A stretch of DNA of 64,000 bases from Nostoc sp. B(2019) (GTDB taxonomy: Bacteria > Cyanobacteriota > Cyanobacteriia > Cyanobacteriales > Nostocaceae): the NCBI RefSeq assembly GCF_010091925.1, contig NZ_WVID01000001.1, positions 62,001-126,000 of the forward strand, in the 5' to 3' direction. The position numbers were made by a program, and so were the translations under genes. Below the pieces are notes generated by a model. The model did not search any database and had not been told where the DNA came from. It was given only the letters and a program-made list of their open reading frames with translations. Positions 1-64,000 of this stretch are shown here, in pieces (position 1 is the first letter of the stretch; the number at the start of each line of letters is the position of its first letter).

Positions 1-54
1 CTTTTTGTTCGGTTCAAAAGGCAAGCGACTGCGTTCAGATTCTTCAGTAGACAT
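1..54 (-). CDS. PAM68 family protein (partial, N-terminus only)
   Basis: Only the first 18 codons are inside the window; the gene runs off the left edge. The start ATG is at 54 and the visible peptide begins MSTEESERSRLPFEPNKK. PAM68 (photosynthesis affected mutant 68) is a small thylakoid membrane protein involved in photosystem II assembly, and in cyanobacteria it commonly lies directly downstream of rpsO, exactly as here with a 12-bp gap. The identification rests on this short acidic/basic N-terminus and on gene order; the two membrane segments expected for the family lie outside the window. Confidence 0.7.
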   Translation of the reverse strand, partial: MSTEESERSRLPFEPNKK

Positions 55-66
55 AAGCTTTCGCTC

Positions 67-336
67 CTATCCACGAATACCGAGACGAGCAATTAAAGCT
101 TGATACTTTTCCCGGCTTCCTTGCTGGATATAGGCTAGCAGACTCTTGCGCTGACCAATTAGCTTCAAAAGTCCCCGCCGGGAAGAATGGTCTTTCTTGT
201 TTGCTTGGAGATGTTCACTAAGGCGGTTGATGCGCTCGGTTAACATAGCAACCTGGACTTCGGCGGAGCCGGTATCGGTTTCGTGAACTTGGTAGTTGGA
301 GATTATTTCCTGTTTTCGCAGTTGCGTCAGAGCCAT
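67..336 (-). CDS. rpsO: 30S ribosomal protein S15
   Basis: An 89-residue protein starting [12 protein letters not shown], the usual length of bacterial S15. It binds the central domain of 16S rRNA during assembly of the small-subunit platform. Visible family features are the [12 protein letters not shown] segment, the [12 protein letters not shown] helix and the [20 protein letters not shown] block that contacts rRNA. The frame is open 16 codons further upstream (to 384), but that extension is unlike S15, so the internal ATG at 336 is taken as the start. The PAM68-type gene follows on the same strand, probably in one transcript. Confidence 0.97.
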
Positions 337-429
337 GATCGATTTAATTTCTAGTTTTTCTAAATGTATGCAGCAGTCTCCCATAATATCACAGCCCTCA
401 AGCTGGATGTGGAATCACCTTTGTTGCTA

Positions 430-2109
430 CTACTGAGAAACAAATATCTTGGCTGTATAACTTGGTAAGTTTGTGATTAGACCATCCTCCCCAGTTTCTA
501 CTTCACAGTTCCCAAACCAGTCTCGCCAGTATTCAGCTGTTGGGAAGTCTGAAATTTCATATTTATTTAGATTCTGGCCGGAGAAATTTGCTACGACGAC
601 GACATAAGAATCCTGCTCATCCCAGCGGGTGTATGCTAGCACTTTCGCATCGGCGTTTTCGTGGAAAAATTCTATATTGTCACTTTGCAGAGCTAGATTT
701 TCTTTGCGTAAAGCAATAAGTTTTTTGTAAAACTCAAGTAAATCTCGATTCTGCTTGTCTTCCAACAAAGACCAAGTAATTTTCTGCGGCTTAGTCACAC
801 TTTCGCTTTTGGGTTGGTGTTCGCCAAACTCTTCTCCCATCCACAGCATCGGTATACCCATCGCTGTCATTAAGAGAATTGCTGCTAACTTCGCTCGCCC
901 AAATGCGGCTGCATCAAAGATACCGTGATTGCCTAATTCTCGAAACAAACGCTGGCGATCGTGGGTTGCCAAATAATTTATCACGTTTAGGGCGATCGCA
1001 TATCCTTGCTGCTTGGGGTCTAAAACCTGCTTTAGTTGTTCTAATTCAAATTTTTCTCCACAAATCAGTGGCATTACAAAGTAGTGAAAACTCTCATGCC
1101 AACAAGCATCTAAGGGCCCATCTGGCTTGACCACAGTGCTTGTATCGGGAATACGTTCGGCAATATTATAAAACTGCTTGGGTGCAGCGTGGTTTTTCGC
1201 TTGCTTAGCCAGCCAATCTAAAAATTCAAAGTTAGCTAATTGGCTGACTGCATCAAAACGAATTCCATCAATGTGATACTCCTGAATCCAAAATTGCACT
1301 ACGTCCCCAACGTATTTCCATGCAGGCTTAACATCTAATTTTTCGTCGTAATTATTATAGTTAAACTCTGGCCCCCAGTAATTATCTGGGTCTTCTGGAT
1401 AATGCTTATATTCGTAGTACCAGTAATTTCGGTCAATTAGCATTAAGGGACATTCTTCATCTGTATGGTTATAAATTCCATCCATGAAAACCCGAATGCC
1501 TCTACCATGACACTCGTCAATCAACCGTTTTAAATCTTCTGTTGAACCATAACTAGATTCTGTAGCGAAGAAGTGACGCACTTTATAACCCCAGCTATAA
1601 TCACCAGGGTATTCATTGACTGGCATTAATTCAATTGCATTAATTCCCAATTCACAGAGATAATCTAACTTTTCAATTACTCCTAAATATTTGCCTTGTT
1701 TGTCAGGATCAACCTCATCACCTGTGAAATCTGCAACGTGCATTTCATATATAACTAATTCTCGATTATCAGGTAACGGTGTTTCGTCGTACTGCCAAAA
1801 ATAAGTATCAACAATGCGTTGCCCATCTTTTATCCGCAATAGTCCATGTTTTTTGCCTTCATTAATATCTGTGGCGTTGGGGTCAATGATATCTATCCAT
1901 TCATCAGGTGCAAAATTTGGACTTTTGCTTTGAACGCGAAACTTGTATTCATAAACGCCGTCTTCTAGTTTTACTTGAGTTCGGAAATACCCATCTTTCT
2001 CTTTTTGCATTGGTATTTCTTGCCAACTAGAAAAAGACCCAATTAAATTTGCTCCTTGATTTCGAGGAGCAAACAACTTAAATTCAATCAAACTTGCTAT
2101 TTCACCCAT
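430..2109 (-). CDS. CBM48 / GH13 alpha-amylase-family glycosidase, paralogue 1
   Basis: A 559-residue enzyme. Residues about 5-65 form a CBM48-type beta-sandwich (FKLFAPRNQGANLIGSFSSW), and residues about 115-500 a GH13 barrel. Visible GH13 regions: I, DGIYNH at 210-215; II, GIRFDAVSQ with the nucleophile D286; III, NIAERIP with the acid/base E318; IV, ATHD at 381-384, where the usual N of NHD is T. It should act on alpha-1,4 or alpha-1,6 glucans such as glycogen; hydrolase and branching or debranching activity cannot be told apart by eye. There is no signal peptide, so it is cytosolic. A close paralogue with intact NHD lies at 7296-8954. The substitution in region IV may mean altered specificity. 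Confidence 0.85.
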   Translation of the reverse strand: MGEIASLIEFKLFAPRNQGANLIGSFSSWQEIPMQKEKDGYFRTQVKLEDGVYEYKFRVQSKSPNFAPDEWIDIIDPNATDINEGKKHGLLRIKDGQRIVDTYFWQYDETPLPDNRELVIYEMHVADFTGDEVDPDKQGKYLGVIEKLDYLCELGINAIELMPVNEYPGDYSWGYKVRHFFATESSYGSTEDLKRLIDECHGRGIRVFMDGIYNHTDEECPLMLIDRNYWYYEYKHYPEDPDNYWGPEFNYNNYDEKLDVKPAWKYVGDVVQFWIQEYHIDGIRFDAVSQLANFEFLDWLAKQAKNHAAPKQFYNIAERIPDTSTVVKPDGPLDACWHESFHYFVMPLICGEKFELEQLKQVLDPKQQGYAIALNVINYLATHDRQRLFRELGNHGIFDAAAFGRAKLAAILLMTAMGIPMLWMGEEFGEHQPKSESVTKPQKITWSLLEDKQNRDLLEFYKKLIALRKENLALQSDNIEFFHENADAKVLAYTRWDEQDSYVVVVANFSGQNLNKYEISDFPTAEYWRDWFGNCEVETGEDGLITNLPSYTAKIFVSQ

Positions 2110-2220
2110 TGAAGGGAGTTCCCATACTATAAATTAATAAAAATATTTTGGAATCTAATAATATTTTTAGCTTCTTTCTAAAGTCAGAATCATATAAATA
2201 ATCCTCCCTTATATTCTGTG

Positions 2221-2243
2221 AAAGGGGGGATCTATTCCCCTTT
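2221..2243 (-). terminator. hairpin downstream of cphB
   Basis: A 7-bp stem (AAAGGGG at 2221-2227 pairing with CCCCTTT at 2237-2243) about 85 bp beyond the cphB stop codon on the minus strand. It sits inside a wider inverted repeat, ATCCTCCC at 2201-2208 and GGGAGGAT at 2256-2263. The U-tract is only partial, so the terminator role is tentative; the outer arms contain a Shine-Dalgarno-like GGGAGG on the plus strand. Confidence 0.4.
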
Positions 2244-2328
2244 TCCAAGTTGGTTGGGAGGATATTTAAGAGATGAATACCACGAATTTAGATATATCAA
2301 CTACTGGCTTAAATGCATCTGCTGAAAG

Positions 2329-3165
2329 TTAGGTGTTTGTTGAACCAACTGGTACAGTGCCATTATTTAAGATAGGTTGGCGGGTTTTGAGGTCAAATTT
2401 ATAGCCATGTGGCAGAATATGAAGCTTTGAGTTGAAAATCGCTAAAGGCTCATCCTTCAAGATTTCACCGAGATTATTATATGTAGCCTCTGATTCATCT
2501 ACAATCGTGACTACACCTTCTCCAATTACTTCAATTTGGTTATCGGTGACAACCATAGCTGTGTTTTCGTCAATACCGAATCCCAAAACAGCAGGCTCTT
2601 GTAGCAAAGCTGAAATTAAACGTCCCAAACGTCCGCGCTGAGAAAAGTGCTGGTCGATTACTACTCCTGGTAAGAAACCAAGACCAGGCCCCATGTCCAC
2701 AACTTCAATTCGTGGGTTTGTCTGGGAGTCTCCTTCCACAATCATTTTATCAGGCATTACAGCAGCACCAGCACTTGTGCCTGCGATAACTATGCCTTCA
2801 GAGAAGCGTTTATGAATAGCTGCATCGATTTCAGTGTCTTTGAGGATGCTAGTAATCCTGGCTTGGTCGCCACCAGTAAAAAATACGCCAGTTGCTTTGT
2901 GAATAGCTTCTAACGCTGTGGAGGAAGTTGCATCTTCACGGGATTCCGTGTCAATGATACGAACATTCTCTGCTCCCAGTCGCTCAAATACTCTAATGTA
3001 ATTCTCTCCCACTTCTCTTGGTAGTTCTGTCGCTGCTGTCATAATCACAATGTTTGCTTTCGTACTACCAGCGCGGCGCACAAACTCCCGGAGAATTTGA
3101 GAGTCATTCTCTTTATCTTCAGCTCCCCCAATAATCACTAGTTGCCGTTTAGTCGTACTCTCCAC
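2329..3165 (-). CDS. cphB: cyanophycinase
   Basis: A 278-residue serine peptidase of the S51-like family that cleaves cyanophycin (multi-L-arginyl-poly-L-aspartate) to beta-Asp-Arg dipeptides. Seen directly: an N-terminal LVIIGGAEDK segment, the nucleophile-elbow motif GTSAGAAVMPD containing the catalytic Ser, and GLGFLPGVVIDQHFSQRGRLGRL, all typical of CphB. The start is GTG at 3165, fixed by an AGGAGG ribosome-binding site at 3173-3178 seven bases upstream; there is no ATG at this point. It is divergent from the short-form cyanophycin synthetase at 4102, with one small gene between, so this is a cyanophycin turnover locus. An NtcA-type palindrome lies about 75 bp upstream, which suggests nitrogen control. 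Confidence 0.95.
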   Translation of the reverse strand: MESTTKRQLVIIGGAEDKENDSQILREFVRRAGSTKANIVIMTAATELPREVGENYIRVFERLGAENVRIIDTESREDATSSTALEAIHKATGVFFTGGDQARITSILKDTEIDAAIHKRFSEGIVIAGTSAGAAVMPDKMIVEGDSQTNPRIEVVDMGPGLGFLPGVVIDQHFSQRGRLGRLISALLQEPAVLGFGIDENTAMVVTDNQIEVIGEGVVTIVDESEATYNNLGEILKDEPLAIFNSKLHILPHGYKFDLKTRQPILNNGTVPVGSTNT

Positions 3166-3172
3166 AATAATG

Positions 3173-3178
3173 CCTCCT
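3173..3178 (-). promoter_or_regulatory. ribosome-binding site of cphB
   Basis: The minus strand reads AGGAGG here, 7 nt before the GTG at 3163-3165. It decides the choice of GTG as start. Confidence 0.85.
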
Positions 3179-3237
3179 GATTTGATTGATAAATTTCAAT
3201 AAAGCATGACAATTAAAACTGTAGAATCACCCATTTG

Positions 3238-3251
3238 GTAGATTACGATAC
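3238..3251 (-). promoter_or_regulatory. candidate NtcA-binding site upstream of cphB
   Basis: The plus strand reads GTA-GATTACGA-TAC, a perfect match to the NtcA palindrome GTA-N8-TAC. NtcA is the global nitrogen regulator of cyanobacteria and normally activates from about 22 bp upstream of a TAN3T -10 box. On the minus strand a weak -10-like TTTAAT follows at roughly the right distance. The site is intergenic, upstream of a nitrogen-reserve gene, which raises its credibility; 14-bp matches with six fixed bases can occur by chance. Confidence 0.5.
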
Positions 3252-3377
3252 AAAATTTAAGAGTAAAATGTGAAAAAGAAATTTAGCGCAGAAAAGTTTA
3301 AGGAAAACAAGTAATAATCATCGTTTCCCTAAAAATTAATTTCTATATATATATAAAATTTCAATTACTCATTTAAC

Positions 3378-3404
3378 AGCCTCTAGAACTGTTATCTAGA
3401 GGCT
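3378..3404. other. perfect intergenic hairpin
   Basis: AGCCTCTAGA at 3378-3387 pairs perfectly with TCTAGAGGCT at 3395-3404 around a 7-nt loop; TTTGTTC follows on the plus strand. It lies in the 415-bp gap between cphB and the 67-residue gene, 176 bp beyond that gene's stop on the minus strand. It may be a terminator or a small structured RNA; the rest of this gap is AT-rich with no coding sequence apparent. Confidence 0.4.
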
Positions 3405-3580
3405 TTGTTCATCTTATAGTGAATTTTTCGAGTGTAGATTTATTGTGCAATTTTGAAGAATTTATATATAACTGTTGCACAATTTTTCATCAGCAAGGTG
3501 AACAATTTTAACTGGATTTTGATATTAATCTTAGCCGATTGTAATTGGATATTTGAAGCTGCGTATTTTAATTGAAAACC

Positions 3581-3784
3581 TTAGTGAATCTGACTCCTGT
3601 AAAGTAAGTTAGTTAAGAACAGACGAGCTTGTTCTAGTGGGAGATGTCTAGGTTTACCCTGGTAGACAATTTGATACTCACTTAATTCCGGGCCGTCTCC
3701 ATGCCCAGAAATCAATCTGAGGTGAAAAGCTTCCTCAGCGAGTTGTCTAACCTCATATCTTAAACCTGTTTGTGTGCTATTCAT
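3581..3784 (-). CDS. small hypothetical protein
   Basis: A 67-residue soluble protein that I do not recognise. It starts MNSTQTGLRYEVRQLAEEAF and ends in a hydrophobic helix-like stretch (LPLEQARLFLTNLLY). No membrane segment, signal peptide or Cys/His cluster is visible. It lies in the divergent space between cphB and cphA2, on the cphB strand, with no obvious Shine-Dalgarno sequence. The balanced amino-acid composition and the lack of a competing frame make it a likely real gene. Its position suggests, but does not show, a link to cyanophycin metabolism. Confidence 0.5.
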   Translation of the reverse strand: MNSTQTGLRYEVRQLAEEAFHLRLISGHGDGPELSEYQIVYQGKPRHLPLEQARLFLTNLLYRSQIH

Positions 3785-4101
3785 AGTTTGATGTCTTTTT
3801 CATAGCCTATTGTTATTTATACAAATTTTGGGCGAGTTTCGCACCTCTCAAAGGTTATATCTTTTATCACTCTAATGATTTTATCCGCACGGATATTTAT
3901 TTTATACTGACTAATAAAGGTTGAATTATGCCCTGAGATAGTTGAAAATGCTGAGTATTAGGGTTAAGTTAAGGCTGGCAAAATTAATAGCAAAGCCATC
4001 GCTTCCCAAAAAGCAATGTGAATCAATCTACAATCAATAAGTTTAAGTAACTGTAACTCAGCGTTTAAATTTCAGGGTGTTTAGCCAAAGGTTTGCAATC
4101 A

Positions 4102-6009
4102 ATGGTTCAACAAAAAAGCGATGCAATCCGTATCAATGCGAGAAGAACTGATGTATTTGATATTTTCAACTTCAAGCATTATATTGGGCCCAATTTCTAT
4201 TTGGATACAGGGGCGCTAGTATTTGATTTTGCTCTGACAGAGTATAGAGAGCCTCTGCCCCTAGAGGATTATATTTCAATTATTGGCGATCGCTATCCAC
4301 ATCTGGGTGAGCAAACTTACGAATCCTATGCCCATCTGTTTGCCCAAGTTGTTTCAGAAGTCGGAAAGCTGGACATGGACTTACACCTTAACCGTTGGAG
4401 TGTCAAGCCATACCCAGATTTTGCCCGAATTAGCGTCCAATCACTATATGAACGTACAACTAGAGAGGTGGCTTACTTTGTTTGGGATTGGTTTGAAACC
4501 ATTACCCAAAAAGAAGACTTCCTTTTTGATGAACAACTTGTGAGGCTTCAGAGACGATTTCGACAATCTGTCTACGGCGGCCCCACTGTTTACGCCTTAT
4601 TGCGAACAGCCTACGAAAAAGGTATTCCCACCTTTTACTTGTGGGAAGAAGGACTAATGCAATACGGCTTTGGTAAAAAACAAGTTAGGGGGGTAGCGAC
4701 AACATTTAACTGTGATAGTCATTTAGATTCTGAGTTCACCACCCGCAAAGATGACTGTAAGGCATTTTTAAAAAGCTTGGGTTTCCCAGTACCTAAAGGT
4801 GATATCGTTATTTCTGAAAAAGGAGCCTTAGCGGTAGCGAGAGAAATCGGCTACCCAGTAGCAGTTAAGCCTGTAGTAGGTCATAAAGGAATCGGCGTAA
4901 CAGCTGATGTGCAAGATGCACAAGAACTGGTATCTGCTTACAATAGGGCACTGGCAGCAATTCCAGAAGAACAGTCAACACAGATAATTGTCGAGAAAAG
5001 CATTCCAGGAGCAGATTTTCGGTTGCTGTGTGTCGATGGCAAATTCGTCGCCGCCACAGAACGCCGTCCAGCATCGGTTGTCGGTGATGGAAATTCAACT
5101 ATTGAAGAGTTAATTTGGCAAGAAAACCGAAAACCCGGACGTTTGGATACACCCACCTCACCGATGAGTAAGATTCAACGTGATGAGGCGATGCAACTCT
5201 ACTTAGAAGAACAAGGTTTGTCACTGGATAGCGTTATTAAGAAAGACCGTGTTGTTTACCTTCGCAAAGTCGCTAATCTTTCCGCTGGAGGTATGAGCAT
5301 CAATGCTACAGATACAGTCCACCATGACAATATTATCTTGGCGCAAGATATTGCCCAACACTTTCAGCTAACTTGCCTCGGTATTGATGTTATTACCAAA
5401 AGTCTCGCAGAATCGTGGAAAACCAGTAACTTTGCCATCTTAGAAATTAACGCTGCACCTGGTATCTTAATGCATCTAAAACCGGCGGTTGGTGGTAGTG
5501 TTGATGTGCCTTCCCATATCTTAGAAACATTTTTTGAGACTGGTACGGATGCCAGAATACCAATTATCACCTTTAATAAAATCTCAGTTGAGGAACTGCA
5601 AGAAATAATTGATCATATTCTTTTGCAACATCCTGACTGGACAATCGGCGCTGTTTGTCGTGATGCAGTTTTTGTGAATCGGTCAAAAAAAGTATTCAAC
5701 ACAGATTACAACAGCAACGTCCAAATTCTGCTGCGTCATCCAAAACTTGATTTGCTAATAGCCGAGTACAATGAAGACGTACTAAAGGAAGAGGGTATGT
5801 TTTACCAGAATAGTAATATGGTTGTTCTGGATAATCCTACCGAAATTGAAATGATGCTAGTGCGAGATGTCTTCGATGGTTCTACTGTCGTGATTAGAAA
5901 AGAAAACGACATTTCTATCCGTCGCAAAGGGTTGATTGAAGACTATACCTTGGGAGAAGACGAGCCATTTACAAGGGTTTATTTGAAAGAAACTGGGACG
6001 ATTTTGTAG
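4102..6009 (+). CDS. cphA2: short-form cyanophycin synthetase (CphA2 type)
   Basis: A 635-residue ATP-grasp ligase. The N-terminal domain (about 1-160) and ATP-grasp domain (about 215-480; VGHKGIGVT, IIVEKSIPGADFRLLCVDG, LEINAAPGILMHL) match cyanophycin synthetase. Canonical CphA1 is about 900 residues and has a MurE-like C-terminal ATPase domain beginning with a GTNGKTT P-loop. Here the equivalent point reads IPIITFNKISVEEL, so the P-loop is gone and the domain is a roughly 150-residue remnant. This is the hallmark of CphA2, which in published work polymerises beta-Asp-Arg dipeptides, the product of cyanophycinase, with one ATP site. An in-frame TTG lies at 4093, but AAAGG at 4087-4091 is correctly spaced for the ATG at 4102. 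Together with divergent cphB it suggests a recycling loop. Confidence 0.9.
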   Translation: MVQQKSDAIRINARRTDVFDIFNFKHYIGPNFYLDTGALVFDFALTEYREPLPLEDYISIIGDRYPHLGEQTYESYAHLFAQVVSEVGKLDMDLHLNRWSVKPYPDFARISVQSLYERTTREVAYFVWDWFETITQKEDFLFDEQLVRLQRRFRQSVYGGPTVYALLRTAYEKGIPTFYLWEEGLMQYGFGKKQVRGVATTFNCDSHLDSEFTTRKDDCKAFLKSLGFPVPKGDIVISEKGALAVAREIGYPVAVKPVVGHKGIGVTADVQDAQELVSAYNRALAAIPEEQSTQIIVEKSIPGADFRLLCVDGKFVAATERRPASVVGDGNSTIEELIWQENRKPGRLDTPTSPMSKIQRDEAMQLYLEEQGLSLDSVIKKDRVVYLRKVANLSAGGMSINATDTVHHDNIILAQDIAQHFQLTCLGIDVITKSLAESWKTSNFAILEINAAPGILMHLKPAVGGSVDVPSHILETFFETGTDARIPIITFNKISVEELQEIIDHILLQHPDWTIGAVCRDAVFVNRSKKVFNTDYNSNVQILLRHPKLDLLIAEYNEDVLKEEGMFYQNSNMVVLDNPTEIEMMLVRDVFDGSTVVIRKENDISIRRKGLIEDYTLGEDEPFTRVYLKETGTIL

Positions 6010-6082
6010 TTTTTTAAGCGCAAAGTCAGCGCAGAGGAATGCAGAGAAATAAATCTGTTTACCTCTGCGTTGACAAATTTGA

Positions 6083-7126
6083 TTATTTAAGTTTTTCGTA
6101 GGCAGCTAAAATAATTCTTTCAGTCTCTTCCCAGTTAATACATTTATCAGTTACAGAAACACCATATTTTAATTCTTCTCGCTTATCAGTAATCGGTTGA
6201 TTACCTTCATACAAGTTAGATTCCAGCATCATTCCGACTATTGATGTATTACCATCTACTATTTGTTGAACAACGCTTTCTAAGACTTTAGCTTGTAACC
6301 TGTAATCTTTATTTGTATTACCGTGGCTACAGTCAATAACAACTCTTGGTGATAAATTTACCTCTTTTAACTTCTCTTCCACCACTTTGATATTTGCTGC
6401 ATCAAAGTTTGGCTGATTACCACCTCTTAAAATTACATGGCCGTAAGCATTACCTCTAGTTTTAAATACGCTTACTTGTCCATTTTGGTTAATTCCAATA
6501 AAATTATGAGGATTTCTAGCTGATTGCAGAGCATTCAAAGCTACTTGAATATTACCATCAGTACCATTTTTAAAACCCACAGGCATCGAAAGTCCACTTG
6601 CCATTTCACGATGAGTTTGTGATTCGGTTGTTCGTGCTCCAATGGCAGACCATGTAATCAGTTCACTAATATACTGTGGTATTATCGGATCTAATGCTTC
6701 TGTGCCAGCAGGTAATCCCAATTCCGTAATTTTTAATAACAAGCTACGCGCAATTAATAAACCATTTTCTACATGGAAAGAATCATCCATATCGGGATCA
6801 TTAATTAAACCTTTCCATCCTACAGTTGTTCTAGGCTTTTCAAAGTACACCCTCATAATTAGTAGCAGCTTATCATTGACTTTCTCAGCCAAAGATTTCA
6901 ACCTTTCAGAATATTCAATTGCTGCTTTTGGATCATGGATTGAGCATGGGCCAACTACTATAAATTTTCGACGGTCTTGAAAATCTAGTATATGTTCTAT
7001 TTCTTGCCTATAGTTTAAAACTGTTTGTTCTGCTGATGGTGTTAAAGGTAATTTTGACTTGATTTCATTAGGAGTTAATAAGACGTGATCATTATCAATA
7101 TTAGTATTAAATAATTTGTTGTGCAT
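6083..7126 (-). CDS. 3-deoxy-7-phosphoheptulonate (DAHP) synthase, class I
   Basis: A 347-residue enzyme of the E. coli AroF/G/H type, the usual length. It condenses phosphoenolpyruvate and erythrose-4-phosphate in the first step of the shikimate pathway in the cytosol. Visible motifs: GPCSIHD at 59-65, RVYFEKPRTTVGWKGLINDP (PEP site), SQTHREMASGLSMPVGFKN, and DCSHGNTNKDY near the C-terminus. The N-terminal extension of about 50 residues that carries the feedback-inhibition site in this class is present. Cyanobacteria often have more than one DAHP synthase, so no letter is assigned. It sits as a single gene between cphA2 (convergent) and the second GH13 gene. Confidence 0.95.
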   Translation of the reverse strand: MHNKLFNTNIDNDHVLLTPNEIKSKLPLTPSAEQTVLNYRQEIEHILDFQDRRKFIVVGPCSIHDPKAAIEYSERLKSLAEKVNDKLLLIMRVYFEKPRTTVGWKGLINDPDMDDSFHVENGLLIARSLLLKITELGLPAGTEALDPIIPQYISELITWSAIGARTTESQTHREMASGLSMPVGFKNGTDGNIQVALNALQSARNPHNFIGINQNGQVSVFKTRGNAYGHVILRGGNQPNFDAANIKVVEEKLKEVNLSPRVVIDCSHGNTNKDYRLQAKVLESVVQQIVDGNTSIVGMMLESNLYEGNQPITDKREELKYGVSVTDKCINWEETERIILAAYEKLK

Positions 7127-7243
7127 GGCGCAGTCCTCATAATTTGTGCCATTCTATTTTAAACAAAAATGTAATATAGAATTATAAAATTTTCTCAAAG
7201 CAACTATTTTGTCTATCTTTACAAACTAAAGTTAGATTCCTTT

Positions 7244-7278
7244 CAGATTTCCGACTTCTTATAGAAGTCGGAAATCTG
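7244..7278. repeat. palindromic hairpin repeat
   Basis: A near-perfect hairpin: a 16-bp arm at 7244-7259 (core CCGACTTCT) pairs with 7263-7278 around a 3-nt loop. It lies between the GH13 stop at 7296 and the DAHP synthase start at 7126, so it could end the GH13 transcript, although no U-run follows. A degenerate relative (TTCCCGACTTCTT...) occurs near 53627, so it belongs to a dispersed family and not to a single-use terminator. Confidence 0.6.
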
Positions 7279-7295
7279 GGAATTTTGTCAAGTGA

Positions 7296-8954
7296 TTAAT
7301 GCCATACAAACACTTTAGCTTCGTATGGCCCCAAGTCTGTCAGGATACCATCATCACCAGCTTCAACGTCATAATTACCTGTCCATTCGTGCCACGTACC
7401 ACCACTGGGGAAGTTAGGAACGTGATAGCCACCCAGGAAATTTTCTGAGAAATTTGCTACAACAACAACACGAGAACCTTCATCATTCCAGCGGCTATAA
7501 GCTAGTACCTTGGCCTCTGGATTTTCATGGATAAAATCAATATTCTCTGTGTAGAGAGCATGATTGTCTTTACGTAGATTGGTTAAGCCTTTGTAGTATT
7601 CAAATAAGCCACGATTTAGGTCATTACCTAACAGCGTCCAATCGATTTTGGCTGATTCTGGAGTTTTGGGTTTGTACTCGCCAAATTCTTCACCCATCCA
7701 AATCAAAGGAACTCCAACCGCTGTCATGAGGATTGCTGCTCCCAATTTAGTCCGTCTAAAAGCTTCTTCGTCAAAAATCTCACGATTTCCCAACTCTACC
7801 ATAACGTGGTTGTGGTCATGGTTAGTTAAGTAATTTACTACATTTGTTGCACCCATAAAGCCTTGACGTTTGCAGTCGATGACATCTTTAAGGCGCTCTA
7901 AATCAAATGTATCGCCGCAGATATGTTCGAGAATGCAGTGATAGAAACTATCATGCCAGCAACCATCCATTGGCCCATCTACATTGGTGATGCTGGTAGT
8001 TTCTGGAATATGTTCAGCAACGTTATAAAAAGGCTTCATGCTAGCAGTATTTTTTGCTTCTTGAACAATCCAGTGCATGAAGTCGTAGTTGGCAATTTGT
8101 CGTGCCGCATCATAACGGATACCATCTATGTGATATTCCCCAACCCAAAAACGGATCGTATCGCCAATAAATTTACGAGCAGGATAAGTCTCTAAATTCT
8201 CGTCGTAATGTTCGTAATTAAATTCAGGGCCCCAGTTATTGTCAGGGTCACGTGGCTCATGATGATACCAGTAATCATGGTCAATTTGTGTTAACGGACT
8301 GCCTGCTTCTGAGTGATTATAAATACCGTCAATAATGACGCGAATACCTCGACCATGACACTCATCAATCAGCTGCTTTAACTCAGCAGTAGAACCATAA
8401 CTAGATTCTGTTGCAAAGAAGTGGCGGGGGTTATAACCCCAGCTATAATCACCAGGATATTCTTTGAGTGGCATCAACTCAATAGCATTAATTCCTAATT
8501 CAGATAGGTGATCTAACTTTTCAATAACGTGCTTATACTTTCCGCGTGCGTGAGGGTCATCTTCACCACCAGAAAAGTCAGCTACATGTAGTTCATAAAT
8601 GACTAATTCATGGTCAGCTGGTAGAGGTTTGTCATCATGTTGCCAGATATATGTATCAACAATTCTTTCACCATCTTTAATTCTTACAACACCATTATCT
8701 TTTCCAGTTGATTCATCAATATCAGTTGCATAGGGATCTGTGACATCAACCCATTGTTCCGGTTCAAAAAACCATGAATTTGATTGGACACGGAATTTAT
8801 ATTGATAAGTGCCATCTTCTAGATCAACAGTTGTGCGAAAATAGCCATCATCACCTTTTTCCATTTGGATTTCTTGCCAATCAGAAAAAGAACCTATTAA
8901 TGAGGCTCCTTTGTTGTATGGTGCAAATAAATTAAATTCAACTGGCTTTGCCAT
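7296..8954 (-). CDS. CBM48 / GH13 alpha-amylase-family glycosidase, paralogue 2
   Basis: A 552-residue protein closely similar along its whole length to the GH13 enzyme at 430-2109. Counting from MAKPVEF, it has a CBM48 domain (about 1-65), then GH13 regions DGIYNH at 209-214, GIRYDAARQ with nucleophile D282, NVAEHIP with acid/base E314, and TNHDHNH with H379-D380. Region IV is canonical here, unlike paralogue 1. The frame is open 18 codons further (to 9008), but the paralogue aligns from MAKPVEF, so 8954 is preferred; no clear Shine-Dalgarno is seen at either position. It is a cytosolic alpha-glucan-active enzyme; exact activity is not determinable by eye. Confidence 0.85.
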   Translation of the reverse strand: MAKPVEFNLFAPYNKGASLIGSFSDWQEIQMEKGDDGYFRTTVDLEDGTYQYKFRVQSNSWFFEPEQWVDVTDPYATDIDESTGKDNGVVRIKDGERIVDTYIWQHDDKPLPADHELVIYELHVADFSGGEDDPHARGKYKHVIEKLDHLSELGINAIELMPLKEYPGDYSWGYNPRHFFATESSYGSTAELKQLIDECHGRGIRVIIDGIYNHSEAGSPLTQIDHDYWYHHEPRDPDNNWGPEFNYEHYDENLETYPARKFIGDTIRFWVGEYHIDGIRYDAARQIANYDFMHWIVQEAKNTASMKPFYNVAEHIPETTSITNVDGPMDGCWHDSFYHCILEHICGDTFDLERLKDVIDCKRQGFMGATNVVNYLTNHDHNHVMVELGNREIFDEEAFRRTKLGAAILMTAVGVPLIWMGEEFGEYKPKTPESAKIDWTLLGNDLNRGLFEYYKGLTNLRKDNHALYTENIDFIHENPEAKVLAYSRWNDEGSRVVVVANFSENFLGGYHVPNFPSGGTWHEWTGNYDVEAGDDGILTDLGPYEAKVFVWH

Positions 8955-9008
8955 AGAAGTGTTAGGAATATAAAATCTGGGTAGAAGTATTCTCTGATGA
9001 TAAATCAA

Positions 9009-9297
9009 ATTTGGAAATCGCTCGCCGGAAATAGTTAAACAAGCATTACCTCTATCTTCAGGAATAATTAGTGAATTTCACTTGTATATTTTTGTGAAAT
9101 TTGATTATTTCTACTTATGGAATTTCTTATTTAACGTGAGTTTGATAAACCTTTCCCTGCCTTGAACTAAAGCTAAAGTCTGCCTCTCTCATCCGTCAGA
9201 GAGTTACTACTTTGCTTAGTCAAACCTTTTAAAGGTCTTTTTTTATGGTTAATTTAGATGGACATTATACGACTCGTCGAACTCACATTTATTTAAC
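9009..9297. other. AT-rich intergenic region
   Basis: No coding sequence is apparent. It should hold the promoter of the GH13 gene on the minus strand. A weak hairpin plus T-run (AAACCTTTTAAAGGTC followed by T7 near 9222-9246) is present on the plus strand but no plus-strand gene precedes it. Confidence 0.4.
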
Positions 9298-9469
9298 TAA
9301 GTAGATAGACATTAATAAGTTAAAGTATTGTAGGGTGTGTTAAAATGGAGTTAATTAACGCACCATTATCGAGGTTTTAGTGCGTTACGCTGTCGCTAAC
9401 ACACCCTACGTATCTTTTCAGAAATCAAACCGGATTCCTATAAGTAGATAGACATTAATAAGTTAAAGT
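9298..9469. repeat. hairpin element flanked by 29-bp direct repeats
   Basis: An identical 29-bp sequence (TAAGTAGATAGACATTAATA...) occurs at 9298-9326 and 9441-9469. Between them is a foldback element at 9330-9409 with perfect 13-bp terminal inverted repeats (GTAGGGTGTGTTA / TAACACACCCTAC) and an inner inverted repeat (TAACGCAC / GTGCGTTA). The foldback resembles short non-coding mobile hairpins of cyanobacteria; the long direct repeats are larger than a normal target-site duplication. No gene lies within. Confidence 0.75.
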
Positions 9470-9509
9470 TAGTATTTAGTGCTATAGCAAAGACAGCACC
9501 AATTACAAG

Positions 9510-9890
9510 CTACAAAGTATTTTTAGTGTCAGTTTGTTGCAGATAACTTAATAACCAATTTGCTGCTGTTGCTCTACGAGTTTGTCGAGGGCCAAATTCA
9601 CCGATTTTGTAACCTTTGAAACCTAGTTTTTGTTTCAATATCTGTTTGTTTTCTGAAGGAATAGAGCGAGTTAGCTTGACTATTGCAGGGCGACTATCTA
9701 TAAAATCTGGCGGTTGTGGGTATTCATCCCGCCATTCGGGAGTAACTTCGCTAGTATCCCATGTTTCAGTTGAGGAGTTGTAGCGATAGCCTAAATAATG
9801 CCATAGCATCTGGTTGACTATAGCGTCATCAAGTTTCTCTTCAAGGATTGCCCAAATGGTTTCTGTATTGAGTGGTGGTAAGTTAGACAT
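9510..9890 (-). CDS. DUF1823-type conserved cyanobacterial protein
   Basis: A 126-residue soluble protein beginning MSNLPPLNTETIWAILEEKL. From memory it resembles the cyanobacterial DUF1823 family, of unknown function. Notable are the aromatic-rich segment MLWHYLGYRYNSSTETWD and the basic C-terminus (PRQTRRATAANWLLSYL). No signal peptide or membrane helix is present. The frame continues six codons upstream to a TTG at 9908, but the ATG at 9890 gives the family-like N-terminus. Confidence 0.6.
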   Translation of the reverse strand: MSNLPPLNTETIWAILEEKLDDAIVNQMLWHYLGYRYNSSTETWDTSEVTPEWRDEYPQPPDFIDSRPAIVKLTRSIPSENKQILKQKLGFKGYKIGEFGPRQTRRATAANWLLSYLQQTDTKNTL

Positions 9891-9929
9891 AAGCAATTCA
9901 CAATTCAAAAGCTGTCAGTTGTTTTGCTA

Positions 9930-10008
9930 GCGTAGGCGTAGCCCGTCGTAGCGAAAAGTTCTGTAGGCGGGTTTCCCGCCGTAGGAAACTTTTCAAGACA
10001 GACATCGC
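9930..10008. repeat. dispersed GCGTAGGCGTAGCCC-type repeat
   Basis: A 79-bp composite starting GCGTAGGCGTAGCCCGTCGT and ending ACTTTTCAAGACAGACATCGC, with an internal palindrome GGCGGGTTTCCCGCC. Both ends match the element at 48873-48970, which forms the 3' end of the GST-family gene. Here it is intergenic. Confidence 0.8.
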
Positions 10009-10196
10009 TAACTAAATGAAATGCACAATAGTGATTAGTTAGTGAGAAACACTTTATCACTATTACCTTGGCAGACTCCCAAAGATAGGGATGATTTTAT
10101 CTTGATTTACACCTCCTGGAAGATTTATCTGTTACAAGCCTCAGACACACTACTAAAGTGACCATAAATAAGGAGTACTAACCAGGAGTTAAGATC

Positions 10197-10505
10197 ATGG
10201 GAATAGGTGACATATTCAGAAATATAGTTGGTGACAGGCAGAAAAGACGTGACGACGAGAACGAAGACCGCGAATACAAACGTCGTGGCGACGATGACGA
10301 AGACCGTGAATACAGACGTCGTGGCGACGATGACGAAGACCGTGAATACAGACGTCGTGGTGACGATAACGAAGACCGTGAATATAGACGTCGCGATGAC
10401 GAAGATGAAGACCGTGAATACAGATATCGCGGTGACGATGACGAAGACCGTGAATATAGACGTCGCGATGACGAAGACGACGAAGACGACGAAGACGACG
10501 ATTAA
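10197..10505 (+). CDS. charged tandem-repeat protein
   Basis: A 102-residue protein made almost entirely of Arg, Asp, Glu, Tyr and Gly. After an 18-residue head (MGIGDIFRNIVGDRQKRR) it carries about six near-identical 12-residue units of the pattern REYRRRGDDDED, encoded by 36-bp DNA repeats, and ends in an acidic tail (DDEDDEDDEDDD). Blocks of positive and negative charge alternate, so it should be intrinsically disordered and prone to multivalent self-association or RNA/ion binding; that is inference. AGGAG at 10184-10188, eight bases before the ATG, supports translation. The open frames seen on other strands over this repeat are by-products. Function unknown. Confidence 0.75.
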   Translation: MGIGDIFRNIVGDRQKRRDDENEDREYKRRGDDDEDREYRRRGDDDEDREYRRRGDDNEDREYRRRDDEDEDREYRYRGDDDEDREYRRRDDEDDEDDEDDD

Positions 10506-10576
10506 TTTCGTGAGCTAAAAACAGGTTGTGCATACACAAACTAGGTAGACTGGAATCGTAAAGAATAGACCAGTGT

Positions 10577-10873
10577 ATGCAGAATTCCACACCACTACCA
10601 AAGTTAATTCGCGCCCATGTATTCATTTCTGGCCGAGTCCAAGGAGTGGGCTATCGCTATGCCACTGTGGATACAGCTAGCCAGTTGGGATTAACTGGTT
10701 GGGTGCGAAATCTCCCTGATGATCGCGTGGAAGCGGTCTTTGAGGGGGCGAGGGAGGTTGTAGAAGAAATGATTCGTTGGTGTCACTCTGGGCCACCTGC
10801 GGCTGTGGTGAAAGAGGTTGTGGTTGAGTATGAAGAACCTGAAGAGTTGCGGGGATTTGAAGTTAGGCGCTAG
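10577..10873 (+). CDS. acyP: acylphosphatase
   Basis: A 98-residue protein with the complete acylphosphatase signature HVFISGRVQGVGYRYAT, followed by GWVRNLPDDRVEAVFEG. The catalytic Arg (R27) and Asn (N45) are both present. The enzyme hydrolyses carboxyl-phosphate bonds of acyl phosphates in the cytosol. Length and ending (RGFEVRR) fit the family. It follows the charged-repeat gene by 71 bp on the same strand and may be co-transcribed with it. Confidence 0.95.
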   Translation: MQNSTPLPKLIRAHVFISGRVQGVGYRYATVDTASQLGLTGWVRNLPDDRVEAVFEGAREVVEEMIRWCHSGPPAAVVKEVVVEYEEPEELRGFEVRR

Positions 10874-10896
10874 GGGCGCACGCTAGCTGTACACCC

Positions 10897-11724
10897 CTAC
10901 TGATTGTGATTTGGTTTGCCCGTCCAAAGGTAAAAACTCGTCTTACAGTACTCCTGAAATCCAATCCGACGATATACGTTCACACCCATTTGTGAGGCTT
11001 GCAATGTCGCTACACGGTATCCAAGGGCGCGGGCTTTCTTTAGTGCAGCTAGCACCAGTGCTGATGCGAATCCCCTTCCTCTTGCTTCTGGGGTTGTAGC
11101 TACAGCGTAGACGCCTGCTACTTGTGGATCTAGATACAAGGCTGAAGTTACGACTGGTAAACCTTTCCACCAGCCGATAAAACGTATATACTCCTGGGAA
11201 TTAATCCCCAAGCTTAACTCTAAGTCAAAAAAAGCATTGAATTCTGTATCGGGAACTTCAAAGCCAACTGTTGCTATCCGCACCCAATGCTTGAGGGTTT
11301 CGCTGTCGCTAACCTGTGCGATCGCTAAATCTGTTGGTAAAGGCTGTTCATCAGATAAAGTCAACAAATCAATCGCCATCACAGGTGATTCACCTGAACT
11401 GCTTAATCCGTGGGCTTCTAAATACTTTCCCAATTCAGGCGGTTGGGTTGCTGGTCCTGTCCACCAAAACATTGGTAGCTGTTGTGCGGTAAAGTAGTTG
11501 AGAGTTTCAGCGATCGCAGCATCGATTTGGTTAGGCTCGAATTGAGCACGGAAAACACCGTTGAAAAACGGAAAGGAAATACCAGTACAAAAACGAATCA
11601 GGTTAGATGTAGAGCAGATTTCCCGGTGTGGCGCGCGACCATAGTTCGTAAAGAATGCGAACATATTGTTTTCGAGGGCTGTCACTAAGTTGGGTGTTAA
11701 TAAATCTTGTAAAACTTGATTCAT
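10897..11724 (-). CDS. GNAT-family N-acetyltransferase
   Basis: A 275-residue protein. The C-terminal half (about 150-270) carries the GNAT fold with the acetyl-CoA loop TPEARGRGFASALVLAALKKARALG and the following beta-strand/helix VNVYRRIGFQEY. The N-terminal half (MFWWTGPATQPPELGKYLEAHG) resembles the extra domain of two-domain GNATs. The start at 11724 is fixed by TAGGAG spaced seven bases before the ATG; the sequence overlaps the adh stop at 11735. Adh and GNAT thus form a tight two-gene operon. The substrate is not apparent. Confidence 0.85.
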   Translation of the reverse strand: MNQVLQDLLTPNLVTALENNMFAFFTNYGRAPHREICSTSNLIRFCTGISFPFFNGVFRAQFEPNQIDAAIAETLNYFTAQQLPMFWWTGPATQPPELGKYLEAHGLSSSGESPVMAIDLLTLSDEQPLPTDLAIAQVSDSETLKHWVRIATVGFEVPDTEFNAFFDLELSLGINSQEYIRFIGWWKGLPVVTSALYLDPQVAGVYAVATTPEARGRGFASALVLAALKKARALGYRVATLQASQMGVNVYRRIGFQEYCKTSFYLWTGKPNHNQ

Positions 11725-11734
11725 TTTCAAACTC

Positions 11735-12751
11735 CTAATCAATTACCAAAACAGCCGAACCTTCAAATTTGCCATTGCGAAGTGCGTCCAAAGCTGCATT
11801 CGCTTCACTTAACGGGAAAGAATTCACCTCTGTGCGGATGGGAACTCTGGGTGCTAACGCCAAAAACTCCTCTCCATCTTGGCGAGTTAAATTTGCAACA
11901 GACCGCAATATCCTTTCTTCCCAAAGAATTTGGTATGGAAAAGACGGAATATCACTCATGTGAATACCAGCACAAACTACAACGCCACCTTTAGCGACTG
12001 CACGTAAAGCAGCTGGTACTAACTTTCCTATAGGAGCAAAGATAATCGCTGCATCTAAGGGTTCTGGAGGTAATACATCTGAGTCACCCGCCCAAGTTGC
12101 ACCCAGTTGACGAGCAAATGTTTGTCCTTTAAAATCACCAGAACGGGTAAAAGCAAATACTTGACGCTCTTGATAACGAGCCAGTTGAATTAAAATGTGG
12201 GCGGCTGAACCAAAGCCATAAAAACCTAGTTTTGCAGCATCACCAGTCATTCTGTAAGCGCGATAACCAATTAAGCCACCACACAATAGGGGTGCAGCTT
12301 GCAAGTCAGGATAGCTAGGGTCTAGAGGAAAGCAAAAGCGGTAGTCGGCTACGGTATACTCAGCATAGCCGCCGTCGAGGTTGTAACCTGTAAACTCGGC
12401 ATAATCACAGAGATTTTCTCGACCAGAGAGACAATAACGGCAGCGATCGCAAGTATGACCGAGCCAGGGAACGCCAACCCGCTGACCTATACTAAATTTA
12501 TCAACGCGTAGACGCCCTGAAGGCGGCTTGCCGCAGGCATCGCCTATCGCTTCAATAGTACCGACAATTTGATGTCCAGGTATCAGAGGTAGTTTTGGGT
12601 GTGTCAATTCCCCATCAACTATGTGTAAATCTGTACGGCAAACAGCGCAAGCATGAACGCGAATTAGCACTTGCTCAGGATTGGGTTTTGGCACTGGCAA
12701 GTCAACTAAGCGCAGAGGTTGACGCGGTGTTTCCAAAATCATCGCACGCAT
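11735..12751 (-). CDS. zinc-dependent alcohol dehydrogenase family protein with in-frame repeat insertion
   Basis: A 338-residue medium-chain dehydrogenase. Catalytic-zinc ligand candidates are C38 (CAVCRTD) and H60 (GHQIVG, in place of GHE); four structural-zinc cysteines lie in CDRCRYCLSGRENLC (about 101-115). A Rossmann segment (LGFYGFGSAAHILIQLA) follows. It should oxidise an alcohol or reduce an aldehyde with NAD(P)H. Odd: residues about 71-82 (DACGKPPSGRLR) interrupt the normally continuous AIG...DKFSIGQRVGVPW segment and are encoded by a copy of a dispersed cyanobacterial repeat, inserted in frame. A TTG start at 12763 is possible; ATG at 12751 is preferred. Operon with the GNAT gene downstream. 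Confidence 0.85.
   Translation of the reverse strand: MRAMILETPRQPLRLVDLPVPKPNPEQVLIRVHACAVCRTDLHIVDGELTHPKLPLIPGHQIVGTIEAIGDACGKPPSGRLRVDKFSIGQRVGVPWLGHTCDRCRYCLSGRENLCDYAEFTGYNLDGGYAEYTVADYRFCFPLDPSYPDLQAAPLLCGGLIGYRAYRMTGDAAKLGFYGFGSAAHILIQLARYQERQVFAFTRSGDFKGQTFARQLGATWAGDSDVLPPEPLDAAIIFAPIGKLVPAALRAVAKGGVVVCAGIHMSDIPSFPYQILWEERILRSVANLTRQDGEEFLALAPRVPIRTEVNSFPLSEANAALDALRNGKFEGSAVLVID
12506..12544. repeat. dispersed repeat copy inside the adh coding sequence
   Basis: About 39 bp (GCGTAGACGCCCTGAAGGCG...CCGCAGGCATCGCC) resembling the GCGTAG/CCGCAGGCATC modules seen in non-coding or gene-end repeats at 9930 and 48873. Its length is close to a multiple of three and the reading frame stays open, so the host gene gains about 12 residues. 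Confidence 0.65.
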
Positions 12752-13022
12752 AAGCAGTTTCAAATTTTGTGACTAAATAGTTATAAGTATTCAAGCTGAT
12801 TAATTAAGTTTTTCTACTCACCTCACTTCTATCTATATTAATAAACTACATACCCCAATACTTTTCGGTTAAGGGAAATGCGATCGCACCTTAACTAGAG
12901 GTGAGGCGATCACTAGTAGCTTTAATAGAGTTATCTAGTAACGAAATTGCGCGGCGATCGCTACATTAGTAGATATATAAATAAAAATCATTGTTCATTC
13001 CTATTCCCCATCACACAAAACC

Positions 13023-15128
13023 ATGAGTGCAAGTGTCATTATTTCCCACAATCCCTTACTCCAAGGCGACGGTTTACCTCTGTTCGCAGAGATTAAACCA
13101 GAGCAGATAGTACCAGCCTTCAACCAGCTCCTAGCAGAACTTGACCAGCAGCTTGCCACCTTGGAAGCTGATGTACAGCCTACTTGGGCAGGTTTAGTAG
13201 AACCACTAGAAAAGCTCACAGAACGGCTTTCCTGGAGTTGGGGAGTGGTAAATCATCTAATGGGTGTAAAAAATAGCCCTGAACTGCGAGAAGCTCATGA
13301 AACCGTCCAACCACAGGTAGTGCAGTTTATCAACAAGCTCGGTCAAAGCCAACCCATTTACAGCGCCTTTAAGGCACTCCGTACCAGTGATACTTGGGCA
13401 ACTTTAGACTCAGCTCAGCAACGCATTGTAGAAGCCGCCATCCGAGATGCACAACTTGCCGGTGTTGGCTTAGGAGGAGAGGCGAAAGAGCGTTTCAACG
13501 CCATTCAGATGGAGTTGGCAGAACTTTCTACCAAGTTCTCTAACCATATACTGGATGCCACTAAAGCCTTTAGCATAACCCTGACAACAAAAGAGGAAAT
13601 CGACGGCTTACCCAATAGCTTACTAAGTTTAGCGTCACAAGCTGCTCGTGCTGCTGGAGAAGAGAACGCCACAGCAGAAAATGGCCCTTGGCGGATTACT
13701 TTGGACTTCCCTAGCTATGGCCCTTTTATGCAGCACAGTACCCGCCGCGATTTGCGCGAAAAGCTCTACAAAGCCTACATCACTCGTGCTTCTAAAGGTA
13801 ATTTAGATAACAACCCGTTAATTGAACGCATTTTGGAGTTGCGCCAAGAACTTGCAAATTTACTAGGCTTTAAGAGTTTTGCTGAATTAAGCCTTGCTAG
13901 TAAAATGGCTCCTAACGTTGAGGCAGTCGAAGCACTATTAGAAGAACTACGCCGTAGCAGTTATGATGCTGCTATCAAAGACTTAGAAGAACTCAAAGCT
14001 TTTGCAGCGACAAAGCGAGCAGCAGAATCTCAAGATTTAAAACACTGGGATATCAGCTTTTGGGCAGAACGCCAACGAGAAGAAAAATTTGCCTTTACCG
14101 CTGAAGAATTACGTCCCTACTTCCCGCTTCCCCAAGTATTAGATGGCTTATTTGGACTTGTAAAGCGGCTGTTTGGCGTTACCGTTACCCCTGCTGATGG
14201 TCAAGCCCCAGTATGGCATGAAGATGTCCGTTATTTCCAAATTGCCGATGAAACTGGTTCTCCCATAGCCTACTTTTACTTAGACCCATACAGCCGTCCT
14301 GCGGAAAAACGCGGTGGTGCTTGGATGGATGTGTGTATCAATCGTGCCACAATCACAGAAAACGGCATAACTACTGTGCGTTTACCTGTGACTTATTTGG
14401 TGTGTAATCAAACTCCGCCAGTCGATGGCAAGCCTAGTTTGATGACTTTCTATGAAGTCGAGACTTTGTTCCACGAGTTTGGTCATGGATTGCACCACAT
14501 GCTCACCAAGGTTAACTATGCTGGAGCCGCAGGCATCAACAATGTGGAGTGGGATGCAGTGGAATTGCCTAGCCAGTTTATGGAAAACTGGTGCTATGAG
14601 CGACCTACTTTGTTCGGGATGGCTAAGCATTACGAAACTGGTGAAGCTCTACCAGAGCATTATTATCAAAAGCTGCTAGCGGCGCGTAATTATATGAGTG
14701 GTAGTGGCATGTTGAGGCAAGTTCACTTTAGCATCGTGGATTTGGAATTGCACCACCGCTATCGTGTCGGTAGCGATGAAACACCCGCTGATGTGCGTCA
14801 TCGGATTGCCAAGACTACAACCGTTTTAGCACCGTTACCTGAAGATTCATTTTTGTGTGTTTTTGGACATATTTTTGAGGGTGGTTATGCCGCGGGCTAC
14901 TACAGTTATAAGTGGGCTGAGGTATTAAGTGCTGATGCTTTTGCCGCTTTTGAAGAAGCTGGGCTAGAAGATGAAGAAGCTATAAAAGCTACAGGCCGGC
15001 GTTATCGAGATACGGTACTGGCACTTGGTGGTAGCAAGCATCCAATGGAGGTTTTTAAAAGTTTCCGGGGACGTGAACCAAGTACGGTTGCTTTGCTCAG
15101 TCACAATGGTTTAGCTACTGCTGAGTAA
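13023..15128 (+). CDS. M3-family oligopeptidase (oligopeptidase A type)
   Basis: A 701-residue zinc metallopeptidase, the usual length for the PrlC/oligopeptidase A group. The zinc motif HEFGH is at residues 484-488 within ETLFHEFGHGLHHML; the third-ligand region follows as NNVEWDAVELPSQFMENW. It degrades short peptides in the cytosol, for example cleaved signal peptides. The start MSASVIISHNPLLQGDGLPLF gives the typical N-terminus. It is divergent from adh with a 270-bp gap holding several GCGATCGC-like sites, and convergent with the first devA. Confidence 0.95.
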   Translation: MSASVIISHNPLLQGDGLPLFAEIKPEQIVPAFNQLLAELDQQLATLEADVQPTWAGLVEPLEKLTERLSWSWGVVNHLMGVKNSPELREAHETVQPQVVQFINKLGQSQPIYSAFKALRTSDTWATLDSAQQRIVEAAIRDAQLAGVGLGGEAKERFNAIQMELAELSTKFSNHILDATKAFSITLTTKEEIDGLPNSLLSLASQAARAAGEENATAENGPWRITLDFPSYGPFMQHSTRRDLREKLYKAYITRASKGNLDNNPLIERILELRQELANLLGFKSFAELSLASKMAPNVEAVEALLEELRRSSYDAAIKDLEELKAFAATKRAAESQDLKHWDISFWAERQREEKFAFTAEELRPYFPLPQVLDGLFGLVKRLFGVTVTPADGQAPVWHEDVRYFQIADETGSPIAYFYLDPYSRPAEKRGGAWMDVCINRATITENGITTVRLPVTYLVCNQTPPVDGKPSLMTFYEVETLFHEFGHGLHHMLTKVNYAGAAGINNVEWDAVELPSQFMENWCYERPTLFGMAKHYETGEALPEHYYQKLLAARNYMSGSGMLRQVHFSIVDLELHHRYRVGSDETPADVRHRIAKTTTVLAPLPEDSFLCVFGHIFEGGYAAGYYSYKWAEVLSADAFAAFEEAGLEDEEAIKATGRRYRDTVLALGGSKHPMEVFKSFRGREPSTVALLSHNGLATAE

Positions 15129-15200
15129 TGAGTGCTGAGTAATGAGTGCTGTTAGCGGTAGCGGGGCGTTTAGCCCGTGCTGAGTAATGAGTGCTGGGTG
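15122..15200. repeat. short tandem repeats GCTGAGTAATGAGT
   Basis: The 14-15-bp unit GCTGAGTAATGAGT occurs three times with variations between 15119 and 15193, separated by a GTTAGCGGTAGCGGGGCG module. It begins at the stop codon of the M3 peptidase gene. Confidence 0.6.
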
Positions 15201-15240
15201 ATGTTAGCGTAACCCATAATGAGTGACGAGTTCATAACTA

Positions 15241-15270
15241 TGGGGCATGGGTTTTCTTCTCAATGCCCCA
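15241..15270. terminator. hairpin between convergent genes
   Basis: TGGGGCAT at 15241-15248 pairs with ATGCCCCA at 15263-15270, 20 bp beyond the devA stop and 110 bp beyond the peptidase stop. It may serve as a bidirectional terminator, though U-runs are weak. Confidence 0.4.
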
Positions 15271-15289
15271 TGCTCTATGCCCAATGCCT

Positions 15290-15991
15290 TTAGGCTTGAG
15301 ATGAGTTTACTTTGGAATTAAGTTTGCCATCTTCCAAATGGACGATGCGATCGGCAATGTCTAGGATACGGTTGTCATGAGTAACCATTAAGATAGTACA
15401 GCCTTGTTCTTTTGCCAGTTTTTGCATGAGATTAACTATATCTCGACCTGACTGACTATCAAGAGCGGCGGTGGGTTCATCTGCTAAAACAATTTTAGGA
15501 TGACTGACCAAAGCGCGAGCGATCGCAACTCGTTGTTTTTGTCCCCCCGATAGTTTATCTGGATAGTAATGAAGATGATTCCCTAACCCTACCTGCTCTA
15601 GCATTTGGGCTGAACGAGTTTGTATCTGTTGTAACCCTATATACTTGTGCAATTCTAAACTCATTTTGACGTTCTGGAGTGCCGTTAAACTACCATGCAG
15701 GTTATTTGCTTGAAAGATATAACCGTTATGGCGTCGTACTTGCGTTAGTATTTCAGCACTAGCACTGCAAAGTTCTTGCCCTAACACCCGCAAACTGCCG
15801 AACTGAGCGGAACGTAACCCACCCACCAAGGTCAACAGCGTAGTTTTACCAGAACCAGACGGCCCGGTCATGATAATAATTTCACCAGCGTTAATCTCTA
15901 GGTTGATGTTAAAAAGAACTTGTTTGCGGAGTGAACCATGACCAAAATAGTGGTCAAGATTTTTAATAGAAATTACTAGTTCGTTAGTCAT
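15290..15991 (-). CDS. devA: DevA-type ABC exporter ATPase (operon 1)
   Basis: A 233-residue ABC ATPase. Walker A is GPSGSGKTT at 43-51, the signature LSGGQ at 147-151, and Walker B IVLADEP at 167-173. It belongs to the MacB/LolD-like group that pairs with DevC permease and DevB adaptor to form TolC-dependent exporters; the founding member in Anabaena exports heterocyst glycolipid. It is the last gene of devB-devC-devA operon 1. The operon at 21164-24415 is a close copy. The cargo cannot be inferred from sequence, and the dev symbols here denote family, not orthology. Confidence 0.9.
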   Translation of the reverse strand: MTNELVISIKNLDHYFGHGSLRKQVLFNINLEINAGEIIIMTGPSGSGKTTLLTLVGGLRSAQFGSLRVLGQELCSASAEILTQVRRHNGYIFQANNLHGSLTALQNVKMSLELHKYIGLQQIQTRSAQMLEQVGLGNHLHYYPDKLSGGQKQRVAIARALVSHPKIVLADEPTAALDSQSGRDIVNLMQKLAKEQGCTILMVTHDNRILDIADRIVHLEDGKLNSKVNSSQA

Positions 15992-16051
15992 AAGTAGACG
16001 GATTTATCGTGATGACCGTCATTTGTCCTTACTCCTAACAAATGACAACTT

Positions 16052-17227
16052 TTAGAACATATCAGCAGGGTCAGCACCTTGAAGTTTACGGGTAGCGATC
16101 GCCCCGGAAATTGCACACATCATAATCGTCAGCACTAGCACTTGGAATCCCCGAATTGCAGTCATGTACATCGGTAAATTTGTGGCATGGCGAGTCAACT
16201 GGTAAAGTGCCAAAGATACACCCAATCCAGGAAAGAAGCCCAACGCGGCTAAAATCACTGCTTCTTCAAATACCACACCCAACAGGTAATAATGACGATA
16301 CCCCATTGCTTTGAAAGTGGCATATTCTCTAACGTGAGAATTGACATCTGTGGAGAGGACTTGATAGACGATAATCACCCCCACTACAAATCCCATCGAT
16401 ACACCTAGGCTGAAAATAAACCCAATTGGCGAGTTTGTTCTCCAAAAGTTGTTCTCAAATTCAATAAATTCTGCGTTAGTCAGCACTTTGACATCATCTC
16501 TCAAGTAGGCTTTCAAGACTGCTGCTACCTTTTTCGGGTCGTAGCCTGGTTGTACTTGAATCAAACCTAAACTGACACTGCTTGAGTTTCGCCGAGGAAA
16601 TAGCCGCAAAAGGTTCTGAGAACTGGTGATTAAGCTGCCATCAGTCCCAAAGGAAGCTCCAACTTTGAATAAACCACTAATAGTAATCGTACGTCCTTCT
16701 ATTTCGGTAGTCAGGGTTTTACCTTGGTCAATTTGGGCGATCGCTTTTTGGTATTCTCCTCTAGCACCACGGTCGAATAAAACGGTATTTGGCAGCTTAA
16801 TCGTCTGCAATTGCTGGTTAACATCTAATAAGTCAAACGCTGGCTTATCTGGATCGAATCCAATCAGTAACACCCCCGTCTCACGGCGTGTTTGGGGATT
16901 TTTCCACGTGATGTAGTTAAAATACATTGCTTGTGCAGACTTCACCCCTGGTATATCCATTGCTTGATACAATCGTCGACGAGAAAACGTAGACAGACCT
17001 TGCAAATTACGAGCTTGGGGACTAATTAAAACAATGTCTGCTTGTAAACTGCGATGCAATCTGGTGTTACTGTCATATAACGCCGTCTGAAAACCTAGTT
17101 GCATAAACATCAGAACATCAGCAAAGGCAATACCTGACAATGCTACCAACAAACGACTTTTTTCATGGCTCAATTGCAACCATCCTAGAGGTGTTCGCCG
17201 CCGCAGTTGTTGGAGTAGTCTGATCAT
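16052..17227 (-). CDS. devC: DevC-type ABC exporter permease (operon 1)
   Basis: A 391-residue inner-membrane permease of the FtsX/MacB fold. One transmembrane helix lies near the N-terminus (LLVALSGIAFADVLMFMQLGF), then a large periplasmic domain, then three C-terminal helices (around FIFSLGVSMGFVVGVIIVYQ, GVVFEEAVILAALGFFPGLG and VLVLTIMMCAISGAIA). The frame is open back to a TTG overlapping the devB stop at 17287-17290, but the paralogue begins at the equivalent of MIRLLQQLRRRTPLGW, so ATG 17227 is chosen. It ends TRKLQGADPADMF, as does the operon 2 copy. Confidence 0.9.
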   Translation of the reverse strand: MIRLLQQLRRRTPLGWLQLSHEKSRLLVALSGIAFADVLMFMQLGFQTALYDSNTRLHRSLQADIVLISPQARNLQGLSTFSRRRLYQAMDIPGVKSAQAMYFNYITWKNPQTRRETGVLLIGFDPDKPAFDLLDVNQQLQTIKLPNTVLFDRGARGEYQKAIAQIDQGKTLTTEIEGRTITISGLFKVGASFGTDGSLITSSQNLLRLFPRRNSSSVSLGLIQVQPGYDPKKVAAVLKAYLRDDVKVLTNAEFIEFENNFWRTNSPIGFIFSLGVSMGFVVGVIIVYQVLSTDVNSHVREYATFKAMGYRHYYLLGVVFEEAVILAALGFFPGLGVSLALYQLTRHATNLPMYMTAIRGFQVLVLTIMMCAISGAIATRKLQGADPADMF

Positions 17228-17253
17228 ACGAGGAGCACAAGGGGAATAGGTAT

Positions 17254-17277
17254 TGACTTTTGACTTTTGACTTTTGA
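17254..17277. repeat. TGACTTT microsatellite between devB and devC
   Basis: Three and a half copies of the 7-bp unit TGACTTT in the gap between the devB stop and the chosen devC start. Because the unit is not a multiple of three, copy-number change would shift any translation begun at the upstream TTG. Confidence 0.7.
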
Positions 17278-17286
17278 CCCTTAATT

Positions 17287-18534
17287 TCAAAGTTCAATTA
17301 CTGCCTTAACTTGCATATTGGTTAAACTGGCAGCTTTCAAGCTGGAGGCATCGTCAAGCCGGATAAAGACTTCTACTACTCTGTTGTCGATATTACTAAT
17401 AGGGTCAGTATTAATTACACTCTGCCGCCGCACTTGTAAGCCTAAACGCTCCACTGTTCCGTGTAACTCAATAGGAAGGAAATCGCCAACTGCTTGCACC
17501 CGCTGCTTTGGACGTACTTTGCTGATATCGCTTTCGTATACTTCAGCTATGACATACATCTGGCTAGTTTGCCCAATATCGGCAATACCATTATTTGATA
17601 CCAATTCCCCAGGGCGAGCGTGGATCTCGAATACTTGCCCATCTTGGAGCGATCGCTTTGCTAAATCCTTCTCTTTTGAAGAGGCGATCGCAAACGGCCA
17701 ACGCACGTAAGCTTGTTGCAAATTTGCTTTTGCTAAGTTCATGGCTGCTACAGCACGATTGACTTCTGCTTGTGCAGCCTCTACATCGACTTTCGGCACA
17801 TCTGTAATTTTATCTAGTGTTGCTGTAGCTTCTTTAATTTGTTGCTGGCTAGCTGACTGACTGCGATTTAACTGCGCTTGCGCTTCTTGCAGACTTTTTT
17901 GGGCAGTTTCTAGATTTAAGCGCTTGCTGTCTCGTTGGGAAGCGGAAATTGCTCCTTTTTCATAGAGTGTCTGATAACGTTGTTCTTCGGCTTCGGCGTT
18001 ACGCATAGTAGCTTGTAACCGCTCAATCGTGGCTGTTTGAGCGTTAATATCGCCTTGGCTTTCTGCTTTTAGGCGGGCGATCGCCGCTTGTTGAGCTGCA
18101 ATCTCGCCGCGTTTAGCACCCGCTTGCGTCCGCATCAGGTTTGCCTGTGCTACCTTTACTTCTTCCTGCGCCTCTTTTAAAGCTGCTTGCAAGCGATCGC
18201 GACTGTCCAAAATCGCAATTATTTGCCCTGGCTTTACCCTATCGCCTTCCTTCACGAGTAACTGTTCTACCCGACTTCCTTCCGTAGACGCGGTAGCAGA
18301 GAGTTTAATTACCTTTCCCCGTGGTTCGATCCGCCCCAGGGCTGTGACAGTTTTCAACTGTGGTAATTTTGTGATTGCTGTTTGTACCTCTTGATTCGCA
18401 TAATTTTGCCAGCGTTTTACTGTATAAAAGCTGATTCCGCCAACCAATAAAGATGCGATTATAGCGATAAAAACGGATGGACGCAGAATAGACTTAGGGG
18501 ACAATGTGTACCCTAGCTTTGAGTTTCGCACCAT
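17287..18534 (-). CDS. devB: DevB-type membrane-fusion (HlyD-like) adaptor (operon 1)
   Basis: A 415-residue periplasmic adaptor. An N-terminal membrane anchor (about residues 20-40, VFIAIIASLLVGGISFYTV) is followed by a lipoyl/barrel half (VKEGDRVKPGQIIAIL), a long coiled-coil hairpin rich in Ala, Gln and Glu (about 105-255), the second lipoyl half and a C-terminal beta domain ending in QVKAVIEL. It bridges DevAC to an outer-membrane TolC-like channel. ATG at 18534 has AGAGGT six bases upstream. It is the first gene of the operon; no local regulator is apparent, unlike operon 2. Confidence 0.9.
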   Translation of the reverse strand: MVRNSKLGYTLSPKSILRPSVFIAIIASLLVGGISFYTVKRWQNYANQEVQTAITKLPQLKTVTALGRIEPRGKVIKLSATASTEGSRVEQLLVKEGDRVKPGQIIAILDSRDRLQAALKEAQEEVKVAQANLMRTQAGAKRGEIAAQQAAIARLKAESQGDINAQTATIERLQATMRNAEAEEQRYQTLYEKGAISASQRDSKRLNLETAQKSLQEAQAQLNRSQSASQQQIKEATATLDKITDVPKVDVEAAQAEVNRAVAAMNLAKANLQQAYVRWPFAIASSKEKDLAKRSLQDGQVFEIHARPGELVSNNGIADIGQTSQMYVIAEVYESDISKVRPKQRVQAVGDFLPIELHGTVERLGLQVRRQSVINTDPISNIDNRVVEVFIRLDDASSLKAASLTNMQVKAVIEL

Positions 18535-19143
18535 AGATTACCTCTTAACTAGTGGCGCAGAAAAAACTGAAAAATTAGGCTTTTCTCAGTGCTTATTTGT
18601 TAATCTCCATTTTCTTAGTCAGTTATTGTTGATTTATAGCTTCCGAGTCCATAAAAAGAATGGGATTTGTTGAGAATTTAGTTAGATAGCGTAATTTAGC
18701 TGGAGAGAATAACAACAAACCCTTATACCAAATGAGAGACTTATGTTTCTAATGAACTACTTTTGTTTTGTGAAAGTATTCAGGTATATTAAACTTTTTC
18801 AAAATGATGGGTTGTAACAGCGCCAACAATCAGACGTAAATTAAGCAAATAGGCAAAAATATTTGATGTCATTAGTAGCAATGCAATACAAAATTCTGGC
18901 GATCGCAACCAGATGACAAACAGAAATTATATGTATATCATCCTCGCAATAATATAGTTAAATTTAATTATTTCTACTTATTTACAAGAATTGTTGATAT
19001 TTTTAAAACCTCATAATTTTGTCATGAAAATTTAAAATTATATGCATAGTTAAAATATTAAATTCATCTTTTTGCTGTCAAGCTTTATAGAAGAATCTTA
19101 GAGTTTGAAAAGTATTAGGCGAATAGAATTCGCTACTACACAA
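18535..19143. other. intergenic region without recognised genes
   Basis: About 600 bp of AT-rich sequence upstream of devB operon 1, with one GGCGATCGCA site near 18898. No frame with coding character was seen; it should hold the devB promoter. Confidence 0.5.
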
Positions 19144-19380
19144 ACCAAGTCCACCTCCGTGGACTAACGAAAAATCAAGGGTTTTTAACCCACGGAGGTG
19201 GAGAGAAGTCTGAGCGGAGGCTTCCGACGCTCCTACGTCGCTAACGCTGCGCTATCCGTTGGCGCAGCCCGCCGTAGGCATCAGAACTTCTCCCAAGGGG
19301 AGACGCCAAAGGCGAACGGGGTTTTGTCTGTATAGCCGCGACTTCCAGTCGCCAGGGCTAGCAACCTCTTAGAGGCGGGT
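19144..19380. repeat. composite cluster of dispersed repeats
   Basis: Several modules in series: an inverted repeat TCCACCTCCGTGG (19150-19162) / CCACGGAGGTGGA (19190-19202); a GC-rich CTACGTCGCTAACGCTGCGC stretch; GCAGCCCGCCGTAGGCATCA; and a 34-bp unit at 19284-19317 beginning GAACTTCTCCCAAGGGGAGA. That last unit is identical, in reverse complement, to 59115-59148 inside the chlH paralogue. Confidence 0.8.
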
Positions 19381-19576
19381 AAAGAAGTAACGAAAAAGAG
19401 CATCTTAAGTCCCTGACTGAGAATAGGCACTATCGCTACAAACTAAGATTTAGCTCTGTATCCATAGCTCTCGAATTAACCACACAATTTTTAGCTTTTA
19501 TACTTTTTGTATCTCTGAATACTTGATGTTAGAGCGTCAAGCTTAGACACTAATCGTGTCTTTGAATACCAAAATC

Positions 19577-20422
19577 ATGAGAAAAACTAAGCTTTTTAAA
19601 TTTCTGCTACCTTGTGTAACTGTAGCCCTCCCTATAGCTCTGATTGGGTATTTACGCCCAACTAAAGCACAATTCTCAAGTGTGCATTTAACTTTGGGCA
19701 ATCCAAGTAATGCAACAACAAGCCTCTCATCCCCAAACAATTATTTATTATCAAAAGCTCAGTATGCGCTGAGTTACAGCCGTGATAGAGGAACTCCAAA
19801 TTGGGTGTCTTGGCAACTAAATTCTTCGTGGCTCGGTTCAACATCAAGGCAAGACGACTTCCGCGCCGATACCACTCTCCCTACAGGATGGTATCGAGTA
19901 ACTGGCTCTGATTATTCTGGCAGCGGGTTCGACAGAGGACACATGACACCTTCAGCTGACAGAACAAGGACAGTGACGAATAACTCTGCAACATTCCTGA
20001 TGACAAATATGATTCCACAGTCACCCGATAATAATCAGGGGCCGTGGGCTTCACTAGAAAACTACTCTAGAGACTTAGTGAGGCAAGGGAGAGAGCTATA
20101 TATTATTTCTGGCACATACGGCATTGGTGGAACTGGCTCGAATGGCACAAAATATACAATTACTAATGGCAGGGTTCAAGTTCCTAATAGAGTCTGGAAG
20201 GTGATTGTAGTGAGTAACCCAGGTGTTGGAGCATCTGGAATTACGACTAACACGAGGGTTATTAGCGTTGATCTTCCCAATACCCAAGGCATAAGAAACA
20301 ACGATTGGAGAACATATCGAGTTTCTGTTGACTCAATTGAACTCAAAACAGGCTTCAATTTATTATCTAATGTATCAACATCTGTTCAATCTGTGGTTGA
20401 ATCTAGAGTTGACAATTTATGA
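19577..20422 (+). CDS. nucA: secreted NucA-like DNA/RNA non-specific endonuclease
   Basis: A 281-residue beta-beta-alpha-metal nuclease. An N-terminal signal sequence (MRKTKLFKFLLPCVTVALPI, cleavage probably near TKAQF) is followed by the nuclease domain with DRGHM at 119-123 (general base H122), a metal-ligand Asn at about 153 (TNMIPQSPDNNQ) and a Glu at about 161. These line up with H124, N155 and E163 of Anabaena NucA, offset by two. It should degrade DNA and RNA without sequence preference outside the cytoplasm. A GTG lies seven codons upstream at 19556; the ATG at 19577 gives a clean signal peptide. A NuiA-type inhibitor gene is convergent 300 bp away. Confidence 0.93.
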   Translation: MRKTKLFKFLLPCVTVALPIALIGYLRPTKAQFSSVHLTLGNPSNATTSLSSPNNYLLSKAQYALSYSRDRGTPNWVSWQLNSSWLGSTSRQDDFRADTTLPTGWYRVTGSDYSGSGFDRGHMTPSADRTRTVTNNSATFLMTNMIPQSPDNNQGPWASLENYSRDLVRQGRELYIISGTYGIGGTGSNGTKYTITNGRVQVPNRVWKVIVVSNPGVGASGITTNTRVISVDLPNTQGIRNNDWRTYRVSVDSIELKTGFNLLSNVSTSVQSVVESRVDNL

Positions 20423-20478
20423 AGAAGGGTAAGGGGTAAAGGGGAAGGGTAAAAACAGAACTTCGTCCCGCTACGCTA

Positions 20479-20592
20479 ATACCATTTCACTTTAAAATCG
20501 ATACAAATAGGCAGCAGAGGGGCAGGGAGCGGGGGGCAGGGGGAAAGGATTAGAGGCTAATCATTTGTATCAGGTATTTCGTGAAATGGTAT
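20479..20592. mobile_element. MITE-like foldback element
   Basis: A 114-bp non-coding element with perfect 12-bp terminal inverted repeats (ATACCATTTCAC at 20479-20490, GTGAAATGGTAT at 20581-20592) and a second inner pair (GATACAAAT / ATTTGTATC). The centre is purine-rich (GGCAGGGAGCGGGGGGCAGG). A lone terminal copy (GTGAAATGGTAT) also lies near 37891 after clpC, so the sequence is dispersed. No transposase is encoded. Confidence 0.7.
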
Positions 20593-20720
20593 AACGCCCG
20601 AAGTTAAGCGAAATAATCCTTATATTACAGGGAACGTAAAAAGCTTTTTGCTATGGTGGGCAACCATTATCATCCCTTTACCCTTTACCCCTCTTGTTTA
20701 TATAATTTCCAAATTGGCTG

Positions 20721-21116
20721 CTAGGTTTCCACAACTTTAGTGGAAAGCCCTGCTAAATCTCCCGATGGAGTCTTTCCGATGATATAAACATCAATATTTA
20801 TCGTACCTATGCGATAAACTTTGATTTCATTCAGGTTATTCTTAAGCGTCTGGACAAGTGTTTGAAATTTTTTAACATTCTGCTTCTGTTGTTCGTCATG
20901 CCATTCTTTTTCATAGGCACAATTACGAAATAAATCATCTAGAGCCACTTCTTCGACTGGTGACTCTTGGGGATGATCTGTTAGCTGGAGTAATTTTTGA
21001 GTTGTCACGTTAGCTTGACCAGTCCACAAAAAAACCTCAAATGGGTATTCTGACTCGCTCATCATTAATAAACCAGCACAAGACTGTTTTAACTTTTCAG
21101 TAATTTCGTTAGTCAT
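20721..21116 (-). CDS. nuiA: NuiA-type nuclease inhibitor
   Basis: A 131-residue cytosolic protein clearly related, as recalled, to Anabaena NuiA (135 residues), the specific inhibitor of NucA. Shared features are LLMMSESEYPFEVFLW near the N-terminus, VYRIGTINIDVYIIGKTP, and the extreme C-terminus AGLSTKVVET. In the published NucA-NuiA complex the C-terminal Thr carboxylate coordinates the catalytic Mg, and a terminal Thr is kept here. ATG at 21116 gives the family N-terminus (MTNEITEKL). It follows the second devA by 47 bp on the same strand, so it is probably the last gene of devBCA operon 2. It protects the producing cell from the nucA product. Confidence 0.92.
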   Translation of the reverse strand: MTNEITEKLKQSCAGLLMMSESEYPFEVFLWTGQANVTTQKLLQLTDHPQESPVEEVALDDLFRNCAYEKEWHDEQQKQNVKKFQTLVQTLKNNLNEIKVYRIGTINIDVYIIGKTPSGDLAGLSTKVVET

Positions 21117-21163
21117 AGCTATTAGTTTTTGACAACGCTCATACTGTATCATTCCTGGTTCGC

Positions 21164-21868
21164 CTAAACTGCTGAGACAACGGCTCGATCATTTACTAGC
21201 TTGCCATCTTCCATGTGGACGATGCGATCGGCAATATCGAGAATGCGATTGTCATGAGTTACTAAAAGAATGGTACAGCCTTGTTCTTTTGCCAGTTTTT
21301 GCATGAGTGTTACCACATCTCTACCCGATTTACTGTCAAGGGCGGCGGTGGGTTCATCTGCTAAGACAATTTTAGGATGACTGACTAGGGCGCGAGCGAT
21401 CGCAACTCTTTGTTTTTGTCCCCCCGATAAATCATCGGGATAGTAATTGATACGCTCTTTTAATCCTACCTCCTCTAACATTTGTGCTGAGCGAGTTTTC
21501 ATTTCTGGCAGCGACATATTTTTGTGCAGTTCCAAGCCCATTTTGACGTTCTGGAGTGCTGTCAGGCTAGCGTGTAGGTTGTGCGCTTGGAAAATATAAC
21601 CGTTACTGCGTCGCGCCTGAGTAAGTTGTGCTGCACTAGCACCACAAAGTTCTTGTCCCAATATCTCCAAATTACCAGATTGAGCAGAACGCAACCCACC
21701 TACCAAGGTGAGAAGTGTAGTTTTACCAGAACCAGACGGCCCAGTCATAATGATAATTTCGCCAGCGTTAATCTCCAAGTTAATATCAAACAAAACTTGC
21801 TTACGCAGTTGACCCTGACCAAAATAGTGATCAAGATTTTTAATAGAAATAACGGGTTCGCTAGTCAT
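21164..21868 (-). CDS. devA: DevA-type ABC exporter ATPase (operon 2)
   Basis: A 234-residue ABC ATPase nearly collinear with the one at 15290-15991. Walker A GPSGSGKTT (43-51), LSGGQ and IVLADEP are all intact. It completes the second devBCA operon and is followed by nuiA. The high similarity of the two operons suggests duplication, with the nucA-nuiA segment lying between the copies. Confidence 0.9.
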   Translation of the reverse strand: MTSEPVISIKNLDHYFGQGQLRKQVLFDINLEINAGEIIIMTGPSGSGKTTLLTLVGGLRSAQSGNLEILGQELCGASAAQLTQARRSNGYIFQAHNLHASLTALQNVKMGLELHKNMSLPEMKTRSAQMLEEVGLKERINYYPDDLSGGQKQRVAIARALVSHPKIVLADEPTAALDSKSGRDVVTLMQKLAKEQGCTILLVTHDNRILDIADRIVHMEDGKLVNDRAVVSAV

Positions 21869-21935
21869 AAGTAAGCGGATTCCTCATAATGACCGTCATT
21901 TGTCCTTAATCCTTAGTAATGACAAATGACAATTT

Positions 21936-23111
21936 TTAAAACATATCTGCGGGGTCAGCAGATTGAAGTTTACGCGTGGCGATCGCACCAGAAATTATAC
22001 ACATAATCATAGTCAGCATTAGTACCGTAATGGCTCGTGCTAAAGTCATGTAAAGTGGCAAATTGGTGGCATTGCGAGTTAGATGGTAAAGTCCAAAGGG
22101 TACGATCGCCCCTGGTATAAAACCCAATACTGCTAGAATTACTGCTTCTTCAAACACCACACCGAGTAAGTAGAGATTGTTGTACCCCATTGCTTTAAAG
22201 GTGGCGTACTCTTTTATATGGGCATTCACATCAGTAGAAAGGACTTGATAAACAATAATCACGCCCACTAAAAACCCCATTGTTACACCCAAGCTGAAAA
22301 TAAACCCGATGGCAGTATTTTCTTTCCAATAATTTTTTTCAAATTCAATAAATTCTTCGCGGGTCAATACTTTGACATCTTGACCTAGATAAGCGTTTAA
22401 AGTTGCTTTGATCTGCTTAGGGTCATAGCCTGGTTGCAGATTAACCAAACCTAGACTGACGCTGCTTGCTTCTCGCCCAGGAAATAGGCGCAAAAAGTTT
22501 TGGTCGCTAGTAATTAAGTTACCATCGGCAATGAAGGAAGCCCCAACTGAAAATAAGCCGCCAATGCTAACCGTCCGGCGGTCAATTTCAGTTGTAACGG
22601 ATTTTCCTTGTTCAATTTGGGCGATCGCTTCTTTATAATCTCCTCTAGAGGCGCGATCAAAAAGAACGGTATCTGGTAATTTAACCATATCTTTCTGGCG
22701 GTTCACATCAGCTAAGTTAAACACTTGCTGATCAGGATTGAACCCCATAACTAATATTGTTGTCTTCTGTTGTGTTTGGGGATTCTTCCAATCGATAAAG
22801 TTGACATACATGGCTTCTGCCGATTTTACCCCTGGTACATCCATTGCTTGAAACAGTCGCCGCCTTGTAAAAGTAGACATATTTGCCAAGTTACGTGCTT
22901 GGGGACTGATGACAAATATGTCACCCTGCATACTGCGATGCAGCACAGTATTACTTTCAAACAGAGCATCTTGAAACCCTAACTGCATGAACATCAGGAC
23001 ATCAGCGAAGGCAATGCCTGACAATGCTACCAACAGACGCCCCCTTTCGTGACTCAGTTGCAGCCAACCTAGGGGGGTTCGTTGCCGCAATTGCTGAATA
23101 AATCCAATCAC
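21936..23111 (-). CDS. devC: DevC-type ABC exporter permease (operon 2)
   Basis: A 391-residue permease, the same length as DevC of operon 1, with the same topology: an N-terminal helix, a periplasmic domain, three C-terminal helices and an ADPADMF terminus. The start is GTG at 23111; its GTGA overlaps the devB stop by 4 bp, implying translational coupling. That tight coupling contrasts with operon 1, where the microsatellite separates the two genes. Confidence 0.9.
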   Translation of the reverse strand: MIGFIQQLRQRTPLGWLQLSHERGRLLVALSGIAFADVLMFMQLGFQDALFESNTVLHRSMQGDIFVISPQARNLANMSTFTRRRLFQAMDVPGVKSAEAMYVNFIDWKNPQTQQKTTILVMGFNPDQQVFNLADVNRQKDMVKLPDTVLFDRASRGDYKEAIAQIEQGKSVTTEIDRRTVSIGGLFSVGASFIADGNLITSDQNFLRLFPGREASSVSLGLVNLQPGYDPKQIKATLNAYLGQDVKVLTREEFIEFEKNYWKENTAIGFIFSLGVTMGFLVGVIIVYQVLSTDVNAHIKEYATFKAMGYNNLYLLGVVFEEAVILAVLGFIPGAIVPFGLYHLTRNATNLPLYMTLARAITVLMLTMIMCIISGAIATRKLQSADPADMF

Positions 23112-24415
23112 AGTTCAATTACCGCCTTGACTTGTAGATTAGTAAACTTAGAAGCTTTTTGGCTAGATAGTTTATTCAGTTGCACATGAACTTCCACTAC
23201 CCTGGCATCAATATTGCTAGAAGGATCACTGTTGATCAGATTTTGCCGCTGCACTTGCATACCAATCCAATCCACCCTTCCTTGTAATTCATTGGGTAGA
23301 GACTCGCTGCTGATCCGCACCGCCTGTCCCTGACGCACTTTGTTAATATCACTTTGGTAGACTTCTGCCACTGCATACATCTGGTCAGTTTGACCTAAAT
23401 CTACGATTCCCTGTTCACCAACTGTTTCTCCGGCTCTTGTATTAATCTTGAGAATTTGCCCGGTTTTGGGAGCGTGGATATATGCCTGAGTTAGTTGCGC
23501 TTTAATTTTCTCTGCGGTGGCTTGAGCGCTTTCTACTTCTGCTTGGGCGTTTGCTATATCTGTGGGACGGATTTCTGCGGTTTGATTCAGGGTAGCTTTG
23601 GCTTCGTTAATTTGCTGTTGCAAGCTGGCGATGGTTTGGTTGCGGTTGGCTTTGGCTTCGTTAAGCTGCTGTTCTAGGGTGGCTATAGTTCTTGCTTTGG
23701 TGGCTTGGCTTTCGATTAACTGCTGAGAGGAAGTTTCTGCACTTAAACGTCTGCTATCAACTTCTTGACTGGAAATCGCGCCGCTTTTGTATAAAGTCTC
23801 GTAGCGTTGAACATCTGCTTGGGCGTTTTGCCTCTCGGCTGCGACGCGAGCAACTGTTGCTTCTAGCTGCTGTTTTTGTCCTTGTAGTTCTGCTTCTAAA
23901 CGGTTAATTGTGGCTTGCTGAGTTTTGATGTTTCCCTCTAGTTCCACTTCCAAACGTTTTATGGTAGCTTCCCGCGCTCCAATTTCTCCTTGTTTTGCGC
24001 CTGCTCTTACCTGGTTAAGGCGGGATTTGGCAACTTTAACTTGTTTTTGTGCTTCACCCAAACTCGCTTGAAGGCGATCGCGACTGTCCATAATGGCAAT
24101 TACCTGCCCAGCTTTGACGCGATCGCCTTCTCTGACTAACAGTTTTTCCACCCGATTCCCTTCATTAGAAGAAGGTGCAGAAAGTTTTATTACCTCTTCG
24201 TTTGGTTCCAACCGTCCCAATGCTGTGACTGTTTTTACTACTGGTTGAACGGCTACTGGCGCTTCTTGCTTTTGATTAGCCTTAGCCTGCAACTGTAGCA
24301 CCGTGTAAACACTAGCTCCGCCTACAGCTAAAGATGCGATTATTACTAACCAAATATGCGATCGTAAAAAATTTTGGGAAGACCTTAAACTCTCTATCTT
24401 CCGATTTTGCGCCAT
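23108..24415 (-). CDS. devB: DevB-type membrane-fusion adaptor (operon 2)
   Basis: A 435-residue HlyD-like adaptor with one membrane anchor (HIWLVIIASLAVGGASVYTV), a lipoyl half (VREGDRVKAGQVIAIM) and a coiled-coil hairpin longer than in operon 1. The extra length contains repeated heptad-like units (IKRLEVELEG, INRLEAELQG; LEQQLNEAKANRNQT, LQQQINEAKATLNQT). A longer hairpin reaches further across the periplasm. It starts at 24415, just downstream of the TetR-type operator. Confidence 0.9.
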   Translation of the reverse strand: MAQNRKIESLRSSQNFLRSHIWLVIIASLAVGGASVYTVLQLQAKANQKQEAPVAVQPVVKTVTALGRLEPNEEVIKLSAPSSNEGNRVEKLLVREGDRVKAGQVIAIMDSRDRLQASLGEAQKQVKVAKSRLNQVRAGAKQGEIGAREATIKRLEVELEGNIKTQQATINRLEAELQGQKQQLEATVARVAAERQNAQADVQRYETLYKSGAISSQEVDSRRLSAETSSQQLIESQATKARTIATLEQQLNEAKANRNQTIASLQQQINEAKATLNQTAEIRPTDIANAQAEVESAQATAEKIKAQLTQAYIHAPKTGQILKINTRAGETVGEQGIVDLGQTDQMYAVAEVYQSDINKVRQGQAVRISSESLPNELQGRVDWIGMQVQRQNLINSDPSSNIDARVVEVHVQLNKLSSQKASKFTNLQVKAVIEL

Positions 24416-24451
24416 AGTATTCCCCTCTTACCAGTAGCAAGTCGTACTAAA

Positions 24452-24482
24452 CCGTTCAGTTTTAATATGCTAAACTGAACGG
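24452..24482. promoter_or_regulatory. candidate TetR operator between devB and tetR
   Basis: A perfect 11-bp inverted repeat, CCGTTCAGTTT (24452-24462) and AAACTGAACGG (24472-24482), separated by 9 bp, in the 216-bp gap between the divergent devB operon and tetR gene. Size and placement fit a TetR-family operator controlling one or both directions. Confidence 0.75.
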
Positions 24483-24631
24483 ACTAGTTTAGTCAAGGTA
24501 TGCAACCAAAGCTACAACTCCTTGAACTAGTCTGGAGTTATCTGCCAGAATGCTTATCACAATTGGGATTAATTGCGTAGAGTATTTTGCAACGTCTATT
24601 AAAATTATTTATAGAAGAGGACGATTAATAA

Positions 24632-25258
24632 ATGGCACATATCAAAGTTGGCGAAGTTGACAAAGACAATTCCGTTGATAAAGTGGAACAAATTCTGCAA
24701 GGGGCAATGCAGGAGTTTCTCAAACAAGGCTACGCTGGCACAAGTATGGATCGGGTAGCAGTAGCAGCGGGTGTTTCTAAAGCGACAGTCTACAGCCACT
24801 TTCAAGATAAAGAAGGATTATTTAAAGCACTGGTAGAGCACCTAGCACGCAAAAAGCTCCACTTAATCTTTGGGACAGAACCTCTTGAGGGAGAACCACT
24901 AATCGTATTGCGCCAATCAGCAACCAACGCATTGGAGCAGATGACTAAAGACGAAGAACATTGTGCATTTATGCGAGTGTTAATCGGTGAATCTGGTCGT
25001 TTTCCTGAGTTAACTCAGATTTGTGTTCGGGCGATGATTAAACCCTTGCTAGAAACGCTCAGTCAATACTTGGCTGCTCATCCAGAACTGAATATAACTG
25101 ACCCAGAGGCAACAGCGAGGATTCTTTTAGGGACATTAGTTCATTTTCATATTACTCAGGATGTGATGCATGGGAAAGATATTATTCCGATGGAAAGCGA
25201 TCGCCTGATTGATGCTTTGATACACTTAATCTTTAATTCTGCCGAGTCACATCAATGA
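24632..25258 (+). CDS. TetR/AcrR-family transcriptional regulator
   Basis: A 208-residue regulator. The N-terminal DNA-binding domain is canonical: FLKQGYAGTSMDRVAVAAGVSKATVYSHFQDKEGLFKAL (helix-turn-helix at about 35-60). The all-helical C-terminal ligand domain resembles AcrR-type TetR proteins. AAGAGGA lies about 12 bases before the ATG. Being divergent from devBCA operon 2 with a strong palindrome between, it most likely represses the exporter until a cargo or drug-like ligand binds; that is inference. Confidence 0.92.
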   Translation: MAHIKVGEVDKDNSVDKVEQILQGAMQEFLKQGYAGTSMDRVAVAAGVSKATVYSHFQDKEGLFKALVEHLARKKLHLIFGTEPLEGEPLIVLRQSATNALEQMTKDEEHCAFMRVLIGESGRFPELTQICVRAMIKPLLETLSQYLAAHPELNITDPEATARILLGTLVHFHITQDVMHGKDIIPMESDRLIDALIHLIFNSAESHQ

Positions 25259-25392
25259 GGGCACAGGAGCACAGGGGCAGTGTTTCGACTTCCTTCTCTA
25301 CGGGACGCTGCTCAAATTCCGGTTCATCAATCATTCCCATACTGAAAGGTATTGGTAGTGGTAGTCCATCTGATTAATTAAAGGCATTGAAA

Positions 25393-26691
25393 TTAGAATT
25401 TCTGCCCTGCATAAATTGAGCGCACTTCACCATTACGACGAATTACAGCTTCGCCGTTACTAACATCTACTAATGTCCAACCACTTGAACCAATATTCTC
25501 ACCTACATCGACACGGCGAGTTACGCCATCAATTTTAAACAAAGCAGCAGATTTGTTGCCTAACTCTAGCAATCCCTCCAAGGTATCGCTAGGAGCATCT
25601 GCAACAGCAGTAGGTAAAAATACTTGATGTTGGGTGATAGTTGGTGCTGATGGCGCGGCTTCTGGTGTGGGTGCTGCGCGTAATGGGACAACTGGTAATC
25701 CAGGTAGAGGATTAGATGGTTGCCGTAAGGTAATTGGTGCGGTTTTAATAGCTACAGGTTTGAGTTCTCCGCGCACAGCAGCAGCTAACATGTTGACAGT
25801 TGTAGGCTTAGCAGCTTGCTGCACGGTATTCAGGGCGGTTTTCACTACATTAGGTTTAGAACCCTGTGAAGTGGCAACTGGTGGTAATTTTGGATTACCA
25901 GGAATGCTGGGGAGCGCGTAGCGCATTGGCGACGGCGCTTGATAAACAGGAATGTAGATGCGCTCAACAACGCCTCCAGAACGGTTAGAGGCTGGTGGTA
26001 TACCGTTAGCTGCTAGAAGTGGTGGTAGATTACCAGCTGGCTGAACACTAGCTGTTTGATTAGGAGTTTCCTGATTAGAGAATCCAGGTCTAACAGATTT
26101 TTGGTTTTTTGCCTCTTGCTGCTCTATAACTGCAAGTGCTTCTAACATGTAGTCAACTAACTCTGCCTCAACTTCTGATCTTGTAGGCAACTGTGCCTGT
26201 GGTTGCGATGCTGGAAGATCAGATTGGGTCGGTTTGGTATTTAGAAGATGTACAACTCCAGACTGTACCAAGTAGATAATACTAGCGATCGCCACACCTA
26301 AAGTTGTACCTACAATCAGCAGCTTGCTTAAAGCACGTCTGGTTTTCTGAGGTCTTCTACTCACTCCTTTGACAGTAGGAGTGCCAACCACAACCGTACT
26401 TAATTGCTTGTGCCTACCTTGAGAAGGTTGGTTCAGTGCGTTTGGCAAAACAGTTTGCGGCACCGTAACTGTTTGCACAGGCATATATTCTGGAGGCAGT
26501 GGCGTGGCCCGGTTGCCCTGTCTAATGGTTTGGGAAGGCAGATTCCCACTACCATCCAGAATGTAGTCTATATCGGCAAAGAGTTCATCCATTAAGCCAT
26601 CAGCATACATATCTATCGACCAAGGTTCATTGGCGATTAAGTCTTCTGATGGTTCGGAAATAATGAGATGGGTGCTAGCTGCTTGTAACAT
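25393..26691 (-). CDS. membrane-anchored proline-rich protein, possibly GspC/PilP-like C-terminus
   Basis: A 432-residue protein not confidently recognised. Residues 1-115 are soluble and likely cytosolic. A single transmembrane helix (LSKLLIVGTTLGVAIASIIYLV) follows near 120-145, then a low-complexity Pro/Ala/Gln-rich linker of about 220 residues, then a compact C-terminal domain of about 60 residues (LLELGNKSAALFKIDGVTRRVDVGENIG...GEVRSIYAGQKF). That domain's pattern is reminiscent of the homology region of GspC/PilP pilus or secretion proteins, suggesting a role near the cell envelope. Topology is N-in with the linker outside. Monocistronic. Confidence 0.6.
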   Translation of the reverse strand: MLQAASTHLIISEPSEDLIANEPWSIDMYADGLMDELFADIDYILDGSGNLPSQTIRQGNRATPLPPEYMPVQTVTVPQTVLPNALNQPSQGRHKQLSTVVVGTPTVKGVSRRPQKTRRALSKLLIVGTTLGVAIASIIYLVQSGVVHLLNTKPTQSDLPASQPQAQLPTRSEVEAELVDYMLEALAVIEQQEAKNQKSVRPGFSNQETPNQTASVQPAGNLPPLLAANGIPPASNRSGGVVERIYIPVYQAPSPMRYALPSIPGNPKLPPVATSQGSKPNVVKTALNTVQQAAKPTTVNMLAAAVRGELKPVAIKTAPITLRQPSNPLPGLPVVPLRAAPTPEAAPSAPTITQHQVFLPTAVADAPSDTLEGLLELGNKSAALFKIDGVTRRVDVGENIGSSGWTLVDVSNGEAVIRRNGEVRSIYAGQKF

Positions 26692-26924
26692 AAGCGTTGT
26701 GGGTTGTGGCTACTAGGACGGGGAAACGCCGCCCCTACTGCCTGGGAATCAGGATTATTAATTAAATATCCAATCCCCCGTCTTATTTAGACGAGTTGAT
26801 TGAGCGGTAGTATTAAACTCAACTTTCATCCGAGGGTTGTTGATGATGCCACTACTAAAGTGTATGTCATCTATCATACCAAACCCTCTTCCTACTACTA
26901 TACTCAGTCTTTATGAAGTTGGAG

Positions 26925-28847
26925 TTAAGCTAACGCTGGAAACCCTGATTGGCTCTTGGTTTTACGCAATTCTAAATATAATAACAAGGCGTTGATATCC
27001 GCTGGGTTTACGCCACCTATACGTGCAGCTTGACCGATAGTGAGTGGTTTTACCTGAGTGAGCTTTTCCCGTGCCTCTTTAGAGAGGGTATCAATTTTTG
27101 TGTAATCCAGATCCGCAGGTAAGTGGCGGTGTGCCTGACGGGAAATCTGCTCAATTTGATGTTGTTGTCTAGCGAGATAGCCAGAATACTTAATGTCGAT
27201 TTCTGCACCTTCTTTTTCGGCTCGATTGAGGTTGGGGTTTCCCAGTCCGTACCTGTCGAGGTCAACGTAATGCAGTCCTGGACGCCGTAGTAAGTCAGCT
27301 AGGGTAATTGAACCTTTAATTGCTTGTTGGGTATCAGATGCGATCGCTATTCCCGTTGCATCATGTTCTTTTACCCGCGTGGTGTGCAGCCGCTCTTTTT
27401 CTGTGGTAATCTGTGTTTGCTTTTGGGTAAATAAATTCCAACGGCGATCGTCAATCAAACCAATTTCCCGTCCCAAAGGTGTCAGGCGTTGGTCGGCATT
27501 ATCAGAACGCAATATTAACCGATACTCTGACCTACTAGTGAGCATCCGGTAAGGTTCCCTTAAGTCTTTTGTACACAGGTCGTCAACTAGCGTACCAATG
27601 TAACTTTGCTCACGTGCGAACACAATCATCTCCTGACCACGAGCAAAGCGAGCTGCATTGATTCCCGCCACAAGCCCTTGAGCTGCGGCTTCTTCATAGC
27701 CTGTTGTGCCATTAATTTGCCCCGCACAAAATAGCCCGGAAATCTTCTTAGTCATGAGTGTGGGATAACACTGAGTTGCTGGTAGATAATCATACTCCAC
27801 AGCATAAGCCGGACGGAGCATAGTACATTTTTCCAGCCCAGGGAGAGTCCGCAACATTTGCAGTTGCAGATTTTCGGGCAAACCTGTAGAAAACCCTTGG
27901 ATATAAAGTTCCGGTATATCTCTTCCTTCCGGTTCAATAAAGATTTGGTGGCTTTCTTTATCAGCAAAGCGCACAATCTTATCTTCAATACTGGGACAAT
28001 AACGCGGGCCCTTGGCTTCCACCCAACCGCCATAAACGGGCGACAGGTGTAAATTTTCTTGAATTAGGCGATGAGTTTCAGTAGTTGTGCGGGTAATATA
28101 ACAAGGCATTTGTTCCCGTTCTACCCACACATCTGGGTCAAAGCTAAACCAGCGGATATCTTCATCACCTGGCTGGATGAGCATTTTACTGTAGTCTACC
28201 GATCGCTTGTCTACCCTTGCTGGAGTACCAGTTTTGAGCCTTCCGGTTTCAAATCCTAAGCGATTCAAGGTTTGTGTCAAGCCCTCAGCCGCAAACTCTC
28301 CAGCACGTCCCGCTGGCATAGATTTGTTACCTACCCAAATTTTGCCTCCCAAAAAAGTGCCCGTTGTTAAGATGACTGCTTTGCACTCAAACGCCATGCC
28401 AAAGTAAGTTTGAACGCCAATGACTTCATCATTAGCACCCAAAACTAAATCTGTCGCCATACCTTCGCGGATGGTCAAGTTTTCTTGATTCTCAACAATT
28501 ACCTTCATCACCGCTGCATATTCGCGCTTGTCCGTCTGGGCGCGTAATGCCCAAACCGCAGGCCCCCGTGAAGAGTTGAGGATGCGCTTTTGCAGGTAGG
28601 TGCGGTCTGCAACTTTACCAATTTCTCCGCCGAGTGCGTCTAGCTCGTGGGTCAACTGGGATTTAGCTGGGCCTCCCACTGCTGGGTTACAAGGTTGCCA
28701 AGCGATTTTATCCAAGTTGAGTGTCAATAGCAAGGTACGACAACCGAGGCGTGCAGTGGCAAGGGCCGCTTCACAACCGGAGTGACCTGCACCGACGACA
28801 ATAACATCAAAAGCGTCTTGGAATTCTGTGGAATTGTGCATGGTCAT
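26925..28847 (-). CDS. mnmG: tRNA uridine-5-carboxymethylaminomethyl(34) synthesis enzyme MnmG
   Basis: A 640-residue FAD enzyme (GidA), full length. The dinucleotide-binding motif is [14 protein letters not shown] (about 16-29). Also visible are the conserved segments [30 protein letters not shown], and the C-terminal helical domain ending with [20 protein letters not shown]. With MnmE it modifies the wobble uridine of certain tRNAs. An alternative start two codons downstream (28841) would also fit the family N-terminus. Confidence 0.97.
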
Positions 28848-29188
28848 ACTTAGAGAATCAGCAAGCTGAGAGTTCTTTTCAATTTTAACTGTTCCAGTGG
28901 TTTCATGGATGTAACTTTCTGATAAATAAAGTTATCAAAACGACTAGTAATGATCTGCCAAATTCAAAACTCAAACAATAAAATAATTTTTAATTGATTA
29001 CGTAATTGATTTAAAGTCAGTACTCATAAATTTAATTTGTTTATTGATGATTGACCGAGTAGGTAAATATTATGCCTGGCTTCATTTGATGAATATTGTT
29101 GTAAGTAAGTTTATGGAACTTTTTTTAGTTTATAAAATTGCTTTTAAGTATAAAACCTGAAGTCAAAAATGTTTGATGTATTTATGCT
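28848..29188. other. AT-rich intergenic region
   Basis: About 340 bp between divergent mnmG and the IDO/PrnB-like gene. It is very AT-rich; no coding frame, repeat or hairpin stood out. Confidence 0.5.
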
Positions 29189-29245
29189 GTGTTACAGGAC
29201 AAAAAGTACATAAAAATTTCTTTAAAAGAAATTAAGCTAAGTTTT

Positions 29246-30673
29246 ATGCTGGATAAAGTTACTAATAAAGTAGAAAATTCTGCTTCAGCAATAAATACCA
29301 TGATTAGGTGGTTGTTAGAAAAACTCCCATTATTAAATGAGGAAGTATATGCAGAAAAGAAAACTCCACAAGAATTAGCAATTATTTTAAATAATAATAT
29401 ATTGAATATTGCTCCGTATCCAGAAGATGTAAATTCAGATGATGCCAAAAAATTGTTAGTAATTTTAGGTATGTTTGGGAGTTCAATAGAGAGGCATACA
29501 CAGCAATATTTTATTAAAAAAGAGCTAAAAGCTATTGAGGGCAGAGAAAAGACTCAACCAGATGTAGTGGAACCAGGAAAAGGTTTAGATTTATTATTGA
29601 TTCGTAATTCTCAAAAATTTATTAATTACTTTCAGCAGATTGCAGATATTATAGGTCATCCTTATCGGGATTCATTTTTTACTTTTATAGAATGTAATGG
29701 CCCAGCAGTACAGGTAATACATCCTAAAAATAAAAAAATTATACATAGTGTGCCGGCATTATTTTCTGATGGTTGTTTTGTAACGTTTTCTGGTCAGAAA
29801 GCTGAAATTGAGTTTATTAGCTTATTGAAGAAATCTTTTGCTATTCAAGAGGCTGCAAATGAACATCTTGAATATCTTCAAAAAACGAAAGAGCTTAATG
29901 AACATCAAACAATTGAAGCAGCCTTTAATGCTAGCATACTCATGCTAAGTATAAAATCTAATTTAGTAGAATTCATGAAAAAATCTGAATTTAATACAGA
30001 TTTTTTTCTTGACATTTTAAGGCAATATGCTTGCTCTTGGTATCCTGTTAATAAGTATCTTAAACCTCCTAGTGGAGCAAACGATTATGCCGTATTGCAT
30101 CGGGATATAATACTATTTGAGGATTTGATGCCCCCTCATGGGAAATTTATTGGATACAAAAAACATATACAAGAAGTTTTTTCTGTATTAATGCCCAATG
30201 CTATCAAAAAGTTAGAAAACTCAATGAAGATGGATAGCATTGAAAGCAGAATTTTTCAGGCTTTGGGAATAAATAAAGAAACTTTTAATCATTTGACTGA
30301 AAATGCTTTATTACTTCTGCTACAACAGAATTATTGGTTAGTAGCATATTTACAATTATATAATGCTCAAAAAATATTATCTCACGTGCATTATAGTTCA
30401 ATTCAAAAATATTTAGTTCGGCCTAAAATGTCTAGAGATACTAGTTGCGATCGCAGAGAAGTAATTACAGTTGTTTCTAATTCATTGGGAACAACTGGTA
30501 TGAATCCAAAAGGTATATTGTGGTTGCTTGATCAAGCAAGAGCTAATCATCCACTGGCAAGAATGAACTCAGGAGTAAAATTAAAGCAAGAAATAAATAT
30601 TTTGTTAAATAAATTTGGTTATCAACAATTAAAACATACTGAATTATTAAGTATTTCAAAATTTGACAATTGA
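29246..30673 (+). CDS. possible indoleamine dioxygenase/PrnB-superfamily protein
   Basis: A 475-residue, AT-rich, all-helical-looking protein. I propose membership of the IDO/PrnB haem superfamily. The N-terminal PLLNEEVYAEKKTPQELA ... LGMFGSSIERH block resembles the start of PrnB. HVHYSSIQKYLVRPK (about 385-400) resembles the haem-ligand helix of IDO (HLQIVTKYILIP). GTTGMNPKGILWLLDQAR, about 30 residues later, resembles the GTGGTDLMNFLK loop. If so it would bind haem through one of the two His residues near 385-388. There is no signal peptide. The frame opens at a GTG at 29189; ATG 29246 is preferred but no clear Shine-Dalgarno is seen. Same strand as the next two genes. Confidence 0.5.
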   Translation: MLDKVTNKVENSASAINTMIRWLLEKLPLLNEEVYAEKKTPQELAIILNNNILNIAPYPEDVNSDDAKKLLVILGMFGSSIERHTQQYFIKKELKAIEGREKTQPDVVEPGKGLDLLLIRNSQKFINYFQQIADIIGHPYRDSFFTFIECNGPAVQVIHPKNKKIIHSVPALFSDGCFVTFSGQKAEIEFISLLKKSFAIQEAANEHLEYLQKTKELNEHQTIEAAFNASILMLSIKSNLVEFMKKSEFNTDFFLDILRQYACSWYPVNKYLKPPSGANDYAVLHRDIILFEDLMPPHGKFIGYKKHIQEVFSVLMPNAIKKLENSMKMDSIESRIFQALGINKETFNHLTENALLLLLQQNYWLVAYLQLYNAQKILSHVHYSSIQKYLVRPKMSRDTSCDRREVITVVSNSLGTTGMNPKGILWLLDQARANHPLARMNSGVKLKQEINILLNKFGYQQLKHTELLSISKFDN

Positions 30674-30841
30674 ATTTAATGTGATTTATGGAAAATTATC
30701 TCAATTCTCTTTTCAAGACATTGGAAAATTTATTTTACGTAAATCTTATTTATGAATATACACTAGACCTATTTTCAAAAGGAGTAAGTATTCAGTTGCC
30801 ACACTATCGTTGCGAACAGTTGAATATAGGTTAAAGGTAAT

Positions 30842-31768
30842 ATGAAAAAGAAAACTTATTATAGTAATAAACTGAGTATTAGAAGTACAACTTTTATAAG
30901 TACAGTTATATTGATTATTTTTATTTTAGTGGCAAGTAATAAGATTACCCACCCGCAACTATATATAACTGTCCAACCATTAAATGGATGCTTGAATACT
31001 ACTTCTTTATCCTGTAAAAATACAATATCATCTTCTGTAGTTACGCCATTTTCTCCTAACCAGGAATTAAACGGCCGAGAGCGTTTTTTGTCTGCAATTG
31101 CCAGAAAGTTAACCATAATTCCTCAGCCTGGTACTTTTGAATATATTTTGCTACGAGCCTACGGTGCAGCATTTGTAAATCCAGATACAGAAATTAAACT
31201 ACCACAAAAAGATATTTTTGCTAATGAACAGGAAACTCAAGAATTTCAAGATACGCTAATAATGGGTCAAGTTGATGGTACTAAAGACTGTTATTTACAA
31301 AAATCGGCGGCTGATGCCTTAAATAAAGCGCGTTTGCTACAAAATATTCCGTTAAAATCTGGTTATGGTTCTGGCGATTGTACTCGCACTTTTGCAACGA
31401 ATTTAAGATTTTGGCACAAATATGCTAACAATCAAATGTTGGAAAGAGTACAACAGGGTAAAGAAACAAAAATTCTAGGTTTAGTTGCACCTCCTGGAAC
31501 TTCACAACATCTTTGGGGATTAGCAATTGATTTGCGCGTATCAAATCAACAGCAAAAACAAGCTCTTAATCAAAACGGCTGGTTTCAAACTGTAGAAAAC
31601 GATATCCCACATTGGACTTATGTAGGTTTGCGTGAAGAAAATTTACCTCAATTTGGTCTAAAAAATCAAGTTGTCCGAGGTACTACTTATTGGGTGACAC
31701 CACTTCAATTGTTAGATGTAATGCAAAGTAGGGAATACTCAATTAGAAGGTATATTGTCAGGGAATAA
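30842..31768 (+). CDS. VanY-like D,D-carboxypeptidase (M15)
   Basis: A 308-residue membrane-anchored protein: a signal-anchor at about 17-37 (TFISTVILIIFILVASN), then an M15-type zinc peptidase domain. Zinc-ligand candidates are H223 and D230 in HLWGLAIDL and H257 in PHWTYVG. The catalytic domain faces the periplasm and should trim D-Ala-D-Ala or related bonds of peptidoglycan. AAAGGT precedes the ATG. It lies 2 bp before the NYN gene, so the two are co-transcribed. Confidence 0.85.
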   Translation: MKKKTYYSNKLSIRSTTFISTVILIIFILVASNKITHPQLYITVQPLNGCLNTTSLSCKNTISSSVVTPFSPNQELNGRERFLSAIARKLTIIPQPGTFEYILLRAYGAAFVNPDTEIKLPQKDIFANEQETQEFQDTLIMGQVDGTKDCYLQKSAADALNKARLLQNIPLKSGYGSGDCTRTFATNLRFWHKYANNQMLERVQQGKETKILGLVAPPGTSQHLWGLAIDLRVSNQQQKQALNQNGWFQTVENDIPHWTYVGLREENLPQFGLKNQVVRGTTYWVTPLQLLDVMQSREYSIRRYIVRE

Positions 31769-31770
31769 TT

Positions 31771-33285
31771 ATGCTAAATGAAGTTGCTAACCAGGAACAA
31801 ACCTTCCTGATCAAATTATTAAAAGCTACTTATCAAAATCAAGAAATATACCCAATCTTGCAACAGAACTTAAATAAACTCAATGATAACTTGGCTTTGA
31901 TATTGCGAAAATGGGTAAGCGATCGCTTTGCTAAAGAACCTGCTAATGCTGTTAATATAGCTGGTATCATTGTTAAGTTAAGTACAAGTATTCAAGGGTT
32001 TGCACAAGGGAATCTTGCGAGTAATTTAGAAATTGCCATAGCTGGTTATGAAACAGTTCGACAAGTGTTTACCCGTGAAGCTTTTCCAAAAGAGTGGGAC
32101 ATTATCCAGCAAGCTTTGGTAATAGCTTATCAACAACGTCAGCAAATTCTCTCTAGAACCATTGGTGAACTCCGCGAGCAAACTGTCCAAAGTCAAACTC
32201 AAATCAATACATTAACTAATCAGTTTCAGCAAGAATTACAACAGGCAAAACTGCAAGTCAATGACTTAAAAGCAGTAATTACGCAATTTAAACAGCAAGC
32301 AGTTAGTTCTGAGCTAACTCCAGAAATGTCATCTTTAATAGCTGAGTTTAGAGAGTTAAAGCAGTGCCAGAATCGTTTAGAGCAGTTGGCTACTCAAGCT
32401 AACGTTTCAGCTAAAGCTGAGCAGTTCAATACAGCTATTTTTTATGATATTGAAAACCTAACAATGGGTAGAAGTAACCCAAATTTAAATTTTTCTCTTA
32501 AACAAATTCAAACAAATGTTGAAAAAATTAACTTAGTTAATAAAATTGCTATTCAATGCGCTTATGCTGACTGGAGCGACTCGCGATTGAGGCTTCTCAA
32601 GAATGAAATTCAAGAACTTGGCATTGAATCAATTCAAATTTTTGATTATAGTCATAAACGCAATGCAGCAGATATGCAACTAGCGATTGATGTTATGGAA
32701 TTAGCTCAGAGTCGTTCTACGTTGCAAGTCTTCGTTATTGTATCAGGTGATGGTGCATTTGCTTCCTTAGCTAAAAAGCTCCATGAGTATGGAAAAACTG
32801 TAATTGGATGTGCTTACGAAGGAAATGTTAATCGTGTTCTCAAGTCTGTTTGTGATCACTTTTTACCTATACCTGCTCCGCAAGCAAAAATAGAGGATAT
32901 TCAAATTACTGAAGTAAATAACGATAGTAATTTAAATGATGACATTTTTGTAATTACTAAGAAAGTTTTGCAGGAATTGAAGCACAATAATGAGCAAGCT
33001 AGTCAACTTAGACAAGGTGGTATTCCCATGTCTCAAGTTCACCAAATTCTGAGAAATAAAATACCAGATTTTGACCAAAAAAGAGAACAGCATAACAGCA
33101 AATTGACAAGCTTTGTGAAAAAAGCTCTGGAAGGAAAAGATATTAGTTTATGTATTGATAACAACAAACTGATTTTGAAAGAGACATTAAATACAAGCTT
33201 GGATAACTCATTAAATAAGAGCCAGAAAGCTATCACCCACTCTAATGGTAACTTAAAAGAAACCGTCGTAACTGGTAAATCTTAA
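31771..33285 (+). CDS. NYN-domain protein with C-terminal LOTUS/OST-HTH-like domain
   Basis: A 504-residue protein in three parts: a helical, partly coiled-coil N-terminus (about 1-215, with QTQINTLTNQFQQELQQAKL); a NYN/PIN-like nuclease domain (about 218-370) with acidic residues D226 (FYDIENL), D301 and D307 (NAADMQLAID), and D327 (VSGDGAF); and a C-terminal segment (about 395-475; GGIPMSQVHQILRNKIPDF) fitting an OST-HTH/LOTUS RNA-binding fold. NYN domains of the LabA/DUF88 group are thought to be metal-dependent RNases. The acidic set is intact, so activity is expected. The pairing with a cell-wall peptidase two bases upstream is unusual. Confidence 0.85.
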   Translation: MLNEVANQEQTFLIKLLKATYQNQEIYPILQQNLNKLNDNLALILRKWVSDRFAKEPANAVNIAGIIVKLSTSIQGFAQGNLASNLEIAIAGYETVRQVFTREAFPKEWDIIQQALVIAYQQRQQILSRTIGELREQTVQSQTQINTLTNQFQQELQQAKLQVNDLKAVITQFKQQAVSSELTPEMSSLIAEFRELKQCQNRLEQLATQANVSAKAEQFNTAIFYDIENLTMGRSNPNLNFSLKQIQTNVEKINLVNKIAIQCAYADWSDSRLRLLKNEIQELGIESIQIFDYSHKRNAADMQLAIDVMELAQSRSTLQVFVIVSGDGAFASLAKKLHEYGKTVIGCAYEGNVNRVLKSVCDHFLPIPAPQAKIEDIQITEVNNDSNLNDDIFVITKKVLQELKHNNEQASQLRQGGIPMSQVHQILRNKIPDFDQKREQHNSKLTSFVKKALEGKDISLCIDNNKLILKETLNTSLDNSLNKSQKAITHSNGNLKETVVTGKS

Positions 33286-33310
33286 GTTTGTTCTCTCAAC
33301 GAAATTCTGT

Positions 33311-33475
33311 CTACTTAGTTATTTCCTCAACAGTCTCAAGGTAGGCTTGAATAGCATCTTTGATATTTTCTAAAGCTTCCTCTTCTGTTTCCCCCTGCGA
33401 TCAACATCCGGGTAAAGCAGGACACCAGATGGCAAATCCTTCATCAGTCTTATTTATATTTACTTTGTATCGCAT
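33311..33475 (-). pseudogene. HicB-family antitoxin with in-frame TGA
   Basis: A 54-codon minus-strand frame reads MRYKVNINKTDEGFAIWCPA, LPGC, stop, then SQGETEEEALENIKDAIQ and on to a natural TAG. In HicB/UPF0150 proteins the interrupted position is usually Trp (GCWSQGET), so the TGA at 33401-33403 looks like a TGG-to-TGA nonsense change. A further short stretch upstream (MSKKVLCMIEQD) may be the rest of the locus. No HicA toxin is visible nearby. The flanking intergenic sequence (33476-33797) has no other coding signal. Confidence 0.75.
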
Positions 33476-33815
33476 ATCTAAATCACCGTTTTTGTCTACC
33501 CACTCTATCTTGTTCAATCATACAAAGGACTTTCTTGCTCATGTTAACTATAAGTAAGAAATCAACTTTACTTATGTAAACAGCGATCGCTCCAATCTCT
33601 ACATCACATAGCACAATTTAGAATATAAACAATAGCGTAAGGATATATAAAACTTTTACTTTTTATACTAAAATCTCTATTGATATTCGTAGCTGTTGAC
33701 CCTTCTATCAGCTATTTAAATTGCTTGATAACTGAACTGTTAAAATCTACTATCCGCACACGATAATAATTACTACAATAAAATAGTTACATACCCGATG
33801 TCTGGAGTTCTGGCA

Positions 33816-34391
33816 GTGGGCTTATTTGATGATTTGAGTCGGTTTCTGGAAAATCGTTTAGAAGAATTCTTGCGTAGTAATCCACATTTGGAGTTAGAGG
33901 CGCTGTTAGAACAGCTGCGTGAGCAAGAAGAAGACACTTTAAAGTTGGTAGCAGATTTAAAATTACAGGAAAAGCGATCGCAAGAAGAAATTCTGGCCAC
34001 TGCTCAAGAAATTCAGCGTTGGCATATCCGTGTTCAAAAAGCCAAAGACGCTGGTAGACAAGATTTGGCAACTCCGGCGCAAGAGCGAGAAGCTGCCTTG
34101 TTGCGCGAAGGAAATCAGCGTTGGGGACAGATGCAAGGACTCAAAGAACGCATCACCCAATCTCAGGAACTACTACGAAAAATTCAGCAGCGGCGACAGG
34201 AGGTGCAAGCCAAAGCTGCGGAAGCGCAGACAGTGCGTGCTCAAGCTCAAGCCCAGCAACGTTTGGAAACCAATGGTTGGTCGAATCAAACCAGTAGTTA
34301 TTCTAGTGGTTTCGACGACTTAGAAGACAAGTTCCGCCGCTGGGAAACCCAAGATGAGTTGGAACAAATGAAGCGGAATATGGGGAAATAA
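33816..34391 (+). CDS. coiled-coil protein of the cyanobacterial TIGR04376 type
   Basis: A 191-residue, mostly helical, Gln/Glu/Arg-rich protein. It begins with GLFDDLSRFLENRLEEFLRS, resembling the amphipathic start of PspA-like proteins, followed by coiled coil (about 25-150) and a short C-terminal helix (FDDLEDKFRRWETQDELEQM). From memory it matches the uncharacterised TIGR04376 family. The start is taken as GTG at 33816, with TGGAG eight bases before it and the family-like MGLFDDL N-terminus; an ATG six codons upstream (33798) is the alternative. Possible membrane-surface role; function unknown. Confidence 0.65.
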   Translation: MGLFDDLSRFLENRLEEFLRSNPHLELEALLEQLREQEEDTLKLVADLKLQEKRSQEEILATAQEIQRWHIRVQKAKDAGRQDLATPAQEREAALLREGNQRWGQMQGLKERITQSQELLRKIQQRRQEVQAKAAEAQTVRAQAQAQQRLETNGWSNQTSSYSSGFDDLEDKFRRWETQDELEQMKRNMGK

Positions 34392-34807
34392 TTACCAAGG
34401 CTGATAAAGGATGAAAGCTCAACAAGCTAATCGGCATTTGGGTTGCGTGTTGAAATAAGAGTCAAGGGTCAGTTTTATTCCCTTGTGCTCCCCTGCTTCT
34501 TTGCCCCTCCGCTCCCTAGCCGCGATACTGCAAACTAAATGCATATCAACTTAATAGCAATTTCATCCTTCCACAAATATTAAATGTTAATACAAAACTT
34601 TACATATAGAAGTAATAAAAGTTAATGCTCTAGATGAGCATAAATGTGGTAAGTGCATAAGCCTTTGAACTTTATTAAGAGCAGATAGCGATCGCAAAGT
34701 TCGTTTTAATATTTATTAAGGCATTGACCGAATAATGGAGTAGTTGAAGATGTAGAACAACTAAATTTCTTAATAGAGAAGTTGCCAGACATCCCCATCT
34801 ACCTATC
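34392..34807. other. intergenic region without recognised genes
   Basis: About 415 bp between convergent genes. A pyrimidine-rich patch (34470-34520) and AT-rich sequence are present; no convincing coding frame or hairpin was seen. Confidence 0.45.
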
Positions 34808-35104
34808 CTAATTCCAGTCTTGTTCTTCTTTTTTACCGCGACTTTTGTAAATACCTCCCAAGTCATGGATTTGGCGAGTTCTCTCATAAAGTTCAGCTTC
34901 GCTCAAACCCCACTGCTGTAAGACTTTATCCAAGTCTTGTTGGATGTCTCTGGCCCCTGGAAAACCTTGATAACGCATTCGCAGTCTAGCTAATTCTGCT
35001 AAATTGTAGTCCGTTGCTTCTTGAGAGAGTAAAATATCAATAAGGGGGCGATCGCGATTGTAAAGTGGATGTTGTTGGTCTTTACCTTTGGTTGCTTCAG
35101 TCAT
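34808..35104 (-). CDS. DUF3288-type conserved protein
   Basis: A 98-residue soluble protein with the block DQQHPLYNRDRPLIDILL, then YNLAELARLRMRYQGFPGAR and a C-terminal LSEAELYERTRQIH. From memory this pattern fits the cyanobacterial DUF3288 family of unknown function. It is short, acidic/basic mixed, with no membrane segment. It is divergent from clpC with a 230-bp gap. Confidence 0.65.
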   Translation of the reverse strand: MTEATKGKDQQHPLYNRDRPLIDILLSQEATDYNLAELARLRMRYQGFPGARDIQQDLDKVLQQWGLSEAELYERTRQIHDLGGIYKSRGKKEEQDWN

Positions 35105-35334
35105 TTTTTATACCTATAACTGGACGTGGATTTATTAAGAGTCAAGTGGTAGGAGTCTTTGCATCTCACCCAAATTATCTGAAGACGGCAACTACACCTG
35201 AGCTAATACGGCTCTCCCCACTGCCATTCAACTTTAAATAAAGATACATTGTCCTTAAGAAAATACAAAAAACTTTAGATGAGGGTGAATTTATCTCACC
35301 CAAAGTCCAAGCAGCAAGGGAGCAAGAACCCGCT

Positions 35335-37791
35335 ATGTTTGAACACTTCACTTCCGAAGCTATTAGAGTAATTATGCTCGCTCAGGAGGAGGCACGTCGC
35401 CTAGGACACAACTTTGTAGGAACTGAACAAATTCTCCTGGGTTTGATGGGAGAAGGAACCGGGGTTGCTGCTAAAGTGCTGACCGAATTGGGCGTGACAC
35501 TAAAAGACGCACGTCGCGAAGTAGAAAAAATAATTGGTAGAGGTTCTGGTTTTGTACCACCAGAAATTCCTTTTACCCCCAAGGTGAAAAGCCTCTTTGA
35601 GCAATCGTTTAAAGAAGCTCATAGTCTCGGACAAAATTACATAAATACTGAACACCTACTCTTGGGATTGACCGAGGCTGGTGAAGGTGTCGCCGCTAAA
35701 GTACTGCAAAATCTGGGGGTTGACCTCAAGAGTGTCCGCAGTGCTGTAGTTCGCCGTTTGGGTGAAAATACCTCTGTTTTCGCTGGTAGTAGCGGTGGTC
35801 AAAAGCGTACCCAAACACTAACTATGGAAGAGTTTGGTAGAAATCTTACTAAACTAGCGCAAGAAGGCAGGCTTGACCCGGTAGTCGGTCGCCAAAAAGA
35901 AATTGAGCGTGCTATCCAAATTCTGGGGCGTCGTACCAAGAATAACCCAGTGTTGATTGGGGAACCAGGAGTTGGTAAAACTGCGATCGCTGAAGGTTTA
36001 GCTCAACGTATTGTAAATCAGGATGTACCTGAAACTTTACAAGACAAGCAAGTCATTAGCCTTGATATGGGGTCACTAGTTGCAGGCACTCGCTTCCGGG
36101 GCGATTTTGAAGAACGCATCAAAAAAGTCGTGGAAGAAGTCCGTACTGTAGGCAACATCATTCTGGTAATTGACGAGATTCACACGCTAGTTGGTGCTGG
36201 TGGTACAGAAGGTGGCTTGGATGCAGCCAACATCCTCAAACCTGCCTTAGCACGCGGTGAACTCCAGTGCATCGGCGCAACGACCCTCGATGAGTATCGT
36301 CAGCATATCGAGCGCGATGCCGCCTTAGAACGTCGTTTCCAACCAATTATGGTAGGAGAACCTTCAGTAGAAGAAACTATTGAGATTCTTTATGGTTTGC
36401 GCCAAGCTTACGAGCAACACCACAAAGTGACAATTTCTGATGCAGCAATTGTAGCAGCAGCGCAGTTGTCAGATCGTTATATTAGCGATCGCTTCTTGCC
36501 TGATAAAGCAATTGACTTGATTGATGAAGCTGGTTCTCGCGTTCGTCTACGGAACTCCCAAGTTTCTACTAATAAAGAACTCAAGCGTGAACTCGCTGGT
36601 GTTACCAAAGCCAAAGAGGCATCTGTAAGAGTTCAGGATTTTGGCAAAGCTGGACAACTGCGCGACCAGGAATTGGAACTCACAACCCAATTAGAAGCAA
36701 CATCGCCACAAAGCGATAAACCTCTTAATTCCACCGTCGTTGACGAAGAAGACATCGCCCAAATCGTTGCCTCATGGACTGGTGTACCAGTTAACAAGCT
36801 GACTGAATCGGAGTCAGAATTGTTGTTACACCTGGAAGAGACTCTGCACCAACGGCTAATTGGTCAAGAACAAGCAGTCTCGGCTGTATCTCGTGGTATC
36901 CGTCGCGCCAGAGTCGGACTAAAAAGCCCTAATCGTCCCATTGCTAGCTTTATCTTCTCTGGCCCCACTGGAGTCGGCAAAACAGAACTAGCGAAGGCAT
37001 TAGCAGCCTACTTCTTCGGTTCAGAAGACTCGATGATTCGCTTGGATATGTCCGAATTTATGGAAAGCCATACCGTCTCCAAGCTCATTGGTTCGCCACC
37101 TGGTTATGTCGGATACGATGAAGGTGGACAACTGACGGAAGCTGTGCGGCGTAAACCTTACACGGTACTGCTATTCGATGAAATCGAAAAAGCGCACCCC
37201 GATGTATTCAATATGCTACTGCAAATCTTGGATGACGGACACCTTACCGATGCCAAAGGCCGGAAAGTAGACTTCAAGAATACACTAATCATCTTGACTT
37301 CTAACATCGGTTCTAAGGTAATTGAAAAAGGTGGCAGTAGTCTAGGGTTTGAGTTCGACAATCAACCAGAAGCTAGTTACAACCGTATCCGCACTCTGGT
37401 AAACGAGGAGTTAAAAGCTTACTTCCGTCCTGAGTTCCTCAACCGTGTTGATGAGATTATCGTCTTCACCCAGCTTTCTAAGGATGAAGTCAAGCAAATC
37501 GCTGATATTATGCTCCGCGATGTTTCTACTCGCTTGACTGAAAAGGGAATTACCCTAGAAGTAACGGAACGCTTCAAAGAGCTTGTGGTACAAGAAGGCT
37601 ATAACCCAAGCTATGGTGCTAGACCATTGCGTCGAGCAATTATGCGCCTTTTAGAAGATTCTCTTGCCGAAGCCTTGCTATCTAGTCAAATCATAGATGG
37701 AGACACAGCCATTGTTGATGTTGACGATGACGGTCAAGTGAAAGTCCAAAAGTCAGAAAAACGAGAATTGCTATTAGCAAATGTTGGCTAA
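35335..37791 (+). CDS. clpC: ATP-dependent Clp protease ATPase subunit ClpC
   Basis: An 818-residue HSP100 unfoldase. Two Clp_N repeats (about 1-145; [17 protein letters not shown] and [17 protein letters not shown]) are followed by AAA module 1 (Walker A GEPGVGKT from 209), a middle region with a UVR-like segment (about 415-455), AAA module 2 (Walker A GPTGVGKT from 543, Walker [10 protein letters not shown]) and the C-terminal D2-small domain. It feeds substrates to ClpP-type peptidases in the cytosol. The sequence diverges from the very conserved main cyanobacterial ClpC at the N-terminus ([27 protein letters not shown]), so it may be the second ClpC paralogue. Confidence 0.95.
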
Positions 37792-37910
37792 CATTTATAC
37801 CTGATCACTTTTTGCTGTAATATTTGAGAAACACTCTGGCCTCTTGCCTAGAGCAGAGGCGCAAACGGGGGCATCTCCGGCAAACATAAAGTGAAATGGT
37901 ATTAATTCTC

Positions 37911-37940
37911 ACCCCTAGTAGAAATGCTGGGGGTTTTTTT
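37911..37940 (+). terminator. Rho-independent terminator after clpC
   Basis: Stem ACCCCTAG (37911-37918) / CTGGGGGT (37927-37934) with an 8-nt loop, running into seven T residues (37934-37940). It is 120 bp beyond the clpC stop. This is the clearest intrinsic terminator in the window. Confidence 0.8.
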
Positions 37941-37990
37941 ATGCAATTTCTTTGAGGTTAGTTGCAATGGCATCTAATTCTATCCACAAC

Positions 37991-39079
37991 TCATGTTGAT
38001 ATTGATTCTTTTGCCAATAATTCTGATGTCGCTTCACTCTCAGAATAACCAGATTTAGCAAAACCATCTATCGCATCTTTGATAAAACCAGCTACAGGAA
38101 CCGCAACTAGCAAGCCTAATACCCCTCCAATATTGGTTCCTGCTAGCAAGGCAATTAATACCCAAATTGGTCTTATCCCTGTAAATTTACCTAAAAGGCG
38201 TGGTGCGATCGCCTGATCAATTAACTGGTCGATTATAATAGCTACTGCAAAAACCTTTACTGCTAGCCAAAAGTTGTGTGAGGCTATGATTAAAGTTATT
38301 ACAACAAGACTCACAACATCACCAAAGGGAATTAAGCTCAAAAGCCCAACTCCAAAACCAAAGAGTAAACCAAACTGGACTTGAAAAGCTAAAAACATTA
38401 ATGTTTCTGAAACTCCCATCAGCAAAGCCAAAGTTCCTTGGCCAATCAAATAATTTTGAAAGTTTTGCTGAATAGATTGGCTGACTCGCCCAGCAAAAGT
38501 TCCAGGTAACTTTTTAAATAACCCCTCCCAAAGTCTTGGGCCATCTAATAAAAGATAAAAAGTCAGCACTACTGTGATTAATGCTTCAGATATACTATCA
38601 ATAGTATCTATAATAATTCCTAGAAGTTTATCAGAAAGGTACTCTAATTCATCAGGTAAACCATCCGTAACTCGTGTTAATATCTGACTGAAATTAACCT
38701 TTATTTTATGGCTAAAAGCCCAATCATTTAATCTCTGAAGTTTTTCTTCACTAGAATCAATCCATTGGGGGAGTAGTTTAGCCATTTCATGAAATTGCTC
38801 TAAAACGATGGGTACTAAAGTAATACCCAAAGCAATTAAAATAACCAAGGCTAATATAAAAACTAAAGATACCGCATAGTTACGTTGAACTCCCCGCTGC
38901 TGGAGAACCGAAACAGGGTAATTTAAAATAAAAGCAAATAAAGTAGCTAAAATAAGAATTGTTACCAGGGGTTGGAAATTTTGAAACAGCCGAAATGCTA
39001 GCCAACCATTGAGAAAGACTAAAGGAAATAGCAGCGTTAAAATTAACCATTTAAGTAGTTGTTTGAGAGAAAAAATCAT
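37991..39079 (-). CDS. AI-2E family transporter (PerM/YhhT-like permease)
   Basis: A 362-residue integral membrane protein with about eight hydrophobic helices: two near the N-terminus, a long amphipathic section (about 90-160), then a helical bundle ending with GLLVAVPVAGFIKDAI, as usual for the family. Family members export small molecules or ions; the autoinducer-2 role in the family name is not established here. The frame begins at a TTG at 39091; ATG at 39079 (MIFSLKQLLKW) is preferred. Monocistronic. Confidence 0.9.
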   Translation of the reverse strand: MIFSLKQLLKWLILTLLFPLVFLNGWLAFRLFQNFQPLVTILILATLFAFILNYPVSVLQQRGVQRNYAVSLVFILALVILIALGITLVPIVLEQFHEMAKLLPQWIDSSEEKLQRLNDWAFSHKIKVNFSQILTRVTDGLPDELEYLSDKLLGIIIDTIDSISEALITVVLTFYLLLDGPRLWEGLFKKLPGTFAGRVSQSIQQNFQNYLIGQGTLALLMGVSETLMFLAFQVQFGLLFGFGVGLLSLIPFGDVVSLVVITLIIASHNFWLAVKVFAVAIIIDQLIDQAIAPRLLGKFTGIRPIWVLIALLAGTNIGGVLGLLVAVPVAGFIKDAIDGFAKSGYSESEATSELLAKESIST

Positions 39080-39181
39080 AAATTTATTCAAAATTCAAAA
39101 TTATTCTGATGCCCAAGCACTGCTTGAGCATTAAATACGCTCACCGTTAGAAATGATACAATGTAATAGGCGATCGCTACT

Positions 39182-40615
39182 CTAACCTTCGTTAAAAGCT
39201 AACAATTGCTCATCATTTATTCTTCCTGCTTGATATAGAGTTTTGGTAATTTCCGAAATAGTTAAAACCGCATGACTGCAATAACCATTATTTTGTAACC
39301 TATCTCTTACACCTTGTTCATGATCGATAAATACCACAATGTCGTGAACATTTAATCCTGCTGATTTTAACTTCTCTGCCCCTTCCATGACACTTTTGCC
39401 GCTGATGAGAATGTCATCAACCACTACAACCGTTTCACCAGGCTGAAAGTTACCCTCAATTACTCTGCGAGTTCCATGTGCTTTCACTTCTTTACGAGGA
39501 AAAATCATCGGACAGTGAAGACGCAAGGCTAAACCAGTAGCAGTTGGCAAAGAACCGTAGGGAATACCTGCTACTCTATCAAAAGTGAGGTTTTTCAAAA
39601 TATCTTCATAAGCAGTGATAACTTGACTAAAAACTTGGGGATTGGAAATGATTTTGCGTAAGTCAATGTAATAAGGAAATATGGCTCCTGATGCTTGGAC
39701 AAATTTGCCAAACATAATGCAGCCAATATCATAAAGTTGTAAAATCAAATCCTGTTGAGGATGCTGATTTAAAAAACAAACATTAGGCAACCATATAGAA
39801 CACGTAGAATTTTCCTGAATAATTTCAGCTTTTATTTGGTTAATTTCTGCGCGTAAAGACTGGATTTTCTCAGATAAATGTGTGTTTCCCAACATATCTT
39901 GAGGAACCGGAATCAGCAAACCATCACCGTTAGCATTCAAGCCCGATTCTAAAATTTGCTTCAGGTTTCCGCCCTCAGCCCAGATGCTACGCGCCATGAT
40001 AATTCTTTCAGGAGCAACTCCCCGAATGAGCGCCAAAACTTCAGGATTTGTAGTTCCCACTTCTAAACCTAATTGTTCTGGAGTTCCCCAGGTTTTTGAT
40101 TCTTTTACCACTTGCAAATAAAGTGGTGACTGGTTCGGAGGATATTGTTGTAAAGCTTCTGCTCCTGGATTAGAAGTACAGCATAAAATAAACACTGCTT
40201 TATCAGGATATACCAAAAAAGGTACTACATGATCTTGTCCAGTATAAGGACTGAGAGTGATTGCATCGATATGCCATTCTGCAAACACAGCGCGAGCAAA
40301 AATGCTGCTGGTATTTAAGTCACTGTGTTTAGCATCCAAAATAATTGGGATGTGGGCTGGAATAACTGCTAAAGTTTTATGCAGCAGTTCTAAACCTGGA
40401 ATACCCAACGCTTCGTAAAAGCCAAGTGTCGGTTTATAGGCACAAACAAAATCAGCAGTCTCAGCAATAATGAATTGCAACCAGTTCCACAACCCAGCGA
40501 TGATATCTTGAGATTCATAACGGCTAGGCATCATTTCTGGATTTGGATCAAGTCCTACAAATAGTAAGCTTTGATTTTGTGAGATATTCCCATTCAATTT
40601 ATCAAAAAAGTTCAT
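39182..40615 (-). CDS. pyrF/pyrE: bifunctional orotidine-5'-phosphate decarboxylase / orotate phosphoribosyltransferase
   Basis: A 477-residue fusion of the last two UMP-synthesis enzymes in reverse order to eukaryotic UMPS. The N-terminal PyrF domain (about 1-270) has FVGLDPNPEMMP, the catalytic DAKHSDL loop and APERIIMARSIWAEGG. The C-terminal PyrE domain (about 300-477) has the PRPP-binding motif VVVVDDILISGKS near residue 395 and FPRKEVKAHGT. Such PyrF-PyrE fusions are known in cyanobacteria. Both active sites look intact. Confidence 0.93.
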   Translation of the reverse strand: MNFFDKLNGNISQNQSLLFVGLDPNPEMMPSRYESQDIIAGLWNWLQFIIAETADFVCAYKPTLGFYEALGIPGLELLHKTLAVIPAHIPIILDAKHSDLNTSSIFARAVFAEWHIDAITLSPYTGQDHVVPFLVYPDKAVFILCCTSNPGAEALQQYPPNQSPLYLQVVKESKTWGTPEQLGLEVGTTNPEVLALIRGVAPERIIMARSIWAEGGNLKQILESGLNANGDGLLIPVPQDMLGNTHLSEKIQSLRAEINQIKAEIIQENSTCSIWLPNVCFLNQHPQQDLILQLYDIGCIMFGKFVQASGAIFPYYIDLRKIISNPQVFSQVITAYEDILKNLTFDRVAGIPYGSLPTATGLALRLHCPMIFPRKEVKAHGTRRVIEGNFQPGETVVVVDDILISGKSVMEGAEKLKSAGLNVHDIVVFIDHEQGVRDRLQNNGYCSHAVLTISEITKTLYQAGRINDEQLLAFNEG

Positions 40616-40702
40616 TTTTGTAGTTTAAAAAAGGGAAATGCTTAGAGGATTAAGTAGCTAGGCGTAAATAAATTAAAGTTTGTAGTGAGTTAGCGCGGTC
40701 TT

Positions 40703-40815
40703 GGGGGTTTCCCCCATGAGCGACTAACGAACCCGGAGGGTAAGGACTTTAGTCCTGATAATCCTTGTTTTGAGCGATGAATCGCTCTCTCCGAGACGCT
40801 ACGCGAACACTACGA
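40703..40815. repeat. cluster of short palindromes
   Basis: In 110 bp there are three perfect hairpins: GGGGGTTTCCCCC (40703-40715), AGGACTTTAGTCCT (40743-40756) and GAGCGATGAATCGCTC (40772-40787), then GAGACGCTACGCGA. The last module recurs at 41678-41716. The following GAACTAGAATTTTATTTT... tail recurs in variant form near 61727. Intergenic; no coding. Confidence 0.75.
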
Positions 40816-40945
40816 ACTAGAATTTTATTTTATATTTAATTATACTTACCTACTTACAGCGCTTTTTAGGTAAACGAACTACATATTTTTTATCTCAAGC
40901 AGAGTCGCAGAGAGGAATATAAGAGTGTGATCTAAAAAGTTTAGT

Positions 40946-41545
40946 TTACCAAAACATTGATTCTGTAAGTTGGGAACCTCCGGCTTTACGTCCTAATTGA
41001 GAGTGAATTACTGCAAAGAGGATAAACATTGGCACTGAGGCAAAGTGAACAATACGCAGTGCTTGCCAATCACCAAACATATCTACAATCCAGGGAAATT
41101 GAGCAGGTTTATACATTCCTATTCCTGTAAGTAACGCTAGTAATAAGATGGGAATAATAGCTGTATAAACAATGCGATGCCAAGCATAAACTAAACGCTG
41201 GGAATTTTGAGTTTTTTGTAATGCTTTGAAGTCATTGACTCCTACAAATCGATGTCGCCAACGTCGAGTAATTAAAATATAAATTCCATACCATAAGAGA
41301 TTGAGCGAGAATAACCACATTGCTGCAAAATGCCAGTGTCTACCTCCTGCAAGCCAACCTCCTAATGTAAATATTGGAGGAACGTGTAAACCTGCGCGTC
41401 CACCAAAAACAGGGTTAGCGTTGTAAATTTGTAGTCCACTTGTTAACATGAGCAACATGCTAATGATGTTACACGAGTGAAAAATCTTGGCTCCTATTGC
41501 TTGGATTGGTAGCTTCCGAGTTTTAGCGGGAACGGTTGAAGTCAT
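40946..41545 (-). CDS. cytochrome b/b6 (b561-like) domain protein
   Basis: A 199-residue membrane protein with four hydrophobic helices and four well-placed His residues that could bind two haems (IFHSCNIISMLL, HWHFAAMWLF, YAWHRIVYTA, RIVHFASVPMFILFAVIH). It fits the di-haem b-type subunit of molybdoenzymes or hydrogenases, which passes electrons between quinone and a catalytic partner. The ending SQLTESMFW is typical of the cyanobacterial form, often next to a molybdopterin oxidoreductase; no such partner is present here. Monocistronic. Confidence 0.85.
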   Translation of the reverse strand: MTSTVPAKTRKLPIQAIGAKIFHSCNIISMLLMLTSGLQIYNANPVFGGRAGLHVPPIFTLGGWLAGGRHWHFAAMWLFSLNLLWYGIYILITRRWRHRFVGVNDFKALQKTQNSQRLVYAWHRIVYTAIIPILLLALLTGIGMYKPAQFPWIVDMFGDWQALRIVHFASVPMFILFAVIHSQLGRKAGGSQLTESMFW

Positions 41546-41677
41546 ACAATATTGATAAATTTTCTGTTAACCCAGCAAATTGGGGGATAAGCATTGCTCA
41601 CCCTTATTTTCCCATCCTATGATTCAGTTGAAGCTAGAAAATTATGCCGCAGATGGGTGCGATGGACTATGCCCCAC

Positions 41678-41716
41678 AGGAGGCGATTCTCCTACGGAGA
41701 CGCTACGCGATCGCAT
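41678..41716. repeat. dispersed CGGAGACGCTACGCG repeat
   Basis: A hairpin GGCGATTCTCC with CGGAGACGCTACGCGATCGC; the GAGACGCTACGCGA part matches 40790-40805. It lies about 60 bp upstream of dus. Confidence 0.6.
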
Positions 41717-41779
41717 CTCTGTTGTACGTAACTTAGAATTTTTGATACAGTGATTCTTTGTCAAACGCTCTTCATCTCT

Positions 41780-42799
41780 ATGTCCCAGGTATCGCTCCCC
41801 CAATCGCTCCATCCATACCTACCCCTCACCGCTCTTGCGCCCATGCAGGATGTGACAAACCTCTGGTTTATGAAGGTCATTGCCCACTACGGTAGTCCTG
41901 ACTACTTCTTCACCGAGTATTTCCGCGTCAATGATACCTCACGGCTCAATCGTAGCATTCTGGCAGCAATCACCGAAAACGACACGGGTCGCCCCGTTTT
42001 TGCTCAAATGATTGGCGAAAGCATTCCAGACTTAGTAAGAACAGCACAGGAACTCTGCGGCTATAATATCGCTGGAGTTGACTTGAACATGGGTTGTCCT
42101 GCACCTAGAATCTATCGCAAAAATGTTGGGGGTGGATTGCTGCTCTCACCAGAAAAAGTGGATCGGATTTTGGGAGAACTGCGGCAGGCAGTAAACGACC
42201 GACCTTTGACCGTCAAGATGCGCGTAGGTTTTGAAAATACAGATACCTTTTACGAAATTCTAGATATAATCAATCGCCACAGCATTGATTTGCTGAGTTT
42301 GCATGGTCGCACGGTGAAAGATAGATACCACGGGGCAGTGAAATATGATTTGATCGCTGAAGCAGTCAGACGGGTTCATTGTCCAGTACTTGCCAATGGC
42401 AATATCCACTCGGCGACAACTGCCCTTGAAGTGCTTTCTCAAACGGGCGCGGCGGGTGTGATGGTGGGACGCTGGGCGATTGGGAATCCTTGGCTGTTTA
42501 ATCAAATTCGGCAAGCTTTGCGCTTCGAGCCGATCACGCCCGTTCCTTTAGTAGAGGTACGCAACTATATTGATCGTTTATGGCAAACCCCCACAGCGCC
42601 AACTATGCCAGTACGAGCGCGCGTAGGCTACCTCAAAATGTTCCTCAACTACATTGCCCTGAGTGTTGACGCTGAAGGTCATTTCCTACGGCTGATGCGG
42701 CAGACGCAGACTGAGGTAGAACTGTTTAACCTCTGCGATCGCTTTCTCCTTGCTGAAGGAACGAAAACTTTAGCCCTAGCACCCTACTCAGGCGTGTAA
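41780..42799 (+). CDS. tRNA-dihydrouridine synthase family protein
   Basis: A 339-residue FMN enzyme reducing uridines in tRNA D-loops. Visible: LTALAPMQDVTN near the N-terminus (FMN), the catalytic Cys in NMGCPAPRI, LTVKMRVGF, SLHGRTVKDRYHG and the C-terminal VLANGNIHS ... GVMVGRWAIGNPWLF phosphate-binding segment. ATG at 41780 (MSQVSLPQSLHPYLPL) is preferred over a GTG ten codons upstream. Which Dus subfamily (A, B or C) is not decided. It marks the left edge of a stretch with apparently higher GC than the preceding genes. Confidence 0.93.
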   Translation: MSQVSLPQSLHPYLPLTALAPMQDVTNLWFMKVIAHYGSPDYFFTEYFRVNDTSRLNRSILAAITENDTGRPVFAQMIGESIPDLVRTAQELCGYNIAGVDLNMGCPAPRIYRKNVGGGLLLSPEKVDRILGELRQAVNDRPLTVKMRVGFENTDTFYEILDIINRHSIDLLSLHGRTVKDRYHGAVKYDLIAEAVRRVHCPVLANGNIHSATTALEVLSQTGAAGVMVGRWAIGNPWLFNQIRQALRFEPITPVPLVEVRNYIDRLWQTPTAPTMPVRARVGYLKMFLNYIALSVDAEGHFLRLMRQTQTEVELFNLCDRFLLAEGTKTLALAPYSGV

Positions 42800-42805
42800 C
42801 TATAG

Positions 42806-42910
42806 CAACTATTTAGTTTAGCAGCACATGGAGTACCCTTAATTCAGGTAGACGACGTAGCGCGAGTCCGGGCACTGGTGGAACCATTGGCGAAATCAGC
42901 GACAAATTAA
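42806..42910 (+). other. short C-terminal gene fragment, unidentified
   Basis: A frame without start codon encodes AAHGVPLIQVDDVARVRAL and ends EPLAKSATN-stop. The composition looks coding, but it is only about 35 codons, so it is probably the 3' end of a deleted gene. Parent family not recognised. Confidence 0.35.
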
Positions 42911-42998
42911 ATTTTTGTAGTATTCCTTTTGAGGTTTTTGTATTATTTTGTAGTATAGTGTGTTCTAAAAAGAGAACTCGATCAGCAAGACATTGCGT

Positions 42999-43129
42999 AT
43001 GCGTGAACTTAAATATTACATTGCTTGTACCGTTGATCGATTTATCGCCCGCGAGGATGGTACATTTGACTTTTTTTAATGGAAGGGGAGCATATCGCTG
43101 ATTTGCTTGAGAACTTTCCTGATAAATGA
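42999..43129 (+). pseudogene. RibD_C/dihydrofolate-reductase-like protein, frameshifted remnant
   Basis: Starts MRELKYYIACTVDRFIARED, the N-terminus of small RibD C-terminal/DHFR-like reductases, then hits a stop after FDFF. The frame is lost at a run of seven T (43071-43077); one more T would restore FFLMEGEHIADLLENFPD, the expected continuation, before another stop. Only about 45 of roughly 180 codons remain, so it is truncated as well as shifted. Confidence 0.7.
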
Positions 43130-43186
43130 GTGATACGCCATAATCCAAATCTTTCGTGTGTTACTGAACTAACTTGAGAAGTATCT

Positions 43187-43588
43187 ATGCAGATTACCGC
43201 TTCAGCAATTTCACTCAATGTGGATGATGTCACAGCATCGGCAACGTTCGTCAAGCAACATTTTGGCTTCAGTGAAGAAATGGCAGCCGAGGGCTTTGTT
43301 TCTCTCTCCAGACAGGACGCTGGTTTCAACTTGATCTTTCTAAAAACTGGACTAGAAACCTTCAAGCCGACCCACATGCGCGGACATCGAGCGGATGGTC
43401 TACTCATTGTCTTTGTGGTGGATGATATTGATCGGGAATATGCGCGAATTCAATCAGAAGGTGTGAAAATTACAACCGCGATCGCGACTGAACCTTGGGG
43501 TGAAAGGTTCTTTCAAGTCACAGACCCCAATGGTGTCGTGATTCAACTCGTCCAGTGGGTTAGTGAAAACATAGAAGAACCAGTATGA
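43187..43588 (+). CDS. VOC-family (glyoxalase/bleomycin-resistance-like) protein
   Basis: A 133-residue single-domain VOC protein: ASAISLNVDDVTASATFVKQHFGF ... FVVDDIDREYARIQSEG ... FFQVTDPNGVVIQLVQW. Two beta-alpha-beta-beta-beta units are visible. Such proteins sequester or modify small toxic molecules. Its TGA overlaps the next gene's ATG (ATGA), so it is translationally coupled to the acetyltransferase, consistent with a two-gene resistance cassette. Confidence 0.9.
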   Translation: MQITASAISLNVDDVTASATFVKQHFGFSEEMAAEGFVSLSRQDAGFNLIFLKTGLETFKPTHMRGHRADGLLIVFVVDDIDREYARIQSEGVKITTAIATEPWGERFFQVTDPNGVVIQLVQWVSENIEEPV

Positions 43589-44127
43589 ACTCTGCCCCGC
43601 CACCTCCAATGAGGATAAACCTCCGCCCTACTACCTCCGGTGATTTGGATCTGCTGCGACATTGGGATGAGCAACCTCACGTGGTTAACTCCGATCCTAA
43701 CGATGACTGGGGCTGGGAGGTAGAACTTGACCGCTCCCCCGAATGGAGGGAGCAATTGATTGCTGAAATTGATGGTCGTCCCATCGGATTTATCCAGATC
43801 ATCGATCCGGCACGTGAGGATAGTCACTACTGGGGTGATGTTCCGGCGAATCTTCGCGCTATTGATATCTGGATTGGGGAAGAGACTGATTTGGGCAGAG
43901 GTTATGGAACCCAAATGATGCAGCTTGCACTTGCTCGATGTTTTGCTGACCCGCTTGTGATGGCTGTACTCGTCGATCCACTTGCCAGCAATACCCGCGT
44001 CCATCGCTTCTATGAACGTCTTGGTTTCCAATTTATCGAGTCTCGACGATTTGGTGACGATGACTGCTTCGTTTACCGCTTGAACCGAGCAGATTGGCAT
44101 CATGAAAGTGCGATCGCATCGCGGTAG
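43585..44127 (+). CDS. GNAT acetyltransferase, AAC(6')-like
   Basis: A 180-residue GNAT. It starts with LRPTTSGDLDLLRHWDEQPHV and carries DIWIGEETDLGRGYGTQMM (acetyl-CoA loop) and VDPLASNTRVHRFYERLGF, a pattern shared with aminoglycoside 6'-N-acetyltransferases of the AAC(6')-Ib group. Activity on aminoglycosides is plausible but not shown; many chromosomal relatives have other substrates. Coupled to the VOC gene by a 4-bp overlap. Confidence 0.85.
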   Translation: MNSAPPPPMRINLRPTTSGDLDLLRHWDEQPHVVNSDPNDDWGWEVELDRSPEWREQLIAEIDGRPIGFIQIIDPAREDSHYWGDVPANLRAIDIWIGEETDLGRGYGTQMMQLALARCFADPLVMAVLVDPLASNTRVHRFYERLGFQFIESRRFGDDDCFVYRLNRADWHHESAIASR

Positions 44128-44326
44128 TTGTGACTTTAGGTAAAATCTGTCCAGGACACAAAGTATAAGTTGTCTGCATCTGAAGGCGAAAATTTATCTT
44201 GCCATCAAAAGGCCCGCCAACCAGCGATCGCAGAATATGCTGCTATTTTTGAGGCAACACTGCAACGCGCCAAGGGATGGGCGATCTTGTTTGAGACAGT
44301 GCTAGTGGATAACCCTCGAAATCCAG

Positions 44327-45613
44327 TCATGGGAGAAAGAATATTGCGTCGTGTTGTTGAAGACACTGAACTTCGCGCAGCCGACGTTCTAGAAAGCGAC
44401 GTTCGCTGTCATTTGTGACCAGTGCTAGTGCTCGTGTATAACTCTGTGCGGCTGACGCTGAGGCTCCGATGCGGCGCAGCAGATCGGCACGTGCGGCGTG
44501 AAACAGATGGTAGCCATCAAGTTGGGGGGCAAGGCCATCGATGAGTCCGAGCGCTGTCTGTGGACTGTCTACCATTGAGATCGCCACTGCTCGATTCAGC
44601 GACACAATCGGCGAGGGCTGTAAGCGTTCCAGAACATTATAGAGCTGAACGATCTGCGCCCAGTCGGTTTCTTGTGCCCGTGCCGCCTGACAATGTAGTG
44701 CCGCGATCGCGGCTTGCACTGCAAACGAACCAATCTCGCCCCGCAGTGCCTCCTCAACCAACGGCAGTGCCTCAGCAATTTGCTGTCGGTTCCAGCGGTG
44801 GCGATCTTGGTCTTCAAGCAGCACTAGATCGCCCGCCTCATCCAAACGCGCATCGCGCCGCGAGTCGTGCAGCAACATCAGCGCCACCAGTGCAGTCACT
44901 TCTGAAGGTGGTCGCGGTTCCATCAACGTCCTCACGAGACGACCCAGCCGAATCGCTTCTGTGCAGAGATCAGCTCTCACCATCGTCTCGCCCATAGTCG
45001 CCGCGTAGCCTTCGTTGAAAATCAGATAGATCACCGTCAGCACTGCGTCTACCCGCACAGACAGATCGGTCGTGTCCGGTACTTTATAGGGAATACCTGC
45101 ATCCCGAATCTTGCGCTTGGCACGCACCAGCCGTTGCGCCATCGTTGCCGTAGGCACGAGAAACGCCCGCGCAATTTCATCCGTCTCAAGTCCGCCGAGC
45201 ATCCGCAGCGTCAAAGCAACCTGCGCCTCGATCGCCAGTGCCGGGTGGCAGCAAGTAAAGATCAGCCGGAGTTGATCGTCTGGAATTTCGTCTGTGTCGT
45301 CAGTTGGCTCCTCGTGGGTTGGGATCAACCCAGATGCGGCATACCACTCCAGTTTTTCCGTCAGCCGTGTCCGCCGCCGGAGGCGATCAATAGCTTTATA
45401 TCGGGCTGTTTTGATAATCCACGCACGGGGAAGATCAGGTACGCCGCTGGACTGCCACTGCTTCACGGCGGCTGTAAAAGCTTCCTGTGCCGCCTCTTCA
45501 GCTACGTCGAAATCTCCCACAAGCCGGATCAGGGTGGCGACGATCCGACCCCATTCAGCCCGGTAAACGGAGGCGATCGCTTGGTTTACGTCTGTTTTTG
45601 CGTTTGGGATCAT
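44327..45613 (-). CDS. ECF sigma factor, ECF42/SigJ-like, with C-terminal helical extension
   Basis: A 428-residue sigma-70-family protein. The sigma2 region ([31 protein letters not shown]) and sigma4 region ([27 protein letters not shown]) occupy about 1-185; then comes a 240-residue helical extension containing IYLIFNEGY and TPR-like repeats ending in ERRFLERRL. This architecture, with no anti-sigma gene and adjacent DGPF/YciI genes, is diagnostic of the ECF42 group. Those genes lie divergently at 45809-47090. The last 13 residues ([13 protein letters not shown]) look non-native, suggesting a small rearrangement at the 3' end. Confidence 0.92.
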
Positions 45614-45625
45614 ACCTGAAATAAA

Positions 45626-45778
45626 AAATTTTTGGCTAGGTGTCGATTTGAGCCAGCACCGTTCGACTTACCAAAGAAGGGAAAGGGAGGTATACCCTGA
45701 TCGTACTAAATGATCGATCAAAATTTTTGGCGAGGTGTCGATTTGAGTCAGCACCGTTCGACTTACCAAAGAAGGGAA
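45626..45778 (+). promoter_or_regulatory. duplicated ECF42-type promoter block
   Basis: A 58-bp block occurs at 45626-45683 and again at 45721-45778 with two mismatches. Each copy contains TGTCGA (45641-45646; 45736-45741), 16 bp, then TCGA (45663-45666; 45758-45761). As I recall, ECF42 promoters have a TGTCGA -35 element and a CGA/TC-type -10. The second copy ends 31 bp before the YciI start codon. The motif is near-symmetric (GTCGA...TCGAC), so reading toward the sigma gene is also possible. Confidence 0.7.
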
Positions 45779-45808
45779 GCAACAACGGGAAATAAGGGAG
45801 GCAACCCC

Positions 45809-46168
45809 ATGAAATATTTGCTGCTGATTTACCTGGAGGAAAATGCCCTGAGCGAAACCGAGCGGGAGGACTGTTATGTAGAATCCGCGCAACTCGCACA
45901 ACAACTCAACTCGAAGGGGCAGTATCTCGCGACTGCCCCGCTCCACCCTGTCGCAACCGCAACCAGCGTTCGGGTGCGCGACGGCAAACCGCTTGTCACC
46001 GACGGGCCGTTTGCAGAAACCCGCGAACAATTGGGCGGTTTTTTTCTGATTAATGCTCAGGATCTCGACGAAGCAATCACGATCGCTGCCCGGATTCCAG
46101 GCGCGCGCGTCGGCACTGTCGAAATTCGACCCGTGATTGAAGTTGCGGGCTTGCCAGAGAATTCGTAA
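45809..46168 (+). CDS. YciI-family (DGPF domain) protein
   Basis: A 119-residue protein with the signature VTDGPFAETREQLGGFFLI and an N-terminal KYLLLIYLEENAL. DGPF/YCII-related proteins are the characteristic partners of ECF42 sigma factors. ATG at 45809 has AGGGAGG seven bases upstream; the open frame back to 45710 runs through the promoter repeat and is not coding. Function is not settled; a ferredoxin-like alpha-beta fold is expected. Confidence 0.92.
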   Translation: MKYLLLIYLEENALSETEREDCYVESAQLAQQLNSKGQYLATAPLHPVATATSVRVRDGKPLVTDGPFAETREQLGGFFLINAQDLDEAITIAARIPGARVGTVEIRPVIEVAGLPENS

Positions 46169-46203
46169 CCGCACTCAACCTCAACCCAAAAGGAGAGATT
46201 CCG

Positions 46204-46647
46204 ATGACAACCAAAAGCATGATCACAGCTAACGAAGCTCAGATTCGCCAATTAATTGCCGATCAACAACGTGCCATCTGCATTAAGGATGTTGACCAAA
46301 TCATGTCCCACTATGCCACCGAGGTCATCGTCTTCGATGTTAAACCTCCATTCCAAACCCAAGGGAAAGATGCTTGGGGTCAAGTGTGGTCAGAATGTTT
46401 GCCTTACTTTCCGGACGCCTTTGAGATTGAAACACGAGACCTCAAGATTACCGTCAGTGAAGACTTAGCAGTTGCACACTGGCTATTTCGCTTTACAGGA
46501 ACGGAAAACCATCCGGCAATGCAGATGTGGATGCGCGTCACCGCTGTCTGCCAGAAAAATCAAGGCGAATGGCAGATCCTACACGAACACCTCTCGGTTC
46601 CATTTGATCCAAAAACCTCTCAAGCCCTATTCACACTAAACCCATAG
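46204..46647 (+). CDS. SnoaL-like / nuclear transport factor 2-like protein
   Basis: A 147-residue cone-shaped alpha+beta fold protein: IRQLIADQQRAICIKDVDQIMSHYATEVIVFDV, then RVTAVCQKNQGEWQILHEHLSVPF. It matches the SnoaL/ketosteroid-isomerase-like family often found with ECF41/ECF42 sigma factors. GGAGAG lies about 6-11 bases before the ATG. It follows yciI by 35 bp, so it is likely in the same operon. Confidence 0.88.
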   Translation: MTTKSMITANEAQIRQLIADQQRAICIKDVDQIMSHYATEVIVFDVKPPFQTQGKDAWGQVWSECLPYFPDAFEIETRDLKITVSEDLAVAHWLFRFTGTENHPAMQMWMRVTAVCQKNQGEWQILHEHLSVPFDPKTSQALFTLNP

Positions 46648-46679
46648 CCCAATCCATTTAACCATCCCAGGAGCACCCA

Positions 46680-47090
46680 ATGAAAATCAATCCTTATCTC
46701 ATGTTCAACGGCAACTGTGAAGCAGCGTTCAAGTTCTATGAGCAATGTCTTGGTGGCAAAATCGTCATGATGCTGACCCACGGGGATGCGCCCTCAGTGG
46801 AACAGGTGTCCCCTGAATGGCATGACAAAATTATGCACGTCTGCCTTGATCTAGGCGATCGCCTGTTGATGGGGTCTGACAGCCCGCCTGGGTATTTTGA
46901 AACACCCCAGAGCTTCTACGTGCAAATCAGCGTGGACGAGCCAGCGGAGGCAGAACGCATTTTTCATGCCCTGGTAGAAAACGGAAAAGTGAAAATGCCG
47001 ATCAATCAAACCTTTTGGTCTGTCCGCTTTGGCATGTTGGTCGATCAGTTTGGCATTCCGTGGATGGTCAACTGCCAGAAGACTGCTTAA
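46680..47090 (+). CDS. PhnB-like VOC-family protein
   Basis: A 136-residue VOC protein of the PhnB/3-demethylubiquinone-methyltransferase-like group: INPYLMFNGNCEAAFKFYEQCLGG, DRLLMGSDSPPG, WSVRFGMLVDQFGIPWMVN. CAGGAG lies upstream of the ATG. Third gene of the putative ECF42-controlled operon (yciI, snoaL-like, phnB-like). Confidence 0.9.
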   Translation: MKINPYLMFNGNCEAAFKFYEQCLGGKIVMMLTHGDAPSVEQVSPEWHDKIMHVCLDLGDRLLMGSDSPPGYFETPQSFYVQISVDEPAEAERIFHALVENGKVKMPINQTFWSVRFGMLVDQFGIPWMVNCQKTA

Positions 47091-47170
47091 CCTGTCATTC
47101 CGGGAGGCGCTTACGGGCGTCTCCCCTAGACTCAAGCCTCAACGCCTTTTCGGTGATCCTTCACTGTGCA

Positions 47171-47347
47171 ATGATTCAAAAAGAATTACTATCTACGTTT
47201 TTTGTTGAGTTTCTCGATTTATTTCTGCCTCATGTAGTCAGCCAAATAGACCGGGATTCTATCCAATTTTTACCGCAGGAAGTTTTTATTGATGTTTTGA
47301 ACTATTTCGCCACCAGGATCAATTTTGGTGGTGCGGCAGTTAGATGA
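47171..47347 (+). pseudogene. Rpn/DUF4351-type putative transposase-like nuclease, N-terminal remnant
   Basis: A 58-codon frame starting MIQKELLSTFFVEFLDLFLP and continuing DRDSIQFLPQEVF, which matches the N-terminus of the cyanobacterial Rpn-like (recombination-promoting nuclease) family, but the following sequence is unrelated and the rest of the protein is missing. It is therefore a decayed fragment in a region of debris between 47091 and 47923. Confidence 0.6.
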
Positions 47348-47706
47348 GGAGCAATTGCTCAGAAAGCCTAGTGCCAAAACCCATCGCAGAACTTTTCGGT
47401 CTACTGAATTTGTCTTTGTGTCTATAACTTTCGTTATAGGAATAATTTATTAGGGTAACAACGAAAGTCAGAGGGAATGTATATATTTCGTCGATGAGGT
47501 ATTCAAGACTTTTTTCAGATGTTGATTCCTGATGGTAATTCTAATATGGATATATCTCTAAGAAACGAAGCTGATGTACTTTTTCTCGTAGAGTTTGATT
47601 GAAAGGTTATTCAACTACAAAACCCGGATTTATCACAAAGAAATAAAAAGACTGATTTTCGCTCACAAGAGGATAAAAGCTATGTCTACTCAAAACAAAT
47701 GCTTTA

Positions 47707-47914
47707 GATTGCTGCGATCGCACTCAATCATAGCATTCCTTATCTAACCCATCACCACCTATTAGACTTTCAAGGCAGGTCTAATATCAATATCTATCAA
47801 ATGAGTTATCCAACAGCAGTGTCACTCAAAACAGCGACAGATCAACACTATTCTAATAGCGCTTTCATCGAATTAATTAAAGCAGCAAAGACACAATTAC
47901 ACCATTACGTTTAG
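47707..47914 (+). other. C-terminal coding fragment, unidentified
   Basis: A frame with no start codon, open from a TAG at 47704 to a TAG at 47912, reading ...HHHLLDFQGRSNINIYQMSY ... AFIELIKAAKTQLHHYV-stop. Composition looks coding. It is probably the end of a lost gene, 9 bp before the GST-family gene. Sequence between 47348 and 47706 shows no intact gene. Confidence 0.35.
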
Positions 47915-47923
47915 GAGAGAATT

Positions 47924-48949
47924 ATGGCATCAGGAATGATGGTCGCAGGTAAATGGATAACCGATGAGAATAAGCAAAATCAAAGCGGTGAGTTCCATGA
48001 GATACCAACAACGTTTCGCGATCGCATAACCGCAGATGGAACTAGCGGGTTTAAGGCAGAAGCAGGGCGCTATCATCTCTACGTTTCCTTGGCGTGTCCG
48101 TGGGCCCATCGCACCTTAATTATGCGAGAACTCAAAGGATTGAATGATGCAATCTCAGTCTCTATCGTCGATCCAATTATGAGCGATAAAGGCTGGATGT
48201 TTTCTGAAGCACCGGGAGCCATTCCTGACTCGGTAAATTACGCTCAATATTTGCAAGAGATCTACCTAAAAGCCGATCCCAAATACACAGGACGAGTAAC
48301 TGTTCCGGTGTTGTGGGATAAGCGCTCCTCAACAATCGTCAACAATGAATCTCGCGAAATTATGCGGATGTTTGATGTAGAGTGTGCAGAATTGGCAACG
48401 CAGAAAATAGACTTATACCCACGCGATTTACAACAGAAGATTGATGAAACGATCAATGCAATTTATATGCCAATTAATGCTGGTGTATATCGCTCTGGTT
48501 TTGCGACTTCGCAAGCAGCCTACGAAGATGCGGTGATTGAACTCTTCAAGAATTTAGATCGATGGGAAACCGTTCTGAGCAAGCAGCGCTATTTATGTGG
48601 TGATCAACTCACTGAAGCTGATATTTGCATGTTTGTAACGCTGTATCGCTTCGACTCAGTGTATTACGGTCACTTTAAGTGCAATTTGCGGCGAATTCTC
48701 GACTATCCAAACCTCTGGAATTATCTAAAGGATCTATATCAGCATCCTGAATTCAAAGCGACGTGCAATCTAGACTATACTAAGCGCGGCTATTACATGA
48801 GTATGACCGAGATTAATCCAAATCGAATTGTGCCGAAGGGGCCAATCATCGATTTTGACGAACTGCACGATCGCGTAGGCGTAGCCCATCGTAGCGAAAA
48901 GTCGGAGCGGCGGTTTCCGCCGTTGGCGCAGCCCACCGCAGGCATCTGA
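47924..48949 (+). CDS. glutathionyl-hydroquinone reductase (YqjG/Xi-class GST) with repeat-encoded C-terminus
   Basis: A 341-residue Xi-class GST. The thioredoxin-like domain carries YHLYVSLACPWAHRTLIM with catalytic C58 in CPW, and a C-terminal all-alpha domain follows (LTEADICMFVTLYRFD). It reduces glutathionylated hydroquinones in the cytosol. TAGGAG lies about 8 bases before the ATG. Odd: family members normally end shortly after the GPI(I/L)DF...HDR segment; here the frame instead runs into a dispersed repeat beginning at 48873, adding about 25 residues (VGVAHRSEKSERRFPPLAQP...). The repeat has replaced the native stop. Confidence 0.9.
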   Translation: MASGMMVAGKWITDENKQNQSGEFHEIPTTFRDRITADGTSGFKAEAGRYHLYVSLACPWAHRTLIMRELKGLNDAISVSIVDPIMSDKGWMFSEAPGAIPDSVNYAQYLQEIYLKADPKYTGRVTVPVLWDKRSSTIVNNESREIMRMFDVECAELATQKIDLYPRDLQQKIDETINAIYMPINAGVYRSGFATSQAAYEDAVIELFKNLDRWETVLSKQRYLCGDQLTEADICMFVTLYRFDSVYYGHFKCNLRRILDYPNLWNYLKDLYQHPEFKATCNLDYTKRGYYMSMTEINPNRIVPKGPIIDFDELHDRVGVAHRSEKSERRFPPLAQPTAGI

Positions 48950-48970
48950 ACTTTTCAAGACAGACATCGC
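48873..48970. repeat. dispersed repeat forming the 3' end of the GST-family gene
   Basis: GCGTAGGCGTAGCCCATCGT at the left end and AACTTTTCAAGACAGACATC at the right end match the intergenic copy at 9930-10008. The middle (GTCGGAGCGGCGGTTTCCGC) matches, in reverse complement with one difference, a segment just right of 59148 in the chlH paralogue. Confidence 0.85.
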
Positions 48971-49115
48971 TTCGGTAAGGCGTAGTTGCAATATGCCAAA
49001 GGCATTAAGCGAAGCTTATCGAATTATCCCCCTTCTGTCACTTTGGGGGATTAAAAAAGAATAAAAATATGTTATCTGAATTCAAATCAAAAGTCTTGCA
49101 CCAGTAAGCCTGCCA

Positions 49116-51672
49116 GTTTCAATCCCTAATAGGGATTTTATGTTATTGAAATTAGCGATATGAGCCGGACAGATGCCCAAGACCGGTTTCAATCCCTAAT
49201 AGGGATTTTATGTTATTGAAATTTGATGTACGACCCGCTCCAGGAATACCAAGAACTCGTTTCAATCCCTAATAGGGATTTTATGTTATTGAAATGGAAC
49301 CCAGTGGCAGGGCATTCAAGCCATATTGTTTCAATCCCTAATAGGGATTTTATGTTATTGAAATAGAGAGGATGAATTTGCGCTTTGGGTCTTTGCTCAA
49401 GTTTCAATCCCTAATAGGGATTTTATGTTATTGAAATAGTACCAGCGAAGAACTTCAGTAAGCTCGACAAGGGTTTCAATCCCTAATAGGGATTTTATGT
49501 TATTGAAATTCTTTTGCACAAACTACTACTACCAGTACTAATCCGTTTCAATCCCTAATAGGGATTTTATGTTATTGAAATTTGGGAGAGGATTTTAGCC
49601 AGATCAGAATACGTTTCAATCCCTAATAGGGATTTTATGTTATTGAAATGTGAGGTAATACCTGTAAGAACTATAGAAGGATATCCTGTTTCAATCCCTA
49701 ATAGGGATTTTATGTTATTGAAATTTGCGCTGAGTAATATGAACATGGGGCCCGCTGCTGTTTCAATCCCTAATAGGGATTTTATGTTATTGAAATCAGC
49801 GATCGCTTGCCAGTCATCTAAAGGAATTACTAGTTTCAATCCCTAATAGGGATTTTATGTTATTGAAATCAAACGCGATTCATAAAATGCGGATAATTTT
49901 TTAGTTTCAATCCCTAATAGGGATTTTATGTTATTGAAATCCTGCTTCCATTCAGTGCAATCGCTTGTCAGTTTTGCGTTTCAATCCCTAATAGGGATTT
50001 TATGTTATTGAAATCAAAAAATATTAAAGCATATTTATGAGCAGTGTAAGTTTCAATCCCTAATAGGGATTTTATGTTATTGAAATGCTATTAGAATGTG
50101 TCTGGTAGAAATTATTAGACTTGTTTCAATCCCTAATAGGGATTTTATGTTATTGAAATGTTAAAAAAGAGTATATTGCCCAAACCGGAAGCGGTTTCAA
50201 TCCCTAATAGGGATTTTATGTTATTGAAATTGATTCCGGGGGGTAAGAAGGTTCGTTTTGATCGCGTTTCAATCCCTAATAGGGATTTTATGTTATTGAA
50301 ATTTTGTCATTTTAGTTCAATTGTGTGTAAAATTTTGTTTCAATCCCTAATAGGGATTTTATGTTATTGAAATTTACGTTTGTTATAGTAAAAATGATTT
50401 CAGCATTAGTTTCAATCCCTAATAGGGATTTTATGTTATTGAAATTAGTTAGCAAAGGTTGGTAATATAAAATATGACAGTGTTTCAATCCCTAATAGGG
50501 ATTTTATGTTATTGAAATACTCAAGACGATAGTGACGAAGATATCTACCAAGGAGTTTCAATCCCTAATAGGGATTTTATGTTATTGAAATCTAAAACTC
50601 ATGGGTGAATAGTACCCCTTAAATAATATGTTTCAATCCCTAATAGGGATTTTATGTTATTGAAATAAATTATACCCCTCTGAACTAGATGTCATTTGAG
50701 ATGTTTCAATCCCTAATAGGGATTTTATGTTATTGAAATATTGCAAAGATGTTGATTGAAAAATCAGGATGTGTTTCAATCCCTAATAGGGATTTTATGT
50801 TATTGAAATCCGGATTGAGCGGCAAGCCTGGGTAGAAATGCCCTGTTTCAATCCCTAATAGGGATTTTATGTTATTGAAATACAAGTGATCACTTTTTTT
50901 AAAAAATAAGGACGCTATGGTTTCAATCCCTAATAGGGATTTTATGTTATTGAAATTTATGCCAGGAAGAATAGATGAAATAGGTAATCGCTATGTTTCA
51001 ATCCCTAATAGGGATTTTATGTTATTGAAATGTTCGCAGATCGCAATATTGCCGCTTTGAAACTTTGTTTCAATCCCTAATAGGGATTTTATGTTATTGA
51101 AATAGGATCGATTGTATCAGCACCAGCTAGAACCTTATCGTTTCAATCCCTAATAGGGATTTTATGTTATTGAAATTATTTTTAAAAACTAATCGCGCCG
51201 ATCGCTTTGATGTTTCAATCCCTAATAGGGATTTTATGTTATTGAAATCTAAAGGCGCTGGAGAATTTTGAAGGTAAGCTGTTTCAATCCCTAATAGGGA
51301 TTTTATGTTATTGAAATACCAAGTTCATCACCGCGCTTTTTTACCGCCACCAGTTTCAATCCCTAATAGGGATTTTATGTTATTGAAATCCCGGAATCAT
51401 CGTCCCATCTTTGTATTCATTGGTTTCAATCCCTAATAGGGATTTTATGTTATTGAAATTCCAGCACGTTCTAGCACTTCTGAAATAGTTAAGGTTTCAA
51501 TCCCTAATAGGGATTTTATGTTATTGAAATTCATACTGTAATTTACCTCCAGCAAATTTCATCTGTTTCAATCCCTAATAGGGATTTTATGTTATTGAAA
51601 TAAGCGGATCCTTATTTCTTCGATAATTTGAATATGTTTCAATCCCTAATAGGGATTTTATGTTATTGAAAT
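49116..51672 (-). CRISPR. CRISPR array, 36 repeats / 35 spacers, no adjacent cas genes
   Basis: Thirty-six copies of a 37-bp repeat beginning GTTTCAATCCCTAATAGGGA and ending TTTTATGTTATTGAAAT, with 35 different-looking spacers of 31-38 bp. By eye all 36 repeats are identical, including both terminal ones. The repeat has an internal palindrome (AATCCCTA-A-TAGGGATT). Read on the minus strand it ends in ATTGAAAC, the usual 3' end of type I/III repeats and source of the 8-nt crRNA handle, so leftward transcription is inferred, with the leader at the right. First repeat 49116-49152, last 51636-51672. No cas gene is present within the window on either side. Apparent small open frames inside are repeat artefacts. 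Confidence 0.98.
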
Positions 51673-52021
51673 CGCAGGAGGCTGAAAGTCCTGTTTTATT
51701 TGGTTTTCAAGGTCCTGTTGCGCGAATGGGGAAATCATAACATGAGCAGTTGTAATTTGGCTAGATGCAAATGGCTAAAAGTCAGTTCTGATAAGGTGCG
51801 CGGATGATTTGAAGGTGCTATTATCCTGAAATTCTTGCATATAGAGAGATTCAGCCATTTTTTCAATCACCTCTTCAGCAACACCTACCCATCCGCGCAC
51901 TGATAACGATTGCAACTATTATAGCGATCGCCTACCATCTCGACTAAAGTATAAGCGATCGCAGCTTGGAGAAATTACCACATCTCTCCAGCCAAGAGTT
52001 AAATGTTGATTTTAAGTTAAT
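51673..52021 (-). promoter_or_regulatory. putative CRISPR leader
   Basis: The 349 bp right of the last repeat lack a credible gene. Read on the minus strand toward the array they contain GTGCGCGGATG (51890-51900) and, 84 bp on, its inverted copy CATCCGCGCAC (51796-51806), then CAACAGGACCTTGAAAACC just before the first repeat, a leader-like composition. A 27-codon frame (MAESLYMQEFQD...) between the inverted repeats is probably chance. HIP1 sites lie near 51925 and 51955. Confidence 0.6.
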
Positions 52022-52837
52022 TTACTGCTCCTCTGGTTGTGGAAGCGGGAAGGTTTCACCAGCCAAATAAGCCTGAAAGTGCTTTTGAAAGTACAACCAG
52101 GATGTCATATCTTCCCCTTCTACAAATGCTTTGGGGGCTTGTTTATATAAAGGAACGCGGGTATTAATTTCGTTTTGCAGCAGTTGGGGTAATTCTGTTA
52201 AACCGCTGACTTTGCTTCCAAAAGCACTGTAGATCAGATTACCAGGGCGATCGCCCATTTTCATCCAGGGAAGCCATTGACCAATTCTATCCCAACTCAG
52301 CTGAAGTTGAGAAACTGAGGGGAGTGCTGAGTTAAATAAATCTGCGGTTGGCACGGTAAGTTTAAACAATTCCGCTGCCTGATAAATTGGATATGGAGTG
52401 TATTCGGCAAATTTGCGATCGTCTGCTAAGGGATTGGGGTAAGTAGGAAATAAATCAAACACAAAGGTTGTGCTGTCTCCTTCTACTTGCGCTGGAAACT
52501 TTCCCTGAAATTTACCTTGCACAGGATTATTGGCAACATGGAGCACCGGTACTGTCTCACCTGTCCAAGGATTCTCCCATTTAGGCAAAATCTCATCTGT
52601 TTCTGGGTTTAGGTAGTAAGTCAGTTCCCTAGAGGTAAAATCCCAGCTACCTTCTTGTGTGGGGATACACCTGCTAACGCTCAACCCCAGTATTTTAAAC
52701 AGGAGTTGTCTTTTCTCGCCGGGAATAAATGCGTAAATTTTCCCTTTCCAGGTTAAGAAAGTGGATTGGGAGGAGTCGAGGGAAGAACGAGTTTTTACCC
52801 AGTGCTGAGCTTCAAGTTCTTGAATTTGGGCAACCAT
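52022..52837 (-). CDS. DUF1838 family protein
   Basis: A 271-residue soluble protein: FLTWKGKIYAFIPGEKRQLL, GSWDFTSRELTYYLNPETDE, NPWTGETVPVLHVANNPVQG and a C-terminal MTSWLYFQKHFQAYLAGE. From memory this is the cyanobacterial form of DUF1838, of unknown function, possibly a lipocalin-like beta-rich fold. No signal peptide. Same strand as tsaB and ycf34 but separated by about 100 bp. Confidence 0.8.
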   Translation of the reverse strand: MVAQIQELEAQHWVKTRSSLDSSQSTFLTWKGKIYAFIPGEKRQLLFKILGLSVSRCIPTQEGSWDFTSRELTYYLNPETDEILPKWENPWTGETVPVLHVANNPVQGKFQGKFPAQVEGDSTTFVFDLFPTYPNPLADDRKFAEYTPYPIYQAAELFKLTVPTADLFNSALPSVSQLQLSWDRIGQWLPWMKMGDRPGNLIYSAFGSKVSGLTELPQLLQNEINTRVPLYKQAPKAFVEGEDMTSWLYFQKHFQAYLAGETFPLPQPEEQ

Positions 52838-52934
52838 CTATAGCATCCTTATTATTGGAATAAAAAAAGAATACCTTCTAAATCGCACGGCATTCAGATA
52901 AGTGATTAATTATCTACCCCAGTTTTATCTGTTT

Positions 52935-53591
52935 TCAGATTTCTACCGGATGTTGCCCATAATACGGCAAAGCCTCTGACCAATGAGGACGTTTACCTTG
53001 TTGCCAATCAAGATAAGCTAGTTCCAAGATATTTGTCGCTGTTGCTGCTAACCCAGATTTGGCTTCAATTAGCTGATAACTGGTATTCCAGTTAGCTAAA
53101 GTTTCCTGCCATGCTTCTGGTGTCAGCACTGTATCTGGCAATAAGGCTATTAGTCCGCAATTATCTAGTGTCAGTTGATAAATAGCTACAAAAATTTTAC
53201 CTCTTTGTGCTGGCATTTCCACAGCAAAAGTTTTGGCATTTTGATTTTTGCTTGCTTCTGACCAAGCTACTGCTGCTAATGTGGAAATCACAAACACAGG
53301 TATATCTAACTGTTGTCCCAGGGTTCGAGCAGTAACAACACCAATGCGAGTTCCAGTAAAGCCACCTGGCCCTTTTGCTACTGCGATAAACGCCAAATCT
53401 GTCCAAGTTTGCGGTTTAATAAACTCAATTAAATACTGATGTATATGACTGGATAAATCTCGCCCCAAATTCCAGATATCAGAGCGGGTTTCGCCTGCAA
53501 AATTACTAATTGCCAAACCCAATTCAGGAGTGGTGGTGTGCAGTGCTAAAGCGTATTTTGTTGATTTAAGATGTTCTAACTTAGTTGTCAA
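52935..53591 (-). CDS. tsaB: tRNA threonylcarbamoyladenosine biosynthesis protein TsaB
   Basis: A 218-residue YeaZ-type ASKHA-fold protein: YALALHTTTPELGLAISN (phosphate-binding strand) and IAVAKGPGGFTGTRIGVVTARTLGQ, the TsaB signature. It scaffolds TsaD/TsaE in t6A37 formation on ANN-decoding tRNAs. The start appears to be TTG at 53591; no ATG fits the N-terminus. A second segment (VEMPAQRGKIFVAIYQL) is also family-typical. Confidence 0.93.
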   Translation of the reverse strand: MTTKLEHLKSTKYALALHTTTPELGLAISNFAGETRSDIWNLGRDLSSHIHQYLIEFIKPQTWTDLAFIAVAKGPGGFTGTRIGVVTARTLGQQLDIPVFVISTLAAVAWSEASKNQNAKTFAVEMPAQRGKIFVAIYQLTLDNCGLIALLPDTVLTPEAWQETLANWNTSYQLIEAKSGLAATATNILELAYLDWQQGKRPHWSEALPYYGQHPVEI

Positions 53592-53673
53592 AGTAAACGC
53601 AAATATCTATTTTTATAAGGCTTAGATTCCCGACTTCTTAAATAAATCAGGAATCTTGTTTCTTGTTTCGTTT

Positions 53674-53922
53674 TCACGTTGGCACTAATTCACCTGGACG
53701 TAATTTCGACCACTTACCCATTTCTCGCTTAAAGCTGAGACAACCAACAACATCCCACTCCATTTCAATGAAATCGTCTTTAGTACGGATGTTAACATTG
53801 ATAGAAGGTTCATTCGGATCAAAATCTGGGGTTTCGGTCAAATGGGGCTGTTGGTGCTGTGTTTCTACGGCATTGTAGGTTGCACAGCGGTCTACATAGT
53901 GGCAATTCACGCAAATACACAT
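53674..53922 (-). CDS. ycf34: Ycf34 family protein
   Basis: An 82-residue protein with an N-terminal Cys cluster MCICVNCHYVDRCATYNAVE and a conserved FIEMEWDVVGCLSFKREMGKW segment. Ycf34 is conserved in cyanobacteria and red-type plastids, binds an iron-sulphur cluster through these cysteines, and supports photosynthetic electron transport. Length matches the family. It is divergent from the CCA transferase gene; a decayed copy of the CCGACTTCTT repeat lies just downstream (near 53627). Confidence 0.93.
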   Translation of the reverse strand: MCICVNCHYVDRCATYNAVETQHQQPHLTETPDFDPNEPSINVNIRTKDDFIEMEWDVVGCLSFKREMGKWSKLRPGELVPT

Positions 53923-54007
53923 AATAGAACCAACTCCAGGGCCTTTATTGTTAATCTAGCTTAAGTCAAACTATTATTCATTAACTGCTGGGTTGATTTT
54001 TATTACA

Positions 54008-55285
54008 ATGCATCCTTCAGTCCCTTCTACCTTAGCTCCTGAAAATTGGCCTTTTAGCCTGGAATGGTTGCCAAAACCCGCTTACATGGTAGGTGGTGCT
54101 GTGCGGGATGCGATTCTCGGCAGAAGTCGTGAATATCTGGACTTAGATTTTGTTATACCATCTGATGCGGTAAAAGTAGCAAGAGCGATCGCTCGTCATT
54201 ATAAAGCTGGTTTTGTCCTGCTCGACCCAAAACGACTAATTGCTCGTGTGGTGTTTCCTCACGCTACGGCTGATTTTGCCCAACAGGAAGGAGTTAGCTT
54301 AGAAACTGACTTGCATAGAAGAGATTTTACAGTAAATGCGATCGCCTATAATCCCCATACGCAAGAAATCATCGACCCTCTGCAAGGCTATGCCGATTTA
54401 CAACAGGCTACTTTGCGAATGGTATCACCCGCAAACTTAGAAGACGACCCTTTGCGGCTAATGCGAGCCTATCGCCAAGCGGCTCAACTGGATTTTACCA
54501 TTGAGCCAGCCACCCAAGCCACAATTCGCTCGTTAGCATCACACATCAGCAAAGTCGCTACCGAACGAGTTAGGGTAGAAATCGGCTACTTGCTAGCAAA
54601 TTCTCAGGGTACTCCTTGGATAACCAGTGCTTGGGAAGATGGTTTACTTGCTCCTTTCTTCAAAAACGCCACCCGTGAAAGCTTGATTAAACTAGCAGCA
54701 GTTGATAAAGCCGCTAATTTACTTGCTCAAAACTGGCAACAATTAGGAGTAAAACTACAAGAGTCTGTACGCGATACCATTAAAACTACTTGGTTAGGTA
54801 TTGCCAAACTTGCTTGTTTGGTAAACCAAAATCCAGAATTAGCAGAAATTGAGCTACAGGAACTAACTTATAGCCGCGCGGAAATTCGAGGTGTAACTAC
54901 ATCTTTGAGATTGTTTCCGCAACTCAAAGTAGCTAACATGCCTTTGCGAGAACAGTACTTTTTGTTCCGGGACGCAGATATAATGTTTCCTGCAACAGCG
55001 TTGCTAGCTGTAGCACTTGATAATTTGGTAGAGGTGATGTCTGGCGACAAGCTACTACACACTTACGCGCCGTTGATCAACCGCTACCTTAACCCTGATG
55101 ATCTGGTCGCTCATCCCATCCCCTTAGTGAGTGGGAAGGAGTTGATTATAGCATTAGATATTCCAGCTTCACCAATAATAGGCAAATTGTTAGCAGAGAT
55201 TAGCGTAGCACAAGCTGAGGGGAAAGTGGCTACTGTGGAGGATGCGATCGCTTATGCTCGTCAGCTACTTGAGAGTCTAGAGTAG
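54008..55285 (+). CDS. CCA tRNA nucleotidyltransferase
   Basis: A 425-residue class II polymerase-beta-like nucleotidyltransferase. The head contains YMVGGAVRDAILGR, then the metal-binding DLDFV, the RRDFTVNAIAY motif and EDDPLRLMRAYRQAAQL (flexible-loop/motif region). No HD phosphohydrolase domain is present. It adds all or part of the 3'-CCA of tRNA; some cyanobacteria split CC- and A-addition between two enzymes and this cannot be decided by eye. ATG 54008 is used; the frame opens five codons earlier at a TTG. Confidence 0.92.
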   Translation: MHPSVPSTLAPENWPFSLEWLPKPAYMVGGAVRDAILGRSREYLDLDFVIPSDAVKVARAIARHYKAGFVLLDPKRLIARVVFPHATADFAQQEGVSLETDLHRRDFTVNAIAYNPHTQEIIDPLQGYADLQQATLRMVSPANLEDDPLRLMRAYRQAAQLDFTIEPATQATIRSLASHISKVATERVRVEIGYLLANSQGTPWITSAWEDGLLAPFFKNATRESLIKLAAVDKAANLLAQNWQQLGVKLQESVRDTIKTTWLGIAKLACLVNQNPELAEIELQELTYSRAEIRGVTTSLRLFPQLKVANMPLREQYFLFRDADIMFPATALLAVALDNLVEVMSGDKLLHTYAPLINRYLNPDDLVAHPIPLVSGKELIIALDIPASPIIGKLLAEISVAQAEGKVATVEDAIAYARQLLESLE

Positions 55286-55325
55286 TTTTAGGAGAAGCGC
55301 ATAACCCACATCAGGTACATAAAAC

Positions 55326-55946
55326 ATGATACACAGCTTCATACTTCCACAAGAAACAATTGCCAGCATTCAGGCGCAGTTAGAAAAACTTGAGGGATGC
55401 TTGAATAATGCCGACTCTCAAGATGAAGCAATGGCGGAGATAATTGAGTTGGCAAATAGCAGCCAAATATCTCTCACTCAGCTTAGAGAGGAAATGATAA
55501 AGCTTCAGCACAAGCTGAATAGGTTTACTAAGCTTAGAGAGGGTTTGAATGAAAAAGTAAAACAAGGTGAATTAGCAGTTTTGCTTAGTGTTAGATGCAA
55601 TTTTACGCTAAAAGAGATTGTAGATGAGTACTGGTACTTTTTTTTGAATAAAGATGGTAGAAAAATCTTCAAAGAACTGACTTTAGGTTTTGTAGAGGTA
55701 TACAGACAAATCAAGAGTGAAGCTAACTTTCAAAGTTCCCAAAAGGACGAAATATACGTTTTTATAGAATCTCTCAAACATCAAATACAATCACTAATTA
55801 GAGCTAGTTTACGAATTAATGCATTATCTGAAGAAGAGATTGATGAACTGAACTTGGGAGATATCATCCCTCAAGAATCGGAAACTGTGCTTACTTTTTT
55901 GGCATCCAAGAAAAAATGGGATTGGGTTTATAAAAATCTTGCATAG
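55326..55946 (+). CDS. hypothetical helical protein
   Basis: A 206-residue protein I do not recognise. Residues about 10-90 are coiled-coil-prone (IQAQLEKLEGCLNN, LTQLREEMIKLQHKLNRF), followed by a globular helical part (FTLKEIVDEYWYFFLNKDGRKIF ... IYVFIESLKHQIQSLIRASL). No signal or membrane segment. It follows cca by 40 bp and overlaps the Doc remnant at its 3' end. Base composition is more AT-rich than that of cca, hinting at a separate origin. Confidence 0.6.
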   Translation: MIHSFILPQETIASIQAQLEKLEGCLNNADSQDEAMAEIIELANSSQISLTQLREEMIKLQHKLNRFTKLREGLNEKVKQGELAVLLSVRCNFTLKEIVDEYWYFFLNKDGRKIFKELTLGFVEVYRQIKSEANFQSSQKDEIYVFIESLKHQIQSLIRASLRINALSEEEIDELNLGDIIPQESETVLTFLASKKKWDWVYKNLA

Positions 55947-56061
55947 TCCTAAATTCGTTAAAAAAGAAGATGTTATACGTATACATAGTGAGCTTATAAG
56001 TGAATATGGCGGTTCACTTGGTATACGCGATGAAGGGTTGCTAGATTCTGCTATTTACTAA
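55939..56061 (+). pseudogene. Doc-family (Fic fold) toxin, truncated by stop codon
   Basis: From TTG 55939, overlapping the previous gene, the frame reads ...PKFVKKEDVIRIHSELISEY, then GGSLGIRDEGLLDSAIY, the N-terminus of the Doc/death-on-curing family, then TAA at 56059-56061. The same frame continues SMAKAKGLTLSFIYYKY, so the stop looks like a CAA-to-TAA change; the catalytic HPFxxGNKR region further on is not found. The toxin is therefore inactive. Confidence 0.7.
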
Positions 56062-56454
56062 TCAATGGCAAAGGCGAAAGGTCTAACACTTAGTTTTATT
56101 TATTATAAGTATTTCTCGGTACTGAATTGATTTGTAATGGTTCAAAGCAGCGAGTGAAAGGCTCACTACCACTTTTGGCAAGGTCAAGTTGATAGCAACT
56201 ACCCTTATAAGGACTGGTTGCAGCTATGTCACAACTTAGCTTTCAGCCTATTGTTATAGATTTACCAAAATTGTCTTAGCTACTATTACCTAAATTTATC
56301 ATTGTGTTATCTAAAGTTGAGAAATATAAAAACTTTTTCCAAGATACTAACTTTTACGTAATTAGCACATAGTAAAAAAATCCGTGTCATTTCCCATATC
56401 TAGCCAGGGAAATTAAGTTTAAAGTCGGAGAAACTAGAAAAATTGAAAGTTTGA
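56062..56454. other. intergenic region with Doc debris
   Basis: The first 50 bp continue the broken Doc frame. The remaining 340 bp are AT-rich, without a coding frame, and should contain the promoter of the L,D-transpeptidase gene. Confidence 0.45.
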
Positions 56455-57201
56455 ATGCAGATTCGATTAGCCTTAATATCTTTCAGTTGCGTAGTATTTA
56501 TAGGCTGTGCTGCTAATGCTGAATTCAAATCACCGCAGAAATTAATTGCACTACAGTCCAGCAAAAATATAAAGCAAAGCACAGAAAAGTTAACAATAGG
56601 TAAGAACAAATGGAGTGAGATTAATGTTCTGATAAATTCTAATTCTGGTGCAGACAAGAACGATCCTTTATCTATGGAATCATCCTTCAAAAAGGCGTGG
56701 AGTGTTGATAATGACGAGTCAAACAAAGATAACTTTCAATCTCAAAAAATTTCAACTGTACCAATCAGATCAAATACTTACATGACTCTAATGCCAAAGG
56801 GAGTTCTCAATGCACTAGATAACCCAATTTATGAGCTTCGCCTCTACGCTAACGGTGAATTGAAGGGTTTGTATAATACTGTTTCTGGGCGAAGATATAC
56901 CCAAAATAGAGACCGTGATAGTTCTGGAACGGAAGCACCCTTACCAAATGGAAAATACAAAGTTGCAAGAACGTATATTCGCGGCACTATCCCAGAAGCT
57001 GGTGACCGTTTCCTTCCCATACAACCGCTATTCCAGACTGGTCGCACAGCTTTAGGTATTCACTATGACCCGTCTTTTGAAAAGAATAACGGTGAAGACG
57101 GGACATCCGGATGTATTGGACTAACTAATAAACAGGATTTAAATCGAGTATTGGAATATGTTCGCACTCACCAGCCCCAATATCTCGAAGTCCGCATTTA
57201 A
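56455..57201 (+). CDS. L,D-transpeptidase (YkuD) lipoprotein
   Basis: A 248-residue envelope protein. The N-terminus MQIRLALISFSCVVFIGCAA is a lipoprotein-type signal with C18 as lipid-anchor candidate. After a poorly conserved linker (20-120), a YkuD domain carries H203 (ALGIHYDP) and the catalytic C220 (TSGCIGL), matching the H...S-x-x-C pattern. It makes 3-3 crosslinks in peptidoglycan or attaches proteins to it. An SH3b protein gene follows 29 bp downstream, so the two form a wall-directed operon. Confidence 0.88.
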   Translation: MQIRLALISFSCVVFIGCAANAEFKSPQKLIALQSSKNIKQSTEKLTIGKNKWSEINVLINSNSGADKNDPLSMESSFKKAWSVDNDESNKDNFQSQKISTVPIRSNTYMTLMPKGVLNALDNPIYELRLYANGELKGLYNTVSGRRYTQNRDRDSSGTEAPLPNGKYKVARTYIRGTIPEAGDRFLPIQPLFQTGRTALGIHYDPSFEKNNGEDGTSGCIGLTNKQDLNRVLEYVRTHQPQYLEVRI

Positions 57202-57230
57202 TAATTCGTTCATTAAAAAAGGAGTATTAC

Positions 57231-57560
57231 ATGTTTAAAATTATCATGACTGGTGTATTGATTCTAACTGCTGCTCTACCAGTAAATGCAGAAGTTGGCC
57301 CAGGACTTGGTAACACTGACAGCGTTGCATCTCGTTCACAATCTTATGCTCAAGTTTGTACTAATGACGGTACTGGTCGCCTTTCTATGCGTAATGGGCC
57401 CGGTCGCAACTTCCGGAAGGTGAAAGAAATTCCTAATAGAGATGTAGTGGTTTTAACTGGGGGTAAGTATAGTCAAGATGGTTATTGGTGGTGGAATGTC
57501 TCTCATAGAGGAGGACGTGGTTGGGTTCGCGCTGATTATGTCTGTGACGACCCTCAGTAA
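57231..57560 (+). CDS. secreted SH3b-domain protein
   Basis: A 109-residue protein with a signal peptide (MFKIIMTGVLILTAALPVNA, cleavage after about 20) and one bacterial SH3 domain: GRLSMRNGPGRNFRKVKEIP ... YWWWNVSHRGGRGWVRADYV. Two Cys flank the domain (C43 and C106 approximately) and could form a disulfide. SH3b domains bind peptidoglycan. AAAGGAG lies just upstream of the ATG. Likely partner of the L,D-transpeptidase. Confidence 0.88.
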   Translation: MFKIIMTGVLILTAALPVNAEVGPGLGNTDSVASRSQSYAQVCTNDGTGRLSMRNGPGRNFRKVKEIPNRDVVVLTGGKYSQDGYWWWNVSHRGGRGWVRADYVCDDPQ

Positions 57561-57660
57561 TTTATAAGGCTAATGATAAAGATTTGCTCAATCAAATAAA
57601 CTTGGCACAAACTTTTGTAGGTTTTGTTATGGAAGGCAATAGAACTAGGGGTGAAACTAG

Positions 57661-57736
57661 TAGCCATGGCTTCTAACTTTATTGCCTATTTAATAAAATA
57701 GCCATGGCTTCTAACTTTATTGCCTATTTAATAAAA
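57661..57736. repeat. two perfect 38-bp tandem copies
   Basis: TAGCCATGGCTTCTAACTTT and 18 further bases occur at 57661-57698 and again at 57699-57736, between the SH3b gene and the stop of the chlH paralogue. Non-coding; looks like a recent tandem duplication. Confidence 0.85.
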
Positions 57737-57764
57737 TTATCTTGCCTTATAATCCTTGAAAAGG

Positions 57765-60700
57765 TTAGTTAATTATTACACCCTCAAGTTCCTCATCTGT
57801 CAACTCATATAACTGGCGCAACTTATCCAACTTATCTGCATCAGTTTGCCAGAAACCGCGCCCATGCGCCTCTAACATTCTCCCCAAAATATTGCGAAAA
57901 GCTTCAGGATTTGCTTTGCGTAATTTCTCCGCCATCTCTGCATCTAAAGCATAAGTATCAGCCGCTTGGTCATATACCCAATCATCGGTAAAATCAGCAG
58001 TACCAGCCCAACCAATCAACGCCGTCATCCGTTGAGAAATTTCAAACGCACCACCAGAACCTTGATTCGCCATTGCTTGCGCCCATTTGGGATTTACTAA
58101 CTTAGTGCGATACTCCATGCGGAGTAAATCATCTAAATTGCGGGGTGTAGTGTCTTTCGAGAAACTTTCTACAAAGCTAGTGGTAACTTTTTTACCGCGT
58201 TGTTTTTCTGCTGCCTTTTTCAAACCGCCCGTATTGGCGTAATATTCTTGAATATCGGTTAAACCGTATTCTACCGAATCGATTTCTTGAACAATGCGAT
58301 CGCTTGTTTTTAACAAAGTATTCAACACTTCTGGTCTAGCCTGGCCTTTATCTTGTCTCCCGTAGCTAAACACGTTGCGACTTTGCCAAGTATTGCCTAA
58401 CTCCTCGCCAGATTCCCAGTTACCATCCACCACCCTATCATTGACCAAAGAACCAAAATCACCAGCAGGATTAGAAAACAATCTCGCCGATACATTTTCC
58501 ACACCTTGTGCTTTTAAAGCCAAAGCATGTTTTTTAATAAAATTCTGGTCTTCTGGTTCATCAGCATCAGCTGCTCGTTGAAACAAATCATCCAACAATT
58601 CAATGATATTTACAAAACTATCCCGGAAAATTCCCGATAAATTTCCTAATATATCAATGCGAGGATGTCCAACTTCCGCCAACGGTTTTAATTGATAACG
58701 AACAATTCTTCCAGTCCCTTCCTTAACAGGTTCAGCCCCCGCCAACTCCAACAGAATACCTAGAGATTCACCCTTAGTTTTAATTGCATCCAATCCCCAC
58801 AACATCACAGCCACCGTTTCGGGATATGTCCCATGTTCATCCAAATGTTGGGCGATAATTTTTTGAGCAATTTCTTTTCCCCGTTCATACGCCGCAGGTG
58901 AAGGCATACGATAAGGATCTAAAGCATGAATATTCCTACCCGTTGGCAACACCCCAGCCCCATCCCGCAACAAATCCCCACCAGGTGCAGGAGGAATAAA
59001 CTCCCCATTCAATCCCCGCAAAAGATTAGTTAACTCATCCGTAGTTTGCATCAACAAATCTATAATTTGCCTTTCCTCCTCTTCTATCTCTTCTCTGCGT
59101 TCTCTGTGCCCACCGTTCGCCTTTGGCGTCTCCCCTTGGGAGAAGTTCAGATCGGCGGAAGCCGCCGCTCCGACTTCTCTCTGCGGTTCGTTTTTTTCTG
59201 CCAACTCCTCCCCAAAATAAGCCTCCAAATACGACGCCATATCCTCCTCATTCGGTGCTTCACCCAACGTATGCAACCCAGAAGAAAACAGACGATTTTC
59301 TAACACTTGCAAATATTCGTACAACTTCACCAGATAATCGTCAAAAGCATGAGCGCTAAACATCCGAATGTTTTCTGGAGTAAAAGGAATACCCAACCTT
59401 TTCGCATCCTCAAACGCACAATCTGCATCCAAACCAGAGTCTACAATCTTTTTACAAATCGCTTCCTTAAGAACATAATTCTTTTGCGGGTCTTCTCGAT
59501 ACTCCGAAATTAAATCGCGCAACGCCACCAATTCTTTATACAAACCAGCACGACCATAAGGCGGGACATTATGCGAAATTAACACCCCATAACCGCGACG
59601 TTTTGCCAAAATTGACTCAGAAGGATTATTCGCCGCATATATATATAGATTAGGCAAATCTCCTAACAAAATATCCGACCAAGAATAACCCGTATTTCCC
59701 AAAGGAGAACCAGGCAACCATTCCACTGTACCGTGCATTCCAAAGTGAACTATAGCATCAGCTTGAAATTGATTTTGCAGCCATTTATAGTAAGCTGCAT
59801 ATTGAGGATGAGGGGTTAAATCTCGTTCAAACATTAAGCGCATGGGGTCGCCTTGTATCCCCAAAGGTGGCTGTACACCTATCCACACATTCCCTAACTG
59901 CACACCGCCAATCTGGAATTCATCGCCATAAGTTTTAATACCTGTTCCCGTCAAAGATTTCCATTGTTTTTCAATGCGGGAGGATTGCAGATATCCCAGC
60001 CATTTTTCTAATGTGCGGACGTTGACGCTATTGTTCGGTAGAGACGTTGCATGCTTGTTCGGTAGAGACGTTGCATGCAACGTCTCTACATTGGTTGGGT
60101 ATGATTCATCCGCCTCTTTTACCCAGCGAATCAACTCTTCTCCGTCGTCTGGCAAATCTCCGACAGTGTAACCTTGGTCTTTGAGTGCTTGAAGAAATTT
60201 CAGGAGACTGCGCGGGACATTTAATAATGCAGCTGTGCCTACAGCGCCGTAACCTGGAGGAAATCCATACAAAATAATCGCAATTTTACGTTCCGATGCA
60301 GGTTTTTGCCGCAAAGCCACCCAGCTTTTGACCCTACCAATTAATCGCTGCACCCGTTCAGGAACCAGATAAATATTTTCACCCACCAAACCACCGAGGG
60401 GAACAGTGTCAATTGCGCCATCCAATTCTGGCAAAGCATACAACACTACACTTTGCAATCCGCCAATACCTTGGCGTGTCCACGAGTAAATATCTTGAAT
60501 TAGCAGGGGTGCAGCAACTATGTAGGGTACATTCTTGGCGGTGAGGATGCGCTTTGCTACTTCTATCTGGCGTCCTGCTTCCATTGAACCAGCCGGGCCA
60601 CCTACTAGAGGAAAGCCAATTGTCGAAACAACAGCATCTACTCTAACTGCTTCATTAGAAAGTGAAGGCGTTTCAATATTACCGAGTTGCCGTTGTTGAA

Positions 60701-61577
60701 TTTCGTAATCGGTTGTCATCCAATCCCGTACCGCTACATGTCCTTCCACACCGTTAATGAAGATGGGTAAAGGGATTAACCCGGCTTCCTCAAAACGGCG
60801 AATCAGTTGAGGAATGTAGGGTTGTTGGGTGATGACGTGTTTGCGGTAGAGTAAAATACCAACGACGGGTTGTGTAGAGACGTTGCATGCAACGTCTCTA
60901 CAAGAGGTTTGATACCATTCTAGGTATGCTTGCGGTGATTCAAAAAATCCTGGATAGTCGGGATGGAGTAATCCCATGTTCGGGGTTTCGATGGGTGGGG
61001 GAATATCACCGACTTTTAAATCTAAGTATTTTTCTGCTAGTGTCCAGAATAATGAGGCTACGTTTTCTGAACCGCCAGCATTCCAGTAACCATAGATAAT
61101 TAGCCAGTTGCGTAAGTCTTGGACTTTTTGCACTGGTACGTACTTGAGGAGTTTAGGTCCAATTTTTAAGAAACTAATATAACCAGCAAGTTTGTCTTCT
61201 TCTCGTCCGTTGCTAAATTTGTCGAGGATGAATTTAACTGGCTTTGGCATTCCTTTGGGTTTGTCGCCAATGGCAAAAGCACCCAGCTTGGTTAAACTCA
61301 TCAATTCCAAGGCTGACTCGAACACGAGACGGATGGGAATTTGGGCAATGCGATCGCGCAGCCACAAAACCTGATCATAATCAAATAGCAAGCTGCCGAA
61401 AAATACATCAGCGCCATCAAGTGCTGCTTCCACCTCCAGGCGCTTAGTGGTAATATCGCGATCGCTAAACACCCGAATATCCAACTCTGGACAGCGAGAG
61501 TTAGCTAAAAAAGCTGCTTTCCTGTACAAGTCAGCGTTGAACGATTCAAACCCAGCAATCAAGACGATGCGTTTCAT
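57765..61577 (-). CDS. chlH: magnesium chelatase subunit H paralogue (ChlH/BchH) with in-frame repeat insertions
   Basis: A 1270-residue porphyrin-binding subunit. The N-terminal DUF3479-like domain starts MKRIVLIAGFESFNADLYRK; the CobN/Mg-chelatase core follows (IVHFGMHGTVEWLPG, GRNIHALDPYRMPSP, LWGLDAIKTKGES, GRMLEAHGRGFWQ). It binds protoporphyrin IX for Mg insertion by ChlI/ChlD. The N-terminus differs from the main cyanobacterial ChlH of about 1330 residues, so this is the second, shorter paralogue (usually about 1220, by recollection). Three sites carry dispersed repeats in frame: about 226-235, 497-516 and 796-827; these explain the extra length. All look surface or linker positions, inferred from the open, alignable flanks. 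Confidence 0.88.
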   Translation of the reverse strand: MKRIVLIAGFESFNADLYRKAAFLANSRCPELDIRVFSDRDITTKRLEVEAALDGADVFFGSLLFDYDQVLWLRDRIAQIPIRLVFESALELMSLTKLGAFAIGDKPKGMPKPVKFILDKFSNGREEDKLAGYISFLKIGPKLLKYVPVQKVQDLRNWLIIYGYWNAGGSENVASLFWTLAEKYLDLKVGDIPPPIETPNMGLLHPDYPGFFESPQAYLEWYQTSCRDVACNVSTQPVVGILLYRKHVITQQPYIPQLIRRFEEAGLIPLPIFINGVEGHVAVRDWMTTDYEIQQRQLGNIETPSLSNEAVRVDAVVSTIGFPLVGGPAGSMEAGRQIEVAKRILTAKNVPYIVAAPLLIQDIYSWTRQGIGGLQSVVLYALPELDGAIDTVPLGGLVGENIYLVPERVQRLIGRVKSWVALRQKPASERKIAIILYGFPPGYGAVGTAALLNVPRSLLKFLQALKDQGYTVGDLPDDGEELIRWVKEADESYPTNVETLHATSLPNKHATSLPNNSVNVRTLEKWLGYLQSSRIEKQWKSLTGTGIKTYGDEFQIGGVQLGNVWIGVQPPLGIQGDPMRLMFERDLTPHPQYAAYYKWLQNQFQADAIVHFGMHGTVEWLPGSPLGNTGYSWSDILLGDLPNLYIYAANNPSESILAKRRGYGVLISHNVPPYGRAGLYKELVALRDLISEYREDPQKNYVLKEAICKKIVDSGLDADCAFEDAKRLGIPFTPENIRMFSAHAFDDYLVKLYEYLQVLENRLFSSGLHTLGEAPNEEDMASYLEAYFGEELAEKNEPQREVGAAASADLNFSQGETPKANGGHRERREEIEEEERQIIDLLMQTTDELTNLLRGLNGEFIPPAPGGDLLRDGAGVLPTGRNIHALDPYRMPSPAAYERGKEIAQKIIAQHLDEHGTYPETVAVMLWGLDAIKTKGESLGILLELAGAEPVKEGTGRIVRYQLKPLAEVGHPRIDILGNLSGIFRDSFVNIIELLDDLFQRAADADEPEDQNFIKKHALALKAQGVENVSARLFSNPAGDFGSLVNDRVVDGNWESGEELGNTWQSRNVFSYGRQDKGQARPEVLNTLLKTSDRIVQEIDSVEYGLTDIQEYYANTGGLKKAAEKQRGKKVTTSFVESFSKDTTPRNLDDLLRMEYRTKLVNPKWAQAMANQGSGGAFEISQRMTALIGWAGTADFTDDWVYDQAADTYALDAEMAEKLRKANPEAFRNILGRMLEAHGRGFWQTDADKLDKLRQLYELTDEELEGVIIN
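59115..59148. repeat. 34-bp dispersed repeat inside chlH
   Basis: GTTCGCCTTTGGCGTCTCCC... through to GAAGTTC is the exact reverse complement of 19284-19317. Within chlH it encodes about residues 810-821 (NFSQGETPKAN). The adjoining 59150-59185 (GCGGAAGCCGCCGCTCCGAC) belongs to the family seen at 48901. Confidence 0.85.
60031..60089. repeat. palindromic repeat with 24-bp tandem duplication inside chlH
   Basis: The 24-bp unit TTGTTCGGTAGAGACGTTGC+ATGC occurs at 60031-60054 and 60055-60078; the second copy runs into the full 28-bp palindrome at 60062-60089. It encodes two copies of HATSLPN(K/N). Both unit sizes keep the frame. Confidence 0.85.
60874..60901. repeat. perfect 28-bp palindrome inside chlH
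   Basis: GTAGAGACGTTGCA followed by its exact reverse complement. The same palindrome is at 60062-60089. Here it encodes about residues 226-235 (CRDVACNVST). Confidence 0.88.
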
Positions 61578-62096
61578 GCCCGTAAGCCACGAAATATTTC
61601 TTTACTTAGATCTTAAACATGCTTTCAGGCTGATTGTTAAATATCTACCTACAGATTCAGTCTAGTCGCTCCTTTTCATCAGGCTCCTCAATATACTCAA
61701 GTTCTTATCCAGCCCAGTGATTATGAACTAGGATTTTATTTTGGGTTAATTATACCTACCTACTTTTACGAGGAGTTATTATCTGAAGAATAATTGCGAT
61801 CGCTGTATTTCTAGTTATGGAAAAATAATTGAATTCTTTAAAATGCTGATAAATATTGCTAATTTTGCTTTTCTGTTACAATAAGTACTTTAAAAATCAA
61901 ATCTTATCAGAGCCAATTTAATTATTAGCTTTGCTTATGGGCTGGTTCTTTATATTAGAATAATAATGAGTCATACAACACCCTAATTCCCTATTACCAA
62001 TTGCTAAAAAGCACTCCCACAAAATGATTAATAAAAATTCTTATTAAGAACCTAAAGAGGTTTTAACTACTCTGACAATACCTTAAGGAGAGAAAA
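61578..62096. other. intergenic region between divergent chlH and amidase
   Basis: About 520 bp with one GCGATCGC site near 61797 and a GAACTAGGATTTTATTTT... stretch (from 61727) that is a variant of the sequence after 40815. Promoters for both genes should lie here; no other gene or hairpin was recognised. Confidence 0.5.
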
Positions 62097-63038
62097 ATGA
62101 GATTTGGAATTGATATCGGGCATAATTGTCCACCAGATACAGGAGCCAGAGGAATCAAAGTTGAAGATAATTTAACTTTAGATGTAGGTAATAGAGTTAT
62201 AGCCAAGTTAAAAGCTTTAGGGCATGAAGTAATAGCATGTAAACCAGATAGTGCTGGTAGCGTACGCGATTCGCTTTCAAAAAGATGTGCTAGAGCTAAT
62301 GCTAGTAATGTAGGTATTTTTGTGTCGATTCATTTTAACGCTTTCAACCGACAAGCTAATGGCACAGAAGTATTTGCAACTAGCGAGACGGGTAGAAAAA
62401 TTGCTAAACCTGTATTAGATGAAATCGTCAAGTTGGGATTTTTTAATCGCGGCGTTAAGAGCGGTTCCCACTTGTATGTTCTGAGAAATACAGATATGCC
62501 AGCAATTCTGGTAGAAGGTTGCTTCATCGATTCGGCAAAAGATATGAATCTTTTTAACGCCGAAGCAATGGCTAATGCGATCGTTAAAGGTTTAACTGGA
62601 CAAGTGCCAAGTACACCTGTTAACCCCGTACCAGATGATGAGCAGAATGCAGATACCACTATTCTCAGACTGCAAAAAGCCTTAAATAGACTAAAAATAA
62701 CTGATAAAAATGGTAAGACGTTAGTAGAAGATAATTCAATTGGGCCTAGCACACAATCTGCTGTACAAAAATTTCAGATTATTGCCGGCATTCAATCAAC
62801 GGGAAATGCTGATCAAACTACATGGAATGCAATAAATCTGATTTTAGCAAAAAGAATCGTCAGACCTAACCACGCTGGCGGCCCAGTTGTCAGATACTTG
62901 CAACACCGTTTAGGTATTGAAGTAGATGGCGTATATGGCCCGCAAACAGAAGCGTCAATTAAGCAATTTCAAAAGCAAAATGGTTTAGTTGCTGATGGGA
63001 TTGTGGGCGCAATAACTTGGCAGAAATTGATTGGTTAA
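62097..63038 (+). CDS. N-acetylmuramoyl-L-alanine amidase with two peptidoglycan-binding domains
   Basis: A 313-residue protein: an Amidase_3 domain (about 1-168) with zinc/catalytic candidates H9 (DIGHN), E23, H79 (SIHFNAF) and E140 (LVEGCF); then a short Pro-rich linker; then two PG_binding_1 repeats (about 186-248 and 255-313, the latter YLQHRLGIEVDGVYGPQTEASIKQFQ). It cleaves the amide bond between MurNAc and the stem peptide. No signal peptide is present: the catalytic domain starts at residue 1. That is more like phage endolysins or proteins exported by another route. AAGGAGAG precedes the ATG. Confidence 0.92.
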   Translation: MRFGIDIGHNCPPDTGARGIKVEDNLTLDVGNRVIAKLKALGHEVIACKPDSAGSVRDSLSKRCARANASNVGIFVSIHFNAFNRQANGTEVFATSETGRKIAKPVLDEIVKLGFFNRGVKSGSHLYVLRNTDMPAILVEGCFIDSAKDMNLFNAEAMANAIVKGLTGQVPSTPVNPVPDDEQNADTTILRLQKALNRLKITDKNGKTLVEDNSIGPSTQSAVQKFQIIAGIQSTGNADQTTWNAINLILAKRIVRPNHAGGPVVRYLQHRLGIEVDGVYGPQTEASIKQFQKQNGLVADGIVGAITWQKLIG

Positions 63039-63122
63039 TGATTAGTTACTAGTTATTAGTTGTTGTTAATTAATAATAACAACTAATAAAAATTAAATAA
63101 TTGTAGGTTTGAAAACGAGCCA

Positions 63123-63150
63123 CCTCATTAATGAGTAAATGATAATGAGG
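63123..63150. terminator. hairpin downstream of the amidase gene
   Basis: CCTCATTA (63123-63130) pairs with TAATGAGG (63143-63150), 85 bp after the stop codon; no T-run follows directly. The rest of 63039-63358 has no coding frame and should contain the cobA promoter. Confidence 0.35.
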
Positions 63151-63358
63151 TCTAACCAAAAATTTGTTCTAGTAGCATCATCAAATTTCACAAAATTTGC
63201 CGCTCTTTACATAAGCAAAAAGTATACAAAAGCTGATTGCAGATTCCCACCCCTCCTGTATAACTCAATACGCTTCGCTTAGAGGTTAAAACATACATAT
63301 AAAGCGGGATGTATAAGTTTGAAAAAAGAGGACATATCAACAGCTACAAATTTCAACC

Positions 63359-64000
63359 ATGACTCAAGAAAGGGGCAAAGTTTACCTCGTTGGTGCTGGA
63401 CTTGGAGATGTAGCGTACCTGACAGTAAAGGCTAATGATCTCTTAACTGTCGCTCAGGTATTGGTCTACGATGCCCTAGTAGATGCCCAATTATTACAGT
63501 GCGTACCGCAAGATTGTCTGAAGCTGGATGTTGGCAAACGCGGTGGAAAACCCAGCACACCGCAAGTTGAGATTAACAAGTTACTAGTAGAATACTGTCA
63601 GCAAGGAAAACAAGTTGTACGGCTCAAGTCAGGCGATCCGTTTATTTTTGGGCGCTGTACTTCCGAAATTGAAGCGTTGAAGGCATCTGGTTGTGATTTT
63701 GAAGTAGTACCAGGAATTTCTTCGGCCCTTGCAGCACCGTTACTAGCAGGAATTCCCTTGACAGATCCGGCTTTAAGTCGCTGTTTTGCAGTGTTTACAG
63801 CCCATGAACCAGATGCTTTAGACTGGGAGGCGCTGTCACGGTTAGAGACATTGGTAATTTTGATGGGAGGGCGACATCTGCCGGAGATTATAAATCAACT
63901 GGTGCGGCATGGGCGATCGCCTGACACACCCATTGCTATTATCCGTTGGGCAGGAACTCCTAATCAACAAATTTGGACAGGCCAACTAAATAATATTCTG
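63359..64000 (+). CDS. cobA: uroporphyrinogen-III C-methyltransferase (partial, 3' end outside window)
   Basis: Starts at ATG 63359 and is open to the window edge (214 codons visible). The SAM-binding pattern of tetrapyrrole methylases is clear: VYLVGAGLGDVAYLTVKAND, LVYDALVD, VVRLKSGDPFIFGR, EVVPGISSALAAP, LVILMGG. It adds two methyls to uroporphyrinogen III, giving precorrin-2 for sirohaem and cobalamin. In GAGLGD, Leu replaces the usual Pro of GAGPGD. No uroporphyrinogen synthase domain is visible so far. Lies near the ChlH paralogue, another tetrapyrrole gene, but on the opposite strand. Confidence 0.92.
   Translation, partial: MTQERGKVYLVGAGLGDVAYLTVKANDLLTVAQVLVYDALVDAQLLQCVPQDCLKLDVGKRGGKPSTPQVEINKLLVEYCQQGKQVVRLKSGDPFIFGRCTSEIEALKASGCDFEVVPGISSALAAPLLAGIPLTDPALSRCFAVFTAHEPDALDWEALSRLETLVILMGGRHLPEIINQLVRHGRSPDTPIAIIRWAGTPNQQIWTGQLNNIL

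Follow-up and report, generated by a model that had tools for sequence, protein, structure and literature searches.

Small dispersed repeats are reportedly a feature of Nostoc punctiforme, where the SDR described by Elhai et al. in 2008 are said to be tiny, Nostocales-centred sequences of 21-27 nt, structured with compensatory changes and located in heptamer arrays and minitransposons. In the available text of two other sources, SDR5 is described as inserting precisely into HIP1 (PMC4390886) and such small repeats are termed possibly mobile (PMC2884548). The GTAG-tagged REPs of Di Nocera et al. 2013 are small palindromes starting with GTAG, which are found in filamentous cyanobacteria and partly within ORFs, and whose stems show alternative complementary residues according to the accessible part of that paper (PMC3733652).

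In our study, the window (the whole 64,000-nt stretch of Nostoc DNA that was analysed) was found to carry a chelatase gene in which the original prediction had placed three in-frame repeat insertions. The relevant features are given below.

57765-61577, minus strand: open ORF of 1270 aa encoding the third large chelatase subunit of ChlH/BchH type; the authentic ChlH is its paralogue
60873-60902, minus strand: 30-bp palindromic unit of site 1, read CRDVACNVST
60062-60089, minus strand: 28-bp palindrome of site 2, read VETLHATSL
60033-60056, minus strand: extra 24-bp tandem unit adjoining 60057-60080, lacking in two orthologues (L052 and L053) that have a palindrome at site 2
59110-59178, minus strand: 69-bp composite repeat insert of site 3, 23 residues, absent from L053
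19280-19319, plus strand: partial copy (98% over 40 nt) of the site-3 repeat, in inverted orientation to 59113-59152
48890-48922, plus strand: copy (88% over 33 nt) that corresponds to the site-3 repeat in its other half, in inverted orientation to 59153-59185

Chelatase gene and its repeats

The chelatase ORF scored 1631 bits against NCBIfam TIGR02025 (cut-off 829) and stayed under the cut-offs of NF009140 and CobN (NF009942) in the same family-model search. The authentic ChlH, which clears the TIGR02025 and NF009140 cut-offs, is encoded elsewhere in the genome together with one CobN-like protein. In a phmmer comparison with PDB sequences, residues 56-782 and 846-1267 were aligned to ChlH (4zhj/6ysg), so that the third of the linkers described below sits between two ChlH-aligned parts.

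The palindrome GTAGAGACGTTGCATGCAACGTCTCTAC is exact at both 60062-60089 and 60874-60901, gave 0 matches in 100 shuffles and has no further exact copy in the 7.43-Mb genome. The two exact 28-bp palindromes are in frame in the open 1270-aa ORF as had been proposed, and the 24-bp tandem unit of site 2 was confirmed at its place. For the third repeat, the reading in frame was upheld, and a 31-bp core of it is found again on the opposite strand at 19287-19317, where the stretch 19280-19319 contains no ORF of at least 80 aa; the size of 34 bp had to be corrected to 69 bp by comparison with L053. An NRPS-like ORF (G000:C14) likewise contains the 69-bp insert in frame, and the copy at 48890-48922 falls in the 3' end of the ORF 47924-48949. 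Translation through the three sites would yield peptides spanning CRDVACNVST, VETLHATSLPNK and the site-3 insert.

Hypervariable linkers across orthologues

Comparison of 97 orthologues has shown that strong length variation in the chelatase is confined to three linkers, which contain the three sites.

60861-60911, minus strand: linker 1, residues 223-239; 29 lengths between 11 and 64 aa, the 97 orthologues having 94 distinct sequences
60027-60104, minus strand: linker 2, residues 492-517; 25 lengths between 6 and 48 aa, the 97 orthologues having 92 distinct sequences
59058-59210, minus strand: linker 3, residues 790-840; 31 lengths between 12 and 62 aa, with a distinct sequence in each of the 97 orthologues

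Next to no comparable length variation was observed at 30 authentic ChlH loci, a control which is imperfectly matched because divergence is lower among its proteins (median identity 0.945) than among the chelatase orthologues (0.862). It replaced a local synteny control, in which the blocks that could be aligned between 200 kb of G000 and 200 kb of G119 came to no more than about 55 kb. The linker DNA matched at least one locus outside the gene in 63/97, 26/92 and 39/97 cases at sites 1, 2 and 3, against 3/97, 4/92 and 2/97 for matched control segments, and repeats of several families unrelated to each other are found in these linkers in other species. At site 1, the outer arms and the phase are unchanged among relatives while the centre differs, being of the GTTG...CAAC type in the congeners and GCGATGAATCGC in the next-nearest relatives such as L107. 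The changes of linker class on the tree of the 97 rows amounted to at least 48, 40 and 28 at sites 1, 2 and 3; these counts are indicative only, as the classes, which include 'short' and 'other', were defined by our own regular expressions.

The residues of the palindrome track the DNA palindrome in the 97 linker sets, and orthologues with different linker DNA encode different linker residues; the same residues were not seen without the palindrome. The original proposal is borne out in that the repeat is dispersed, keeps the frame and sits where this ChlH paralogue permits its length to vary. The further idea that the insert sites mark permissive loops holds as far as length is concerned, whereas a surface position was left unsupported by the AlphaFold model of residues 75-1270, which was poor (mean pLDDT 55.6, from a 36-sequence alignment) and was discarded, so that none of the present claims draws on it.

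Palindrome family in the genome

The unit of the family is a 30-bp perfect palindrome, TGTAGAGACG-N10-CGTCTCTACA. With up to three mismatches the 28-mer is found at 20 places of the genome, and its 16 outer bases with up to one mismatch at 48. Fifteen of these 48 places are inside ORFs and 33 are outside ORFs of 120 aa. Thirteen of the 15 were judged convincing, in 11 genes, which we take to be smc, comM, menD, lysA and others. The two remaining ones are the recJ copy of this genome (L198), which qualifies by its outer bases but is native-like with 18/28 symmetric positions, and a ureF-like copy (L163), which may merely precede the true start. With so many places in ORFs, and with more in-frame copies in the congeners, the phenomenon is not specific to the chelatase gene, to which the original prediction had attached it. 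The palindrome is spread across the family to which the window belongs, with Nostoc, Calothrix and Scytonema among the named relatives, and its centres vary by lineage among the rows listed. In one of the genomes, the exact pattern is found in 139 copies.

Positions 1-4 pair with positions 28-25 in 43, 47, 48 and 40 of the 48 places, although the search itself required paired ends. The inner arm pairs covary, pair 10/19 being T-A in 22 and C-G in 17 of the 48. Two of the three reading frames of the unit are open, and precisely these are used by the copies in ORFs. By inspection, some intergenic copies stand in heptad-like arrays (CAAGGGT/CAAGAG-like and CCCGAAACCC units), and several are embedded in larger repeated units, for example between ACCCGAAACCCT and ATGATTCATG.

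Replacement or insertion

The coding copies were compared with element-free orthologues in 13 comparisons. In five of these (lysA, amidase, both glycosyltransferase sites and comM) the element-free relative belongs to another genus and later indels are possible, and the recJ comparison consists of two genomes of another genus. In 12 of the 13, the length gained with the 30-bp unit was below 30 bp, which makes the original reading as insertion doubtful for the palindrome. The net change is zero in smc, where the displaced native sequence is not palindromic, and in recJ. The A2M copy that was used consists of a double unit, which explains its score of +24, and acnB was scored +30 by the script, its alignment containing an element that is compound or partial. 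Inspection of the alignments by eye revealed no evident target duplication.

The ends of the displaced native sequences match the ends of the element at 87/162 positions, compared with 46.4 +/- 5.7 at random in-frame positions, and for the seven events judged most robust the values are 45/92 against 26.9 +/- 4.3 (p 0.0002). The native sequence of recJ, comM and lysA might be decayed element; without these three the resemblance persists (55/114 against 32.8 +/- 4.8). It could in part reflect the survival of replacements with similar residues. Because less than the unit length is added in nearly all comparisons and the displaced DNA resembles the element ends, the palindrome seems, from sequence comparison, to overwrite resident linker DNA rather than just insert. 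The repeat of site 3 belongs to another family and can insert, since it forms a clean 69-bp addition relative to L053.

Alternative explanations

A REP- or MITE-like element might be inserted by a transposase, with the flanking linker codons quickly trimmed by selection afterwards. The genome has five matches to a Y1 transposase (PF01797), intergenic copies lie within larger repeated units, the addition at site 3 is clean and acnB was scored +30. However, the palindrome was found beside 0/5 of the transposase loci in flanks of about 1.5 kb on each side, and the small length changes of the coding copies, with zero in two, and the lack of a duplication evident by eye also argue against it, and this explanation is considered unlikely. 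Template switching at imperfect inverted repeats, by which palindromes would be made or perfected in place with no incoming DNA, appears very improbable: the outer arms of a single family are present in dozens of unrelated places, for which in-place correction alone is insufficient, and the native smc sequence that was replaced had no palindromic character, even though it is favoured by symmetric substitutions with one-arm intermediates (L063 versus L055 at site 1; L053 at site 2) and by a native recJ sequence that is already outer-arm-like.

Selection for the element itself, through an RNA hairpin or a peptide (VETLHxTSL) regulating the gene or enzyme, would agree with the strong hairpins predicted for the three units that were folded (z -6.1 to -8.8, at -17.6 to -21.4 kcal/mol), with the covarying inner arms and with the frame usage in ORFs (VET 13, RD 2 of 15; p 0.007). 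Good folding is, however, a property of any perfect palindrome, the frame bias can also be explained by the survival of milder peptides, the same enzymes are kept in relatives without the element, and the unrelated linker sequences of other species are hard to fit with a required peptide or hairpin; we give this explanation a slightly smaller chance than template switching. That the chelatase gene is decaying, or that the palindromes are an assembly artefact, has practically no probability, as nothing was found in its favour and it is contradicted by a core dN/dS of about 0.05 outside the linkers (pooled; 0.047-0.06 against six relatives) and by the presence of the palindromes of both sites, with at most one mismatch, in four congener genomes.

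Proposed explanation and significance

The two 28-bp palindromes are in-frame copies of a small dispersed repeat, which probably arrives mainly by replacing linker DNA and is probably kept by purifying selection where it is tolerated. Instead of being simply inserted, a new copy would mostly take the place of existing linker DNA where short stretches are similar to the ends of the element, possibly through conversion between copies or through copying that is anchored by homology at a fork or gap. Purifying selection would then retain those copies which disturb neither the reading frame nor the fold, and the surviving sites may thus point to permissive loops. For the enzyme, the peptides gained in this way are most likely close to neutral. 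Preferential landing in frame and the removal of out-of-frame landings by selection would give the same picture.

A more tentative extension, to which we give somewhat less than an even chance as a whole, is that of a putative mobile element without insertion: the 30-bp palindrome would copy itself over end-like sites, length-critical genes such as smc would be entered at zero length change, and later members would overwrite earlier ones and so homogenise the palindrome centre in each lineage.

If replacement is true, a very small repeat moves without being inserted, which would account for the persistence of such elements in conserved coding genes. To our knowledge, this mode has been described for no small bacterial repeat, and none was found by title or abstract opening in a search that covered few subscription journals. 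Element-bearing proteins can be regarded as a natural record of the tolerance of enzymes for new sequence. The chelatase family in particular offers a ready experiment, as its three linkers, for which almost every species has a natural sequence of its own, can be used to map the tolerance for foreign peptides, which would be useful for tagging or engineering, and it lets the conversion of repeats to protein sequence be measured.

Comparison with known systems

MITEs have TIRs, target-site duplication and net insertion; for the palindrome, the net change is below the unit length in 12 of the 13 comparisons and a duplication was not evident by eye. Likened to SDR by their general description, the palindrome is similarly dispersed and compensated, with some intergenic copies likewise in heptad-like arrays or larger units, but it is 28-30 nt long; the points described here are its presence within enzyme genes and its apparent mode of replacement. 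In GTAG REPs (PMC3733652), as far as the accessible text goes, GTAG is unpaired at one end and the RAYT (Y1) gene is flanked by repeats, whereas here GTAG pairs with CTAC in both gene copies and the PF01797 loci have no palindrome in the flanks searched. Rickettsia palindromic elements (RPE) resemble the palindrome in lying in frame in many unrelated protein genes; according to a review (PMC10969869) they are about 150 bp, whereas the present unit is 30 bp, is found in cyanobacteria with a free-living mode of life and in most cases lengthens the gene by less than its own size. Hence, the phenomenon is of a known sort, with in-frame palindromes in Rickettsia and REPs and small mobile repeats in Nostoc, and what is unusual about it is that replacement appears to be its mode and that loops of the chelatase serve repeatedly as landing pads.

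Results

The features concerned are as follows.

57765-61577, (-) strand: gene for a ChlH/BchH-type large chelatase subunit, 1270 aa
60861-60911, (-) strand: linker 1, containing a palindrome copy at 60874-60901
60027-60104, (-) strand: linker 2, containing a palindrome copy at 60062-60089
59058-59210, (-) strand: linker 3

The reading frame of the gene is uninterrupted. Its assignment as a chlH paralogue in the original prediction has been borne out by the NCBIfam model TIGR02025 (BchH), which scores the protein at 1631 bits against a cut-off of 829, and by a separate authentic ChlH encoded elsewhere in the genome (C42; NF009140, 2180 bits, cut-off 1300). On the window protein NF009140, NF009942 and the CobN models are each under their own cut-off. 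Because TIGR02025 is passed and both the authentic ChlH and a CobN-like protein (a 518-aa piece at C76, best score TIGR02257) are also encoded, the window protein is the third large chelatase subunit of this genome. The core without linkers has a dN/dS of 0.047-0.06 against six relatives and the gene is therefore a maintained one. A 38-bp exact tandem duplication (TAGCCATGGC...) lies just downstream, at 57661-57736.

Both predicted palindromes were found to be exact and correctly placed (0 matches in 100 shuffles), and the 24-bp tandem unit said to adjoin the one in linker 2 is real and is absent from loci L052 and L053. The insert at site 3 is 69 bp long and is clearest against L053, where the same flanks are present and the insert is missing. 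Its 31-bp core is found again at 19287-19317, where there is no ORF of 80 aa, and the insert with its NEPQRE flank has a near-identical in-frame copy in a large ORF of genome G000 (at C14), which we have named NRPS-like ourselves.

An ORF search in 131 loci gave 112 with a match above 1000 bits to the window protein, and 97 orthologues were kept after removal of two loci of the same gene (L001, L002) and 13 duplicates. With columns of 93% or higher conservation as boundaries, five intervals differ in length by at least 3 residues, the criterion applied, and three of these are the sites under study, with 11-64 aa and 94 distinct sequences at site 1, 6-48 aa and 92 at site 2, and 12-62 aa and 97 at site 3; the remaining two have just two lengths apiece. 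On this alignment the three sites are the free linkers of the enzyme, and their freedom of length suggests that they are loops. In 30 loci the gene has 15, 15 and 16 lengths at sites 1, 2 and 3, whereas authentic ChlH, also in 30 loci, shows an N-terminal difference of at most 5 residues and two single-genome additions (7 and 5 residues), this control being imperfectly matched as it is less diverged (median identity 0.945 vs 0.862). The 7-residue addition fits a palindrome copy (net +21 bp; centre GTTAAATTTAAC, L302:739-766) in the congener G084, the only one of the five genomes compared that has a palindrome in authentic ChlH.

Linkers whose DNA is 36 nt or longer were searched against 0.77 Mb (80 loci and the window, chelatase gene masked), and at least one other locus was matched by 63/97, 26/92 and 39/97 linkers at sites 1, 2 and 3, against 3/97, 4/92 and 2/97 matched control segments from elsewhere in the gene. 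Seven of the nine control matches fall on locus L077, where a related chelatase is possibly present. As the search covered a small part of each genome, the linker counts are probably lower bounds. Several unrelated repeat families recur in the linkers (peptides IPPSPPYKGG, QASRLPLxxGGQDAHPT, GNREWG/HSPLPTPH and tandem RVSPN), the QASRLP family occupying site 1 in some species and site 2 in others. In one recF linker (loci L342, L344, L346, L348, L350), the window genome and two of its congeners carry CAGCACTCAGCACTC-like repeats and two further congeners carry the palindrome; it is another linker common to unrelated repeats.

The outer bases GTAGAGAC...GTCTCTAC, with at most 1 mismatch, occur in 48 places of the window genome (reversed control, 0 places), their constancy being a result of the search pattern, which leaves the inner five pairs unconstrained. 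These inner pairs covary: 38 to 44 of the 48 are complementary at pairs 10-14, with T-A 22 and C-G 17 at pair 10/19, and T-A 22, G-C 14 and A-T 5 at pair 11/18. The pattern GTAGAGACGTTNCATGNAACGTCTCTAC is present in 85 of 145 genomes of the window's family in 1 to 139 copies, G022 (group g23) having the most, 139 of the GTT-centred palindrome. Its two free bases are complementary in 78/83 plus-strand rows by hand count (nine genomes listed). Among the rows listed for these genomes, groups prefer a single centre (CCATGG in g53, GCATGC in g12). In the window's genus ACATGT is the commonest centre among the rows listed in separate scans of the window genome and its congeners. The exact version in the chelatase gene, TTGCATGCAA, has only one further copy in the window genome at up to 1 mismatch, in a P-type-ATPase-like gene. 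The computed RNA hairpin is strong, as would follow from any perfect palindrome, and is no indication of function.

Fifteen of the 48 places are inside ORFs of at least 120 aa and 33 are not. Two were not trusted as coding copies: L198 in recJ, whose sequence is native-like, and L163, which falls at what may be an upstream start of ureF. The 13 trusted copies lie in 11 genes, which we have named from their sequences: two copies each in the window chelatase and a glycosyltransferase gene, and one each in comM, amidase, smc, PP2C-type phosphatase, menD, P-type ATPase, ClC-type channel, lysA and ribonucleotide reductase. GTT...AAC centres are in ORFs in 12/22 places and GC... centres in 2/22 (Fisher p 0.0028), with 1 of the other 4 in an ORF; the 15 coding copies are read as VET in 13 and RD in 2 (p 0.007). 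Across four congeners there are 94 places with the GTT pattern, of which the 54 examined gave 20 ORF readings, some orthologous to window-genome copies and others adding acnB, authentic chlH, recF, a dehydrogenase, an alpha-2-macroglobulin-like protein and NRPS-like ORFs.

Other repeats were also observed in the window. A CRISPR-like array of about 36 units spaced 68-75 nt (repeat GTTTCAATCCCTAATAGGGATTTTATGTTATTGAAAT) occupies 49086-51638 or slightly beyond; 37 copies of GTTTCAATCCCTAATAGGGATTTTATGTTATTGAAAT were counted and 30 of them listed, one of these being a chance match at 32917. An array at 10212-10499 has 36-nt tandem spacing, its 108-nt windows being 72-93% alike. Among the pieces listed, two diverged duplicated pairs are 71-84% (15321-18354 / 21198-24235) and 74-77% (581-1717 / 7447-8565) identical.

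Discussion

Thirteen coding events were compared with an element-free orthologue, in 5 of the 13 from a relative of another genus, and the net length change around the 30-bp unit was computed by script.

Net length change (bp) at coding copies of the palindrome
0: smc; recJ (two genomes of another genus compared)
-3: dehydrogenase
+3: lysA, comM, recF
+6: amidase
+9 and +18: glycosyltransferase
+21: ribonucleotide reductase, chlH
+24: alpha-2-macroglobulin, doubled copy (single copy in relative about +9 in alignment)
+30: acnB, compound copy

From such comparisons we infer that the palindrome would arrive by replacement rather than insertion. In smc, native sequence of exactly equal length is present in congeners G105 and G084 and in two outgroups. 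Native bases just inside the junctions match the element ends at 97/208 positions against 58.0 +/- 6.5 at random in-frame positions, at 87/162 against 46.4 +/- 5.7 with native-length limits, at 55/114 against 32.8 +/- 4.8 without recJ, comM and lysA, and at 45/92 against 26.9 +/- 4.3 (p 0.0002) for the seven events that we judged most robust. The main rival to replacement is insertion followed by trimming. On inspection of the alignments no target duplication was evident at the palindrome copies.

At site 1 the palindrome centre is of the GTTG...CAAC type in the window's genus and of the GCGAT...ATCGC type in the next-nearest relatives, with outer arms and phase unchanged despite the differing centres, as if one member of the palindrome family had overwritten another. 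One-arm and two-arm versions are seen at this site in the near relatives L063 and L055 (GTGGAGAC/GTCTCTAC and GTGGAGAC/GTCTCCAC), a pattern resembling stepwise arm correction.

Elhai et al. 2008 have reportedly described small mobile repeats (SDRs) in Nostoc, a study mentioned in both PMC2884548 and PMC4390886. In-frame palindromes within proteins are known from Rickettsia (PMC10969869) and from REPs of several bacteria (PMC3733652); a literature search, with most subscription journals outside its reach, gave no closer precedent for cyanobacterial ones. The palindrome differs from REPs as they are defined, GTAG being paired in it, and no Y1 transposase was seen beside it, the flanks covered being about 1.5 kb on each side of five such loci; its size also differs from that of the RPEs of Rickettsia. 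It could well belong to one of the SDR families.
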